DNA of 64,000 nucleotides from Loripinus fragilis (Eukaryota > Mollusca > Bivalvia > Lucinida > Lucinidae), in NCBI GenBank assembly GCA_964019695.1, contig OZ026522.1, positions 62,271,811 through 62,335,810 of the forward strand, given 5' to 3'. Position numbers and translations under genes: made by a program. The notes under the pieces are model-generated. The model was not told the DNA's origin, searched no databases, and saw nothing but the letters and a program-made list of their open reading frames with translations. How positions within the stretch are numbered: position 1 is the stretch's first letter; every line of letters begins with the position of its first letter. This document shows positions 1 to 64,000 of the stretch, piece by piece.

Positions 1-556
1 CATAGTAAAGGAACTACGGGTAAAAACATTTTTTAATTCAATCAAGGGCAGATAACTCACAAACGAGAAAGGTAAGAGTGACAGTTCTTAGTCACAATAT
101 GTTACCTTTGATGTGAAACATATCTGTGAAGTAATATTCAGATATTCCATATAGTAAAGGAACAATAGGTCAAAAACCTTTTTTCAGACCTATCAAGGGC
201 GGATAACTCACAAACTGGGAAGGTCAGAGTGACGGTCCTTAGTCACAATATGTAACCTTTGATGTGCAACATATCTGTGAAGTTTCATTCAGATATCATG
301 AGCAGTAAAGGAATAACAGGCCAGAAACCATTTTTCCAATACGAAAAAGGGCAGTAACTCCGTTAAAAATGGACAGATTTTGCCCATTAACAATCCCATA
401 CCACTCATCGCTGATAACAATATGTATGCAAAATTTGAAAAAATTCCGTGAATACATACTCAAGTTATCGATCGGAAATGGTGAGCACGGATGGACGGAC
501 GGACAGACACCGAAAGGTATAACATAATACCCCGCCACACCTTAGTGGCGGGGTAT
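1..556 (+). mobile_element. pearl/CvA-like element, right part, with terminal hairpin
   Basis: Units of about 150 bp recur near 1, 149 and 303; each begins around 'tagtaaagga' and contains 'gataactcacaaac' and 'cacaatatgt'. They are followed by a short GGAC-type microsatellite near 490-508 and a perfect hairpin at 527-556 (arms 'ataccccgccac' and 'gtggcggggtat'). Tandem core repeats, an ACGG-type microsatellite and a 3' hairpin are the hallmarks of bivalve pearl/CvA elements, which have been interpreted as non-autonomous Helitron/Helentron relatives. The left end lies outside the window. It sits in intron 3 of ARL15. Confidence 0.6.
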
Positions 557-1280
557 AAAAATGAAATCACTAAAGGACGGGTGGTAAACAGTGGAACAAG
601 CTCCAAAAGGAGGTATCAGTATTTTATTCCAACGGCACAACCCCACTCAAAAGGACAAAAAGGTATAAACAAAGGTAGGTCTCAGAGGCTTTTATGAAAA
701 AAAATTCAAAGTATTAAGCAACAGATGGTTGATTATCAGGATGATATTCCAGGAAGAAATAGTTTCTCTGTTTGTGTGAACCGAAAATTCGGTTGAAATC
801 TAAATAGTTTCCACATGAATCTCATAGCCGAGTCATACACAATGTTGTTTTTTCCAGCTTTTTGTCACCTAGAGACCAAAAAGAATGGCCAAAAATGACA
901 CCTCTAGTCATATTTTTCCTTCCCATGTAAGCAACAAAACCTGTCCCTTTATGCCAAATGTATTTTCCCATACATATCAATTGGATGAGTCCATTTCCAA
1001 TTTCAGGGTTGTTGGGTGGTATTTTGCATTTTTATTCAAATTTTAAAAGACACTTTGTAAGCAAACAGTGGAGAACCTGATCAGATGCTGTGTTTTGTGG
1101 CAAGCAAACAGTAAAGAACCTGATCAGATGCCGTGTTTTGCGGCGTCTGATCTGGTTTTGCACTGTTTGCCGATGCCTCACAAAAAGGTCGCTAGGCTTA
1201 TATGGGTTAAGAAAACCTAAAATGAAGTCAAAGAGATGGGAGTCAGACCAGAGATTTGTTCCCACTAAAAGTACTCAGAA
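557..1280. other. intron sequence, no gene
   Basis: No coding signal. Between about 1058 and 1175 a 'gcaaacagt..gaacctgatcagat' motif occurs twice directly and once inverted ('gatctggttttgcactgt'), a small fold-back repeat of a type also seen at 18480-19270. No ARL15 exon 4 (expected to encode the conserved ADNIRKYW-like stretch) was found here or anywhere left of 8682. Confidence 0.5.
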
Positions 1281-3450
1281 ATCCTTACCTCCAAGTTCTT
1301 TCACATCCACAAAACAATCTTTAAACATAAGTTATCCTTACCTCCAAGTTCTTTCACATCCACAAAACAGTCTTTAAACATAAGTTATCCTTACCTCCAA
1401 GTTCTTTCACATCCACAAAACAATCTTTAAACATAAGTCATCCTTACCTCCAAGCTCTTTCACATCCATAAAACAATCTTTAAACATAAGTTATCTTTAC
1501 CTCCAAGTTCTTTCACATCCATAAAACAATCTTTAAACATAAGTTATCCTTACCTCCAAGCTCTTTCACATCCACAAAACAATCTTTAAACATAAGTTAT
1601 CCTTACCTCCAAGTTCTTTCACATCCACAAAACAGTCTTTAAACATAAGTTATCCTTACCTACAAGTTCTTTCACATCCACAAAACAATCTTTAAACATA
1701 AGTTATCCTTACCTCCAAGTTCTTTAACATCCACAAAACAATCTTTAAACATAAGTTATCTTTACCTCCAAGTTCTTTCACATCCACAAAACAGTCTTTA
1801 AACATAAGTTATCCTTACCTCCAAGTTCTTTCACATCCATAAAACAATCTTTAAACATAAGTTATCTTTACCTCCAAGTTCTTTCACATCCATAAAACAA
1901 TCTTAAAACATAAGTTATCCTTACCTCCAAGTTCTTTCACATCCACAAAACAGTCTTTAAACATAAGTTATCTTTACCTACAAGTTCTTTCACATCCATA
2001 AAACAATCTTTAAACATAAGTTATCCTTACCTCCAAGTTCTTTCACATCCATAAAACAATCTTTAAACATAAGTTATCTTTACCTCCAAGTTCTTTCACA
2101 TCCATAAAACAATCTTAAAACATAAGTTATCCTTACCTCCAAGTTCTTTCACATCCATAAAACAATCTTTAAACATAAGTTATCTTTACCTCCAAGTTCT
2201 TTCACATCCATAAAACAATCTTTAAACATAAGTTATCCTTACCTCCAAGTTCTTTCACATCCACAAAACAAACTTTAAACATAAGTTATCCTTACCTCCA
2301 AGTTCTTTCACATCCACAAAACAGTCTTTAAACATAAGTTATCTTTACCTCCAAGTTCTTTCACATCCATAAAACAATCTTTAAACATAAGTTATCCTTA
2401 CCTCCAAGTTATTTCACATCCACAAAACAAACTTTAAACATAAGTTATCCTTACCTCCAAGCTCTTTCACATCCACAAAACAGTCTTTAAGCATAAGTTA
2501 TCCTTACCTCCAAGCTCTTTCACATCCACAAAACAGTCTTTAAACATAAGTTATCTTTACCTCCAAGCTCTTTCACATCCACAAAACAGTCTTTAAACAT
2601 AAGTTATCCTTACCTCCAAGTTCTTTCACATCCACAAAACAAACTTTAAACATAAGTTATCTTTACCTCCAAGTTCTTTCACATCCATAAAACAATCTTT
2701 AAACATAAGTTATCCTTACCTCCAAGTTCTTTCACATCCACAAAACAGTCTTTAAACATAAGTTATCCTTACCTCCAAGTTCTTTCACATCCACAAAACA
2801 GTCTTTAAACATAAGTTATCCTTACCTCCAAGCTCTTTCACATCCACAAAACAGTCTTTAAACATAAGTTATCCTTACCTCCAAGTTCTTTCACATCCAT
2901 AAAACAATCTTGAAACATAAGTTATCCTTACCTCCAAGTTCTTTCACATCCACAAAACAGTCTTTAAACATAAGTTATCCTTACCTCCAAGTTCTTTCAC
3001 ATCCACAAAACAGTCTTTAAACATAAGTTATCCTTACCTCCAAGTTCTTTCACATCCACAAAACAGTCTTTAAACATAAGTTATCCTTACCTCCAAGTTC
3101 TTTCACATCCACAAAACAATCTTTAAACATAAGTTATCTTTACCTCCAAGTTCTTTCACATCCACAAAACAGTCTTTAAACATAAGTTATCCTTACCTCC
3201 AAGTTCTTTCACATCCACAAAACAGTCTTTAAACATAAGTTATCCTTACCTCCAAGTTCTTTCACATCCACAAAACAGTCTTTAAACATAAGTTATCCTT
3301 ACCTCCAAGTTCTTTCACATCCACAAAACAGTCTTTAAACATAAGTTATCTTTACCTCCAAGCTCTTTCACATCCATAAAACAGTCTTTAAACATAAGTT
3401 ATCTTTACCTTCAAGTTCTTTCACATCCACAAAACAAACTTTAAACATAA
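1281..3450 (-). repeat. 53-bp satellite block A, derived from ARL15 exon 3/intron 3 boundary
   Basis: About 41 head-to-tail units of 53 bp. Read on the minus strand each unit is 43 nt of ARL15 exon 3 (encoding FKDCFVDVKELGG) followed by the first 10 nt of intron 3, GTAAGGATAA or GTAAAGATAA. Common variants on the plus strand are 'acaatct', 'acagtct' and 'acaaact', 'cacaaaa' versus 'cataaaa', 'ttatcctt' versus 'ttatcttt', and 'caagttc' versus 'caagctc'. Almost all copies keep the GAG|GTAAGG or GAG|GTAAAG splice donor. There are no unique spacers, so this is not a CRISPR-type array. Confidence 0.95.
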
Positions 3451-3856
3451 AAGTAAGTAATGGTGCAAAGATCAGGAATCGATACAATCAAGTACCACAC
3501 CTGACCAAGGATACCAATGGGAAAGTGACAAACTCACAGAAGACACCACAAACGAGAGCCAAGAGGTCAGCCCTTTCCCAGCAGGTGACCAAAAAGCACA
3601 TATAAACAGACGCGCACAAAACATAGCAAACACAAGACAGAACAAAAACATTAAAGATCCACAAAAGAAGTACCGCCTTGGAACGGTCAGTAAAATATTT
3701 TACTGGAGGGCTTAAACCGGTTTAACGGCGCCAACCTCACCCTTAATTTAGATGTGGATCAAGACACATAGATATTTGGTTTGCATGAAAGACCCCTAAC
3801 TGATCAATGCATCATCTCCTAAAACATATAAATCAAGATATAACAAGGAGATAAAG
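3451..3856 (+). repeat. dispersed repeat 'I', copy 1, inserted in the satellite
   Basis: About 405 bp of unrelated sequence interrupts the array, starting 'aagtaagtaatggtgcaaag' and ending near 'gagataaag'. It is nearly identical to 5521-5926 and clearly related to 40436-40905, and it appears inverted near 44735-44900. No ORF. The family is not identified; it could be a SINE or MITE fragment. The array resumes at 'caaaacagtc', so the exact right boundary is uncertain by about 4 bp. Confidence 0.8.
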
Positions 3857-5520
3857 CAAAACAGTCTTTAAACATAAGTTATCTTTACCTCCAAGTTCTT
3901 TCACATCCATAAAACAATCTTTAAACATAAGTTATCTTTACCTCCAAGCTCTTTCACATCCATAAAACAATCTTTAAACATAAGTTATCTTTACCTCCAA
4001 GTTCTTTCACATCCATAAAACAATCTTTAAACATAAGTTATCTTTACCTCCAAGTTCTTTCACATCCACAAAACAATCTTTAAACATAAGTTATCCTTAC
4101 CTACAAGTTCTTTCACATCCACAAAACAATCTTTAAACATAAGTTATCCTTACCTCCAAGTTCTTTCACATCCATAAAACAATCTTTAAACATAAGTTAT
4201 CTTTACCTCCAAGCTCTTTCACATCCATAAAACAGTCTTTAAACATAAGTTATCTTTACCTCCAAGTTCTTTCACATCCATAAAACAAACTTTAAACATA
4301 AGTTACCTTTACCTCCAAGTTCTTTCACATCCACAAAACAAACTTTAAACATAAGTTATCTTTACCTCCAAGTTCTTTCACATCCACAAAACAAACTTTA
4401 AACATAAGTTATCTTTACCTCCAAGCTCTTTCACATCCATAAAACAGTCTTTAAACATAAGTTATCTTTACCTCCAAGTTCTTTCACATCCACAAAACAA
4501 ACTTTAAACATAAGTTATCTTTACCTCCAAGTTCTTTCACATCCACAAAACAATCTTTAAACATAAGTTATCTTTACCTCCAAGTTCTTTCACATCCATA
4601 AAACAAACTTTAAACATAAGTTATCTTTACCTCCAAGTTCTTTCACATCCACAAAACAATCTTTAAACATAAGTTATCTTTACCTCCAAGTTCTTTCACA
4701 TCCACAAAACAAACTTTAAACATAAGTTATCTTTACCTCCAAGCTCTTTCACATCCATAAAACAGTCTTTAAACATAAGTTATCTTTACCTCCAAGTTCT
4801 TTCACATCCACAAAACAAACTTTAAACATAAGTTATCCTTACCTCCAAGTTCTTTCACATCCATAAAACAATCTTTAAACATAAGTTATCTTTACCTCCA
4901 AGTTCTTTCACATCCACAAAACAAACTTTAAACATAAGTTATCCTTACCTCCAAGTTCTTTCACATCCACAAAACAAACTTTAAACATAAGTTATCTTTA
5001 CCTCCAAGCTCTTTCACATCCACAAAACAGTCTTTAAACATAAGTTATCCTTACCTACAAGTTCTTTCACATCCATAAAACAATCTTTAAACATAAGTTA
5101 TCCTTACCTCCAAGTTCTTTCACATCCACAAAACAGTCTTTAAACATAAGTTATCCTTACCTCCAAGTTCTTTCACATCCACAAAACAATCTTTAAACAT
5201 AAGTTATCTTTACCTCCAAGTTCTTTCACATCCACAAAACAGTCTTTAAACATAAGTTATCCTTACCTCCAAGTTCTTTCCCATCCACAAAACAGTCTTT
5301 AAACATAAGTTATCCTTACCCCCAAGTTCTTTCACATCCACAAAACAGTCTTTAAACATAAGTTATCCTTACCTCCAAGTTCTTTCACATCCACAAAACA
5401 GTCTTTAAACATAAGTTATCTTTACCTCCAAGCTCTTTCACATCCATAAAACAGTCTTTAAACATAAGTTATCTTTACCTTCAAGTTCTTTCACATCCAC
5501 AAAACAAACTTTAAACATAA
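3857..5520 (-). repeat. 53-bp satellite block B
   Basis: About 31 further units. The variant mix is as in block A, with many 'acaaact' and 'acagtct' forms. The last units before 5521 match the last units before 3451, including a rare 'ttaccttcaag' variant, showing that block plus repeat I was amplified together with a period of 2070 bp. Confidence 0.95.
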
Positions 5521-5926
5521 AAGTAAGTAATGGTGCAAAGATCAGGAATCAATACAATCAAGTACCACACCTGACCAAGGATACCAATGGGAAAGTGACA
5601 AACTCACAGAAGACACCACAAACGAGAGCCAAGAGGTCAGCCCTTTCCCAGCAGGTGACCAAAAAGCACATATAAACAGACGCGCACAAAACATAGCAAA
5701 CACAAGACAGAACAAAAACATTAAAGATCCACAAAAGAAGTACCGCCTTGGAACGGTCAGTAAAATATTTTACTGGAGGGCTTAAACCGGTTTAACGGCG
5801 CCAACCTCACCCTTAATTTAGATGTGGATCAAGACACATAGATATTTGGTTTGCATGAAAGACCCCTAACTTATCAATGCATCATCTCCTAAAACATATA
5901 AATCAAGATATAACAAGGAGATAAAG
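5521..5926 (+). repeat. dispersed repeat 'I', copy 2, inside the satellite
   Basis: Nearly identical to 3451-3856 (differences include 'aatcaatac' for 'aatcgatac' and 'cttatcaatg' for 'ctgatcaatg') and placed at the same point of the 53-bp unit. Best explained as duplication with the array rather than an independent insertion. Confidence 0.85.
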
Positions 5927-6045
5927 CAAAACAGTCTTTAAACATAAGTTATCTTTACCTCCAAGTTCTTTCACATCCATAAAACAATCTTTAAACATAA
6001 GTTATCTTTACCTCCAAGCTCTTTCACATCCATAAAACAATCTTT
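5927..6045 (-). repeat. 53-bp satellite block C
   Basis: Just over two units between repeat I copy 2 and the pearl-like element. It ends after 'aatcttt', exactly where block D resumes with 'aaacataag', so no array base is lost or duplicated at the insertion. Confidence 0.9.
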
Positions 6046-7071
6046 AACTAGAACACATTCGATGGCGCGCCATCGCAAATCCCCACGCTCTCGAAGAAAT
6101 CTAATGGTAATTGACCCTTTGACCTCATCCCAAGGTCATCAGTTTGATCTTAGGTTAAAATTTTTCAGTGTATCCTGGTTTACTGCAAATTCCCTTTAAT
6201 TTGATATGCCACATGACCATGTTCAGAAAATTAAATTTTTGACCCCTCCCCAAGGCCCCAGGGGCTGGGGACCCAAAAAATTGTGCCGCTGCATGTGCAA
6301 TTCATGTAAGTAACTAACACACCAAATCTGGTTGAATTTCGGAAAAAAAAATTTTTTGGCCCCCGAACCCCCATGGTACCCCCAAGTCCCACCCCTGGGC
6401 ATGACCCAGGTGCCCGAATGAAAATCCCCTCTGATATGTTATATATCTTTCATATGTGAGAAGATACGAAAAGTTTGGTTTAAAAATCTTTGAAATTGAC
6501 TTTGTAATTCAGATTTAATGATATTTGACCTTTTGGCCCCTCCCCAGGGCCCCAGGGGGCGGGGACCCAAAAAAACGGTGCCGTTGAATATGCCATTCAT
6601 GTAAGCAACTCACACACCAAATCTGGTTGATTTTCGGAAAAAAAAATTTTTTGACACCACAACCCCCCACGGTACCCCCAAGTCCCACCCCTGGGGCATG
6701 ACCCAGGCGGCCAAATGAAAATCCCGTCTGATATGTTTTATATCTTTCATTTGTGAGAAGACACACAAAGTATGGTTTAAAAATTTTTGATTTTGACTTA
6801 GTAATTGAAATTTAATGATATTTAATGATATTTGACCTTTTGGCCCCTCCCCAGGGCCCCAGGGGGCGGGGCCAAAAAAAAATGTGCCGTTGCACACCCC
6901 ATTCATGTGAGCAACACACACACCAAATTTGGTTGGATTTCGTCCAATGGTTTAGGAGGAGATAGCGTGACGGACGGACGGACGGACGGACGGACGGACA
7001 GACGGACGGATGGACGGACGGACGGAGGCGATTGCAATATCCCCAACGCTTTTTTAAAAAAGCGTGGGGAT
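6046..7071 (+). mobile_element. pearl-like element P1 inserted in the satellite, no TSD
   Basis: 1026 bp. Starts 'aactagaacacattcgatgg', has imperfect core repeats of about 300 bp (each with 'cccaagtcccacccc' and 'cattcatgt'), a (GACG)n microsatellite at about 6968-7025 and a terminal hairpin at about 7041-7071 around 'cgcttttttaaaaaagcg'. The flanks 'cttt' and 'aaacataag' join into a perfect 53-bp unit with no duplication, as expected for Helitron-type insertion between T and A. Short ORFs rich in PSVRPSV come only from the microsatellite. Confidence 0.7.
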
Positions 7072-7442
7072 AAACATAAGTTATCTTTACCTCCAAGTTC
7101 TTTCACATCCATAAAACAATCTTTAAACATAAGTTATCTTTACCTCCAAGTTCTTTCACATCCACAAAACAATCTTTAAACATAAGTTATCCTTACCTAC
7201 AAGTTCTTTCACATCCACAAAACAATCTTTAAACATAAGTTATCCTTACCTCCAAGTTCTTTCACATCCATAAAACAATCTTTAAACATAAGTTATCTTT
7301 ACCTCCAAGTTCTTTCACATCCACAAAACAATCTTTAAACATAAGTTATCCTTACCTACAAGTTCTTTCACATCCATAAAACAATCTTTAAACATAAGTT
7401 ATCCTTACCTCCAAGTTCTTTCACATCCACAAAACAATCTTT
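7072..7442 (-). repeat. 53-bp satellite block D
   Basis: Seven units. All carry the 'acaatct' form, i.e. GATTGT as in the real exon. Some have 'cttacctacaag', which would turn the exon's LGG into LVG. Confidence 0.95.
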
Positions 7443-8450
7443 AACTAGAACACATTCGATGGCGCGCCATCGCAAATCCCCACGCTCTCGAAGAAATCTA
7501 ATGGTAATTGAAGGTCACCAGTTTGATCGCAGGTAAAAAAATTTCAGTGTATCCTGGTATACTGCTCAGCCCCGTTAATTTGATATGCCACATGTACATG
7601 TTCAGAAAATTAAATTTTTGACCCCTCCTCAAGGCCCCAGGGGGCCGGGACCCAAAAAATTGTGCCGGTGCATGTGCCATTCATGTGAGTAACTCAAACA
7701 CAAAATCTGGTTGAATTTCGGAAAACAAATTTTTTTGACCCCCCAGCCCCCCACGGTACGCCCAAGTCCCACCCCTGGGCATGACCCAGGCGGCCAAATG
7801 AAAATCCCATCTGATATGTTTTATATCTTTCATTTGTGAGAAGATATACAAAGTTTGGTTTAAAAATCATTGAAATTGACTTTGTAATTCAGATTTAATG
7901 ATATTTGACCTTTTGGCCCCTCCCCAAGGCCCAAGGGCGCGAGGACCAAAAAAATGGCGCCGGTGCGTGTGCCATTCATGTAAGAAACTCACACACCAAA
8001 TCTGGTTGAATTTCGGGAAAAATTTTTTTTGACCGCCCCAACCCCCCACGGTACCCCCAAGTCCGACCCCTAGGGCATGACCCAGGCTGCCAAATGAAAA
8101 TCCCGTCTGATATGTTTTATATCTTTCATGTGGGAGAAGACACACAAAGTTTGGTCAAAAAATCTTTCAAATTGACTTTGTAATTGAAATTTAATGACAT
8201 TTAATGATATTTGACCTTTTGGCCCCTCCCCAGGGCCCCAGGGGGCGGGGCCAAAAAAAAATGTGCCGTTGCACGCCCCATTCATGTGAGCAACCCACAC
8301 ACCAAATTTGGTTGAATTTCGTCCAATGGTTTAGAAGGAGATAGCGTGACGGACGGACGGACGGACGGACGGACAGACGGACGGACGGACGGACGGACGG
8401 ACGGAGGCGATTGCAATATCCCCATCGCTTTTTTAAAAAAGCGTGGGGAT
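7443..8450 (+). mobile_element. pearl-like element P2 in the satellite
   Basis: 1008 bp, the sister of 6046-7071: same start, same core repeats, a (GACG)n microsatellite at about 8348-8404 and the same terminal hairpin ending 'gcgtggggat'. It sits at the identical position in the 53-bp unit. Internal indels and substitutions relative to P1 (for example a shortened start near 7505) show the two copies have diverged since duplication. Confidence 0.7.
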
Positions 8451-8724
8451 AAACATAAGTTATCCTTACCTACAAGTTCTTTAACATCCACAAAACAATC
8501 TTTAAACATAAGTTATCCTTACCTCCAAGTTCTTTAACATCCACAAAACAATCTTTAAACATAAGTTATCCTTACCTCCAAGTTCTTTCACATCCACAAA
8601 ACAATCTTTAAACATAAGTTATCCTTACCTCCAAGTTCTTTAACATCCACAAAACAATCTTTAAACATAAGTTATCCTTACCTCCAAGTTCTTTCACATC
8701 CACAAAACAATCTTTAAACATAAG
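8451..8724 (-). repeat. 53-bp satellite block E, ends in the genuine ARL15 exon 3
   Basis: About five units, the last of which (8724-8682 on the minus strand) is the functional exon itself. Units here are closest to the exon sequence ('acaatct' and 'ttatcctt' throughout; a few 'ctttaacatcc'). Confidence 0.95.
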
Positions 8725-8741
8725 AGCTTTGATACTGAACC
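8682..8741 (-). CDS. ARL15: ARL15, coding exon 3 (partial gene)
   Basis: Sixty coding bases between a good acceptor (TTATTCTGTTTCAG on the minus strand) and a consensus donor GAG|GTAAGG at 8681-8676. It enters in phase 1 from exon 2 (G+GG making Gly) and leaves in phase 1. It encodes GFSIKALMFKDCFVDVKELGG across the junction, matching the switch region of ARL15: the ARL15-specific GFSIKA and VKELGG replace the PT.GF and WD.GG motifs of ordinary ARF proteins. ARL15 is a membrane-associated ARF-like GTPase reported to bind CNNM magnesium transporters. The last 43 nt plus 10 intron nt were amplified into the adjacent satellite. Downstream exons are beyond the left edge. Confidence 0.93.
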
Positions 8742-8846
8742 CTGAAACAGAATAAGACGGTGGAATACTATTTGCATAGGTTTAGATAAACAAAATTTTA
8801 AGGGTAAAATTGTGAATATCTTCTAATTTATCTGTTAAAAGAAGTT

Positions 8847-8897
8847 TTGGGTGTTTCAAAAGAACCGTCTCATTGCGACAGTTCTTTTGAGTACCCA
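8847..8897. repeat. dispersed hairpin motif, copy 1
   Basis: Imperfect inverted repeat: 'tttcaaaagaaccgtctc' paired with 'cagttcttttgagtaccca'. Same motif as at 19612-19640 (half), 23329-23380, 24101-24150, 24505-24556, 55991-56041 and 59880-59920. Lies in ARL15 intron 2. Confidence 0.7.
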
Positions 8898-8940
8898 GAA
8901 GATATTGTGCCAAAAAAAGGCATTTTAGGATGATGACATC

Positions 8941-9420
8941 TAATCAATTCAGCTAACAATATATCTATGCACGTTTGGTTAAAATTCAATCACTGGTTCG
9001 GAAGATAGTGTGTGGAAATGGCTGACTTATAAGTCTTATAGGATGGTGACCTTGAAAATTAAGCCAAGGTCACTAAAATCTAATCAACTCTTCCAACAAT
9101 GTATCAATGCAAGTTTGATCAAAATCCATCCACTGGTTCAGAAGATAATGCACAGAAACCCTATTTTGGCATTTCAATGTGCTGGTGTGATCTTGAAAAT
9201 AAGGTCGAGGTCACCAAAATCTAATCAACTCTTTGAGCCCTCCCAACAATGTATCTATGCAAGTTTGGTTAAAATCCATCCACTGGTTCAGAAGATAATG
9301 CACAAAAACAAAGCTACATGGACGTCGATGCCGACGGGATCTGTACCATTCGTGATCCCTTCTGTGGGGGGATATGACTTTGCTGTCTGCTGCGATGGGG
9401 ATTGGTGCTTTAAGGGTTAA
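8941..9420. repeat. tandem repeat, about three units of ~145 bp
   Basis: Three imperfect units share 'aatccatccactggttcaga', 'agataatg' and 'aaggtca..aaaatctaatcaa'. They resemble core repeats of pearl-like elements but no terminal hairpin or microsatellite is visible, so this is probably a remnant. The 136-codon ORF at 9010-9420 is a product of the repeat. Confidence 0.6.
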
Positions 9421-9462
9421 GTCAGGATGGTACATTGTATACAGAGGTCCAGATAACATTTA

Positions 9463-9652
9463 CAGTAAAACCTGTGTAAAACGGCCACTCAAAAAAAGAC
9501 AAAACAAAGATCTTAATGACAAATGGTACATTTGTAGCTTAATGAAGGTTGAAAGTATTCTGCAATACTTTTGACCTGCATTAAGCGATAAATGGTCTTG
9601 GAAACCAATTTTCAGTCTTTTTGAGAGTGGCCGTTTTACACAGGTTTCACTG
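9463..9652. mobile_element. mariner-type MITE, TA target site
   Basis: 190 bp with terminal inverted repeats starting 'cagtaaaacctgtgtaaaac' and flanked by TA on both sides (9461-9462, 9653-9654). The interior pairs 'agtattctgcaatactt'. Further copies at 10297-10503 and 59543-59733. TIR plus TA duplication points to Tc1/mariner cross-mobilisation. Confidence 0.85.
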
Positions 9653-9654
9653 TA

Positions 9655-10296
9655 CACATGTATGTCCAATTGGGTATTTATTTTACCTAACCAGATTTTA
9701 CCAGTTGCTTTTTTCAAACATCAATTAAATAATTAATGATTTTTTTTCATCCCAAATATATTCTTGAAATTGCTACTTTAGCAAGTGATCTTAGAAATAC
9801 ACAGTCTGAAGAGATTTTTTGGAAAGAGGCCTTTGAGAATCTTCCTGAATATTTAACAATCATATCTGTTTCTCTGAAAAAAACATAATTCTAGTGCAAT
9901 TTGCATCGAATTTACTGTGCTACACACTGGAACATATTCATATTTTATAGCTTTCTTTTTCTTTTACTTTTTCCATTAAATCATTTGCTTTTTCATTCCC
10001 CATAATTTTGAAAACGTTTTTTTTCTAATATTTAATTGCTTAAATACCCCTAAAAGCAGCTTATCTGTTCCTCTGGAAAGATTGAGGGGTTATAAGTTAG
10101 AATTTCTAAAAATATTGTATTTCTTTCTGAAGATCAATTTTGTCGGAGTAAACAGTGCAGACCATGATGACTAAAAGCCTTAACACTTTCTATCCGTTCC
10201 TCACACCCTTGGTTCTTGTATAATTGAATACATGAATTGATGAATATTGAAGTAGTCAAAGGACCAATGCGAGAAATATTTTCAATTACGACAATA
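9655..10296. other. ARL15 intron 2, nothing recognised
   Basis: AT-rich sequence with no ORF, repeat structure or exon-like segment that I can support. Confidence 0.5.
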
Positions 10297-10503
10297 CAGA
10301 AAAACTTGTCTTAAGCAGCCACTCAAAAAGAACACCAAAAATTGGTTTTCAATACCAATTATCACTTAATGCAGGTCAAAATTATTGCAGAATGCTCCAA
10401 GGGGACCATTCTGCAATACTTCTGACCTTCATTAAGCTATCATTTGTCATTAAGACCTTTGTTTTGTCTATTTTTAAGTGGCCGCTTAAGACAGGTTTTA
10501 CAG
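10297..10503. mobile_element. mariner-type MITE, older copy
   Basis: 207 bp; ends 'cagaaaaacttgtc' and 'gacaggttttacag' match the TIR of 9463-9652. The left flank is TA and the right flank has decayed to CA. It ends 53 bp from the exon 2 donor. Confidence 0.8.
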
Positions 10504-10556
10504 CAATCAGTTTGAGATCACAGAATCTGATAGGTTAAAGCTTAAAAGATACACAC

Positions 10557-10701
10557 CCACAGTTGGAGCTATTTCATCTGTACTTTCTCCACTTAGTATG
10601 GCCAGAAGAGTACTTTTCCCAGATCCCTTTAGGCCTAAACACAGAACCATAAAGCTGGGTCTTGCAGGAGGTGGTCCTCTGCCACAAAGCCTTCTGAAAA
10701 A
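10557..10701 (-). CDS. ARL15: ARL15, coding exon 2 with the P-loop
   Basis: 145 coding bases, phase 0 in and phase 1 out, between acceptor TTTCCTCAG and donor GTGG|GTGTGT. The translation begins FFRRLCGRGPPPARP and continues through VLCLGLKGSGKSTLL to STDEIAPTVG. GPPPARP and the Walker A loop GLKGSGKS are diagnostic of ARL15 (human: KGPPPARP and GLTGSGKT). A second AG eight bases downstream (TTTTTCAG|AAGG) is a possible alternative acceptor, but using it would shift the frame; the first joins exon 1 in frame and gives the family-like CFRALC/FFRRLC spacing. No N-terminal glycine for myristoylation precedes it, as in human ARL15. Confidence 0.95.
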
Positions 10702-10868
10702 CTGAGGAAAAGTATGTATAAATGAACCAAAGCAGAAATTATTTTATATTCAATTCAAATATCAAATTCCTTAAATACATAACATTCACTTCCAGTTTTG
10801 TTTGTAGAGTAATGTTAGTGTTACCAGTATTTTTCCACAGCCAATTAGTGACACAAAACAATGGTATA

Positions 10869-12411
10869 CCATAAAATCTCTATTAGAGGCCCATGCTCTA
10901 ATAGAGGTCCATTCCCCAGTTTGGACGCCAAAAATGCTGATTTTTCAAGCATATTTCAAAAAAAAATCGAGCTTCGAATAAAGGCCCACCTATGAATATT
11001 GAAACAAGAGGGCCCATGCGCCCTGGATCGCTCACCTGAGTTCTGGCACATACGATGTATTGACCTGTGGCTAAAGAGATATCATTAAAAGATATTTCTA
11101 TTTTTAGCTCTGGTGGCCATTTTGTTCAAATGAGCTAAACATTCTGATCAATTTTTGGTATGATGTAGAAGGCATCATGCGGAACATTTCCGTGAAGCAA
11201 TTTTGAATTTGAAATAGAGGTTCAAGAGGAAATGCTGTTTAAAGACATTTCTTATCTAGAGCTCTGGTGGCATCTTTGTTCAGCGGAGTGGAACCATTTG
11301 TGCTATTTTGGTAGAATGCATCATGATAAATACTTTTGACCAGTCGTTCAGGAGGAACTGCTGTTTAAAGATATTTCTTATCTAGAGCTCTGGCAGCCAT
11401 TTTGTTCAGTGGAGCGGAACTATTAGTGTAAATATAGTAGAGATATTATGAGGAACAATTCTGTGAAGTTATTTTAAATTTAGACCAGTGGTTAAGGAGG
11501 AAATGACTTTTAAAGATATTTCTTATCTAGAGCTCTGTCAGCCCTTTTATTCAGCTGAGCGAAACCATTTGTGCAATTTTGGAAAGCGGTGTTAAGAGGA
11601 ACAATTCTGTGAAATTATTTTGAATTTAGACCAGTGGTTAAGGAAGAAATGACGTTTAAAGATATTTCTCATCTAGAGCTCTGGCAGCCCTTTTGTTCTA
11701 CCGAGCGGAACCATTTGTGCATTTTTGGTAGAGGGTGTTATGAGGAACAATTCTGTGAAATTATTTTGAGTTTGGGCAAGTGGTTCAGGAGATGTCGTTT
11801 AAAAGATTTTTTTATTTGGGCTCTAGCAGCCCTCTTATTTGGTGGAGCGGAACCATTTGTGGAATTTGAAAGAGGGCATCATGGGGAATATTCATGTGAA
11901 GTTATATGAAATTTGGACCAGTGGTTCAAGAAAAAGTTACTGGAAGATGGACAGATGATGGACAGAGACAGATCTTAATAGCTCACCTAGAGCCTTCGGT
12001 TCAGGTGAGCTAAAAAAATCGGTCCTACATTATGCAGAAACATCTCAAATTTGTTATCAGCAGCGAATTACTAGTCGTCCGCCTCCAACAAATTGTCCCT
12101 CTAAATAAGGTTCATTGTTTTTGACCCTCCTTTCATTTTGTAAAAATATACTGACTCTTGCTAGCAAGTTGTGAACCCCGTACTGCATATAAAACGTTTT
12201 ATCGATACCTAGCGCAAAGAACGCTTATCATGTAATAGTCTTCTACCTATGGACTTCCCGACACTAGCATTTCAAGATGACGACCCTTATCGATAAATTG
12301 GAGCAACAGACTGATTTAACGCACTTGTCTCCTCTAATAGAGGCCCACCCCCATCTCTATGAATGGTAATGATTCTTATAGACGCCCGGACCTGCAATAG
12401 AGATTTTACAG
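10869..12411. mobile_element. mariner-like TIR element, interrupted
   Basis: Ends 'ccataaaatctctattagag' at left and (inverted) 'cagtaaaatctctattg' at right, with TA flanking both. Subterminal 'ctaatagaggcc' repeats face each other at 10911 and 12330. It carries no transposase, so it is non-autonomous. The element at 11003-12012 is inserted inside it. Confidence 0.75.
11003..12012 (+). mobile_element. pearl-like element with 145-bp core repeats
   Basis: Starts 'aacaagagggcccatgcgcc'; five to six core units of 127-146 bp (marker 'cttatctagagctctg' at 11251, 11378, 11522 and about 11668); a degenerate GATGGACAGA microsatellite near 11947-11970; and a terminal hairpin at 11980-12012 ('agctcacct' with 'aggtgagct'). 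The 91-codon ORF at 11634-11909 is repeat-derived. Inverted core sequence recurs at about 57330-57470. Confidence 0.7.
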
Positions 12412-13909
12412 TACTTACTTATAGTATAGATCAATGTTTGGCAATGATATAGTATTTTATCATGTAAAAAATCAGGTCCTTCAAGTCACAAAAAGGCAAA
12501 ACCCTTTAGCACTTGACCTAGTACATTCTACATAATGTAGAGCTGGTAAGTGTTACCACAATGACCCAGCCGAAAACAACTCATGGCCGAAACGACCCAG
12601 GACCAAACCCTTCTTAATGACACCAGTGCAGTTATCCAGGTTAGCCCAAGAAATACCCTGTGAAACCATGACACCTGGGTGGGGGACAATCAAACAATAT
12701 ATGCATACTGTAACACTGCAGGAACAATTAGAGATGTCACTGATTAGTCATTTGGCGTATTGATATATCGGTAGGAAGTATCGAGATATATTGATAAAGA
12801 ATCGATAAGTATTTTAAAGCAAAAGGGTCCTCAAGCCCTGGTTCACTCACCTGAGAATGAATGTTTATAAAGGTAAAGAAGCATAGCTCCTCTCAGTCCA
12901 GCTATAAATTTTGATAGATCAGCAGTTTCAATTAGAGTTAACATGGGCTATGTTGACAAAAATAACAGGATGTGGAACTATATTCAACAAATAAAACATG
13001 TGACATCTCTCTACGGCGGGGCCATTTTGGCCGCAGCGACCTGACAGAAGGCATAATTTGAACAAACTTGGTAAGGTTCACAAGATGATACTACAAACAT
13101 AATATCAAGGCTCTAGGCCTAGCGGTTTCAGACAAGAAGATTTTTTTTATGTTTTTGGCCCCAGGGGCATTACTTGAATGAACTCACCTGATAATGGGGA
13201 ATAAATCCTAAATGGAAACTGGAAAACCCTGAAAGGGTAGGTTTGGTAGTTTGCTGCATTTCATCAGGGTCTGCACTGTTTGCTATGATAAATGCAATAT
13301 TCAGAGACTGAAGCACACCCTAAAATGCAGAACTCTCACTAGGATTCTGAAAACAGGAGTCCCAGAGCCCTCCTTGCCAAAAAGTGGGAGTCCCACAATA
13401 CAAAAGAATATAGCCTCCTTCAAATAATAGGAGTCCCAGCACCAAAAATGGGAGTTCAGAACTGCAAATTGTCAGTTAGTGAGAGCTCTGAAATGGATAT
13501 CACTCCATAGACATGTCTTTGTTTTTAATTTTTGAGTAAAAGAATGCATTTTTTTATTGTATTTCCAGTATTTCTTGTCTAACTGCATGGATTTTGCTTG
13601 AAAAAAAATCCAAAATCAAAATTTTTATTTCTATAAAGGACAGAAAAAGATCAATAAAAGTATCAGAATTTATTGAGTGAACTGCACTGTAATTTTCAGA
13701 AGAAAAAAAATGTAAATCAGTTGAACAAGAGTCTCCGTTAACAATAATGAACTAGTCAGCAAAAAAGTGGTTTCAGACGAAAATATGAGTGTTTTTTTGC
13801 TAAAAACTATTTTTGGAATGGCATTTTGGAAACTTTAGACATAATTTATCCTTTTCTTTAATTAAATTGCAACTAGATCCTACTTGTTCCACATTTTATC
13901 TTTGATTTT
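12412..13909. other. ARL15 intron 1, repeat fragments
   Basis: No gene. From about 12820 to 13195 is a degenerate bivalve-type repeat bounded by 'ggttcactcacctga' and 'gaactcacctgataat'. At 13345-13460 lies a 'ggagtcccagcaccaaaaat' fragment that also occurs at 53250-53290. Confidence 0.45.
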
Positions 13910-14076
13910 AGACTGGTTCCAGTCCTTAAAAAAAATTTCATCAATGTATCATATACTTGTAGCCAGTCTAACTCTGATGGCTCTGTCTTAAAACAGAGCC
14001 ATCAGAGTTAGACTGGTTACAAGTATATGATATGACACATTGATGAAAAAATTGTTTTAAGGACTGGAGCCAATCT
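13910..14076. repeat. long fold-back hairpin
   Basis: Two arms of about 80 bp, from 'agactggttccagtcctta' to its reverse complement near 14058-14076, meet almost without a loop at 'ctgtcttaaaacag'. The arms differ by only a few bases and one small indel. No target duplication was identified; it may be a fold-back transposon or a recent inverted duplication. Confidence 0.85.
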
Positions 14077-14512
14077 ACTTTGATTTATGAACCCTCGCTT
14101 TGACTCGTCCCGATTTCTAATTATCCAATACTCGTCGCGAGCTAAAATTCTGATTCACCATGACTGGGTTGACCGAATTGACAAGAAGCAAGCATATACC
14201 ACGCAAACTTGTTGGTGGACCATACATTAATTGTTGAATGGCATACAACCTACCCCGAGCCATTCCTCATAGTTGAGGCTGAGACTCTGTATCTATGGGT
14301 CCAGTACCGGACTCTGAGTCTAGCGGTAGTGATATCAACGGCTCTCCTATTTGTCATAGTGCACAATCAATCATTTTTGTTTCCATATTTCTCCACTAAA
14401 TATGCTTTAATTTTACTAAAGTCTTTTGTTTTGAAACAAATAATAGATTAATGTTGTCAATTTCAGTGTTTGTTGAACTTGGTAAAGTCAAATATGTAAG
14501 AGATATTCATTC
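14077..14512. other. intron 1, nothing recognised
   Basis: Contains an 80-codon ORF (14209-14451) with no family resemblance, low complexity at its end and no flanking splice or promoter support; I do not consider it a gene. Confidence 0.4.
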
Positions 14513-14852
14513 GGCCAAATAAAAAAAAATATATGTGGTTCAGGTTACATCTTGAAAAAAATTAGGGTAGGTAAGTAGGCAATTTTTTTTTAGAAATCTT
14601 TTTTTCTTGGGAGTGTATAGATCTGCTTTGAAATGTATCTAATAAGTCAAAGCTGCTATAGAAGAGTCCCTCTATTTCCAATACTAAAGAATGAATGCAT
14701 AGAAATTTAGTATTTCATTCAGATGAGTATTTTGATACATTCTTTTCTGATATTTTTTTCAACTTCTAAATTTGGAGAAAAAAGTTTAGGGTAGGGGGTA
14801 AAAAATCAGGGACGGTCGGGTAACCTGAACCACACCTTTTTTTTATTTGGCC
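14513..14852. mobile_element. MITE, 340 bp
   Basis: Inverted ends 'ggccaaataaaaaaaaatat' and 'tttttttatttggcc', with further inner pairing 'gtggttcaggtta' / 'taacctgaaccac'. The terminal arms are about 33 bp. No convincing target duplication, so the superfamily is unassigned. Confidence 0.7.
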
Positions 14853-15530
14853 TAAATCCAATATTACATATTGGCGAACATTTTGAAACTTTCCGATATT
14901 GATTTTCCGTTGACCTTGCAAGGTACCCTAACTTAAATATTCATTATAAACCATCCAATGAAACAATTGCAAAGATTTTTTTCACAATCACAGATGATGA
15001 ATATAGAAATGAGATCATGAAAAAACCTCAAATATTTTCGGCAGTTCAAAAGGTCAGAACCTTGCCTAAAGATTGGCCTACTTTGAGATCGTTTTTCTCC
15101 GGAAATTTAATAGACCACTGAAAAGTGCTGGTACAGTACCAGGCTTTTCTCAAGGGCTTCCCCAGCAAAATAAACTCAAATTTAGTAACCTAGAGTTGTG
15201 CACATCTTTGCGCAAACGGTATTTATAGCAGTACTATCACTAAGAAAGTACATGTAACCTCAGCTGCAAAGCGTCCAAACCTTGAGAATGTGTATTGGAC
15301 AATACACAATTGCGGTTTATCAGCTGATCGATTTTTGACAGAAAAAATATGACAATTGGAAATGTTTAAACTTGTGTAGCTTTTTTATTTCATGATGGAT
15401 TTTAATGATTGAAACACCAATTTCTTTGTTATTCATTCTACTTTTAGTCTGTATTATCAGATTTAGAAAAAAAAGGATTCAAAATCTGTTGTTAGCGTTA
15501 CTAGGGGTCCGGTAGGTACAGAAGTATCAG
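14853..15530. other. intron 1, nothing recognised
   Basis: No ORF or repeat that I can support. Near 15505 there is a short 'ctaggggtccggta' piece like the termini of 17837-20412. Confidence 0.4.
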
Positions 15531-16809
15531 GCTGAGAACTACCGGGGCGTACCGGCCCATTTCGCTCACCAGTGTTTGCTGCAAAATCATGGAGCATGTG
15601 ATTGCCAGCCAGATCATGAACCAAGGGAAGAAGAATAACATCTTATACCCACTACAGCATGGCTTCAGAAGGGGCAGATCCTGTGAGACGCAGCTGATAG
15701 AGTTCATTGAGGACCTCTCAAACAACCTACACAACAATCAACAAACAGATATCCTCATCATGGATTTTACCAAAGCTTTTGACAAGGTTTGTTACATCCT
15801 CCTGACACATAAACTCAACCATTACTGAATACAAGGAAACGTCAATATATGGATCAAGAATTGGCTAGCCAACTGTAAACAGTCTGTTGTAGTCGAGGGA
15901 GAACAATCACAGTTTGTAAGTGTGGAATCGTGAGTCCCTCAAGGACCATGCCTCTTCCTCTATTACATCAATGATCTGCCAGCGAAACTCCATTCATCTG
16001 TACTACTTTTCGCTGATGACACCATTGTCTACCTAGTGATAAGGAGCCATGAGGATGCTGATCTCCTGCAAGAAGACCTTGTCACACTGGCAGCATGGGA
16101 TGAACAATGGAGGATGAAATTTCACCCAAGCAAATGCAATAACATGACAGTGACCAGCAAGAGAGATCCCAATATAACAGACTATGACTTGCATGGCCAC
16201 ATCTTAGCCAATGTACCATCGACCAAGTATATAGGTGTCACAGTGACACAGGATCTCAAGTGGGATACCCATATTCAAAATATATGTGAAAGCAAACCAG
16301 ACTATAGGCTCCTGCGAAGGAATCTGAACATAGGCGCTGTCACCATCAAGCAGCAGGCCTACTTCAGTCTTGTCCGCCCCCTGGTAGAGTATTCCAGCAC
16401 TATGTGGGACCCTTACACTCAGAAAAACATTAAGAAAATAGAGATGGTCCAACATAGGGTGGCTAGATATGTACTCCATAGGCACCACAACACTTCCAGC
16501 GTCACAGACATGTTTAAGACCCTAAACTAGTGAAGCCTTGAGAACAGGAGGAAGGACATGCCCCTTTGCATGATGTTCAAAATTGACAGAGGACTGGTAG
16601 CCATCAGCAAACACTCAAGATTGGCACCACAGAAGAGACCGACAAGGCACAGCCACTCACAAGCTTTTCAAACAACCACCTGTGGAACAGAGAAAAGGAT
16701 GTCTTTCTTCCCAAGGACTGTGAGTGACTGGAATACACTTCCTCCTTACATCCCAGACTTGGACACACTGGAAGCCTTAAAGGCCTCAGTGTCTGGACTG
16801 ACCTACTAG
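15531..16809 (+). pseudogene. non-LTR reverse transcriptase remnant (jockey/CR1-like)
   Basis: Decayed C-terminal two thirds of an RT. Readable stretches include NYRG, HGFRRGRSCETQL, the catalytic block LIMDFTKAFD, the VPQG region, LFADDTIVY with the active-site DD near 16008-16030, then FHPSKCN and LVRPLVEY. It is interrupted by a stop at about 15827, a stop and short deletion at about 15930-15960, and a stop at about 16528. It ends at 16809, only 77 bp from the ARL15 exon 1 donor and antisense to that gene. Same family as 47179-48678. Confidence 0.85.
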
Positions 16810-16886
16810 CCTAGCAGATATTGATGTTTTTAATATGTCAATAGTGATCTTCTAAACTTAATCCGAAAAGAAAAAGACTCATTTAC

Positions 16887-16931
16887 CTGGATATACTCTA
16901 GTATTAACTCAAACACCCGGATTGACACCAT
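16887..16931 (-). CDS. ARL15: ARL15, coding exon 1 (start codon)
   Basis: Fifteen codons, MVSIRVFELILEYIQ, from ATG at 16931-16929 to donor CAG|GTAAATG at 16886. It aligns with the human ARL15 start MSDLRITEAFLYMDY at the initiator Met and at the Arg (5), Glu (8) and Leu (11), with I/L and V/I conservative matches beside them. Phase 0 joins exon 2 (FFRRLC) without a gap. An in-frame TGA lies 11 codons upstream with no other Met between, supporting this start. Such a short exon escapes ORF callers. Alternative: a chance match, but the alignment, phase and donor all agree. Confidence 0.85.
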
Positions 16932-17836
16932 CACAGGAAGTATTGTTTGCAATGCGATGCGTCACCTACCTATACCTAGCATAATTTTCAAAAGTTGAAG
17001 GAGGTTAGTACACGGCAGAAGCAGTTCAAAACCGGTGATCAGCAAACTTTCTATCATAATCATTTGGACAGGTGATTCTTTTCAGATTTCATCATTTTCA
17101 AGAAAGACAAATCTTACAAAACGTATCTTCTTGTGAAAAAATATGAGTGATCAAAGAAATCACTAGCTGAAGTATCCCTCGTTCACTAATTACCGGTGTA
17201 TACTAATTACCGGTGTATTCCGTTTCCTTCAAATGACTATCGCGTGAGTAATTATCATTTGGAATTTTCCACCCAACATTGTTTACAATACATTTTTCTC
17301 TGGTCATTAAAGAAAACAATGCAGAAATGTCGTTTCTGAGGGTAAATGACTTACTTCTTGTTTGTATAGTCCAAAATCATGATGCAGATTCGCCCTTATA
17401 TATTATTAAAAATACGATTTCATTGAAAATAAATAAGAAATTGCCGTTGGAAAAGTGTGTCTACTTGTTGTGGAAGGTTTTGGCAGCCTGGCTCCCAGCG
17501 TAAAGACTGAAAATGACGTCAAACTTTGTCTCAGCACATGGGTCACATTATGCCCAAATATGGCTGAAAGGTGTTGACATAAAAAATTCCACCTCTATTT
17601 TATCTTGTTTGTCTACACTCTTTTGGTGCACTCTCTGGTTGGGCATATCCCCAATATAGACTGTGTGATCTGTTTATGATTGTGGAACATAGTTGTGATG
17701 ATATAAGTGACCATGAATGAAAGACAACAAGTATTATCTTTGTAAAACATTGTTGTGTTGACTTATATTTTTTCACCTACATTAAAAAAGTGGCATACCT
17801 CATAAAACAGGCAAAGAAAATATAATAAACTTTTAC
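16932..17836 (-). promoter_or_regulatory. probable ARL15 5' flank/promoter region
   Basis: Upstream of the ARL15 ATG on the minus strand. It has no ORF worth calling and no TATA box that I trust. Immediately upstream are a CRE-like TGACGCA and an ETS-like ACTTCCTG motif (16932-16975). 'taattaccggtgta' is directly repeated at about 17188-17218 and inverted near 20568. Promoter assignment is by position only. Confidence 0.35.
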
Positions 17837-18479
17837 GCACTGTCTCCGAGTCCGGTACCGGACCCCTAGACTACGGGGCTACGGGTCCGGTACCGGACCC
17901 CTAGACACTGATTCTAGGGGTCCGGTACCGGACCCCGAGCCACGCCTATGAGGACTGTCTCGGGGTCCGGTAGTTTATGAAACGACTACTGACAAGTCTA
18001 GGGATACGGGTCCGTACCTGCACGTATATGTAGTTACAGTTATTTTACCAACAAAAACTCATGTTGAAGTTTCACTTTGCTTCGTCCGCCATCTTTGATC
18101 CTCAAAGGGAAACCAATCTGCATTTACTGTCATGCACAATTAAGCTTATACAAAGGTATTTAAAAAAACGGTAAAGTAAAAAAAGAACATAACTCACCTG
18201 TAACAAATCAATTATCTTCTCATCTTCAATTAAAGGAACCAATTAAACTACTCGTTGGCAGTTGATTAGTGAGATGAGTGAGCAGTGACAAATAAGCTCA
18301 CATAGTCTGTAGTATAGATTCATTATTCAACTATAGCTTTCAAAGAGACTCACTACTGGGACAACGGCAGTGGATCTTACTTGTATCTTTTGACATTCGG
18401 ACATAGCTTTATAAGAAGACTCTGAGTCTTTTTTTTGTCTTTTTAAACAACTGATATGGACCCAAAAGGAAATGACTTT

Positions 18480-19270
18480 TTAGCATAAAGACAAGCAGTG
18501 TTGAACAAGATCAGACTGCTCATACTATAACAGTCTGATCTGGATCCACACTGTTTGCTAGAGAGACGTTACAAATGGATATCCTAAGGTTGAAGACTCG
18601 ATCGCGGAAATGCATCTAAAATAATGACAAACAGTGATGAACAAGATCTGACTGCTCCTATGATAACAGCCTGATCTCGGTCCACTCTATTTGCTACAGA
18701 GACCGTTCATAGGTTGAACGACTCAATCGCGGAAATGCATCTAAAATTTACGTCTGCTGGAGGTATCTGCCACATGTAAATGCTTACGCCAACGGCTAAT
18801 TTCGCCGTGGACCCTGATCAGACTGTTCCTAGGAGAGCAGTCAGATTTGGGTCCACACTGTTTGCTTCAAAGACGTCTTACAGACAGACAAACATTGCGA
18901 ATCCAGTTCAGGCTGCTCCTAGGATAGTAGTTTGATACGGGTCCACACTGTTTGCTACAAAGACGGCTTAAGAGTCGTTATGTCAGGGAAATGCAACTTA
19001 TGCTTACGTCAATGGCCAATATCCCCGTACAGACAAGCATTTGGGACCAGGATCAGACTGCTCCTATGAGATCTGGGTCAATATTGATTGCTTCAAAGAC
19101 GTCTTTCAATAACGAACAAGTAGACGACATATGGGTCGTCATGTAAGGAAAATGCAACTTATGCTTACGTCAATGGCTAATTTCACCGTACAGACAAACA
19201 TTGTGGACCTGGATCAGACTGCTCTTATGAGAGCAGTTTAATCCGGATCCACACTGTTTGCTACAAAGAC
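18480..19270. repeat. internal tandem repeats of the TIR element
   Basis: Five to six diverged units of 120-190 bp, each with 'gatcagactgctcct', a 'ggtccacactgtttgct' block and 'acaaagacg'. They fill the left interior of the 17837-20412 element. Small ORFs here are repeat artefacts. Confidence 0.65.
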
Positions 19271-19499
19271 TGGACTGGAATAATCTAGCAGAACATAAAT
19301 GGCGTTTCGCTGGCGTGCTAATGATGGCCCAACATTGCTGGCTTAGTAGCTTTTTAATTTTTAAGGGGATCCTGATCAGTATTGCTAAGAAACCCTATAT
19401 TTCTTATAATTTTTCAGGGGGAGGGGGTCCGGAGCTCCTGTCCCCCCACTGGATCTGCGCATGAATACGCCCAACTGATGTTAGATCCCCATCATAAAT

Positions 19500-19760
19500 T
19501 TCTGAGCACCACATTTCGTGCCAGCATGTTATTACCGAGCCACCATCGGTCCATGCGTTTGGCTGGTGTTCGACAGTGGTCTGATTTTGTGTGCTTATTT
19601 GGTCTTCAGCTTTTGGGTGCTCAAAAGAACCGTCTCACCGCTGTGAATAACTTTCCTTGCTAGCATGTTATATCAGGCCAAAAATGGCCCACGTTTTTAG
19701 CTGTTTTATTTTGAATAACTACAGACCACCATCGGCCCATGCGTTTCACTGGTGTTGGTG
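19500..19760. repeat. degenerate 'tttcgctggc' hairpin repeats and half hairpin motif
   Basis: Two diverged copies of a 'gagccaccatcggtccatgcgttt' type segment, related to the better preserved hairpins at 21969-22045, 23166-23255 and 24346-24430. A half copy of the 'gctcaaaagaaccgtctc' motif lies at 19612-19640. Confidence 0.5.
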
Positions 19761-20412
19761 GTGGATGGACGTGCGGACAGACAGACAGATATGTGACCAA
19801 TTAGCCGGTATGAAAGCAATTAAACAATGCACCTGCAATCACCACTTGCTTACTTCAATGAAAGTGCAAATTGGTATTAACCTTTAGGTTAATAATCAAG
19901 TAGACAGATAACAACAATAAATTAATAAGAACATTGAGACAAACATCAATTAAAGAACATCTAACACTGCGCCAATTCACTGATGCGATAGTAAGTTCCC
20001 CCTGACATTAATTACCTTTATTCATGACCTTATTGAAAAAATAAGAATAAGAAAAATAAAAGGAATAAAGTAAGACAAATTATATCTAGTTATGTTTTTT
20101 TCACTCTTGTCCGTTGTAAATCTTATACCTTTTGTATAAGCTGATACTTGTTTGAATAGTGTAACAGTAAATACAGATGATCAAAGATGGCGGACGAAGC
20201 AAAGTGAAACTTCAACACGAGTTTTTGTTGGTAAAATAACTGTTACTACATATACGTGCAGGTACGGACACGCACCCCGTATCCCTAGACTCGTCGAGTT
20301 GTTTCACAAACTACCGGACCCCGAGACAGTCCTCATAGGCGTGGCTCGGGGTCCGGTACCGGAACCGTAGCCCCGTAGTCTAGGGGTCCGGTACCGGATC
20401 CGGAGACAGTGC

Positions 20413-21117
20413 CAATGTCTTATTTTTTCAATAAGGTCATGAATAAAGTAACAGGTCCTTTACCTCTATCATTTTGAAGGCCACTAATTGTTTCAATATT
20501 GAAACCCATCACATGTAGAGTTTTCTACCCAGATAACTTTCTAGAGCATTTGTTTACACATACACCGGTAATTAGTAACAACGAACATTCAAAATATCGG
20601 CTATGGTAGCCAAATATAAATTAAGTTTTCAGCAAGTTAGACTTTTATTTTGAAGCATGTATCGTTTGTTTCCACTGAAAAAATGAATGATCAGTTTAAC
20701 AAGATGTAATTTATTGGTTTCTGTAAAATAGTTTGTTTTATAGCCCGTCTAAAACAGTTAGTACAACGGTAATAAGTAACACCAGTACAAGTGCCCTGTT
20801 GCACAGAGAAATTGGTGCTTTCGAGGCCATGGATGGCGGATAGCGGTGAAAGTATGATAGCAGTGGTCTTCAACTAACCGAATAAATTCCTATTCGTAAT
20901 ACAGCACACATCAGCTGTAAGTTTTCGCACATTTTGATTATTGTTGTCTCATGTGAAATAATAATTTCAAGTCTCAGCAAATTGAGCGGAAGTGCATAGT
21001 ACGTCATCAAATTTGCGAATTAAGGTCCTGCTAAACATCGACGAGACTAAACGCCGTTACCGCAGGCTACCACAGGAGCGCGAACTCCAACACTATAGCA
21101 ACCTTTCTTTCTTTCTT
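20413..21117. other. intergenic, nothing recognised
   Basis: No coding or repeat structure apart from 'cataaagtaacag' type simple sequence and a (CTTT) tract at 21105-21117 that forms the target of the next element. Confidence 0.45.
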
Positions 21118-21460
21118 GGCAGTGGCTAGAGGTACGGATTCGTACCCCTAGCCTGGGAGGCTAGGGATACGGATCCGTACCCCTAGCCTAGGAGGCTAGG
21201 GGTACGGACCCGTACCCCTAGTGTATTCTACCATGTCAGGCTACAGATACAGACATAAAACCCGGATGAGAAGTTATCATGATGATAAGTGTTAGAAAAT
21301 ACCTTGTTGTTGTGTTATGAAATACCAATCCAGTAGGCAGTAATCCAGTAAGTCGCCATTTGCAATGTGGGGTAACTCTGTACAGTAAATATAAAAACGA
21401 AACACGAATTCGGCATTGGGACAAGTGGCGCGGGATTTATGTTGTGTTGTGTTATTGTTG

Positions 21461-21462
<2 letters not shown>

Positions 21463-21519
<57 letters not shown>

Positions 21520-21520
21520 T
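21463..21520. repeat. (ATT)n microsatellite
   Basis: About 19 ATT repeats in the left arm of the outer element. Equivalent tracts occur in the other arms at about 22488-22558 and 24659-24722, so the microsatellite belongs to the TIR. Confidence 0.95.
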
Positions 21521-21855
21521 AATCACATTAAAACTTTTTATTCATGATTTGTTTTTGCGGCTGTTCTCACTTTCGGTTTGTGTAATTAGCGAGGGTGCGA
21601 ACGACATTCTGTGTTTAATTGGTCGGCATAACGCACCGCAAAGACATCTTTAAACTTGAAAAAAAAATCACAATGATTGGCTGAATGCAGAAGAACTTAA
21701 GAACGTCCTTAATTAGCCTAATCCGTACAAACAGTATCTAGACCTATAATTAAAAACTTAATGAACGTCTTAAGTATTATGAGATATCATTTCATTGTAT
21801 ACGCGGTGGCAAGACCTTTAAAATCCAGGAGTACAGGAATGAGAGAACAGAGGTA

Positions 21856-21856
<1 letters not shown>

Positions 21857-21933
<77 letters not shown>
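21857..21933. repeat. (CTAT)n microsatellite
   Basis: About 19 perfect CTAT repeats followed by a T tract. Confidence 0.95.
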
Positions 21934-21959
21934 TTTTTTTCGTTTTGCAGGTAATGACA

Positions 21960-22050
21960 AGTAAACCCAGCCAGCACACTATGTCGGACCCTCATCGGTC
22001 CGCCCACAAATGCCATTCAATTGGCATTTCGCTGGCGGGCCGACCCTGGA
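21960..22050. repeat. hairpin-type dispersed repeat
   Basis: 'cagccagcacactatgtcgg' with 'gccattcaattggcatttcg' and 'gctggcgggccgacc': an imperfect hairpin with self-complementary 'gccattcaattggc' centre. Sister copies at 23166-23255 and 24346-24430 ('ccattcaaatgg' centre). Confidence 0.6.
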
Positions 22051-22161
22051 CCGTTTTTTATGTTTAGTTTTGAAATAAGTTTTGATATAATGCGTAAATC
22101 AACTCGGACCCAATAAACAATTATACTGGGTCCGAGAAATCAACTATCATATTTTCAGATA

Positions 22162-22488
22162 GGCAGTGGCTAGAGGTACGGATCCGTACCCCTAGCCTGG
22201 GAGGCTAGGGATACGGATCCGTACCCCTAGTCTCGGAGGCTAGGGGTACGGACCCTTACCCCTTGTATATTCTACCATGTCAGGCTACAGGTACAGACAT
22301 ATAACCCTGATAAGAAATTCTAAATTATCATGATGATAAGTGTTAGAAAGTACCTTGTTGTTGTGTTATGAAATAGCAATCCAGTAAGTCGCCATTTGCA
22401 ATGTGGGATAACTCTGTATAGTAAATATAAAAACGAAACATGAATTCGGAATTTGAACAAGTGGTGCGGGATTTATGTTGTGTTGTTG

Positions 22489-22535
<47 letters not shown>

Positions 22536-24084
22536 ATTATTATTATTATTATTATTAAATCAAATTAAACTTGTTATTAATGATTTGTTTTTGCTGTTTT
22601 CACTTTCGGTTTATTCATTAGCGAGGGTGCGAACAACATTCTGTGATCAATTGGTCGACATGACGCACTACAAAGGCGTCTTTAAACTTAAAAAGAACAA
22701 ATTACAATGATTGGCTGAATATTTTAATGTCCAACCTCACAGACATCAGAAGAACGTCCTTAATTAGCCTAATCCGTACAAATAGTATCTAGACCTATAA
22801 TTATACATATAATAATAACTATTTGATGTAACTGCTCATTTATAAAACTGCCAAGAAAATTATGTTCAGTCTCACTTTGTCAAAATGGCTAAAACGCTGA
22901 ACATAGGGAAAAAGTTTGAGGACTTTTCCTCTTTAGAAATTGCCATCCAGCAGTATCAGAAGGAAGAAAATGTTCAATTCTTTAGGCGCCAAAAACTTAC
23001 ATTAAAATGATAGAAAATACAACTTTACACACCGCCAGTCCGTCTGTCCGTTCGTCAGTCAGTACAATTTTATTACTTGTTTTCGTGCTTAGAAGTAACA
23101 TAAGTACCTTAAGGATCTAAAAAATATTAAGTTTGCCCATAAATCTAAAGGTCCTAACAAATAAACTTAGCAAGCACACAATGTCGGACCAATATCGTTC
23201 CGCTAGCAAAACGCCATTCAAATGGTATTTCGCTGGCGGGCCGACCCCTGCCCGCCTTTTTATGTTTAGTTTTGATGTTAGTTTTGATATAATGCGTAAA
23301 TCAACTATTATATTTTCAGATATACATTTTTGGTGCGCAAAAGTGTCTTCACGATGAAACGGTTCTTTTGAGCACCAAAAACTTACGTTAAACGTGATAG
23401 AAAATACAATTTTACACACCACCCGTCCATATGTCCGTTCGTCAGTCCGTACAATTTTATTATTTTTTTTCGTGCTTAGAAGTAACATAAGTACCTTAAG
23501 GATCAAAAAAAATATTAAGTTTATCCATACGTCTAAAGGTCCTAACAAATAAACCCAGCCAGCACACTTACTTAGTTAAGTACAGGTGAACTTATTTGAC
23601 ACTGCTCACTCATCTCACTCATCAGCTGCCAACGAGTGGTTAATTGGTTACTTTAATTGAAGATGAGAAGATAATTGCTGGTGAGAAGATAATTGATTTG
23701 TTACAGGTGATTAATTTCCTCTAATATATATAGAAGTATGTTCTTTTTTTTTAACTTTACCGTTATTTTTTAACCCTTTTGTATAAGCTTGTACTTGTTT
23801 GAATTATATATGACATGACGTCAAAGTAAATAGAATAGCTTCCCTTTATCGATCAAAGCTGGCGGACAAAACAAATGTAAATCTTCAACACGAATTTTTG
23901 TTTAATTAAGCTATATTAATCATGATAGCTTCTCATCAGGGTTATATGTCTGTACCTGTAGCCTGACATGGTAGAATATACTAGGAGTACGGATCCGTAC
24001 CTCTAGCCTCCCAGGCTAGGGGTACGGATCCGTATCCCTAGCCTCCCAGGCTAGGGGTACGGATCCGTACCTCTAGCCACTGCC
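22162..24084. mobile_element. inner 9-bp-TSD TIR element of the same family
   Basis: 1923 bp with the same 'ggcagtggctagaggtacgg' ends as 21118-25033. It is flanked by a perfect 9-bp duplication 'tttcagata' (22153-22161 and 24085-24093). It is therefore a later insertion of the family into one of its own copies. The right arm lacks the microsatellite and instead has a segment with 'gatcaaagctggcggac' resembling 17837-20412. Confidence 0.85.
23329..23380. repeat. dispersed hairpin motif, copy
   Basis: 'tggtgcgcaaaagtgtcttc' pairs with 'gaaacggttcttttgagcac'. It follows 'tattttcagatatacattt', the sequence context that also precedes the copy at 24101. Confidence 0.7.
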
Positions 24085-24100
24085 TTTCAGATAAACATTA

Positions 24101-24150
24101 TTGGTGCTCAAAAGAGTCTTCACGATGAGACGGTTCTTTTAGCACCAAAA
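24101..24150. repeat. dispersed hairpin motif, copy
   Basis: 'ttggtgctcaaaagagtctt' pairs with 'gagacggttcttttagcacc'. Directly adjoins the right target duplication of the inner element. Confidence 0.75.
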
Positions 24151-24504
24151 ACTTACGTTAAAAGTGATAGAAAATACAATTTTACACACCACCCGTCCGT
24201 CTGTCCGTTCGTCAGTCCGTACAATTTTATATTTTATTATTTGTTTTCGTGTTTAGAAGTAACATTAGTACCTTAAGGATCTAAAAAATACCTAAAAATT
24301 ATTAAATTTGTCCATACGTCTAAAGGTCCTAACAAATAAATCCAGCCAGCACTCAATGTCGGACCAATATCGGTCCGCTAGCAAAAAGCCATTCAAATGG
24401 CATTTCGTTGGCGGGCCGACCATGGCCCGCTTTTTATGTTTAGTTGGATATATAATGCGTAGATCAAGTATTCTCTAGTCTAATCTAGTCATTTCAGACA
24501 TATA

Positions 24505-24556
24505 GTTGATGCTAAAAAGAGTCATCTCGATGAGACGGTTCTTTTGAGCACCCAAA
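24505..24556. repeat. dispersed hairpin motif, copy
   Basis: 'ttgatgctaaaaagagtcat' pairs with 'gagacggttcttttgagcac'. Confidence 0.65.
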
Positions 24557-24658
24557 ATGAACGTTAATTTAGAAAATACAATGTTTCCACGGACCCTGAA
24601 AAGTCGTATCATTTCACAAAAAAATGTTTCTTTTCGAGGTTAATCTTCCTTTTATAGG

Positions 24659-24724
<66 letters not shown>

Positions 24725-25033
24725 TAAATCCCGCACCACTTGTCCCAATTCCGAATTCGTGTTTCGTTTTTTTATATTTACTATACAGAGTTATCCCGCA
24801 TTGCAAATGGCGACTTGCTGGATTTGTAATTCATAACACAACAACAAGGTATTTTCGAACACTTATAATCATGATAACTTCTCATCAGGGTTATGTGTCT
24901 GTACCTGTAGCCTGACATGGTAGAATATACTAGGGGTACGGATCCGTACCTCTAGCCTCCCAGGCTAGGGATACGGATCCGTATCCCTAGCCTCCCAGGC
25001 TAGGAGTACGGATCCGTACCTCTAGCCACTGCC

Positions 25034-25290
25034 TTCTTTCTTTATATCTGTATTAACTCCCAGTAGAGGGACACCAAGATGTAATCTTGTAGTTATCTTC
25101 TTGAGCACATATATACAATAAAAAGTTTATGATAAAATCTTCTTAAGCACATATGTACATTGAGACATTTGTTTCAATCTTCTTGGGCACATATATACAT
25201 TTAAAAGTTCATGGTTAAAAAGAGGCGTAATTATATTTCCACACCACGTTGATAATGTTCTGTCGAGATCCATGCTTTTCAGCTATTGAC
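25034..25290 (-). other. 3' end of a minus-strand non-LTR element
   Basis: Follows the stop codon of the RT frame. Read on the minus strand it ends ACAGATATAAAGAAAG, comparable to the ACAGATATA tail of the plus-strand relative at 33556-33590. Three imperfect copies of 'atcttcttgagcacatatat' lie between 25090 and 25200. Confidence 0.6.
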
Positions 25291-27186
25291 TTAATGAGCA
25301 AGCTTGTTTAATCTCGCTAAATGCAGCCTGTGGCATAGATTACTTGAGATTCTTTGTAATTTCAGGAAGTTTTCACTCTCCCTTAACTCTGAGATAACCG
25401 AACAGTCAGAAATGAGCTGAGCTAACTGCGTTCTACTTGTGTATCTTTTATTCCACTGGTTGATTCCAACAATATCAATTGTCATGGACTTAAATTCCGG
25501 GTAAAATGCTTTTCTCTGGTTTATCAATGCAGGACATTCAAGCAACATATGTGGCAAATCTTCATTATCAAGACCACAACACTTGCAAATTGGACTAACT
25601 GATGATCTACTGAATTTACTCTTTGAAGTCTGCAACATATATGTCCCTGTGATCATTCTGCATTTTGTTATACCTTTTCTAACATCTGACTCGGTTGAAT
25701 CCAGGGAAGACCACAGTGAATGGGTTTGGCCAATTTTCAAGAGTTCAGTATTTAAATAACACAATGTTGATTTCTCTGAAGCCTCTGCCTTTAATTTATC
25801 CGTCCAATATTTGTTTACAGTTTGTTTAACTAGGAGTTTCCATTGCTCTTTTGTAGGGATTACCTCCTGTAGATTTTCAAGACCAGGTAGTTGATATTCG
25901 ATTAAGATTTTCTGCACTCTACTGTAGAAACTCAGTGTATTGTCAAGATTTACTGCTATCTGGCGCTTATTAAGGTGCACTAGCGTCTCATTTGTTGACA
26001 CCCATAGATTGCGAAGAAGGCTTAACTGTCGTTTATGAAGCTCCGCCTCGATTGGGAGAGCACCAAGCAATAAGTACACAGCACACGTAGCAGTTCTGGT
26101 TGGTAGCGATTGGAAAAGTTTAAGGTTTTGTATATGAAACTTTGATAATATCTGTAGTTGAGTGTTCGTGATGGGTAACGCTTCGAGACCAAATAAAAGT
26201 CTTGGTAGAACGTAGCACTGGTAAATCTTGTATGACACCTTCGGATTTAATCCATTTGAGACGTGAACCCCAGTGTTAATAAGAGCGTAAAGAGTGCGTC
26301 GGCCTAATTTGAGGCGATCCTCTATATTTATACAGTTTTCGTTTGTTTTGGTGCGAAGGATCCCTAACTGCATGGTATTTGTTGACAGTGATACAGATTT
26401 TCCATTAAGTTCATGAGCAAATGTTTTCTTAGATATAGATTTATGTCCATTCAGCAGCACAATATTAGACTTATCGGGATGAATGGTTACTTGGTCCTTT
26501 TTGGCATGTCTTTTCACAACATTCGTCATTATCTGGAGCTCATTTTCACAAGTTGATAAAAGAGCCACATCGTCAGCACATGTTGTACAACCACAGTAAA
26601 TTCCCCCTATCGATAGGCCTAATCCATGTTGCATGAGTTCTTTAAGACAGGGGTTGTTGTAGGTCTTGTATAGGAATGTTGATAGAATTCCACCTTGTCT
26701 TACACCTTGCAAGATATTAAAATGTTCACTTAATTTACCCATCCATTTAACTTTAGATGTTAGTGCTGTATATAGATCTTTCACAATAGACAATAAAGAT
26801 GGTTGGACTCCGCATTCATATAACTTATCGAGCATGATGATATGATTTACCACGTCGAAGGCCTTACGGCTGTCTAGTGTTACTAGGAATAATGGTTCAA
26901 AAGTGTTCATTTTTACCTCTGCACAGGCTTCCGAGACAATCAGCGCAGACATTATTGGGGAAAGTCCTTTCGTAAAGCCAAATTGAAGTGACGATTGATC
27001 AAACGATTCTGTCAATCTTGGCAACAGCACACTTTCGAACAGCTTTCTCATAAATGGGATCACAGTGATCCCTCGGTAGTTATCCAAAATACTTGGGTCT
27101 TTTGCCTTCTTCAGCACAGGTGTTAGGATTCCACTTTTAAATGCCTCTGGGACCGTTCTAGATTCCAATATTTGGTTGAAAACCAT
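25291..27186 (-). pseudogene. non-LTR retrotransposon ORF2: reverse transcriptase and zinc-binding C-terminus
   Basis: A 631-codon uninterrupted frame. RT blocks in order: SGILTPVLKK, NYRGITVIP (about residue 37), FGFTKG, TLDSRKAFD (about 103), GVRQGG, then CADDVALL with the catalytic DD (about 213) and HPDKSN. The C-terminus has a CKCC..H..EC zinc cluster (zf-RVT type, about residue 543-560). The N-terminal endonuclease and the start of RT are missing: the frame begins near 27200, directly after an unrelated ORF1 fragment, which implies an internal deletion. It lies antisense to and shares RT sequence with 31190-32652, so both belong to one family. CADD in place of the usual F/YADD is notable. 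Confidence 0.85.
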
Positions 27187-27197
27187 AGTAATGTCCT

Positions 27198-27743
27198 CTA
27201 TGAAGCAATATTTATATTAAGAATGTCAAGCTGTGAACATTTTTCCTTCATCTCTGAACAAAGTTCGTCAAGAATATTTGAGATAAACAGATCAGTTTTA
27301 TTTCCATTCACAAGAATTTGTGAAGTAGTGTAGTTAAAGTTGATGACAAATTTAAGCATTCTTCCACATGACCCATCTGCTTTTTTGTTAAATATTTTGA
27401 TACAAGAATCTACGTTTGCTCCACTTAGGTCCAGGCTGTTTCGGTTTTCTACCGCATATTCAAAATTTTCACTTTTTACCAATTCATAGAGACATTTTTT
27501 GGCTAGTTCATATGCAGCAGTACTAAATTCAATGACCAAATTGTTCCCTTATTTAAGTTCATATTTCATATGCTCTTTCATGCACCCATTACCTTTCTTT
27601 TCAAGAGATTTAACCTTATCAAGGGTATAGTCTTTTACTGAAATGATGCTTGACGGAATCTGTCCCGAGTTGTAGGCTACTAAATTTGTAATAGAGGATT
27701 TTCTAGTCAGTCTTTTCGGGATAATCTGGTTATTAGTTGCCAT
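27198..27743 (-). pseudogene. ORF1-like fragment of the same minus-strand retroelement
   Basis: Two frames, 27743-27549 (MATNNQIIPKRLTRKS..) and 27539-27198, appear to be one ORF broken by a stop. The second contains FVINFNYTTSQILVNGNK, a pattern I associate with the N-terminal domain of ORF1 proteins in invertebrate non-LTR elements that also carry PHD fingers (recollection, not searched). No PHD finger or endonuclease follows; the frame runs straight into the RT part. Confidence 0.5.
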
Positions 27744-28376
27744 GTTTCCAAAGAAAAAGCACTAAAATCTATTTGCATAAGCTCAGCAGGTAAAACAGTG
27801 TCTAAAAGCGTGTCTAAAAGCGTTAATATTCTAGGAGGTTAAAACTAGGCAGACACAAAACTAATAAAAGTTATGAATAGGCTATAAGACATCTAAAAAC
27901 TATGTGTCAATGACAAACTAAAATCCATAAAAACGGCCGTTAACTTTCGCAGGGGCTATCTAGTTAAAATTCAAGCATAAAATATTTCCCTTTAGCACTA
28001 TGAGGCTTTTCCAGAATCCGTTTTCAAAGTAAATCACTTCATGGCCGCCATCTTTTTCTCCTGTTCCTTTGTCTCCTCCCGGCGCCCGCAAGAAGAATAT
28101 CAAAATAAAAGTATATACAAGACGTTTGGTGCTTTACAACATTTGTTGGTGAAGTAGTGATGATCTTGAAGATAGTTTACAAATCTATAGGTGATGGTGA
28201 ACACTAAATAAAATAAAATAAGTGATAAAAGTTTTCTTCTTGCGGAAAACCGCCTTCTCCTTTCAAGCCTCGTTCTTGTCCTCCAATACCTGACTGGTAG
28301 TAGGAATGGTAAAGGTGATAATGAACAGATTCAGGAGGTAAGGGTTAATGATTTGTAACAGCACCCTACCCTATCT
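27744..28376. other. junction of two head-to-head retroelements (5' regions)
   Basis: Presumed 5' untranslated sequence of the minus element (left) and plus element (right). It has a direct repeat 'gtgtctaaaagc' at about 27799-27822 and a YY1-like AAGATGGCGGCC on the minus strand near 28040-28055. The boundary between the two elements could not be placed. Confidence 0.4.
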
Positions 28377-29913
28377 TTGATGGCAGGACAGCAAATGGAT
28401 GAAGATGATGAATCTAACTCCCTGGACTTTTGCCCGCACTGTAGTAGCTATGTCGAGAGTGGGATATCGTGTGATGCATGTGAGCTGTGGTTCCATTATC
28501 AATGTGAAGGCCTGGACCCCCTTGATGGGTATGGCGATGGTGACAGTTATAAGTGCATTTCATGCAGTCATGATGAGGACCTGTTGCACTGGCTTGGTGA
28601 TATGGACATGCAAAGAGGAGATGAGGCTAGAACAAGCATAAACGACGATGAGGTAGAGATTCTGAACAATAGTAATCCCTTGATATCTGATGCTACAGAA
28701 ACCGACACATCGGTGAAGGCTACCAGTGGAGTCTGCATTTCTCCTGTAATCGTTGACAATGTCCCTGAACGGAATGATAGACCTAATTCTGATAGTAAAA
28801 AGGCAACGTGCACAGAGTCAATTAATCAGGATTGTAAAAATACGGCGAAAACAAGTAAGCAGAGCAAAAAAAGTGGAAAAAACAGACAGTAGCAAATGAA
28901 GAACTTCAAGAGAACGTAAACTTTGCAAAATCCTATATCAGTAAATTAGAAAGGAAACTGCTTGAGCTTGAAAATTCAAACAAAATACTGAGGAAAGATG
29001 TAAATGCACAAGAACCGGCATGGTAAGGGAAACTTCACGCGCAGCTACATGCTGGGAAAACGCAGTGCCTAATAATAATACCCAATATAGGTCCCATGAC
29101 ATTGATGAGTTAAAAAATCAAATGAAAAATATTGAAATTGAATGTTTGAAAACTAGAATGGCAATGATTGAGCAGAATGTAATGTCTCAGTGGCTCCAAT
29201 ACTTTCAAAGTTACCCGCCACCAGGTCATCAGTTGAATCCAATACCAGGAATACATATACCATTGGTACATCAACCATACGCCAATATGACGCCATTCCC
29301 GCACCCATATATGGCACCGTTTGCACATAACCCCCAAATACCATTTGCTCCGCCGATGTATGGCCATGGACCGATGATGCCTCCATTCGCGCAACCATAT
29401 GCAACACCTACAGCCCAGAACCTGCTTGGTCCTCCTATTTGGTATAATCAGGGTAGAAGCGCACAAGCCCCAACCCAGATGGAGTCCTCAAGATCAACGG
29501 CAAATATGCAAACCAGGACAAACAGGGATGGGGAGCAGAATACCTACGATAAACAGCCAATGGGGGTAGACAGTTCTAGGCCAAAAACAGTCAGGCAGAA
29601 TGACAAACGGACAACGGGGCGAGAACCATCTGGAAACAAAGGTGCAACAGAGCAGCAAGAAATCAATGTTATTGCAAAGACCAGTGGAAGGGTGGATAGT
29701 ATTGTGGAATCAGAGGTAGATGAATGCCATAACAATGGTACAGGATCAACTTGTCTTGATGTGATGGATGGTGGTCTGAAGGATACCTGTGACAGGGAGA
29801 CCAACATAGGCACACAAGAACTGAATGACAGTTGCCAAATTATGGAACTAAATGAAAGTACCCTTGAAATGGAGTCTGAGAACAGCAGCAAAAGCAACAG
29901 TGAGCCTTTTTAG
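28377..29913 (+). pseudogene. non-LTR ORF1 with PHD-type zinc finger and coiled coil
   Basis: Frame 28377-28892 begins MAGQQMDEDDESN and has an N-terminal C2..C2..HC..C2 finger: FCPHC, ISCDAC, WFHYQC, YKCISC (residues about 18-62), i.e. a PHD-type fold as found in ORF1 of CR1-group elements. A frame break near 28885 leads into a heptad-leucine stretch (KLERKLLELENSNK). A second break near 29020 leads into 29020-29913, with a short helix followed by a Pro/Met/His-rich region (PPGHQLNP, PPMYGHGPMMPP). ORF1 proteins usually bind element RNA; the finger may contact chromatin. Broken, so not functional. Confidence 0.75.
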
Positions 29914-29938
29914 GTGCAGGCAGGGTCTCAGAGACAAA

Positions 29939-30855
29939 ATGGATAGCTCAGTAACAAACAATCTAGTAATTGGAACTTTTAATATCAAAAACGTTGAAAC
30001 TAATATTTTATTCACACAAAAATTATTAAAAAAAGTGGACATCTTATTCTTACAAGAAACATGGTTGTTTAACTTCCAGCTGCCATTGCTGCAGGAATAT
30101 TTTAGTTCGCATATATCATGTGGGAAACCAGTTGATGATGAGAACCCGCTCCCACCCACACAGAAACCTAGAGGATATGGAGGTGTGGCTTGTATGGTGA
30201 GAAAGGACCTGGATATTAGGTACAAATTTCACTCAAATGGCGGAAATCGGATTATGATTTTAGAAGTACAGACTGAACCCCCACTCTGCATTATTGGTGT
30301 TTATATGCCGGTATGCGGCACTACAAAAAAAAACAGGACTTTCAAGAAATTTTAGATGAAATACAAGAAATTATACTGACGTTTAGATCTAGTCACGTGT
30401 TATCCCTAGTTGGAGATATGAATTCCTCTATGTTGGAACGCCTAGGCAATGATAGAGATAAACTTTTAAAATGTTTCATATATGAAAATTCACTATTACA
30501 TTCCCAAGATGGAACATGTACCTATATACACTCTAAAGATTCATCTTCATCTGAGATTGACTACATGTTTTACTCAGAGGACGGAGCAAACCTGGTGGAT
30601 AAGGTAGATGTGTTATCTGACCACATGAATGTTTCGGATCATTTACCTGTAGTGGCAGAACTGAAAATTAAAAAATCCATTGTTAATGTTGAGAACAGGA
30701 CTATTGATATTAAACCAAAATGGGACAAGTGTGATCATAGAAAGTATAAGGATATTATTAGTAGAGATATTGGTCGGTTCCCGGATGACGTGAGAACAGA
30801 ATTTGAATTCTTGTGTGCACTAGGACATATGACCTCAGTACTAAAAAGGCGGTAG
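29939..30855 (+). pseudogene. non-LTR ORF2: apurinic-type endonuclease domain
   Basis: Starts MDSSVTNNLVIGTFNIKN. EEP-fold active-site motifs are visible: TFNIKN, LQETW (catalytic Glu), GDMN, SEIDYMF and SDHLPV (catalytic Asp-His). One frameshift occurs at the A tract around 30326-30335 (frames 29852-30355 and 30313-30855 overlap), and the frame stops at 30855 before RT. The domain would nick the target DNA in target-primed reverse transcription. Confidence 0.85.
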
Positions 30856-31189
30856 TGGGAAGTGTACCAGGATGAAGAGATAAGATAAAGGTCAAAACAG
30901 CAAAACATAGAATTTGGAATGAAAGGATTGAAAGAGCAGTAAAAGATCAAAATACATATGGTAGGAGTGGAAGAAATGCAGTTCACCAAAAGACGTGGAT
31001 AATCCGTTGAACGTACAGAGAAGAGACGCAAGAAAAAATATAAGGGCAGAACAGCGAAGAGCCATCACGCACAAGAGAATAGATAAAGTTGAAAAAATAA
31101 TGAACTCTAGCTCAGATTCTAGGACATTTGCAAAATTGATAAATCAACAAATTAAAGAAAGTCAAATAATAACAGTGTTAAGGGAATTG

Positions 31190-32652
31190 TAGTTAATGGT
31201 ACGGTATGTGACATACCGGAAGCGGTATGCTCAGGGTGGGCAACTCACTTTGGGAATCTGGCTGAACCTCTACAGTGTGAACAGTTTGATCAGCAGAACT
31301 GTGATGTAGTGCATAAGGATATTTTAGCAATAAATAAAAATGTTAGGGAGCAAATACTTCCATCAAAGTTAATCACAATGAAGGAACTTCATAATGCCTT
31401 GAAAAAATTAAAGAACAACAAAGCAGCCGATGTGTTGAAATTGACAAGTGAACACTTTAAACTAAGCATAGGAGTGTTAGATAAATTTTTATTAGATCTA
31501 CTGAACTACATGGTCAGACAGAGTCATATCTCTCCCATTTTAAAGGAAGGTATACTTTCTCCAATCTTCAAAAAAGGGGATAAATCCAATCCTTCTAACT
31601 ACAGAGGAATAACAGTTACCCCTGTCATCTTAAAAATTTTAGAGCATGTATTGAATGAAAGACATAATCAGATACTATTGGATTCTCAATCCTGATTACA
31701 AAAAGGATTTACTGCTGGTAGCTCTTCACTGGGAGCAGCGCTGATCTTGACTGAATACATAAATGAGGCAAAACAAAAGAGAACCATTGTTTTTGGCTAC
31801 ACTTGATGTGCAAAATGCCTTCGATGTTGTCAACCATGATCTGCTGTTGAGAAAATTGTACCTGGATGGGATCACTGGGAATGATTGGCTACTGGTGCAA
31901 GATATATACAGCGATATGACCACCTCAGTGAAGTGGGAGAGTCATTTGTCAGCGCCATTTGTCATACATCAAGGTGTTCGTCAGGGAGGAGTACTGTCGA
32001 TGTCGCATTATAAAAGATACAATAACCCGCATCTGATAGTTCTAGAAGACAGGTATACTGGAATGGTTATCGGCAGTATTTGTGTCCCTCACATAACGGT
32101 TGCAGATGACACAGCTTTGATTACAAACTCTGAAGATGAGATGCAGGGTATGGTTGAGGACACCGGGGAGTCAGCTAACCAGGAACAGTATGTTATCTAT
32201 CCAACCAAAAGTGGAGTGCTGTTGTACAGTAATGGGGTCAAGTCAACGTGTGATCAACTTGGTTTTGATATGGGTGGAAAAAGAATCAAATTTGAGAGTC
32301 AGTGTAACCATCTGGGCATATTCAGAGACATAAAACAAAAAGTTAATATTGAGGAGAAGATAAGCCTGGGAAGAAAGACTGCGTACACATTGATGGGCGC
32401 GGGCCTGCATTCAGGAAATGGGCTGACGAAACCTTTATGTGCTTACTTATGGTCTACATACGTGATCCCGAGGGTGGTATATGGTCTTAAGGTGCAGAAA
32501 CTGTCAAGGACTGACATGGAGAGTTTGGAGAAATTCCAGAGAAAATGTTTGCGGCTAATCCAAGGGCTTTTTGATAAAACTCCAAATTGTGTTACTCTTT
32601 CCCTATTGGGTATTCCACCAGTCGAGTTAATAATACATAAAAAACATTCTTA
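31190..32652 (+). pseudogene. non-LTR ORF2: reverse transcriptase domain
   Basis: Reads through VVNGTVCDIPEAV, KKLKNNKAADVL, GILSPIFKKGDK, NYRGITVTP, then a stop at 31693; resumes with GFTAGSSS and TLDVQNAFDVVNHD, QGVRQGG, TVADDTALI (catalytic DD near 32104) and a terminal stop at 32651. It is closely similar to the minus-strand RT 25291-27186 (GITV, AFDVVNH, HQGVRQGG). At least three breaks. Confidence 0.85.
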
Positions 32653-32654
32653 AC

Positions 32655-33296
32655 CTTTTTGTAAGCTCGGTTAGTTCAAAGGATTCAGTTGAATATGATA
32701 TTATTGAGAGACAATTGGTAATGAAGTCTTCAGATGAGAGCTCCTGGTGCAATGAAGTTAAAAGAATTTTGAAACAGTACGATCTTCCAAGTGCATATGA
32801 ACTATTTGTAAATACACCTTCAAAAGAGAAGTGGAAAACTTTGCTAAATTCAAAAATGAACAGTTACTTGGAAACCGTCTGGGAACAGGAAATCTACAGT
32901 AAGAAGTCTTTGAAGTATCTTAACCCGCGTTCAGTCACAGTTCGAAAGCTTCATATGTGCTGGTCAAGTGTTAGGCATAATGTTAGAGATAACAGAAGGG
33001 CAGAACTGAAAGTCAAGGTACTGACGGGCGCATACATACTGCAGGCCAACAGATCATGCTTTAATCAATATGCGGTAGACCCATCTTGTAAATTGTGTCT
33101 GAAAGAACCGGAGGATAGAGAGCACTTCATAGCCAGATGCGATTCACTGGAACATGTGAGGAAGCCCTGTACAGACAGAAATTCAATATGATATTTAATA
33201 ACATTATTCCAAGTCAAAGTATTGACAGTATAGTTTTTACCAAATTGAATCTGGACTGTTCTTTGGTGGTACATGAAGATGTGTTGGAAAAAAATT
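32655..33296 (+). pseudogene. non-LTR ORF2 C-terminal region with zinc cluster
   Basis: Continuation in other frames: SSWCNEVKRILKQYDLPSAY.., then CKLCLKEPEDREHFIARC (C-x2-C-x8-H-x4-C), the counterpart of CKCC..H..EC in the minus-strand copy. A frameshift at about 33165 ends the main frame. Confidence 0.75.
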
Positions 33297-33555
33297 GATT
33301 CACATAAGATTGAACTGTATAGCAGAGAACTGTTAGCAGAATTGCATTATACCAGAATCGGCTTGTTGAATAAACAAGGAGGGAAGACAGCGCGGCAACG
33401 GTCGTAGAGGTTGGATATTGACCATCATTCTTTTACAAGACACCAGGATTTTAGCTTTGTATATAATGAACTTTTAATGTACATAAACTTTTAAACTATA
33501 TTCATTACGCCCTTTTACGCCTCATAAGAGGTGGTGCATCGACAAAACATCAGTG

Positions 33556-33587
33556 GATAACTACGAGATACAGATACAGATACAGAT
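33556..33587 (+). repeat. (GATACA)n tail marking the 3' end of the plus-strand retroelement
   Basis: Three to four GATACA repeats then GATATA, the microsatellite type of 3' tail found on many non-LTR elements. The next element inserted immediately after it. Confidence 0.75.
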
Positions 33588-33643
33588 ATAGCAAGTGGTC
33601 GGGTCTGAAAGCCCCTGCCCAGCGGAGCTGCCGAGTGCCGACT

Positions 33644-34506
33644 AGGAACAAGAAAGTTCACAGACAAGACAATTCACCGACACGGTTTTTGAAGACAGTT
33701 CACCGACAGAATTGAAGACAGTTCGCGGCGACACTTTTGAAGACAGTTCACCGACACATTTGTTTTATGCTAAATTGACATATGGTCGAAAATATACGAT
33801 ATCTGTCAATTATGAAAAATTATGGACCAATTATTATTTGAAGGAAAAAGTAGATATGATTGGTAGTGAATAATGGCAATTTGTGCCAGTTTAGAAGATA
33901 GTTGGGATATTTCTTCCCACTAATGAGAGAGTACATTTATTTGATTGTTGTATTATGGACTTTGCATTATTGTTGGTTGATAAGGCGAATTTCGTATACG
34001 TTTGCGTGTGATTAACAAACAATAGGTAGACCTTTAAATGCTACATGAAGCTAAACTGAAGTGGTCCTATAGCTATTTGTACTTTATTGTTTAGGAAATT
34101 CGCCAGCAATGCAAAGTATTCTGCTTGATTTTTTAGAAATAGATAGGTTGTGTATCTATTTTTGTTTATTTCTACGTTTATTATTATTTTTCTCCGGTTT
34201 ATGTTTTCTTTCCAAGTTTCATACAGTCAATGTTATGATCTGACATTGGACGTGACGTATATTAGGTCGATCATTGGTGTGATTAATATAAAAACTGTGA
34301 TCATGCAACTTCATAGCTTTATATTTGTCATTCGTTTATTAGGATCTCAATAAAAAGTAAAAATTGTGACATTCATTATAAATACAATATAAAATTTGTC
34401 TGTGAACTGTCTTCAATTCTGTTGGTGAACTGTCTTCAATTTCGTCGGTGAACTGTCTTCAAAATGAGTGTCGGTGAACTGTCCTGTCGGTGAGCTGTCT
34501 CGATTC
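33644..34506. mobile_element. nested TIR element with subterminal repeats
   Basis: The ends carry arrays of 'gaagacagttcaccgacac' (left) facing 'gtcggtgaactgtcttc' (right), three to four each. It splits the left arm of the host element; the flanks 'tgccgact' and 'tgccgacc' are an imperfect target duplication of about 8 bp. No transposase; the 67-codon ORF at 34150 is not supported. Confidence 0.8.
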
Positions 34507-34890
34507 CTGCCGACCTACATAGTTGTTTTTTTTTCAAATTCATCTTCGGTGCAGATTTTTCATAAATATTTTTTGTTTAAATTCATCACATAGACTAAAA
34601 TGGCAAGCGGATCAACTCGTGGCTCTCTGGGCGCACTCAACAAGTTTTTTTAGATGGCCAAGCCTCAGATCCAGTCCCAGTGCTATCCGTTGTGCCCCAG
34701 GGATCAGTCCTAGGTCCGGTCCTGTTCCTCATCTTCATAAATGATCTGTCGGATAACATCAGGTCTTCTGTTCGCCTGTTCACAGACGATTACATGTCCT
34801 GTATAGGAATATACATTCACTTCAGGATTGTTTGACCTTGCAAGAAGACATCAACAGCTTAAGGCAGTGGGAATCCGATTGACAAATGAA

Positions 34891-36362
34891 AGGATCATTG
34901 ACACTTGCTATGGGTAAATGCCAATGGTTTTCAGTAAAAATAAAAGTTTGTCAATCGTCCCTTTCTTCGCCTTGAAGCTACCTTGACCTGAGTACTTTAT
35001 GGCTGTGAAATCCGTTTTCGATATTAAATGCTTCAAAGATGTAAAATTTTGGGGAGAACAATCAGTTTAACATTAAGATATATAGAAATCGGAAAACATT
35101 TTTTAAAATATCACCACACCCCCCCCCCCCCCCCCCCGTGTGCCAGAAAAAGCTTTTGCATGTATATGTGTTACCATATTTTACACATTGTATGGAAGTG
35201 GCTTGCTGGCACAAATTGGGGAAAGATTTTCATCAGCCCAAAAATCCAGGGCCTAAGCCCATAAAATGCCTTTTCTACCAAATAAGAAATTAATGACAGT
35301 AATGAAGCTTACTATTCTCTAGAACAAACCTCCTAAATTGCTTTGTATTCTGTGCTAGTTTAATATAAAGTACTTAAAGATTTAAAGTTGAATTAGCAAG
35401 GTTTTATGCATTTTTTCATAAGAAAAATTCTCACTGTTATTAAATGACACATTATTTTGCAAACGTCCTGTACTTACTATTTGCATGCTAGGGAATTGAT
35501 CATGTTTTTATATTTTCGTCTGCTGACTTTCTTCAAAATTAAGTTTTTAAAAATAAACCACCAGGACCAACATCAGAGTGTCAAACAGTTTGGATCCAGG
35601 TCAAGACCGACATTCTGTTGGTCTCCATCTAGGTTCAATCTGTTTGCAAAAGGCCATTGGCAGACGAAAAAATTATCCACTGGCATGCAAAGAGTTATAA
35701 CAGGTAAATACTTTAGTGTTCAATATATTGTCTCATATAGGTAGCTTTCAACTTCGATATACATGTGTATGTATACCATAAATATTCGGGCAATTTAAAT
35801 ACATTTTAAATGCTATGCCCTTTAAACAAAGCAAAAGCTATATTCAAAGGATCGAGTTAGAATCAGTTTTACTTTCCAATGCTAAATGGGACACTTTCAT
35901 TCCTTCAAAAATATTTATTTCTTTTGTTGAGCTTTCAGTTTTGTATTATGTACGGTATATGTAGTCAAAAATGTACAGGTTACTTCTAAATTATCTCTCC
36001 AAAATCATTTTATTACAAGACATATTTTGTTTTTAAAACAATTTCATCAATTATCGTAATTCGTTCATACTCTGCATATGGTGTGTTCAATAGATATCAC
36101 CATGCCTACCAAATAAATCAAGAAAACGTGCAGAAATCACTTTTTAAAGCACTTTTTATTTTCATGAAATTTCAGACCCCCTCCCCTTTCTACCCGCCAT
36201 AACTCTCGAATGCGAAGGAATTTTGAAAATATTCTGCTAGCTGGCTCTTTTAATTAGATTCACCTATTGCACTGATACTACATTCACTACACTAAAAGCT
36301 CAAAAGCAGCGTTCTGGGAATCAGAAAAATAGGCGTATAAGGCCCAAACTGTCAATGATCCT
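34891..36362. mobile_element. second-level TIR insertion in the RT remnant
   Basis: 1472 bp with ends 'aggatcattgaca' and 'tgtcaatgatcct'. Removing it joins TGACAAATGAA to TTAACGTAGCCAAATG, restoring a continuous RT motif region (MK..VAKCHS). Interior AT-rich, with a poly-C tract at about 35116-35138 and no supported ORF. Confidence 0.75.
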
Positions 36363-36606
36363 TTAACGTAGCCAAATGTCACTCAATGAGAGTGACTCAG
36401 CATCAGGATCACAAACAAATTCTCTCTTCCACTACTCACTACACAATCAAACTTTGGAAAATGTTCAGTCAGCAAAATACCTTGGTATCACCATTACTGA
36501 TAACATTAATTGGGGTCAGCGTGTCTCAGAAATCTCTTCCAAAGCAACTAAGAACCTTGATTTCCATCGCAGGAACTTGGCTTTTGCACCTAGGAGTACT
36601 AAGGAA

Positions 36607-37118
36607 TAGTAAGTGAGTATGATCAGTAAATACCACAATCACAAACCGCAGACAACCCCATGGCACCGCGAGGAAGAACCGCTCGACCATCATGAGACAC
36701 CAAGAAGACAAATTAAGCAAAGCAACCAGCTCTCTCTTCCCCATAAAGATGATTGCAATCCTAGAATGGACATAAAGTAACGTACAACAAAACATAGTAC
36801 AATTACAGACTCCCACAATGGGAGTAACAATAAACAAAATGCCAACAACAACAGAACCACCGCCTTAGAAGGGACAGCAGCCTAAGCAACCGAGGGGCTT
36901 AAATGCATTTTACTGGTACCAAATGTTTGCCCTAGATTCTGCTGTTGTTGAAGTACACGATGTTCAGCTCGCATGGAGGCCATCTATCGAATGCAATGTA
37001 TCATCATGGAGAAACACTCTAATCAAATTCACACACCATGATAGAAAAAAAGAAAAAGGCTCATAACTCACAGATAGTCAGAGCTAAGGAAAATCTCAAG
37101 CTGAGCCACGGTGGGTCC
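36607..37118. mobile_element. second-level insertion of a dispersed 512-bp repeat
   Basis: Flanked by a 5-bp duplication 'aggaa' (36602-36606, 37119-37123); its removal joins RSTKE to VAYKTLVQP in the RT. Sequence such as 'cagactcccacaatgggagt' and 'ctgttgttgaagtacacg' recurs inverted at 44262-44735. No ORF; superfamily unknown. Confidence 0.75.
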
Positions 37119-37772
37119 AGGAAGTTGCATACAAAACTTTGGTTCAGCCTAAACTAGAGTATGCAGCACCCATTTGTAGCCCTCACTCGAAACTTCAGAT
37201 TAATCAGATTGAGAAAGTTCAGAGGACAGCAGCTCGCTGGACCTGCAGGAGATGGCGAAACACGAGTAGTGTTGGCAAAATGCTTGATGAGCTTGAATGG
37301 CCATCTCTCGAGGCCCGGACCTTGCTTCTCTTTCACAAGATTCATTGTGGAGCAGTGTCTATTAAAAAAGACAAGTATATGACCACTGATCACAGTTTGA
37401 AAACTACCAGGTCATCACATAGTGCTCAATACCGCAGACACCAGACATACAGTTACGCCCTGAAGAATTCCTTTTTCCCCGAACTATTCCACATTGGAAT
37501 AGTCTGTCTCCTTCTGTGGCCAATACCCAGTCCACAGACGAGTTTAGGGCACTCATTCTTTGAACAAAAAATCAGCCAAAAGTTATTGTGTTGTTTTTTG
37601 TGTGTTTTTTTTATCTTATCAAACTTTCCAAATTCGCACTCCCTGGTGTGATGCTCAAGTATAAGCGAAACCAGTAAAGATAGAAAGAAAGAAAAGATCG
37701 ATAAGTGGAACAATAACAGTAATTGCAAATAACAATAATTTTGATTTTATTGCCATTTTATTGCTCACAGGG

Positions 37773-38828
37773 CGTCGCTTCAGTGCTATAGTGTTCTATC
37801 TACCATTGCACAAGTTTTGAGAAAAATGAGTTTGAAAATTTGTGTGTCCTGATTTTTGATGCCTCATTTATCACAGACCTTGAGGGTTTAAATATATACA
37901 TACAGTGTAAATGACCTTGGTTTGAAGAAATGTTCACAGTAATATGGAAATTACGGGCATTTTACAGTTTGCAGATAGAACATTATGCCCTAAAAATCGC
38001 CTTCTGCGTTCAGTGCTTTAGTGTTCTATATTTTCCTACAGCTTATTATTCTGATCATGGAGTCTTTTTGTAGACTATTCTCAACAGAAATGATTTTTTA
38101 TAACTAAAAGTAGCATATTTAGTCATTTGTTTGGCACAACACTAACAAACCGCACGGATTATGCCATTATTTGTATGTAAGGGAGGTAATTTTTTTCTAC
38201 AGTTAATTTTTCTGTCAATGCGGTCAATAAGCATAATATTTTGAACTTAACTGATTATTAGAACCTAAAAGTAGCAGATTTAACCATTGGTTTGTAATTT
38301 CACTGACAAATTACTTTAATCAAAGCAGTCAAAATATGCGTAAGGGAAGTAATCTGTTTCTACAGCTTATTATTTTGTCCATGGATCAATTTGCACAAAA
38401 TCTTTGACTGAGCGGATTATTTGGAACAAAAAGTAGCAGATATAGCCATAAGTTCGTTATTTCATTGACAAACCGCTTCAATATAGGAAATTTTAATTTA
38501 TGTAAGGGAGGTAACTGCAATTTTTTACCCAATTTCTCCAAGGGTAGTGATTATCAGTAGATAGAACAGTATGACACTGGACTCATCCAGACACGTGACA
38601 TAATGATCATTGGCCATTGGATGAAAATCACTTAGAACACTATAGCACTGAACGAAATTGTCTTTTTGTAGATAGAACAGAAACGCACAGCAATTTTAAG
38701 CTTACTGGGAGGAGATAGGCAAATGAAACCCTCACCAGTAGATAGAACATTTGATCCTCTTTCAAACGGTATGCATAACTCATTTTTGACCAAAATGTCA
38801 CTTAGAACACTATAGCACTGAAGCGACG
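37773..38828. mobile_element. nested TIR element, 1056 bp
   Basis: TIRs of 26 identical bases beginning 'cgtcgcttcagtgctatagt'; flanks 'aggg' on both sides (37769-37772, 38829-38832). Degenerate internal copies of the TIR motif lie near 38010, 38562 and 38630. No transposase. Confidence 0.85.
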
Positions 38829-39225
38829 AGGGGTCTGAAAGCCACAGCCGAGTGAACCAAAGTTTCAGTTGATTTTTATTGGAAATTTGAGAGGTCTTCA
38901 AGCGAGTTTGGCAATTATTCTGAAAATAAAAGTTTAAAGGAATCTTACTTAAATGCGTTAATTTCACGAAAATGGTCATTTTCCTAAAAGCCACACCCTG
39001 TTCTATTTTTAGACATTTTGATTAACCTTAATGAAATGGAAATTAAATCCAAATTATAACTATTAGCTATTATTATCAATGTTCCACTGATTGCTTTTAG
39101 TCTATGTGATGATTTTAGATAAACAAATTTTTGAAAAATCTCCACATGGGATGTTATTGAAAAAATAAACTATGTAGACCGGCAGCTTGACTGGGCAGGG
39201 GCTTTCAGACCCGACCATAGCAAGT

Positions 39226-39974
39226 TCTTCAGACACTAAAATAGAGGAAACAACAGAGACTATAAATAGTAAGTAAATTTAAAAGACTCCAGACGGAGGT
39301 GTGCCTCAACAGGCATAAGTTATAGAACAGTACAGATACCTCATTTTCCCTTCATATGGACGTTTTTTTATGAAATTTAACATATTACATGGTATGTCGT
39401 TTTATAAAATTTAATAAAAGTAAAAATCTTCGCTTGTTCTTGTTTTTCGTTGGTAAGAATGACCATGCAATAAACGAACAGATTATAAAGAGGCGCTGTC
39501 ATGTTAGCCTAAGGATATCACAATGTATCCTTATTTTCCAGCTGACACCACGTGGAGGTGTGACTAAGACTTGCTGACATTCCACGGCAGCCTTTTTATA
39601 TCAATATGAAGTCGTTTTAATGAAGAAATAAAACACAATAAAAGGGGTAAGATAATCGCAAGTTATACAAATGATCTCTGTCTGTTTCATAAGAGATTGC
39701 ATTCACTCTTGAATATTATGTCTCTGGTGGAGGATTAGAAAAAGAAAAAAGATGGAAAAATACAACAGGCAGAAAGATAGTTATTGAGAAAAGTATAGAA
39801 ATTAAAGAAGATTGCAACCTGATTTCTCAGATCTTCATTGTGTGGTCAGACAAATCCGGCTACAGTAACTGCCTCTGGGTATAGTCACCCAACCAGCACA
39901 GCTCAGAAAACCCTCTGATCCTACTTGCGGGTTGCCCCCTACCCTTATTTAGAAGTAAGAATGTAAGACCGGAC
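39226..39974. other. intergenic, nothing recognised
   Basis: No supported ORF or repeat; this is the original right flank of the plus-strand retroelement's insertion site. Confidence 0.45.
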
Positions 39975-40434
39975 AGCCCCTGTTTGAAGTGTACTAAGTC
40001 ATGGGCCTCAGCTATAGTAGCTGGTAAAGCCATTTATGCCGGGATTGTCCTTGGAAAGAAGCTGTATTTATATGTATTTGATTCGGCCGGATACTGCCGG
40101 AGCTTCTTGGAGCGTAGTGCTCTAGGCCATGTGCTGGCAGGGGACAGAGATTCTTCTGCTGGGATGTCGACTATGTCATTTACGATCTTGAAGAGCATGG
40201 TAAGTTGTATCTTCGTTCGCCTAGACTTTAATGTTTCCCATTGAAGATCTCCTAGCATTTCTGTCAAACTGCTGGTATTGTGATACCTGTTTGTACAGTA
40301 CTTGGCAGCCCTCCTTTGCACCATTTCCAGCTTGTGTTATGATCGTTCTGTGTGTGGGCTCCATATAGAGGCACAATATTCTAATATGGACCCAACAACT
40401 GCCGAGTAGTCTGCATGCCTAGTTTTAAGTAAGT
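39975..40434 (-). pseudogene. RT C-terminal fragment (jockey/CR1-like)
   Basis: On the minus strand: EYCASIWSPH-like start, then MVQRRAAKYCTNRYHNTSS, LQWETLKSRRTKIQLTMLFK and a final SFFPRTIPA. Strongly similar to residues about 378-480 of the RT at 47179-48678, so the same family. Only the 3' end of the element is left. Confidence 0.85.
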
Positions 40435-40435
40435 A

Positions 40436-40905
40436 CGGTTGCAAAGATCAGGAATAAATACTATCAAGTACCACACCTGACCCAGGATACCAACGGAGAA
40501 GTGACAAACTCACAGTTAGACACCACAAACGAGAGCCAAGAGGTCAGCCCTTTCCCAACAGGTGACCACAAAGCATATATAAACAGACGCGCACAAAGAC
40601 ATAGCAAACACAAGACAGAACCAAAACATAAAAGATCCATAAAAGAAGCACCGCCTTGGAACGGTCAGTAAAATATTTACTGGAGGGCTTAAACCAGTTA
40701 AAAGGCGCCAACCTCACCCTTAATTCAGATGTGGATCAAGACACATAGATGTTTGGTTTGCATGAAATACCCCTAACTTATCAATGCATCATCTCCTAGA
40801 ACATATAAATCAAAATAAAACAAGGAGATAAAGCAAAGATAAGGACTCAACAGTAAATAAAACTGAATACCAGAGCAAAAGAAATCCAACAGGTAAACCC
40901 CGGTC
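40436..40905 (+). repeat. dispersed repeat 'I', third copy
   Basis: Begins 'aagtaagtacggttgcaaag' and follows the two satellite-embedded copies (3451, 5521) for about 400 bp with scattered differences, then continues beyond their end ('gataaggactcaacag'), showing the satellite copies are 3'-truncated or end at a breakpoint. Confidence 0.8.
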
Positions 40906-40949
40906 GGCTCTACAAACAGCCAAAGCATCAGGGGCCAATCACGGTTTAT

Positions 40950-41451
40950 AGCTATGTTTTTTTTCTTTCATTGCACGAGGGTGGGTCAAATATGTTCTTA
41001 AAAGGTATCCTTTGTAAGCAAAGACTGTACGAAAGAACTGAAACTAGAGTGTGCATATTTCCTGGGCCAGACTAGCTAGTTTCTGCCATTTAGGCTTCAT
41101 CAGTGACCCTCTTATAGTTTCAAAATTCCACAATGAAACCCATGATCCCAAACGACAAGAAAATAAAATCTACACTATAGTGAAGGGCAGAGAGACGTTC
41201 TACCGCCGCCACACAGTCCCAGTCACCAGCTGTAGTGAAGTCAAATATATTCTTAAAAGGGTATCCTTTGGAAGCAAAGACTGCACGAAAGAACTGAAAC
41301 TAGAGTGTGCATATTTCCTGGGCCAGACTAGCTAGTTTTTGCGATTTAGGCTTCATCAGTTTTTTTTTTTCTTTCATTGCACGAGGGTGGGTCAAATATG
41401 TTCTTAAAAGGTATCCTTTGGAAGCAAAGACTGTACGAAAGAACTGAAACT
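40950..41451. repeat. tandem duplication interrupted by a retroelement
   Basis: Segments with 'gaactgaaactagagtgtgc', 'gggccagactagctag' and 'ggcttcatcag' occur at about 41035, 41290 and 41440, the last continuing at 43251 after the insertion. 'tttctttcattgcacgaggg' occurs at about 40967 and 41368. Unit length is irregular, about 250-400 bp. Confidence 0.7.
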
Positions 41452-41453
41452 TT

Positions 41454-42020
41454 GTTGAGGAATCTAAATTCCTTGGCATTTTATTTGATAGAAAACTCAG
41501 TTTTATACCCCATATTAAATATCTCAAAGCTAAATGTTTAAAAGCATTGAATCTTTTAAAAGTGCTTTCCCATACTTCTTGGGGTGCAGACAGAACTACA
41601 CTTCTAAAGCTGTATCGGTCTCTAGTTCGGTCAAAATTAGACTATGGCTGTATTATATATGGCTCTGCACGAAAATCATATCTTCAAATGCTTGATCCTA
41701 TACATAACCAAGGACTTAGATTAGCTTTAGGGGCTTTTAGAACTTCTCCTGTTGCTAGTCTCTATGTGGAAGCAGATGAACCATCACTATATTCACGAAG
41801 AGAGAAACTCTCTTTGCAATATGCTATAAGACTTGCTGCTAACCCACCAAATCCTGCTCATGAAGTTACATTCCCACCAAATTATGTTAATTTATATGAA
41901 CAAAAACCTAAAGCTATTAAATCATTTGGCATCAGAATTTCACCACTCTTAGAATCTGCCAATATTAAACACAAAATATTGAAAAACATTTTACACCAAA
42001 TATTCCAGCTTGGTGCATGA
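41454..42020 (+). pseudogene. RT C-terminal part of the truncated retroelement
   Basis: From the truncation point the frame reads VEESKFLGILFDRKLSF, LKLYRSLVRSKLDYG and LDPIHNQGLRLALGAFRTSP, the thumb/connection part of an I/Jockey-type RT, to a stop at 42020. The catalytic DD lay upstream and is lost. A one-base frameshift around 41960-41995 separates it from the RNase H frame, whose upstream codons read TPNIPAWCMKPP. Confidence 0.9.
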
Positions 42021-42928
42021 AACCACCTGAAATAATTTTTGATTTACATTCTGGAAAAAAATCTGAATCAAATCCACACATATTAAAAGATGATTTCAGA
42101 AAAATGCAAAGTCGTTATAAGAATTACCAACAAATTTATACTGATGGGTCAAAGGAAGACTCAAAGGTTGGTTGTGCTGTTATATCAGACAACCATAGTA
42201 ATATGCAACGTATACCTGACGATTCATCAATTTTCACTGCTGAAGCTAAAGCAATTGATCTAGCTTTAGATTTCATTAGCACTTGTGATGCTAACAATAA
42301 ATTTATTATATTTTCTGACTCGCTTTCTGTATTGAAAGCAATGAACCATACCAGTTCAAAGAATCCACAGATTCAGAAACTTTTAGAAAAATGTCATGAG
42401 CTTTTAGCTTATAAAGAAATTGCTCTCTGTTGGATTCCTAGTCATATAGGTATTCAAGGGAATGAGATGGTAGATAAGCAAGCAAAAACATCGCTTTCAT
42501 TAGAACCAACTTCTTTTAAGATTCCATTTTCCAATTTTAAGCCATCTATCAATAAATGTATCTTGGAAGAATGGCAAACTTCATGGAATAACAGCATTGG
42601 TAATAAACTTCTTGGCATCAAACCAACTATTGGTGAATATCAATCAGTTGTTCGAAACATTAGAAGAGAAGAAGTAGTTTTAGCTCGACTCCGCTTAGGT
42701 CATACAAGAGTCACTCATTCATACTTACTACAAGGTGAAGAGCCGCCACAATGTGTTGGTTGCGACGCACCATTCACTGTACGTCACTTCCTTTTGGAAT
42801 GTGGCGATTTTGCACAAGTAAGAAACAATTGCTTCCATGTTGATAACATGAAAGAATTATTTCAAGAGATACATATTGATAGTATTATGACATTTTTAAG
42901 ACAAATAAATCTTTTTAACAAAATCTAA
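42017..42928 (+). pseudogene. RNase H domain and zinc-knuckle tail of the truncated retroelement
   Basis: A 303-codon frame. RNase H catalytic signature is complete: IYTDGSK (first Asp), FTAEAKAI (Glu), IIFSDSLSVL (second Asp) and CWIPSHIGIQGNEMVD (His and last Asp), residues about 40-155. The C-terminus carries CVGCD..VRHFLLEC, an HxxxC zinc pattern common at the ends of these proteins. RNase H degrades the element RNA during reverse transcription. Lacks its RT core, so it cannot move on its own. Confidence 0.92.
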
Positions 42929-43264
42929 TTGCTATTTTTAAAATCATGTTTTGTTTTACATTTGTATCAGACCATAATACAGATTTTTTTTTTAATGTTG
43001 TATTCTGTTCAGTTAAAGAACATGTACAGTTATCTGAATAGCTCTTTGAAACTGTCAGATATTGTACGTGGTCTCTCCTGCCAACAATCGTATTGCAACT
43101 AATTATCATTATACAAACTCATCATCATCTTTCCTTTTATTTTATCTTATAAATTTTTACTTTTTCCATCTTCATCATGTTTAGTTTAATACCGTCAGAC
43201 GCTAATGACCCACAAGGGTTGATGCGTCGTTAAGAACCAAACAAACAAACAAAGAACTGAAACT

Positions 43265-43721
43265 AGAGTGTGCATATTTCCTGAGCCAGACTAGCTAGTT
43301 TCTGCCATTTAGGCTTCATCAGTGACCCTCTAATAGTTTCAAAGTTCCACAATGAAACCCATGATCCCAAAGGACAAGAAAATAAAATCTACACTATAGT
43401 GAAGGGCAGGGAGACGTTAAACCACCACCACACAGTCCCAGTCACCAGCTGTAGTGAAGTCAAATATGTAGGGTATCCTTTGGAAGCAAAGACTGCCCCA
43501 GACCCGGCCTCAGACTCTATGACGGCTAAGACGTCAAGCTTTTATTGGTGGGTTGGAGCCTGATACTTATCTGTAGCAGGACCCACCATGGCTCAACTTG
43601 AGGTTTTCTTTAGCTCTGACTATTTGTGAGTCGTGAGCCCTTTTCTTTGCTTCATCATAGTGTGTTAATTTGATTAGAGTGTTTAACCATGATCATACAT
43701 TGCAAATGTTAGAAGGCTTCC
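43265..43721. repeat. continuation of the interrupted tandem/dispersed repeat
   Basis: Resumes 'agagtgtgcatatttcctga' directly after the TSD. From about 43495 it has 'ggcctcagactctatgacgg' and 'ggctcaacttgaggttttct', shared with 44180-44290 in the same orientation. Confidence 0.7.
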
Positions 43722-43739
43722 ATGCTTCCATGCGAGCTG

Positions 43740-44057
43740 AACTTTTTTTCTACTTCAACAGTAGCTCATATTTCTCAGCTTATTCGATTTGCAAGAGTGT
43801 GTTCTAATGTTGATGATTTCAACAACAGAAACTTATTTTTAACTGCTACGTTATTAAAACAAGGTTATAGATATCATAAAATTCGAAAAGCATTTTCTAA
43901 ATTCTACCTTAGACACTCTGAGTTAATTGTTAAATACAAGGTTGGTTTAAAAACTCTTCTGCAACGAGACATATCAGAACCTATATTTTATGTTGATTTA
44001 GTTTATAAATTCAAACGAATTGTTGAAAAATCTAATTTTAGTGATCAATTCAAATAA
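43740..44057 (+). pseudogene. C-terminal fragment of an unclassified retroelement polyprotein
   Basis: Reads VAHISQLIRFARVCSNVDDF, then LKQGYRYHKIRKAFSKFYLRH and a stop. The pattern SQLIR(F/Y)AR..C...DF..R..L...LL.QGY....I...F.KFY.RH is one I recognise at the C-terminus of RT-containing proteins in molluscs, fish and lancelets; the exact family is not certain. Inserted in the dispersed repeat at 'cttcaacagtag'. Confidence 0.6.
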
Positions 44058-44104
44058 ATTGTAAAACGTTATATAAGGGTTGGATATAAGTTGGATATCA
44101 TGCG

Positions 44105-44900
44105 ACAGTCTGCATGCCTTGTTTTAAACCCAATCACGGTTTATAGCTATGGTTTCCTCTTTAATTGCACGATGGTGGGTCAGGCCTCAGACTCTATGAT
44201 GGCTCTGACGTAAAGCTTTAATTGTTGGGTTGTTGTCTGATGCTTATCTGTAGTTGGACCCATCGTGGCTCAACTTGAGGTTTTCTTTAGCTCTGACTAT
44301 CTGTGAGTCATGAGCCCTTTTCTTTGTTTCATCATGGTGTGTTAATTTGATTAAAGTGTTTCTCCATGATGATACATTGCATTCGTTAGATGGCCTCCAT
44401 GCGAGCTGTACATTTCTTGTACTTCAACAGCAGCAGAATCTAGGGCGAAGATTTGGTACCAGTAAGATGGATTTAAGCCCCCCCCCCCCCCCCCACCCCG
44501 GGTGGCTTAGGCTGCTGTCCATTCTAAGGGGTTAGTTCTGTTGTTGTTGACTTTTTGTTTATTGTTACTCCCATTGTGGGAGTCTGTAATTGTTCTATGT
44601 TTTGCTGTACGTTACTTTATGTCCATTCTAGTATTGCAATCATCTTGATGGGGAAGAGAGAGAGCTGGTTGCTTTGCTTAATTTGTCTTCCTGGTGTCTC
44701 GTGGTGGTTGAGTGGCTCTTCCTCGCTGTGTCTTGTTTTGTTATACTTTCATGCACGTCTGTTTGTTGATGCCTTGTGGTCACCTGCTGGGAAAGGGCTG
44801 ACCTCTTGGCTCTCGTTTGCGATGTCTAATTGTGACGTTATCACTTTCCCATTGGTATCCTCGGTCAGGTGTGGTGCTTGATTACATTGATTCCTGACCT
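44105..44900. repeat. dispersed repeat block, inverted relative to 36607-37118 and copy I
   Basis: Left part repeats 43495-43720. The part with 'gtacttcaacagcagcagaa', a poly-C tract (about 44479-44500) and 'cccattgtgggagtctgtaa' is the reverse complement of 36607-37118. The right part ('ctgctgggaaagggctgacc', 'ggtcaggtgtggtgcttgat') is the reverse complement of repeat I. So the two named repeats are parts of one longer family. Confidence 0.75.
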
Positions 44901-46599
44901 TTGCCCTCTTTCTTACTTTGAATGATCATATATGCCACAATGGACTGAGAGTGTTTGCAGGTGTTTGCCTTTTAGCTATAGAGCTTATATATGAAGGCGT
45001 GATGCTATCTATATTGCCAGCAAACGTCTTGTTTCTGTGAGGGAATATGGCTAGCAAATGTCACAATCACAAACTCCTGACTGACCTACTGCACATTAAG
45101 GAAGGGACACAGAACGCAGATCGTTACAATATAATCAAAGTGAAGCAACCAGCTCTCTTCCTTTTTAAGATGATTTCTGAACTAGAAACAAATTAGAAAA
45201 CTAGGGCCCGACATAAAATTCCCTCAACCATTGAGAGCATTAGCAAACAAAGTTTCCAACATCCACACATCATTTCAGAAATTCTTAGATATTTTATCAT
45301 AAATAATACTCACTTACTATTTTTGATAGAACAGATATGCTATTTACTATTTCATATAATGTGAATAGTGTGAACCTGTTTGCCACTAAGCTTTTGTTGC
45401 GTTTAAATAGCGTGTTTTGTTCAATCAAAAGAAAAAATGTGCAAATATCTAAATCTGTTTTAGCTTTTCAGGCTCAGTTGTATATTGAAAACAGTTGAGA
45501 CAAATATATAATCATGATATATACGTATTTCTATATATATATAGTTATATATGTTACTGTGTTTGTTTTTTTTTTGTTAGAAGTTAAGAATAAATATCCT
45601 CGAAGGACCAGTTTTTGTGACCATAAGGGTTATTTTGGCAACATTATCAAACTTCTTGGAAACAATTTATTTTGTGTATAGCTCACTTTAGATCTATCTT
45701 TGTGCAATATGTTTGACATAGAAGTGTTCAGAAAAATTAAAAGAAAGTTTTAACACTGTTTATCTTGACCTACCCCATTTTTCCTAACGGAATTTGGTTT
45801 GGACCTGTTTCAGTGACCCCCGCTTAATTTTTAAAATATTAACATTAGTCAGTCAAAAGCAACTGTTCCTTGTTAACTATCACCAACATAAGACAAAACC
45901 ACGTTGAAGTAATTAAGTTCTTTCTTTATAATGAAATACAGTTCAAATAAAGATAGTGGTTATGTAGCACAAACATACTGTAAAGCATAAGGGGGTAGGG
46001 TTCAAAACAGCGCAAAAATTTAAGTGAAGAATCAAATTGATTTCATAAAATTGTGCTTAATGATGCAAGAAGGTGCTGAATGTCTATATATTTAATTGTG
46101 GAGACATTGACAATCTTACTGCAAGTTTTTCAGAAGTAAAAAGTTGATAGTCCTTTTTCCAGTTGACTAAAATATCTATTTAAAAGATATAAGAACACCA
46201 CATATTTCAAACTGGTCTCTTTCACAAACTATCTAAATGATCAGTCCTTTTTGCATGTGAAATGATAGAAAACAAGATGGAAATCATATCACAACAGAAA
46301 ATATATTCAGATGTTGCTTTTAACAAAAGTTGTAGGTCTGAAATGGAAAGGGTAAAAAAGTAATAAGAAAAATGCCTCAAAATTGGGGTTGCCATGGAAA
46401 TTACAAGTCTGTCAAACTACGCATGTTTGTACACTACAGATTTTCTGTCCCATAGGAAGTCAAACGGCTATATATCACATCTAAATTATGTTCAGTTGTA
46501 TGAAACATTGCATTTGGAAATGACAGCTCATTTTCAAAAGGTAACTGAAACAGGTCAGTCACTGAAACAGGTCCTCCTACGATAGATAGATCTGCTTGG
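44901..46599. other. intergenic, nothing recognised
   Basis: AT-rich; a TA-rich stretch at about 45533-45552. The ORF at 46394-46585 has no family features. No repeat pairs were seen. Confidence 0.5.
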
Positions 46600-46727
46600 T
46601 GGCCGAAAGGGTCTGTTGAAAGTTACTGGCGGAAACTCTTTTCTCAGCTTTCGACAGCTAGTAAAACCCTAAAAATAAGAACACGTAAATAGATGACGTA
46701 ATCCGTATTTGGGAATTCTTAATCAAG
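46600..46727 (+). promoter_or_regulatory. probable core promoter of the RNF115/126-type gene
   Basis: Directly upstream of the start codon. A CRE-type TGACGTAA lies at 46694-46701, and the start codon sits in CAAGATGGCGG, a YY1-like motif often seen at the 5' ends of TATA-less housekeeping genes. No TATA box. Positional inference only. Confidence 0.4.
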
Positions 46728-46817
46728 ATGGCGGAAGCAGCCGTCGAAAATCCATCGACGAACGCAAATAAGTTTTATTGTCACCAATGTACAGCTGAAA
46801 TTAAACCCAAATTGCCA
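46728..46817 (+). CDS. RNF126: RNF115/RNF126-type E3 ubiquitin ligase, coding exon 1
   Basis: Thirty codons from ATG to the donor CCA|GTACGT: MAEAAVENPS..NKFYCHQCTAEIKPKLP. This matches the start of RNF126 (MAEASPH..YFCHCCSVEIVPRLP): the first CxxC of the N-terminal zinc ribbon, the xxEI and the RLP/KLP all align. The family are cytosolic RING ligases; in vertebrates the N-terminal finger binds BAG6 and hydrophobic clients for protein quality control. Most invertebrates have one gene for the RNF115/RNF126 pair, so the symbol stands for the pair. Phase 0 exit. Neighbour ARL15 is divergent, 29.8 kb away. Confidence 0.92.
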
Positions 46818-47178
46818 GTACGTGTAGATGTATAACATTCTTAATTCCCGGGAATTAGATAAAGTAGTTGTGGTTCAGCAATTTCAGGATAGTCATTTAA
46901 TTGATTGTTTTTTAAGGTTGAAAAAATACATTTCCAAAGGGCAATGAACCATCAGAACCATCAACCGTATACTATTTTGATCCTAGCTAGTGGGGAAACA
47001 AGTCGTTTTGCCTTAAGACTAGGTTGCCCTAATTCGTTTCGCCCCTAGTTGTTTCGCGTGCCTAGATGTTTCGCCCCTACACCCTATTGTTATGTCGCAG
47101 AATAGCTCGTGAGCTAATGTTGTCTGTTACATTGTAAGCGACGTTAAATAAGGCTTCTTTAACTTTACACCCAAGTCG
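46818..47178. other. start of RNF intron 1
   Basis: Contains a cluster of degenerate 'gtttcgccccta' repeats at about 47000-47080 and a 'gcgacgttaaataagg' retroelement-tail-like piece at about 47139. No exon. Confidence 0.4.
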
Positions 47179-48678
47179 GTGGAAGGTGTGGTGAAACTAC
47201 TGCTTAAACTAAATCCCAATAAAGCCTCTGGACCAGATTTGCTTCCTGCAAGGGTTCTTAAGGAGATGGCCACAGAGATTGGACCGTTCCTGACCATTAT
47301 TTTTCAAAAGAGCTTTGATACTGGGATAGTACCAAAAGACTGGAGAACAGCTAACGTAACTGCCATCTTTAAAAAAGGGGAGAAATACAAAGCATCAAAT
47401 TACAGGCCAGTCTCCCTTACCAGTCTATGCTGCAAGATTCAGGAACATATTGTTACCAGCAACGTTCTCAAACACCTGGATGAATATGAGATACTCACAG
47501 ACTGCCAGCATGGTTTTAGAGCCAGGCGAAGCTGCGAAACACAACTGCTTACATTAGCCCATGAACTTATTCAAGGCTTAGACAAGAAGCACCAGCACGA
47601 CCTGATCATCTTAGACTTCTCAAAAGCATTTGATCGCGTCCCCCATGAGCGTCTGTTAAAGAAATTGGAGCATTATGGTATCAGGGACAATGTACACCGA
47701 TGGATACGATCATTCCTAACGGACAGGACTCAACAGGTGCTGGTTGAAGGAGCAACCTCAGACAGTATACCAGTCATAAGTGGAGTGCCGCAGGGAACAG
47801 TCTTGGGACCACTGTTGTTTCTTCTATTTATAAATGACCTCCCAGACAGCGTCCAGTCAAATACTCGGCTTTTTGCAGATGACTGTATTCTCTATAGAAG
47901 GATAAAGAACCAGAGAGACTGTGACATCTTACAAGATGACCTAGACAAGCTAGCATCATGGGAGAAGAAATGGGGTATGTCCTTTCACCCAGACAAGTGT
48001 AGCACCATCAGAGTATCAAGGTCAAGAAATCCTGTTGTTAGAGAGTACTCATTGAAGGGACATGTTCTTACATCAGAGGATTCCACACGATATCTTGGTG
48101 TAGAGATGCAAACAAACATGGCTTGGAATAAGCATATGGACCAGACCATAAAGAAGGGAAACAGTATGATAGGCTTCCTGAGACGAAACCTGAAGGTCAG
48201 CAATGAATCAACAAAAACAGCTGCATATCTTTCTCTCGTCAGACCCATACTGGAGTACTGTTGCACAGTCTGGAGCCCCTACACCCAAGACTACATCAAC
48301 AAACTCGAAATGGTCCAGCGTAGAGCGGCTAGGTATGTTACCAACAGATACCACAACACCAGCAGCGTGACCTCCATGTTGGAACATTTAGAATGGGAAT
48401 CACTGGAATCGAGACGTGTCAAGTGTCAGCTTACTATGTTGTTTAAGATAATCAACGACCTAGTAGACATCCCACCAGATCAGTATCTAACGGAAGCCTC
48501 AACAAGAACCAGGTCACATCACTCTCACAAATTCAGACATGTCCCAGCTTCTAGTGACTACTTCAAAAACAGCTTCTTCCCAAGAACCATTGTTCTTTGG
48601 AATTCCCTGCCAGCCTCTTTGGCAGACGCTCCCAGTTTGGTATCTTTCAAACGGGAGCTCAGCACCATGTCATTCTAA
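47179..48678 (+). pseudogene. 5'-truncated non-LTR reverse transcriptase with an open frame (jockey/CR1-like)
   Basis: A 499-codon frame without stop or frameshift, but lacking an ATG and the endonuclease: it opens at GTG with VEGVVKLLLKLNPNKASGPD. RT blocks: NVTAIFKKGEK, NYRPVSLTS (about residue 75), HGFRARRSCETQL, LIILDFSKAFDRVPH (about 144), GVPQGTVLGPLLFLLFIND (about 204), LFADDCILY with the catalytic DD (about 231), HPDKCS, TRYLGV, then the thumb MVQRRAARY and a C-terminal SFFPRTIVLWNSLP. The open frame suggests recent insertion. Lies in sense in RNF intron 1. Confidence 0.9.
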
Positions 48679-48972
48679 TCTGTTTAGGGTCCGTCAAATG
48701 CAAGTAAATCCTAGTGACTTCTTGTGCTGTGCTGGCGGGGACTTCGTGTGCCCTGGTACCTGCAAGGTAGCTAGATTGGACAAGACCGAAGGATTGAAAA
48801 TGCATTCGGCACAACTTTTCTAAATTCTTCTGACTTTCCTATCATGCCTTTTCTTTGCTTCTAACTTTCCTATCGATTCTTCTCTTTTTCTTTTCTTAAG
48901 TCGCAACCCCCGCGCTATAACAGTCAAGAGTGACGGACAGCGCGTAAACCATAGATGTAGATGTAGATGTAG
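47179..48972 (+). mobile_element. extent of the truncated retroelement with (GTAGAT)n tail
   Basis: After the stop codon a 290-bp 3' UTR ends 'gcgtaaaccatagatgtaga' with three to four GTAGAT repeats. 'aagtcg' flanks both ends (47173-47178, 48973-48978), a possible short target duplication. Confidence 0.7.
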
Positions 48973-48978
48973 AAGTCG

Positions 48979-49038
48979 TTTCGCTCCATTTTTCCAATCC
49001 CTTCAACAATCTTATTTAAACTCACACTCTTAAATTTA
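48979..49038. other. short spacer
   Basis: Contains another 'gtcgtttcgctcc', matching the 'gtttcgcccc' cluster left of the retroelement, as expected if the element inserted into that cluster. Confidence 0.4.
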
Positions 49039-49647
49039 GGTCGGGTCTGAAAGCCCCTGCCGAGCCGAGCCGCCGAGTACCGACCTACATAGTTTATTTT
49101 TTCAAATTCATCCTCAGTGGAGATTTTTCATAAATATTTTTTTTATTTAAAATCATCACATAGACTAAAATCGATAAGTGGAACAATAATAATAATAGTA
49201 AATAACAATAATTTTGATTTTATTGCCATTTTATTGCTCGCAGGGGGCCTTAAAGCAACAGCTGAGTTAATCAAGATTTCAGTTGATTTTTATTGGAAGT
49301 TTGAGAGGTCTACAAGCGAGTTTGGCAATTATTCTGAAAATAAAAGATAAGTGAAGAAAAAGTTTAAAGGAATCTTACTTAAAAATTCGTTAATTTCACG
49401 AAAATGGTCATTTTCCTAAAGGCCACATCCAGTTCTATTTATAGACATTTTGAGTAACCTTAATGAAATGGTAATTAAATCCAAATTATAACTATTAACA
49501 ATGATTATTAATGTTCCACTTATTGCTTTTAGTCTATGTGATGATTTTAGATAAATTTATATTTGAAAAATCTCCACGGAGAATGATATTGAAAAATAAA
49601 CTATGCAGGTCGGCAGCTTGGCTAGGCAGGGGCTTTCAGACCCGACC
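49039..49647. mobile_element. intact MULE-like non-autonomous element, 609 bp
   Basis: Ends 'ggtcgggtctgaaagcccct' inverted, TIR about 90 bp with mismatches, and a perfect 9-bp duplication 'ttaaattta' (49030-49038, 49648-49656). It is the uninterrupted reference for the nested copy at 33597-39216. Confidence 0.92.
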
Positions 49648-49728
49648 TTAAATTTACCTGGATATGATATTCCAATAGATTTGCTAATAATTTATTTCTG
49701 ATCCTTGCTGCATCGAAGTCCAGGAAGA

Positions 49729-49990
49729 GTGGTAGCTCGGTGGTTAGCACACTTGCCTCTGGTGCTAGAGGTCCCAGATTGGATCCCTGCACACGTCGAG
49801 GAAAATTTCTGTGTCCGAACACGCTTTCCCTAGTAGTGTCATTTGCAGGGATGACACAATAGATTAGTGTGCCGTCCTTTGGATCGGGACGTTAACTGGA
49901 TGTCCCCTGTGCAGGGAAAGTCGCGTATATAGAACACCTGCGGATAATACTCGAAAGAGGGCCTGGCAGTATATAAAGAAAGAAAGAGAG
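49729..49990 (+). mobile_element. tRNA-derived SINE
   Basis: The head 'gtggtagctcggtggttagc' contains a box A-like element, and 'cagattggatccctgcac' a box B-like element about 35 bp on. The body has 'ggatcgggacgttaactgga' and the tail 'gtatataaagaaagaaag'. It does not fold as a functional tRNA (no matching acceptor strand or CCA-side), so it is a SINE. A tail fragment of the same family is at about 50970-51016. Confidence 0.8.
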
Positions 49991-50002
49991 TCACCCCTTG
50001 TG

Positions 50003-50315
50003 TAGTGTTTCCCATAAAGAGGAGTAGCAGGGGGGAGCCCTGCTGCCCTAAAACTCCCCCCTCCTGCCCTTATTTTCATTTTAATATAAAAATAGTAATA
50101 TTTTTATTTTTACTGTATAAAATAACTTTTTGTTATCCCAATGAATCCTATGCTCTACTAGAAGCTATTCTAACCTTTTAACAGACATCCTTTATCTAAC
50201 TCACATTTGAAAAGTCTGTTCTAACAAAAGTGCCCTTTGGGGTGAATTTCACCTATCAAAAGTGCCCTTTTTCTGGCCAGAACCCTGCCCTTTTATCAGG
50301 CTGTGGGGAACACTA
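50003..50315. mobile_element. MITE with hAT-like ends
   Basis: Ends 'tagtgtttccc' and 'ggggaacacta' inverted. The interior has paired 'aaaagtgccctttt' type segments. 'cttgtg' occurs next to both ends but is offset, so no clean target duplication. Confidence 0.6.
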
Positions 50316-50363
50316 CTTGTGTAGGTTAAAGAACCTTATGGTAATTTAGATATGGATATTTAT

Positions 50364-50921
50364 TAAAGCTGCAACAGAAATTGTATTGTATCGCGATACG
50401 TTTTCTGACGATACGCATATGGTATCGTGAGGTCATCTCACGATACGCTAACGATACAGCACTTGGTGTTATATATTAGAAATGAATTTTAAAAATGTAT
50501 GCTTTTGTACAAAAGGAATGTTACCATTTTCCCTTTTAATTGTTCTGCTTTTATCAGTTAACCCTTTTCCATGCTAAACACTTGATGTATCCTATTTTGA
50601 AACAATGTATAACAAGATCATCTGGCTTTTGAGAATCCAGCTGATCCTAATCTACACAGTTTTCGGTTCTGCTTGTTAATACATGCTAATAATTGAAATA
50701 TTTTAAAAGAATTTGATAAAAACTGGGGAAGAGTGTAGTACATAAAAACATCCAGCATGACAAAGGTTAATATTTGAGTATTTACTTCTCCTAATTTCAT
50801 AGATCTATGTTGTTTCTAAGGTTCTAAAGTTGTCAAAAATGTATCGCGATACATATTGTATCGTGAGGCAAATATCGTGATACGTATCGTATTGTGAAAT
50901 ATCAGTATCGTTGCAGCCCTA
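50364..50921. mobile_element. non-autonomous hAT-like element, 8-bp TSD
   Basis: Ends 'taaagctgcaac' and (inverted) 'tagggctgcaacgatac', inner repeats 'tatcgcgatac'. Flanks 'atatttat' and 'atatttgt', an 8-bp duplication with one mismatch. The GGGCTGCAACGATAC ending is a common hAT terminus. Confidence 0.75.
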
Positions 50922-50969
50922 ATATTTGTAGGCTTTCATCCTGCAAACTGGAGTGTAAAAAGTACACAT

Positions 50970-51016
50970 GGCGATAATGCTCGTGAGGGTATCAGGCAGT
51001 ATATAGAGAAAGAAAG
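50970..51016 (+). repeat. SINE 3' tail fragment
   Basis: 'gcgataatgctcgtgagggt' and 'caggcagtatatagagaaag' match the 3' end of the SINE at 49729-49990. Confidence 0.65.
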
Positions 51017-51875
51017 AACGGTAAATCTGATCATTTAACAGGTTGGGAACACTTCTATTTTGATCTATTATAGTTCAATCAATCAAAAATAGGTCTGTTT
51101 GTTTACTTTAAAAAAGCACTGAAATAATGCTTTATATTTGCTCTGCGCATTGTGTTGCCAAAAAATTGCAAAATCATTCTCCAGCCAATAGTGTTTTCCC
51201 CCAGTCCACAAAAAGGGCATGGTAAAGTTTCCAGGAAAAGGGCACTTTAAGCGTGTTACAGCATGCAAAGAGGGCACTTTTGAATGTGCCGCGAGAGGCT
51301 AAGAGGTCATTTTTTAACGCGCTGCAACAGGCTTCGAGTGCACATTTAGGCCCAAATTTAAATGCCAAATATAAATTTATGCCTCTTAGCATGATGCTAT
51401 TTATTTAATTATTATTTTAGAACTAGAGTGGCATTTTCTGAACTCCTATTTTAAGATTGCACACTATAAAGTAATGTGTCGGAATTACCTGTGGTAATTA
51501 GTGACCATTGTAAAAGGATTAACAATGAGTAAAATAGTGTAACAGAAGTTGTCTTCCTTGCTACTTCAGGCTTCCAACTGAAGAAGCAGTAACTTCCTTA
51601 CAATACAATACAAAATTTATTTATATAGTCAGAAATACAATACAATACAATGCAATGCAATACAATATATTTATTCAGCATTAAACATATAACACAAAAC
51701 AGTATAACATTAGCTATGAATAGCTAGTTACCGACTTAGTTTTTGTCAAATTTTTATGATTTTTTTACCAAAATGTAGGGCATTTAATGTAGTTTAAGAA
51801 AAGGGGCATGCCACTTGGAAAAAGGGCATGGTGAGGCGCCATGCTAAAACTGGCTAGGGAAAACACTTGCCAAAC
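51017..51875. other. RNF intron 1, no gene; AATAC simple repeats
   Basis: An AATAC-type microsatellite is found at about 51601-51670. 'gggcatggtaaagtttccag' and 'aaaagggcatggtgaggcgc' pieces flank it. No exon-like segment. Confidence 0.45.
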
Positions 51876-53075
51876 CAAGGTTGGGCGGTCGAAACCACCC
51901 CTGGTTTTAACCAGCGGTTTTAACCGGTTAAAACCGCCCCGGTCAATAAGCCAAAAAGTGGTCAATACTGGTCAATAAGAATCTGAGTGGTCAATTGAAA
52001 ATTCAAAGGAATGTTTTTGTGGTGGATTGAGATATTTGTACAGGTTTTATGAAAAAAATTACTGTTTTGTCCCTGCAAAGGGCACTTTTCACGGTTAGAT
52101 TTCCATCTCAAGACCTTAGCACGGAGTTCTGAATTACAGTCCATGCACCTAACACTAGTTTTTCTTGCATCATCAAAGGCAGAATAGAATAACCATGCAG
52201 GGTTTTTGCTCAATTTTGAGACAATAACTTTATTAGTTTATGACACTTGGTTAATTATTAACTGATAACAGCAGATAGCTGAATGACCACTTTTTCACAC
52301 CTTTATATACACACAGATGCCACTGAATTAGCCAATACATTTTAAGCTCAGTGATTAGATAGGTGTTATAAACTGGACACACCTTCTTAAGTCTGAGAGA
52401 CATGCCCTGTATTTTCACAATTTATTTTGTTCTAGGGTATTTAAAGTAAAAAATAACTTCTTGACATTAAGTGTTTTCTTTATAATTTTCACCCCTTTGT
52501 CTTTTCCGGTAAGAAGCCAAACCAATTTACAGCATCTTTTATTTGTACATGATGACCTCTTTGATGACCAATTTGAAGCATTTGATTTTTTTTTACTTTC
52601 TCTCATTTTAAAATAAGTCCTTGATTTAAATATTTTTTTTATTTCTATGACAAAAACTAGTTTTAAAATTTATTTTGATTATTTGAATTTGCCTTTTTTA
52701 TTAATGGTTAATAGAAAATAAGTTCAAGACTGTTAGTCTGAACTGAAAGTTGTGGTAATGATTTGGACTGAAAACATTTCATTTTTGTTTATTTTACGGC
52801 TTAATAATTATTAATACTTTTTTTAAAGCAAAATCAACTAAAACAACAACAACACATTTTCAGTTAAACTTTATTGTATTATCTTATATTAAACTACTTT
52901 TAGTACTTTATAGATTTCAGTAAAACGGGGGATAAATAATGCCAAGTGTCTTCACATCAACCCATTTTTTTCAATCAACCAATTGACCACCAATCGACCA
53001 GTAATGACCGGTTAAAACCAGTAATGACCACTGGTCTGGTCAATATGCATATTGACCGGTCGATTGCCAACCCTG
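51876..53075. mobile_element. hAT-like non-autonomous element, perfect 8-bp TSD
   Basis: 1200 bp. Ends 'caaggttggg' and (inverted) 'cagggttggc'; subterminal 'aaccggttaaaaccgc' and 'tggtcaatactggtcaat' repeats face their complements at 52970-53060. The flanks repeat 'tgccaaac' exactly (51868-51875, 53076-53083). TIR and TSD length are diagnostic of hAT. No transposase. Confidence 0.9.
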
Positions 53076-53629
53076 TGCCAAACTGTAGACTTTGTTGATG
53101 CGATTTGATGTTGTAATAGTTTTGACTTCAGTGAGAATTTTTTGCAGAATACCCCTTTTTTATAAATTTGTCTCTTGATTTTGTGAGATATTCAATTTAA
53201 CAGATGAATTTTCAATAAATAGATAGATAGAATAAATTCAGCCTCCTTCAAAAAAAAGGAGTCCCAGCACCAAAAATGGGAGTTCTGACTACGCAAGGTT
53301 GGAAAAATGCTGGCAAATAAGCATATTTGCCATGCCAGTGGCATTTACCGGGAAATAATGGCAAATAATGGGAAATACTGGCAAATAATATTTTCAACCC
53401 TCCACATTTAGATTGGTAAATTCAGTAAAGTAAATTCAGTAATAGAGGTTATTTGACTTAATATTTCATTTCTACTAGTTTATCAGGCTTTCAGCTAAAT
53501 TATCTTTAAGGTATAAGTCTAATTCTTTAAACATTCAGATTTAATAAGTGAATTTTAGAAGAAAAAAACCCATTTTGTACACACCAAAGTACTCATCAGT
53601 TGGCTTGTCCATAGCTACAGACAAGGTTG

Positions 53630-53845
53630 GGTGAGTGACCCTTATCTGTACTATAAATCAATTGAAGACACACCTGTTTGTGGTCACCTGGACTTTAATT
53701 GTCTACAGTTAAAATATGAAGTTACGGTCAGGTATTTGGCTGAGTGACCCTTATCTGTATAGCTCAATTAAAGACACTCATGTTTGTGGTCATCTGGACT
53801 TTAATTGCCAAAAGTTAAAATATGAAGTCAATCATGACATTCTGC
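53630..53845 (+). repeat. tandem duplication, about 108-bp unit
   Basis: 'gagtgacccttatctgta', 'tgtttgtggtca.ctggact' and 'agttaaaatatgaagt' occur twice in order. Confidence 0.8.
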
Positions 53846-54298
53846 CCCTGGCTATACAGTATCCACTTGAATATAGTTTGCAAGAGCTGTGTTGTTATAA
53901 CAAATTATGACAGGCACAGGTGTCAAAAAATTGCCAGATACACTGTAACACAGGTAAATTTTCTCCCCCTTAAATGTCAAATTAGAATTTACCCTTATCC
54001 TGCTGAACACAGAATTAACCATTGTCCTGTTGAATCCGTTTTTGAAAACACTGATCAGCTGGTTTCTTTCAGAAGCTATTCTTTTTACATTAATTGAAAA
54101 TACAGATTTAAGCTAAATAGGATCAAATTTGGGAGAAGTGTTACTGTGTTGTACATAAAATATCTAGCATGATAAGGGCTGAAGATACTATTTGTTGTTA
54201 AAAATTATTTCATAATTTCAGTGTAAGATTCATTTTTGGCTGTTTTAACATGTTTAAATGTATTTAAAGGTTTTATGCTGATACTGTAGCCTCATATT

Positions 54299-54655
54299 CA
54301 ACAGGGAAAAAGACTAACAGGGGCCCAGTAGCCCAGTGCCCCTAAAATTTGGGCTGGGTCCCTAAAACTATATGTTCAGGGGCCCAGCTTGCCCCTGAAA
54401 AAGGGTAGTTTGTATGTCAAATCTGACACTTAGTCTAGCTGTTAAGTTCAGCTGATTCCAAATACAATCTATATGGTTAATAATTGAGGAGTACAAATTT
54501 TTAGGCCCAGGGTATGAGTAAAGCAAATGAATTGTGTTGAAATGAGTTAAATTTTCTGCCGAATTTTGGGCCCCTTAGTTTTGGACTGGGCCCCCAATTA
54601 TTTTATTTTAAGGGCCCAGCTTGCTCCTGGCGAAAAATTGTTAGTCTGTATCCCT
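54299..54655. mobile_element. nested small TIR element
   Basis: Ends 'acagggaaaaagactaaca' and (inverted) 'acagggatacagactaaca'. Interior has 'ggggcccag' repeats in both orientations. No clear TSD. Confidence 0.65.
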
Positions 54656-54898
54656 GTTCAATATTAACATTTTCACTCATTTAGTTAAATTATACTATAT
54701 TAAGTTAACTTGCTAAAGATATCTGCCGCATTTTACAGCAAAAAATCATATTTGCCAGTATTTTGTGGTAAAAAAAGTTATATTTGCCATTAATTGTCAC
54801 AAGGGCCTTATTTGCCATGCCGGGAAATACCCATAAATTCCACTGGTAAATAACGGGGGTGGAATTTTCCGCCCGACCTAGTGACTTCGCCAACTGTG

Positions 54899-55924
54899 TG
54901 CAACATGATAAAATTGTTTATACAACGAAATTAAATTGGGCAATTTCATTTAAAAACTTGGTATCTTTTGTTTAGTTCTTTACCAAAAAATGATTGGCTA
55001 TTTGTGTCAATTGTTGAAAATATCACTTCAAATTAGAAGAGACATTTTAACACACCCGCCTAAATAATTACTGCTCACAGACACTTTACCAACTCCTTTG
55101 TTAATTGTTTAAGGAATATAAAGAAGTGAATTTATGATTGGCAAAACATTGTTTATTGTTAAACCTATGCCTTTTCACACTTTTAACTCTGCCATTACAT
55201 GTACTTGGTTTTATAATCAACAGTTTCGGTGATAAAGAATATATTGATACAAAACGCAAAGTTGGAAAATTATCATGTTTGCTTCTTTTTCACATCGGTT
55301 TTGCAACCTAAGTTCGCAATATAACCATATACTGCAAAGAACCAATAAAGGACAAATTATTAACATACAGGAATTAAAAGAATTACACTAATTTACTAAT
55401 TTGACTTGGACGTAAAGAAATCAAACAAACAAAAATAATTCTGTTTTCAGACATCAAGGCAAGCTAATGGCTATCAAAGTTATCAATCAACGTAAAACTT
55501 AGTGTTAAAATGTACTTTTGTGACTTTATTAAGACAGCGGAAGGCTAAAAAAGTTTGATAATTGATGCTCTTTGTAAAAACTCTTACACACTTTTTCAAA
55601 CAATGATATATATCAAATACCATAACCCAGTCTTATTAAATGTTATGGAAAAAAAAACTGTGGTCGAGAAAAAGTATGCCGCATGCAAAGAGTTATGGCC
55701 TGCATACATGAAATAGATACCGTAGATGTTCTAAAATTTGGAACACTAGTTGCCTGCCAAAAAGGCCTAGACATACAGTGTAGACTCAGATCGAAGCAGT
55801 CTGAACAGTGCCTTCCCTGTTTGGTATTCTCACAAACATTTTGTGAATTTCAGCTTAGATACTGGCAGAACTTGACAACAGAAAGAGAAAATTGTTCAAA
55901 TTTTTTTAACTTATATATAAGTTT
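54899..55924. other. RNF intron 1, nothing recognised
   Basis: AT-rich. The 88-codon ORF at 55683-55949 has no recognisable domain and overlaps a repeat at its end; not called. Confidence 0.45.
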
Positions 55925-56100
55925 CAGGACTTTTGTTAAGAGTGTGTAACAGAAAAATAATTTTCTTATTTCTCAACCAAAACATATGTTGTGGGTACTC
56001 AAAAGAACCGTCTCAATGAGATGGTTCTTTTGAGCACCCAAAACATGTGCTACAAACTATGGGTAAGAAGATATTGACAATTTTATGCTGAAAATTTTTG
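55925..56100. repeat. left copy of an inverted repeat around RNF exons 2-3
   Basis: About 165-175 bp, including 'caaccaaaacatatgttgtg' and the dispersed hairpin motif at 55991-56041. It is the inverse of 59826-59987. Ends 39 bp before exon 2. Confidence 0.8.
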
Positions 56101-56139
56101 TTTATAATGTAAACATGTGACTGTTCTTTCTGTTTTTAG

Positions 56140-56189
56140 GATTTTACATGTCCCCAGTGTGATAATGGTTTTATTGAAGAGATAACAGA
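56140..56189 (+). CDS. RNF126: RNF115/126-type ligase, coding exon 2
   Basis: Fifty bases between the acceptor TGTTTTTAG and donor ACAGA|GTAAGT. Phase 0 in, phase 2 out. It encodes DFTCPQCDNGFIEEIT, matching DYICPRCESGFIEEL of RNF126: the second CxxC that completes the zinc ribbon begun in exon 1. Confidence 0.95.
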
Positions 56190-58667
56190 GTAAGTATTAG
56201 GGTTAATGCCTTGAGGTTATTTTTTGTTCATGCACTTTTCAACTGAAGATGAAACTTACAATACTCATAATTGCTAGATTGCCAACAATTATTGCTATTT
56301 TAATATTATTACTTTATTAGCATGATAAATACAACATCTAAGATGTTGAAAGCAGAAAAAAATCTTAATTCTATAGTTTTTATGAGTGTTGAAGTTTCAT
56401 GCTCAGTTGAGTTGAGCATGAAAAAAGTTTTATAACCTTGGGGGGAATGATTACAAATCACAGATCTTTTTAAAGCATAATTAAGTCTCCCAAAGTGGGG
56501 AGATTTATTGTTTTTGCTCCGTTTCTTTTTATTTATTCTTCTTTATCTTCCACTTCTTTTTCTTTATATGCATTGATGGTGCCTTCATGGACAATATAGA
56601 CACATTGAACATATGCATGAAGGAGTCTGGTTGAAAGAAAATAATTTTTGACAAAATGAAAGCTGTGAGAACTTAGACAATTTTCCCCTAACAAGGCTTT
56701 TGTATATGCATAGATGGTGCCTTCATGGGCCAATCAACTCCTACCACAGCTTTTGATGGAGCAATTTGATATGTTGCATATACAATGTAGACACATTGAA
56801 CATATGCATGAAAGAGTTTGGTTCAAAAAAATAATTCTTAATAAAATGACAGCTATGAGAACTATTTTTTCGATATAAGCTTTGATATATAGAGCTTTCA
56901 GGTGTGAATAATTTCGTGTATTTGATCTTAACAAATGTTCCAGATTGCAAGCTTTAAGATTATTTGCACAGATTCTATAGAAATCTTGCTTTCAAAACTA
57001 AGGTCTGCTGGTTTGAACTATCACTTGCTAAAACTTAAGTTTCTCATTTTTCCTTACTGTGCGGGGTATCTAATAAGCATTGCTTATTGACTTTTTTCAT
57101 TCCGCCTAAATTTTGTCCCACGAGTTCTTGGTAACCACAGAATGGATTGTTCTAAAATTTTGGGAAATGGTAGATATGGATGTGAAAATGTGCAAGGTTT
57201 CAAAATTCAAAATGGCAGACTCTAAGGCTGGTCCACAGGCATGCCCAAAAAACCGCCAAAATATTGTACGGACTATTTCTCACTAAACACTTGTGGGATT
57301 TGTCTGATTTTCAGCTATTGTGGTTGGTCTTTTTCCATCGTCCGTCCGTTGTGTGTAAACCTTGTCTTTAAACAACATCTTTTCCTGAACCACTGGCCCT
57401 AATTCAAAATAATTTCACAGAATTGTTCCTCATAACACCCGCTACCAAATTGCACAAACTGTATTTATAGTTTACAGGGGGCAGGTTGGTGCTCTCGCAA
57501 TTTAATCCTTTTCTCAATTAACACACATATGTGAGAGGGGGGAGGGGGGTGGGGTTAATGGGAGAAGCACTCTGAAACAGAAAATAAATAGCTCATTCTC
57601 ATGTATATCAAACTCCAAGAATGATCTTTCTTAACGATACATGCCAACCCAACTGGCCACATGCAAACAGCTTTTATTGATACATGTAATCAGGAATATT
57701 GCATATTTGCCTATACGCTACATGCAAAGACCAGCCAGCGGGTCAAAGTCAAACCTGTTCAAGTATGTCTGACATTGTTTAAAAAATACAGGCCAAAAGG
57801 CAGAAATAACAAACACCAAGTCCGACATAATTATGCCTCCAAAAATGTCCTAGACGGTCATGATCTATGTTCCTGAGTAAATTGGAGTTTCCCAGCCACT
57901 CTTCTTCTATGTATAGAGTTTTGGTTATCACCCCCAAGTATCAACCTGATACCCCATTATCAGCCCAATAGCTTTAGTGGTCGAGTGGTCAAGGGTTGAT
58001 ACTGAGGCCTCTAACCCTGTGATATAATCTGTTAAGCATATATTCCGATTCACTTTTTCTTGTGTAAGATGTTCAAAAATGCAAGTAAAAAAACTTAGAT
58101 GTGAACCATGCATGACCCTCACATCGCTTGTTTAGTTTGACTATGCATCATCTCAAGTACCAGTTAAGGAGTTTGAAATCAAATTTTCCAGTGTACAATA
58201 ACTTTCAGGGTTTATGAGAGACACAAACTGCAAAATAAAAAGCAAATTAAGCAATACTTGTTTCTGTGAATATATCTCCTAAACTGCTGTGTGAATTGGC
58301 TTTTAGCCATCATACACTTGTTTCAATCATGCACGGATCCAGAAAGTTTTGTCAGAGGGGGTCCAACTTTGACAACATTTTTTTAGTTGATGAGGAGATG
58401 TAGGGTCCAAATACCACTATAAGCAGCGAGCCATCATCAGTCCGCTAGTGAAGGGCCATTTAAATGCTGGCTTGGTAGCTTTGTGATTTTTCAGGGGATT
58501 CGGACCAGTATTGCTAAGAAAGTTAAAGAAACCCATATTTTTGTGATTTTTCATTGGGGGGTCTGGACCCCCTGTCCCCCCCACACCTGGATCCGCGCAT
58601 GTCAATGGTTGTGGATATCCCTGTTCTCTGAAAACACAGTTTTAATTTGTTAATTATCTGATTGCAG
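56190..58667. other. RNF intron 2 with repeat fragments
   Basis: At about 56560-56870 a segment with 'acattgaacatatgcatgaa' is tandemly duplicated. At about 56485-56520 'agtctcccaaagtggggaga' is a small hairpin like those ending pearl-type elements. 57330-57470 is an inverted fragment of the core repeat of 11003-12012 ('ttcctgaaccactggcc'). 57530-57555 is a G-rich tract. 58420-58600 holds a degenerate 'ggatccgcgcatg' repeat related to 19440-19460. No further exon found. Confidence 0.5.
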
Positions 58668-58737
58668 GGATTTAAACACAGGATCAACAAGCACACATCA
58701 GGGACATGATCAAGACCCAGCTTCACAGTTCGCAGAG
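58668..58737 (+). CDS. RNF126: RNF115/126-type ligase, coding exon 3
   Basis: Seventy bases between the acceptor ATTGCAG and donor GAG|GTAATG. Joins exon 2 to give ..ITEDLNTGSTSTHQGHDQDP..QFAE; phase 0 out. It corresponds to the low-complexity, Ser/Thr/Gln-rich linker that follows the zinc ribbon in the family and ends FAE as in RNF115 (FAELW). Confidence 0.88.
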
Positions 58738-58855
58738 GTAATGAACCCAGGGATTTTCCTACTGATTGTTTATTTTAACCATAGACCCTTAATTTCATGA
58801 AAACATTGCTACTGGGTTCCCATCAGTTACAGCAATTTTCATTGCTAGTTAATTA

Positions 58856-58920
58856 TGCTTGCTTAGCAAAGGCCTTCAAGAGTATTATTAATACTCTTGA
58901 AGGCCTTTGTTAAGCAAGCA
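58856..58920. repeat. near-perfect 32-bp-arm hairpin
   Basis: 'tgcttgcttagcaaaggcct' and 'tcaagagtatta' read back as 'taatactcttga', 'aggcctttgttaagcaagca', with essentially no loop and one or two mismatches. In RNF intron 3, just 118 bp after exon 3. Confidence 0.9.
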
Positions 58921-58996
58921 CTTGCCTTAAGCAAGCAGATTTTGCTTTTTAAGTCTTTGCCTACTAGAGTCCTTTGCTGATAATCTTTAAGGTCAG

Positions 58997-59078
58997 GTCA
59001 GGTCTGAACTGGGTAGAAATTGTTGGCTATGAAACTGTTGGCTCATAGTAAACAGTTTCCATCCAGTTCAGACCTGAC
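58997..59078. repeat. inverted repeat
   Basis: 'gtcaggtctgaactgg' pairs with 'ccagttcagacctgac' around a 50-bp loop. Confidence 0.85.
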
Positions 59079-59542
59079 AAAATATCAGGCCTGATTTGGA
59101 TCACAAACTGTTAGGCACCGATGGTATTCCAGAAATAATTTTTTATCCACCAACTGACAAGGTTTCATGGGATCTAATAACGATCAACCTGGTGTGGTTC
59201 TTTCAGTCCATCCCCCCAGATGGAGTATATTCTCCCCTTTAAGAGTAGCCCTTTTGAGAATAGAAAATAACTTTAAGGTCATTAATTGTTAGAAAAAGAT
59301 AAATAGAAAATAACTTTACGTGTCATTAATTGTTAGAAAATGATAATAGAAAATAATTTTAAAAGTCATTAATTATTAGAAAATGATAATAGAAAATAAC
59401 TGTAAAGGTAAAACCCCCAAAATTAAACAGCGCCAACATGTCAGTCTTTAAAATTGTCAATGTTGTCAGCTTTTTGGGGTGCAAAAATAAAGTACCTTTG
59501 CAAACATTATGTCGGACCTGATCTGGATCCAAATTGAAGGTA

Positions 59543-59733
59543 CAGTAAAACCTGTGTAAAACGTACACTCAAAAATAGACAAAACAAAGATCTTAATGAC
59601 AAATTTAAATGGTAGCTTAATGAAGGATGGAAGTATTGCAGAATGCCCCCTTGGAGCATTATGCAATACTTTTTACCTGCATTAAGCGATAATTGGTCTT
59701 TGAGAGTGGCCATTTTACACAGATTTTACTGTA
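59543..59733. mobile_element. mariner-type MITE, third copy
   Basis: 191 bp, ends 'cagtaaaacctgtgtaaaac' inverted, TA at both flanks (59541-59542, 59734-59735). Same family as 9463-9652. Confidence 0.88.
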
Positions 59734-59825
59734 TTACTATAAATATTTAATATAAAAAATCTTCAGATGACAAATAACCATGAAAAATTGCCCAAAAGTT
59801 AACGCATTGAATAAAGCAATTTTTT

Positions 59826-59987
59826 TGAGCATAAAATTGTAAATATTTTCTTACATATACTTTTTAGTAGAATATGATTTTGGTGCTCAAAAGAACCATC
59901 TTATTGAGACTGTACCCACAACATATGTTTTGGTTGAGAAATAAGAAAATTATTTTTCCGTTAGGCACCCTTAACTAAAGTCCTGAA
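59826..59987. repeat. right copy of the inverted repeat around RNF exons 2-3
   Basis: Reverse complement of 55925-56100: 'cacaacatatgttttggttg' and 'gaaaattatttttccgtta' match. The embedded hairpin motif (59880-59920) has lost part of one arm. Ends 108 bp before exon 4. Confidence 0.8.
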
Positions 59988-60095
59988 TAAGCATGAAAAA
60001 TTGCCCAGTAGTCAAAGTGTTGAATACTGTAATGATATTCTGTGGAAAATAAAAATATAAAAAAATGTAGCAAAGCTCATGTTTTCAAATTTCAG

Positions 60096-60289
60096 TTATG
60101 GGGTAGAGCATTTTTAGACAGTTTCCGCAACCATGGGGCCGAGAGAGATGAAGGCAATACATGGAATAGAGAGAGGGAGTTTGATGATGAGAGTCTAGAA
60201 GGGACGTCACGGCGACAACGTCGGGTATTTCCTCCTCAAAGAGTGTCTTTCAGAAGAACTAGACCAATTAGGAATCAATATTTACAAGG
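60096..60289 (+). CDS. RNF126: RNF115/126-type ligase, coding exon 4
   Basis: Starts after acceptor AAATTTCAG with LWGRAFLDSFRNHG, so exon 3 to 4 reads FAELWGRAF, as in RNF115 (FAELWG). It continues through an acidic then Arg-rich stretch (GTSRRQRRVFPPQRVSFRR) like the RRYRSRGSSR region of RNF115. The donor is placed at AAGG|GTTTGT (phase 2), the weakest boundary in this gene; another GT at 60223 is possible. The downstream exons with the AWG..GLDAIITQLL and RING domains are outside the window. Confidence 0.82.
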
Positions 60290-62195
60290 GTTTGTTCATA
60301 ATACTACAGCAGCATGCCCATTCACGTACTGCAGTACGTAATTCACGCACAGAAACGGTCATGCACGCACTTATCATTTGGTACCTACGTGCAAAAACGT
60401 AGAGTAATTTTTGTGCACGCATAACCAGTGAACGTTGTGTGTGAATCTCATGAAATTTTCAAGAAAACAAGTCCAGTTTTTTTAGAATTATCGGCTCAGA
60501 TTTACCGCTGACTGGTATCTTGCATTGATAGTAAACTGTTCAGTATAATATAGCAAACCTCGGGCCACAGTCAACCACGCTTCTAGTAAAGTCAATATTG
60601 ATTGGTTGTCTATTACTACTGAACCAATCAGCATTACAAGTGGACAGGCAAAATTGAAAGTACAGATGTGTGGAAGAAGAAAACTTGATAAATTGCTTGA
60701 CACGTTTCAGAGCTTTAATTTAAATATAGGAGTAACACAATCTAAGAGGTATGTGACATTTTACTGTATTCTATTTTTCAAAAATCATCTATCATTCTGA
60801 AGAAGAGGGTGATCTGGATACGTTTGTTTACATTTTCCGTCACCCCTCCCACTCTTCTTCATTCTGTCTTTACCCAAAACTTTCAAAGGCTAGGGTTATT
60901 GTGGTTGGGGGTGAATGAAACCGGGCTTACGCCCCTAGGGGAACCTATGCCCAAATTTTTCTCAGGTTCGGACTTAGTTTTTTTAAAAAACCTATGCCCA
61001 AATTTTTCTCAGGTTCGGACTTAGTTTTTTTTTGCAGGGGGTGGGGTGGTTACTTGCAGGGCTCATTTATTAGCATTTTCACAGCATAATGATATCACTG
61101 TTATACACATCTAAATGATCTGATTTCATGGCCTCTATACGTTTACTATGAAAAAAAAAACAGCTCTAAAATATGTGTACCCTCAAAAATGAACATGTAC
61201 CCCCAAATGGAAACACCAGGGGGTACATGTACCCCCAAACAGAAATATGAGTGGGCATGCTGCTACAGTCGACTCTTGTTCACTCAACAATGCATAACTC
61301 CATACAATCACATACAGCATGGGTGAAAGTTTTCATAATTAATCCTTAATTCCGCATTTTGAGGCTGACTTTCTATGGAAAGGCAGCCTTAAAATGTGGA
61401 ATTAAGGAGATTATAATGGCTTCTTTGATTAGTTTATAGATTATCTAAACACAATTAATCATTTTAGCTTTAAATTATCCATTTTTGTAGCCATCCTGCA
61501 AGTTTTAAAATTTGAATTTCAAAAGTTCAGGATTTTTGGAAATTTTGAACTTTCACCCATGTCCTTACCTGACTGCCCGGTCCAGGTATTTTTCCCTATA
61601 TATTATTGTAATTTGACAATGTTTATCTCGACAACGGCTATGTCAACACTTGTTACGAAAATTAATTTTAATGTGTTTTCCAAGGCCTAACTCAATTCCA
61701 TTTCATAAGAAAATAACAGATATGCTTGACTGTTTGATTTTACCTTTTCACCTGATTGTGTGGCCAATTAATCCATTGTATGCAGCGCTAGTCCGAAAAT
61801 TGTGTGATTGGTTTGTAAACAAACATTACACAGTCATATTGTTTGGTGGTCTTTCCTTTTTCTCATGCAACCTATGCTTATAAAGGTTATTGATTGTGTG
61901 ACAGATGGGATAGAGCTCTTATTCTGAAAAAATCAAAACGTAGTCATCACTTGGTTAAACTCTAATGTTCATTGGTGCTTCAACATAACAGAAAATCAGA
62001 TTATGAAGATATCATAGGCTTAAAATGTAGCCCATCTCATGATTGATTAAAACCTTAAGTTACTGAAAAATGGTATGAAGCATTTTTGAGATAAAGTTGA
62101 TGTTAAACTTTAACACCAGCTCATGCTAGATGTAGCCATGTAGTTGTTAAATTCAGCATAACTTGTCTTAACATGTTCGAAGGCATCAAACCACT
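60290..62195. other. RNF intron 4, no gene
   Basis: A 48-bp tandem duplication around 60941-61031 ('cctatgcccaaatttttctc'). A 16-bp palindrome 'acgtactgcagtacgt' near 60326. 'ggtacatgtacccccaaa' direct repeats at 61190-61250. The ORFs at 60606 and 61650 lack family features. Confidence 0.5.
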
Positions 62196-62422
62196 TAACT
62201 TGTAAATGTGGTTCAAGAAATATCGATTAAAAACACTGTTTAAGTTCGATAACCTTTAAGGTACATGTATAGATAAAAATTCAAATTTTGCAAACTTGGT
62301 GCTTAATTTAACTTGTAAATGTGGTTCAAGAAATACCGATTAAAACACTGTTTAAATTCAATAACGTTTAAGGTACATGTTTAGATAAAACATCAAATTG
62401 TGCAAACTTGGTGCTTTATTTC
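62196..62422 (+). repeat. tandem duplication, about 114-bp unit
   Basis: 'aacttgtaaatgtggttcaa', 'gttcgataacctttaaggta' (first copy) and 'gcaaacttggtgctt' occur twice in order, about 90% alike. Confidence 0.9.
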
Positions 62423-62810
62423 TCGATGAAAGTTCAGCATTTTGTTTTGCTTTTTTGTTATCATTGACCAAACAATCACTTGGAATTGATTTAGGCCTAT
62501 GATCAGAAATGTCTAAGTTAGCCTCTAGTCATAAATCTAACATCTCGTTAGCACAGCCACTACATTTCAAAATCCAGGCCTCGAAATATCTGAAAATAGG
62601 CACTTGCCCTGCATCACAAAATTTATTGGCATACATGGGGAAAATTTAATTTTCAGTAGAAATATCAAAATATTCACTTGCCCTGCAGCCTGAGACACTC
62701 GTAAATACGAGCGGACGAGTACTATTTTCATGCCCTGAAATCCTGTAATTTTTTACACGGAAATCCTTGTTGGGAGTATTTCCAGCTACCAATCAATATT
62801 CAGGTTAATT
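62423..62810. other. RNF intron 4, nothing firm
   Basis: Two similar 'cacttgccctgca' segments at about 62600 and 62675; otherwise no structure that I can support. Confidence 0.4.
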
Positions 62811-64000
62811 AGCTCACCTGAGCCGAAGGCTCATTGGTGAGCTAATAGTATACCAGTGACTCCGGCGTCCGTCGTCCGTCCGTCCGTCCGTCCGTCGTCC
62901 GTCAACATTTTCAAACATCTTCTCCTCTGAAACTACTGGGCCAATTGAACTCATATTTCATATGGAGACTCCTAAGGATGAGGGAACCAAAGTTTGTTCA
63001 AATGGTCTTGGTCACATGACCAAGATGGCCGCCACGCCCATATATGGTAAAAACCCTTAAAAAATCTTCTTCTCCAGAACCAGAAGGCCGATGACCTTGG
63101 GACTTGGTATGTAGCATTGGGGTTGTGGGGCCTACCAAGTTTGTTCAAATGATGATCCTAGGTTGACCTTGACCTACTTAACGTCAAGGTCAAATTTGCT
63201 TCCTAATGCATTTAAATGGGAAAATTTCTGAAAAGTTGATTTTTTTGAAAAATGTGGAAGCTTTAGTCATTATTCTCACTTGACATGTTTAACCTAATGA
63301 GACAATGGCTATAAATAAGTTCAAAAGGTCAAGTTTGACCTTTCAGCTTAGGTCGCTCATATTGGAGTCCCATCAATATATTAAAACATAGTTTTCTCAC
63401 AAACCATTGGCCCAATTTAACTCAAATTTTATGTGAATACTCCTTATGATATGTTAGCCAAAATTTATGCAAAATATTTTGGTCACATGACCAAGATGGC
63501 CGCCACGCCCATATATGGTAAAAACCCTTTAAAAAATCTTCTTCTCCAGAACCAGAAGGCCGATGACCTTGGGACTTGGTATGTAGCATTGGGGATGTGG
63601 GGCCTACCAAGTATGTTCAAATGATGAACCTAAGTTGACCTTGACCTACTTAACGTCAAGGTCAAATTTGCTTCCTAATGCACTTAATAGGGATTTTTTT
63701 TGAAGTTTCATTTTTTGAAAACTGTTGAGGCCAAAGTCATTATTTTCACTTGATATGCTAAACCAAATGAGACAATGGCTATAAATAAGTTTCAAAGGTC
63801 AAGGTTGGTTCTATCTTTTCAGCCAAGGTCGCTCATATTGGAGTCCCAGCAACACATCAAAACATAGTTTCCTCAGAAACCACTAGGCCATTTGAACTCA
63901 AATTACATAAGAAAACTCCCTTATGATAGGTTAGCTACAATTTATACCAAGTATACTGGTCACATGACCAAGATGGCCACCATGCCCGTATATGATAAAA
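62811..64000 (-). mobile_element. pearl-like element, minus orientation, runs off the window
   Basis: On the minus strand the element ends with the hairpin at about 62813-62842 ('agctcacctgag..ttggtgagct'), preceded by a (GGAC)n microsatellite (plus strand 'cgtccgtccgtccgtcc', 62870-62900). Core units of about 471-477 bp start with 'gtcacatgaccaagatggcc' at 63011, 63482 and 63959. Same architecture and hairpin sequence as 11003-12012 but a different core. Confidence 0.75.

Follow-up and report, generated by a model that had tools for sequence, protein, structure and literature searches.

An intronic minisatellite in a bivalve ARL15 gene, apparently built from the gene's own exon-intron boundary

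The repeats in the gigantic introns of Drosophila Y-linked genes are simple satellites, and they are not known to be made of splice sites. These introns, given as hundreds of kb to Mb in length in the accessible part of the source (PMC11207136), hold tandem repeats that need to be removed. Splice signals have been copied by tandem duplication in cases of intron gain: in potato, a duplication across a 3' splice boundary produced a new intron (PMC4974935), and in Drosophila, duplication of coding sequence with proto-splice sites has been proposed for some introns, in the portion of that report available (PMC2891723). Human UBC, as far as the available text describes it (PMC10809524), consists of tandem units with an AG/GT motif at a fixed interval; the units are 228 nt long, a multiple of three, and coding, and they undergo stochastic splicing in RNA. 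In oysters, Helentron- and Helitron-like elements lie near tandem arrays and are described as carrying them, according to the accessible sections of two reports (PMC7492417, PMC8268682). A 2025 review states that tandem repeats can come from virtually any sequence, and the sources named in its available text are transposons, rDNA spacers, micro- and minisatellites and older satellites, with no exon or splice boundary among them (PMC12692304). In the open-access literature searched, none of the titles and abstract openings listed described a repeat built from an exon-intron boundary.

The locus described here, in a 64-kb stretch of Loripinus fragilis DNA (the window), resembles these systems in part. 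Like UBC it repeats an AG/GT motif at a fixed interval, with the AGGT core kept in 85 of 86 units, but the unit is 53 nt (53 mod 3 = 2, not a multiple of three), apparently intronic, and provided with a poor acceptor tract. As in the potato and Drosophila intron gains, splice signals were copied in tandem, with a boundary crossed as in potato; here, however, it is apparently the 5' splice site that was copied, to ~86 copies beside an existing exon, and a new intron is unlikely, as the exon unit has no new acceptor with a normal tract. Unlike the repeats of the Drosophila Y introns, this repeat is the gene's own splice boundary, and unlike the oyster arrays its unit is gene sequence and the elements sit inside the array.

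Two ARL15 exons were recognised on the minus strand (Table 1). Exon 2 reads RLCGRGPPPARPSFMVLCLGLKGSGKSTLLAILSGESTDEIAPTV in frame, its last base opens a G codon that exon 3 finishes, and the two exons join in one open frame to give RLCGRGPPPARPSFMVLCLGLKGSGKSTLLAILSGESTDEIAPTVGFSIKALMFKDCFVDVKELG. The peptide used as database query was this exon 2-3 reading with one further G. Its best Protein Data Bank match was ARL15 (8f6d_B, E 7.9e-12), followed by ARL2 (6.1e-07), and it matched the Pfam family Arf at E 2e-09. The closest small GTPase match and the in-frame joining of the exons both place the gene in ARL15, as a sequence-only reading of this DNA had proposed; the exon 3 boundaries and frame proposed there are also supported, with the splicing itself predicted. 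Among the matches listed for a human ARL15 probe, neither exon 1 nor any exon from 4 on could be recognised in the window; these exons may sit outside it or be too diverged. The best among the matches listed for the human N-terminus, a gapped one at 162-115 on the minus strand (E 0.008), was rejected as exon 1 because it falls on the wrong side of exon 3. The gene is presumably whole.

Table 1. Positions in the window of the ARL15 exons, the blocks of 53-bp units and the inserts that interrupt them.
Feature	Positions	Strand	Basis or remark
ARL15 exon 2, 137 nt, acceptor TTTTTCAG, donor G/GTGTGT	10557..10693	-	frame and protein match
ARL15 exon 3, 60 nt, acceptor CTGTTTCAG, donor GAG/GTAAGG, encodes FSIKALMFKDCFVDVKELG	8682..8741	-	in frame with exon 2
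First 17 nt of exon 3	8725..8741	-	single copy in window
Exon-borne unit, 43 exon nt + 10 intron nt	8672..8724	-	53/53 identical to array consensus
First four extra units (8460-8671), donor GTAAGG in each, plus part unit	8450..8671	-	TRF and scan
Insert B copy 2	7445..8449	-	comparisons used 7446-8452
Array block, 7 units, last cut by insert B	7071..7444	-	TRF and ungapped scan
Insert B copy 1	6048..7070	-	comparisons used 6049-7073
Array block, 2 units, second cut by insert B	5949..6047	-	TRF and ungapped scan
Insert A copy 2, ~413 bp, dispersed element	5522..5934		sequence comparison
Array block, 31 units	3879..5521	-	ungapped scan
Insert A copy 1	3452..3864		411/413 identical to copy 2
Array block, 41 units; distal edge passes into unique intron (GTAAGGAT then TTCTGAGTAC)	1279..3451	-	ungapped scan

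When the unit taken from the exon was run along the sequence without gaps, and stretches matching it at 40 or more of 53 bases were counted as copies, 86 minus-strand copies appeared within 1279-8724. Together they amount to 4558 bp in a span of 7446 bp, in agreement with the ~86 copies and ~4.6 kb estimated earlier. Even with the threshold lowered to 34/53, the same kind of scan over the 64-kb window gave no plus-strand unit at all and no minus-strand unit beyond ~1200-8800. TRF reported period 53 in four blocks (1281-5520, 5928-6047, 7071-7444 and 8450-8724), the first of which, at 79.9 copies, runs over one insert; the repeat thus continues leftwards from 8724 as the sequence-only reading had described, but it is interrupted by two pairs of inserts. 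Units 6002-6054 and 7399-7451 have one end cut by an insert, units 3399-3451 and 5469-5521 adjoin one, and unit 1279-1331 forms the distal edge. The 86 units comprise 31 distinct sequences, lie on average 1.85 mismatches per 53 from the consensus (which equals the exon copy), and are invariant at 35 of 53 columns.

Minisatellites are head-to-tail arrays of units of 10-100 bp with high identity. Eighty-six units of 53 bp at this low mean divergence place the array in that class, and the earlier term satellite, which implies abundance in long arrays or at numerous loci of a genome, was too strong for a single known array of 4.6 kb, which by size is an intronic minisatellite. An exact 42-mer of the unit had no match in virus contigs or in bacterial and archaeal contigs, which is weak evidence given the nature of those collections, and Rfam gave no match at gathering scores on 1-12000.

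The two edges of the array bear on its origin. At the exon, the unit lies across the exon 3/intron boundary, so the array does abut the exon, and the 17 exon nucleotides that precede it occur once in the window. At the distal edge the sequence runs CTTGGAGGTAAGGAT then TTCTGAGTAC, and the last copy reads GTAAGGAT then TTCTGAG; the last two intron bases of the unit (AA) are unmatched there, where TT stands. A unit of 43 exon plus 10 intron nucleotides is therefore exact at the exon copy (53/53), but beyond the array only 8 of the 10 intron nucleotides find a match, which suggests an older intron source for those eight. Judged from these letters, the distal edge probably marks where intron 3 originally began. 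As the unit reads in frame as part of a conserved protein, we infer that exon 3 was the source of the array unit. The direction from exon to array that had been proposed earlier agrees with this, the exon copy being identical to the consensus and the unit being in-frame ARL15 coding sequence.

The reading that we favour, with a probability of roughly 0.85, is local birth from the exon 3/intron 3 boundary, followed by expansion into a silent intronic array. A tandem duplication of ~53 bp spanning the end of exon 3 and its 5' splice site would have placed a second copy of the exon end and its donor at the start of intron 3, and unequal exchange or slippage would then have expanded it to ~86 copies. 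Use of the first donor would remove the array with the intron. The array could persist because, with no good 3' splice site, its units are unlikely to be included as exons.

The first donor would have to be preferred over many others. The donor GT is kept in all 86 copies, which leaves 85 extra GT donors after the true one. Position +5 is G in 48 of the 86 donors, the true donor included, and A in 38. For pairing with U1, calculation gives the +5 G donors -9.7 to -10.1 kcal/mol and the +5 A donors -6.7 to -6.9; a perfect site reaches -14.0, and the exon 2 donor, at -7.8, pairs less well than the first group and slightly better than the second. By these energies, 47 of the extra sites roughly equal the true donor in calculated strength and 38 are weaker. 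Preference for the first donor would be needed because it alone, of the five donors read, gives an open exon in the right phase: among the first four extra donors, the first yields an open exon of 113 nt with a shifted frame, and the second, third and fourth each bring a stop. Any longer unbroken inclusion would presumably contain the same stop.

The acceptor side points to the same outcome. In the 17 nt before AG, pyrimidines make up 76% at the exon 3 acceptor and 82% at the exon 2 acceptor; in the exon unit, the one unit for which this was calculated, they make up 29% at GGAG and 47% at AAAG, and no new acceptor with a normal tract was found in that unit. Because these tracts are poor, we expect from the sequence that the array stays a silent intron.

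The copied 5' splice sites could nevertheless matter to the gene, through recursive, self-repairing splicing or through DCFVDVKELG-like in-frame insertions of 30 nt, a proposal that we consider unlikely. If it were true, a transcript spliced at a late donor could be spliced once more, from the first donor to the final AG that it had kept, with the same exon 3-exon 4 join. A splice from the exon donor to a unit AG would regenerate a donor (GTAAGG in 47 and GTAAAG in 38 of 85 units), so stepwise removal would leave the mRNA unchanged. The 30-nt cassette from AAAG to the donor has its AG in 86/86 units and no stop in 85/86, an openness that comes with the exon sequence and does not speak for use of the cassette. 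Both recursive splicing and 30-nt cassettes are opposed by the poor tracts, by a unit length not divisible by three and by the lack of excess motif conservation.

Another reading makes the array a working splicing device, with each AG/GT serving as donor and weak acceptor, stepwise trimming, and silent changes in copy number. The retention of AGGT, the restored donor and the abundance of AGGTAAG would suit such a device: 47 of its 48 minus-strand occurrences in the window lie in the array, and none of its 3 plus-strand occurrences does. In human UBC, tandem AGGT sites are used and one acts as a 3' site with a MaxEnt score of just -0.21, according to the accessible text (PMC10809524). We nonetheless regard a working device as quite unlikely, since the 17 nt before the unit's AG are just 29% pyrimidine, 38 of the 86 donors carry the weaker +5 A, and UBC units are a multiple of three whereas the 53-nt unit is not. 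With 35 of 53 columns invariant, the retention of AGGT is nothing special; selection on the splice motif across units was considered and rejected on the same ground. From one end of the array to the other, the donors switch between +5 G and +5 A 34 times, whereas 5000 shuffles gave 42.4 switches on average (P 0.039), a clustering that we take as local homogenisation and not as function. On the minus strand, the poly(A) hexamers AATAAA and ATTAAA are absent from the units (4558 nt) and occur 10 times in 1-8741 as a whole (mean 13.15 in 300 single-base shuffles); their absence fits with U1 binding guarding against early cleavage, but it is no test of that idea because the units share one sequence.

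Local birth from the exon boundary also has to be weighed against arrival from elsewhere, in which a pre-existing dispersed satellite, or a repeat carried by a Helitron, inserted next to ARL15, its overlap with the exon being due to chance or to gene conversion. Helitrons have a TC 5' end and a CTRR 3' end with a hairpin just upstream, and they insert between A and T without target duplication. Read by eye, both copies of insert B have such ends, TCCCC... and ...GATGGCGCGCCATCGAATGTGTTCTAG (CTAG); TTA stands on both sides of the insert, a poor fit to the A/T insertion rule, and the exact ends are uncertain. Insert B thus looks Helitron-like by its ends. Its copies, ~1.0 kb each and ~90% identical, contain internal tandem repeats of ~295 bp and a GACG microsatellite and occupy the same nucleotide position within the 53-bp unit. 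The pair may have arisen by duplication or by two separate insertions at one site, the latter considered because the copies are more diverged than the array units. Helitron-like inserts within the array, and the Helentron-carried satellite-like arrays of oyster genomes in the available text of PMC7492417, lend the landed-repeat view some colour. Against it, the B inserts lie inside the array and not around it, and no copies of the unit occur elsewhere in the 64 kb. A foreign repeat is not expected to match coding sequence and donor base for base; here 43 of the 53 unit bases encode ARL15 residues in frame, followed by that exon's own donor, which makes the landing of a genome-wide satellite very unlikely.

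Insert A is a dispersed repeat: the window has another copy at 40428-40837 (92%) and a partial, inverted one at 44729-44917 (84%). Other repeats in the window include five short arrays of 35-bp units on GGTACC- or GGATCC-centred palindromes (TRF; 17850-17943, 21124-21221, 22168-22263, 23981-24078 and 24930-25027). Retroelement remains were seen in a Pfam scan of 10 of the 22 listed ORFs, as three reverse transcriptase ORFs and one RNase H (25291-27186, minus; 31763-32653, 47179-48678 and 42017-42928, plus). A degenerate reverse-transcriptase-like reading was noted by eye at 15580-16800 (plus), within which the ORF 16036-16530 had no Pfam match at E 0.01.

The two in-array copies of insert A lie 2070 bp apart and appear to record one episode in the growth of the array. 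This pair and the copies elsewhere in the window suggest that insert A is a mobile element that inserted into the array and was later copied together with part of it. At a shift of 2070 bp, 33 pairs of units can be compared: the nine within 5098-6001 show no difference (seven pairs) or one (two pairs), and the other 24 differ by 1-5 bases, so block duplication is clear only near insert A. Part of the growth would then have proceeded in a block of ~2 kb, with the inserted element carried along. Long near-identical tandem blocks are prone to mis-assembly, and the near-exact part of the 2070-bp repeat could be an assembly duplicate, but mis-assembly of the array or its copy number as a whole is highly improbable, as the 31 distinct unit sequences and the embedded elements are unlike simple looping.

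A tandem repeat born from an exon-intron boundary, as we propose for this intron of ARL15, would make a natural experiment on how 5' splice sites are selected: the genuine donor is followed by dozens of copies, mostly every 53 nt, with nearly identical exonic and intronic surroundings, in a gene conserved to humans. RNA could reveal which donor is chosen, and whether the other sites bind U1 without splicing. On the evidence of its sequence, the gene seems obliged to pick one splice site from a row of near-identical copies.
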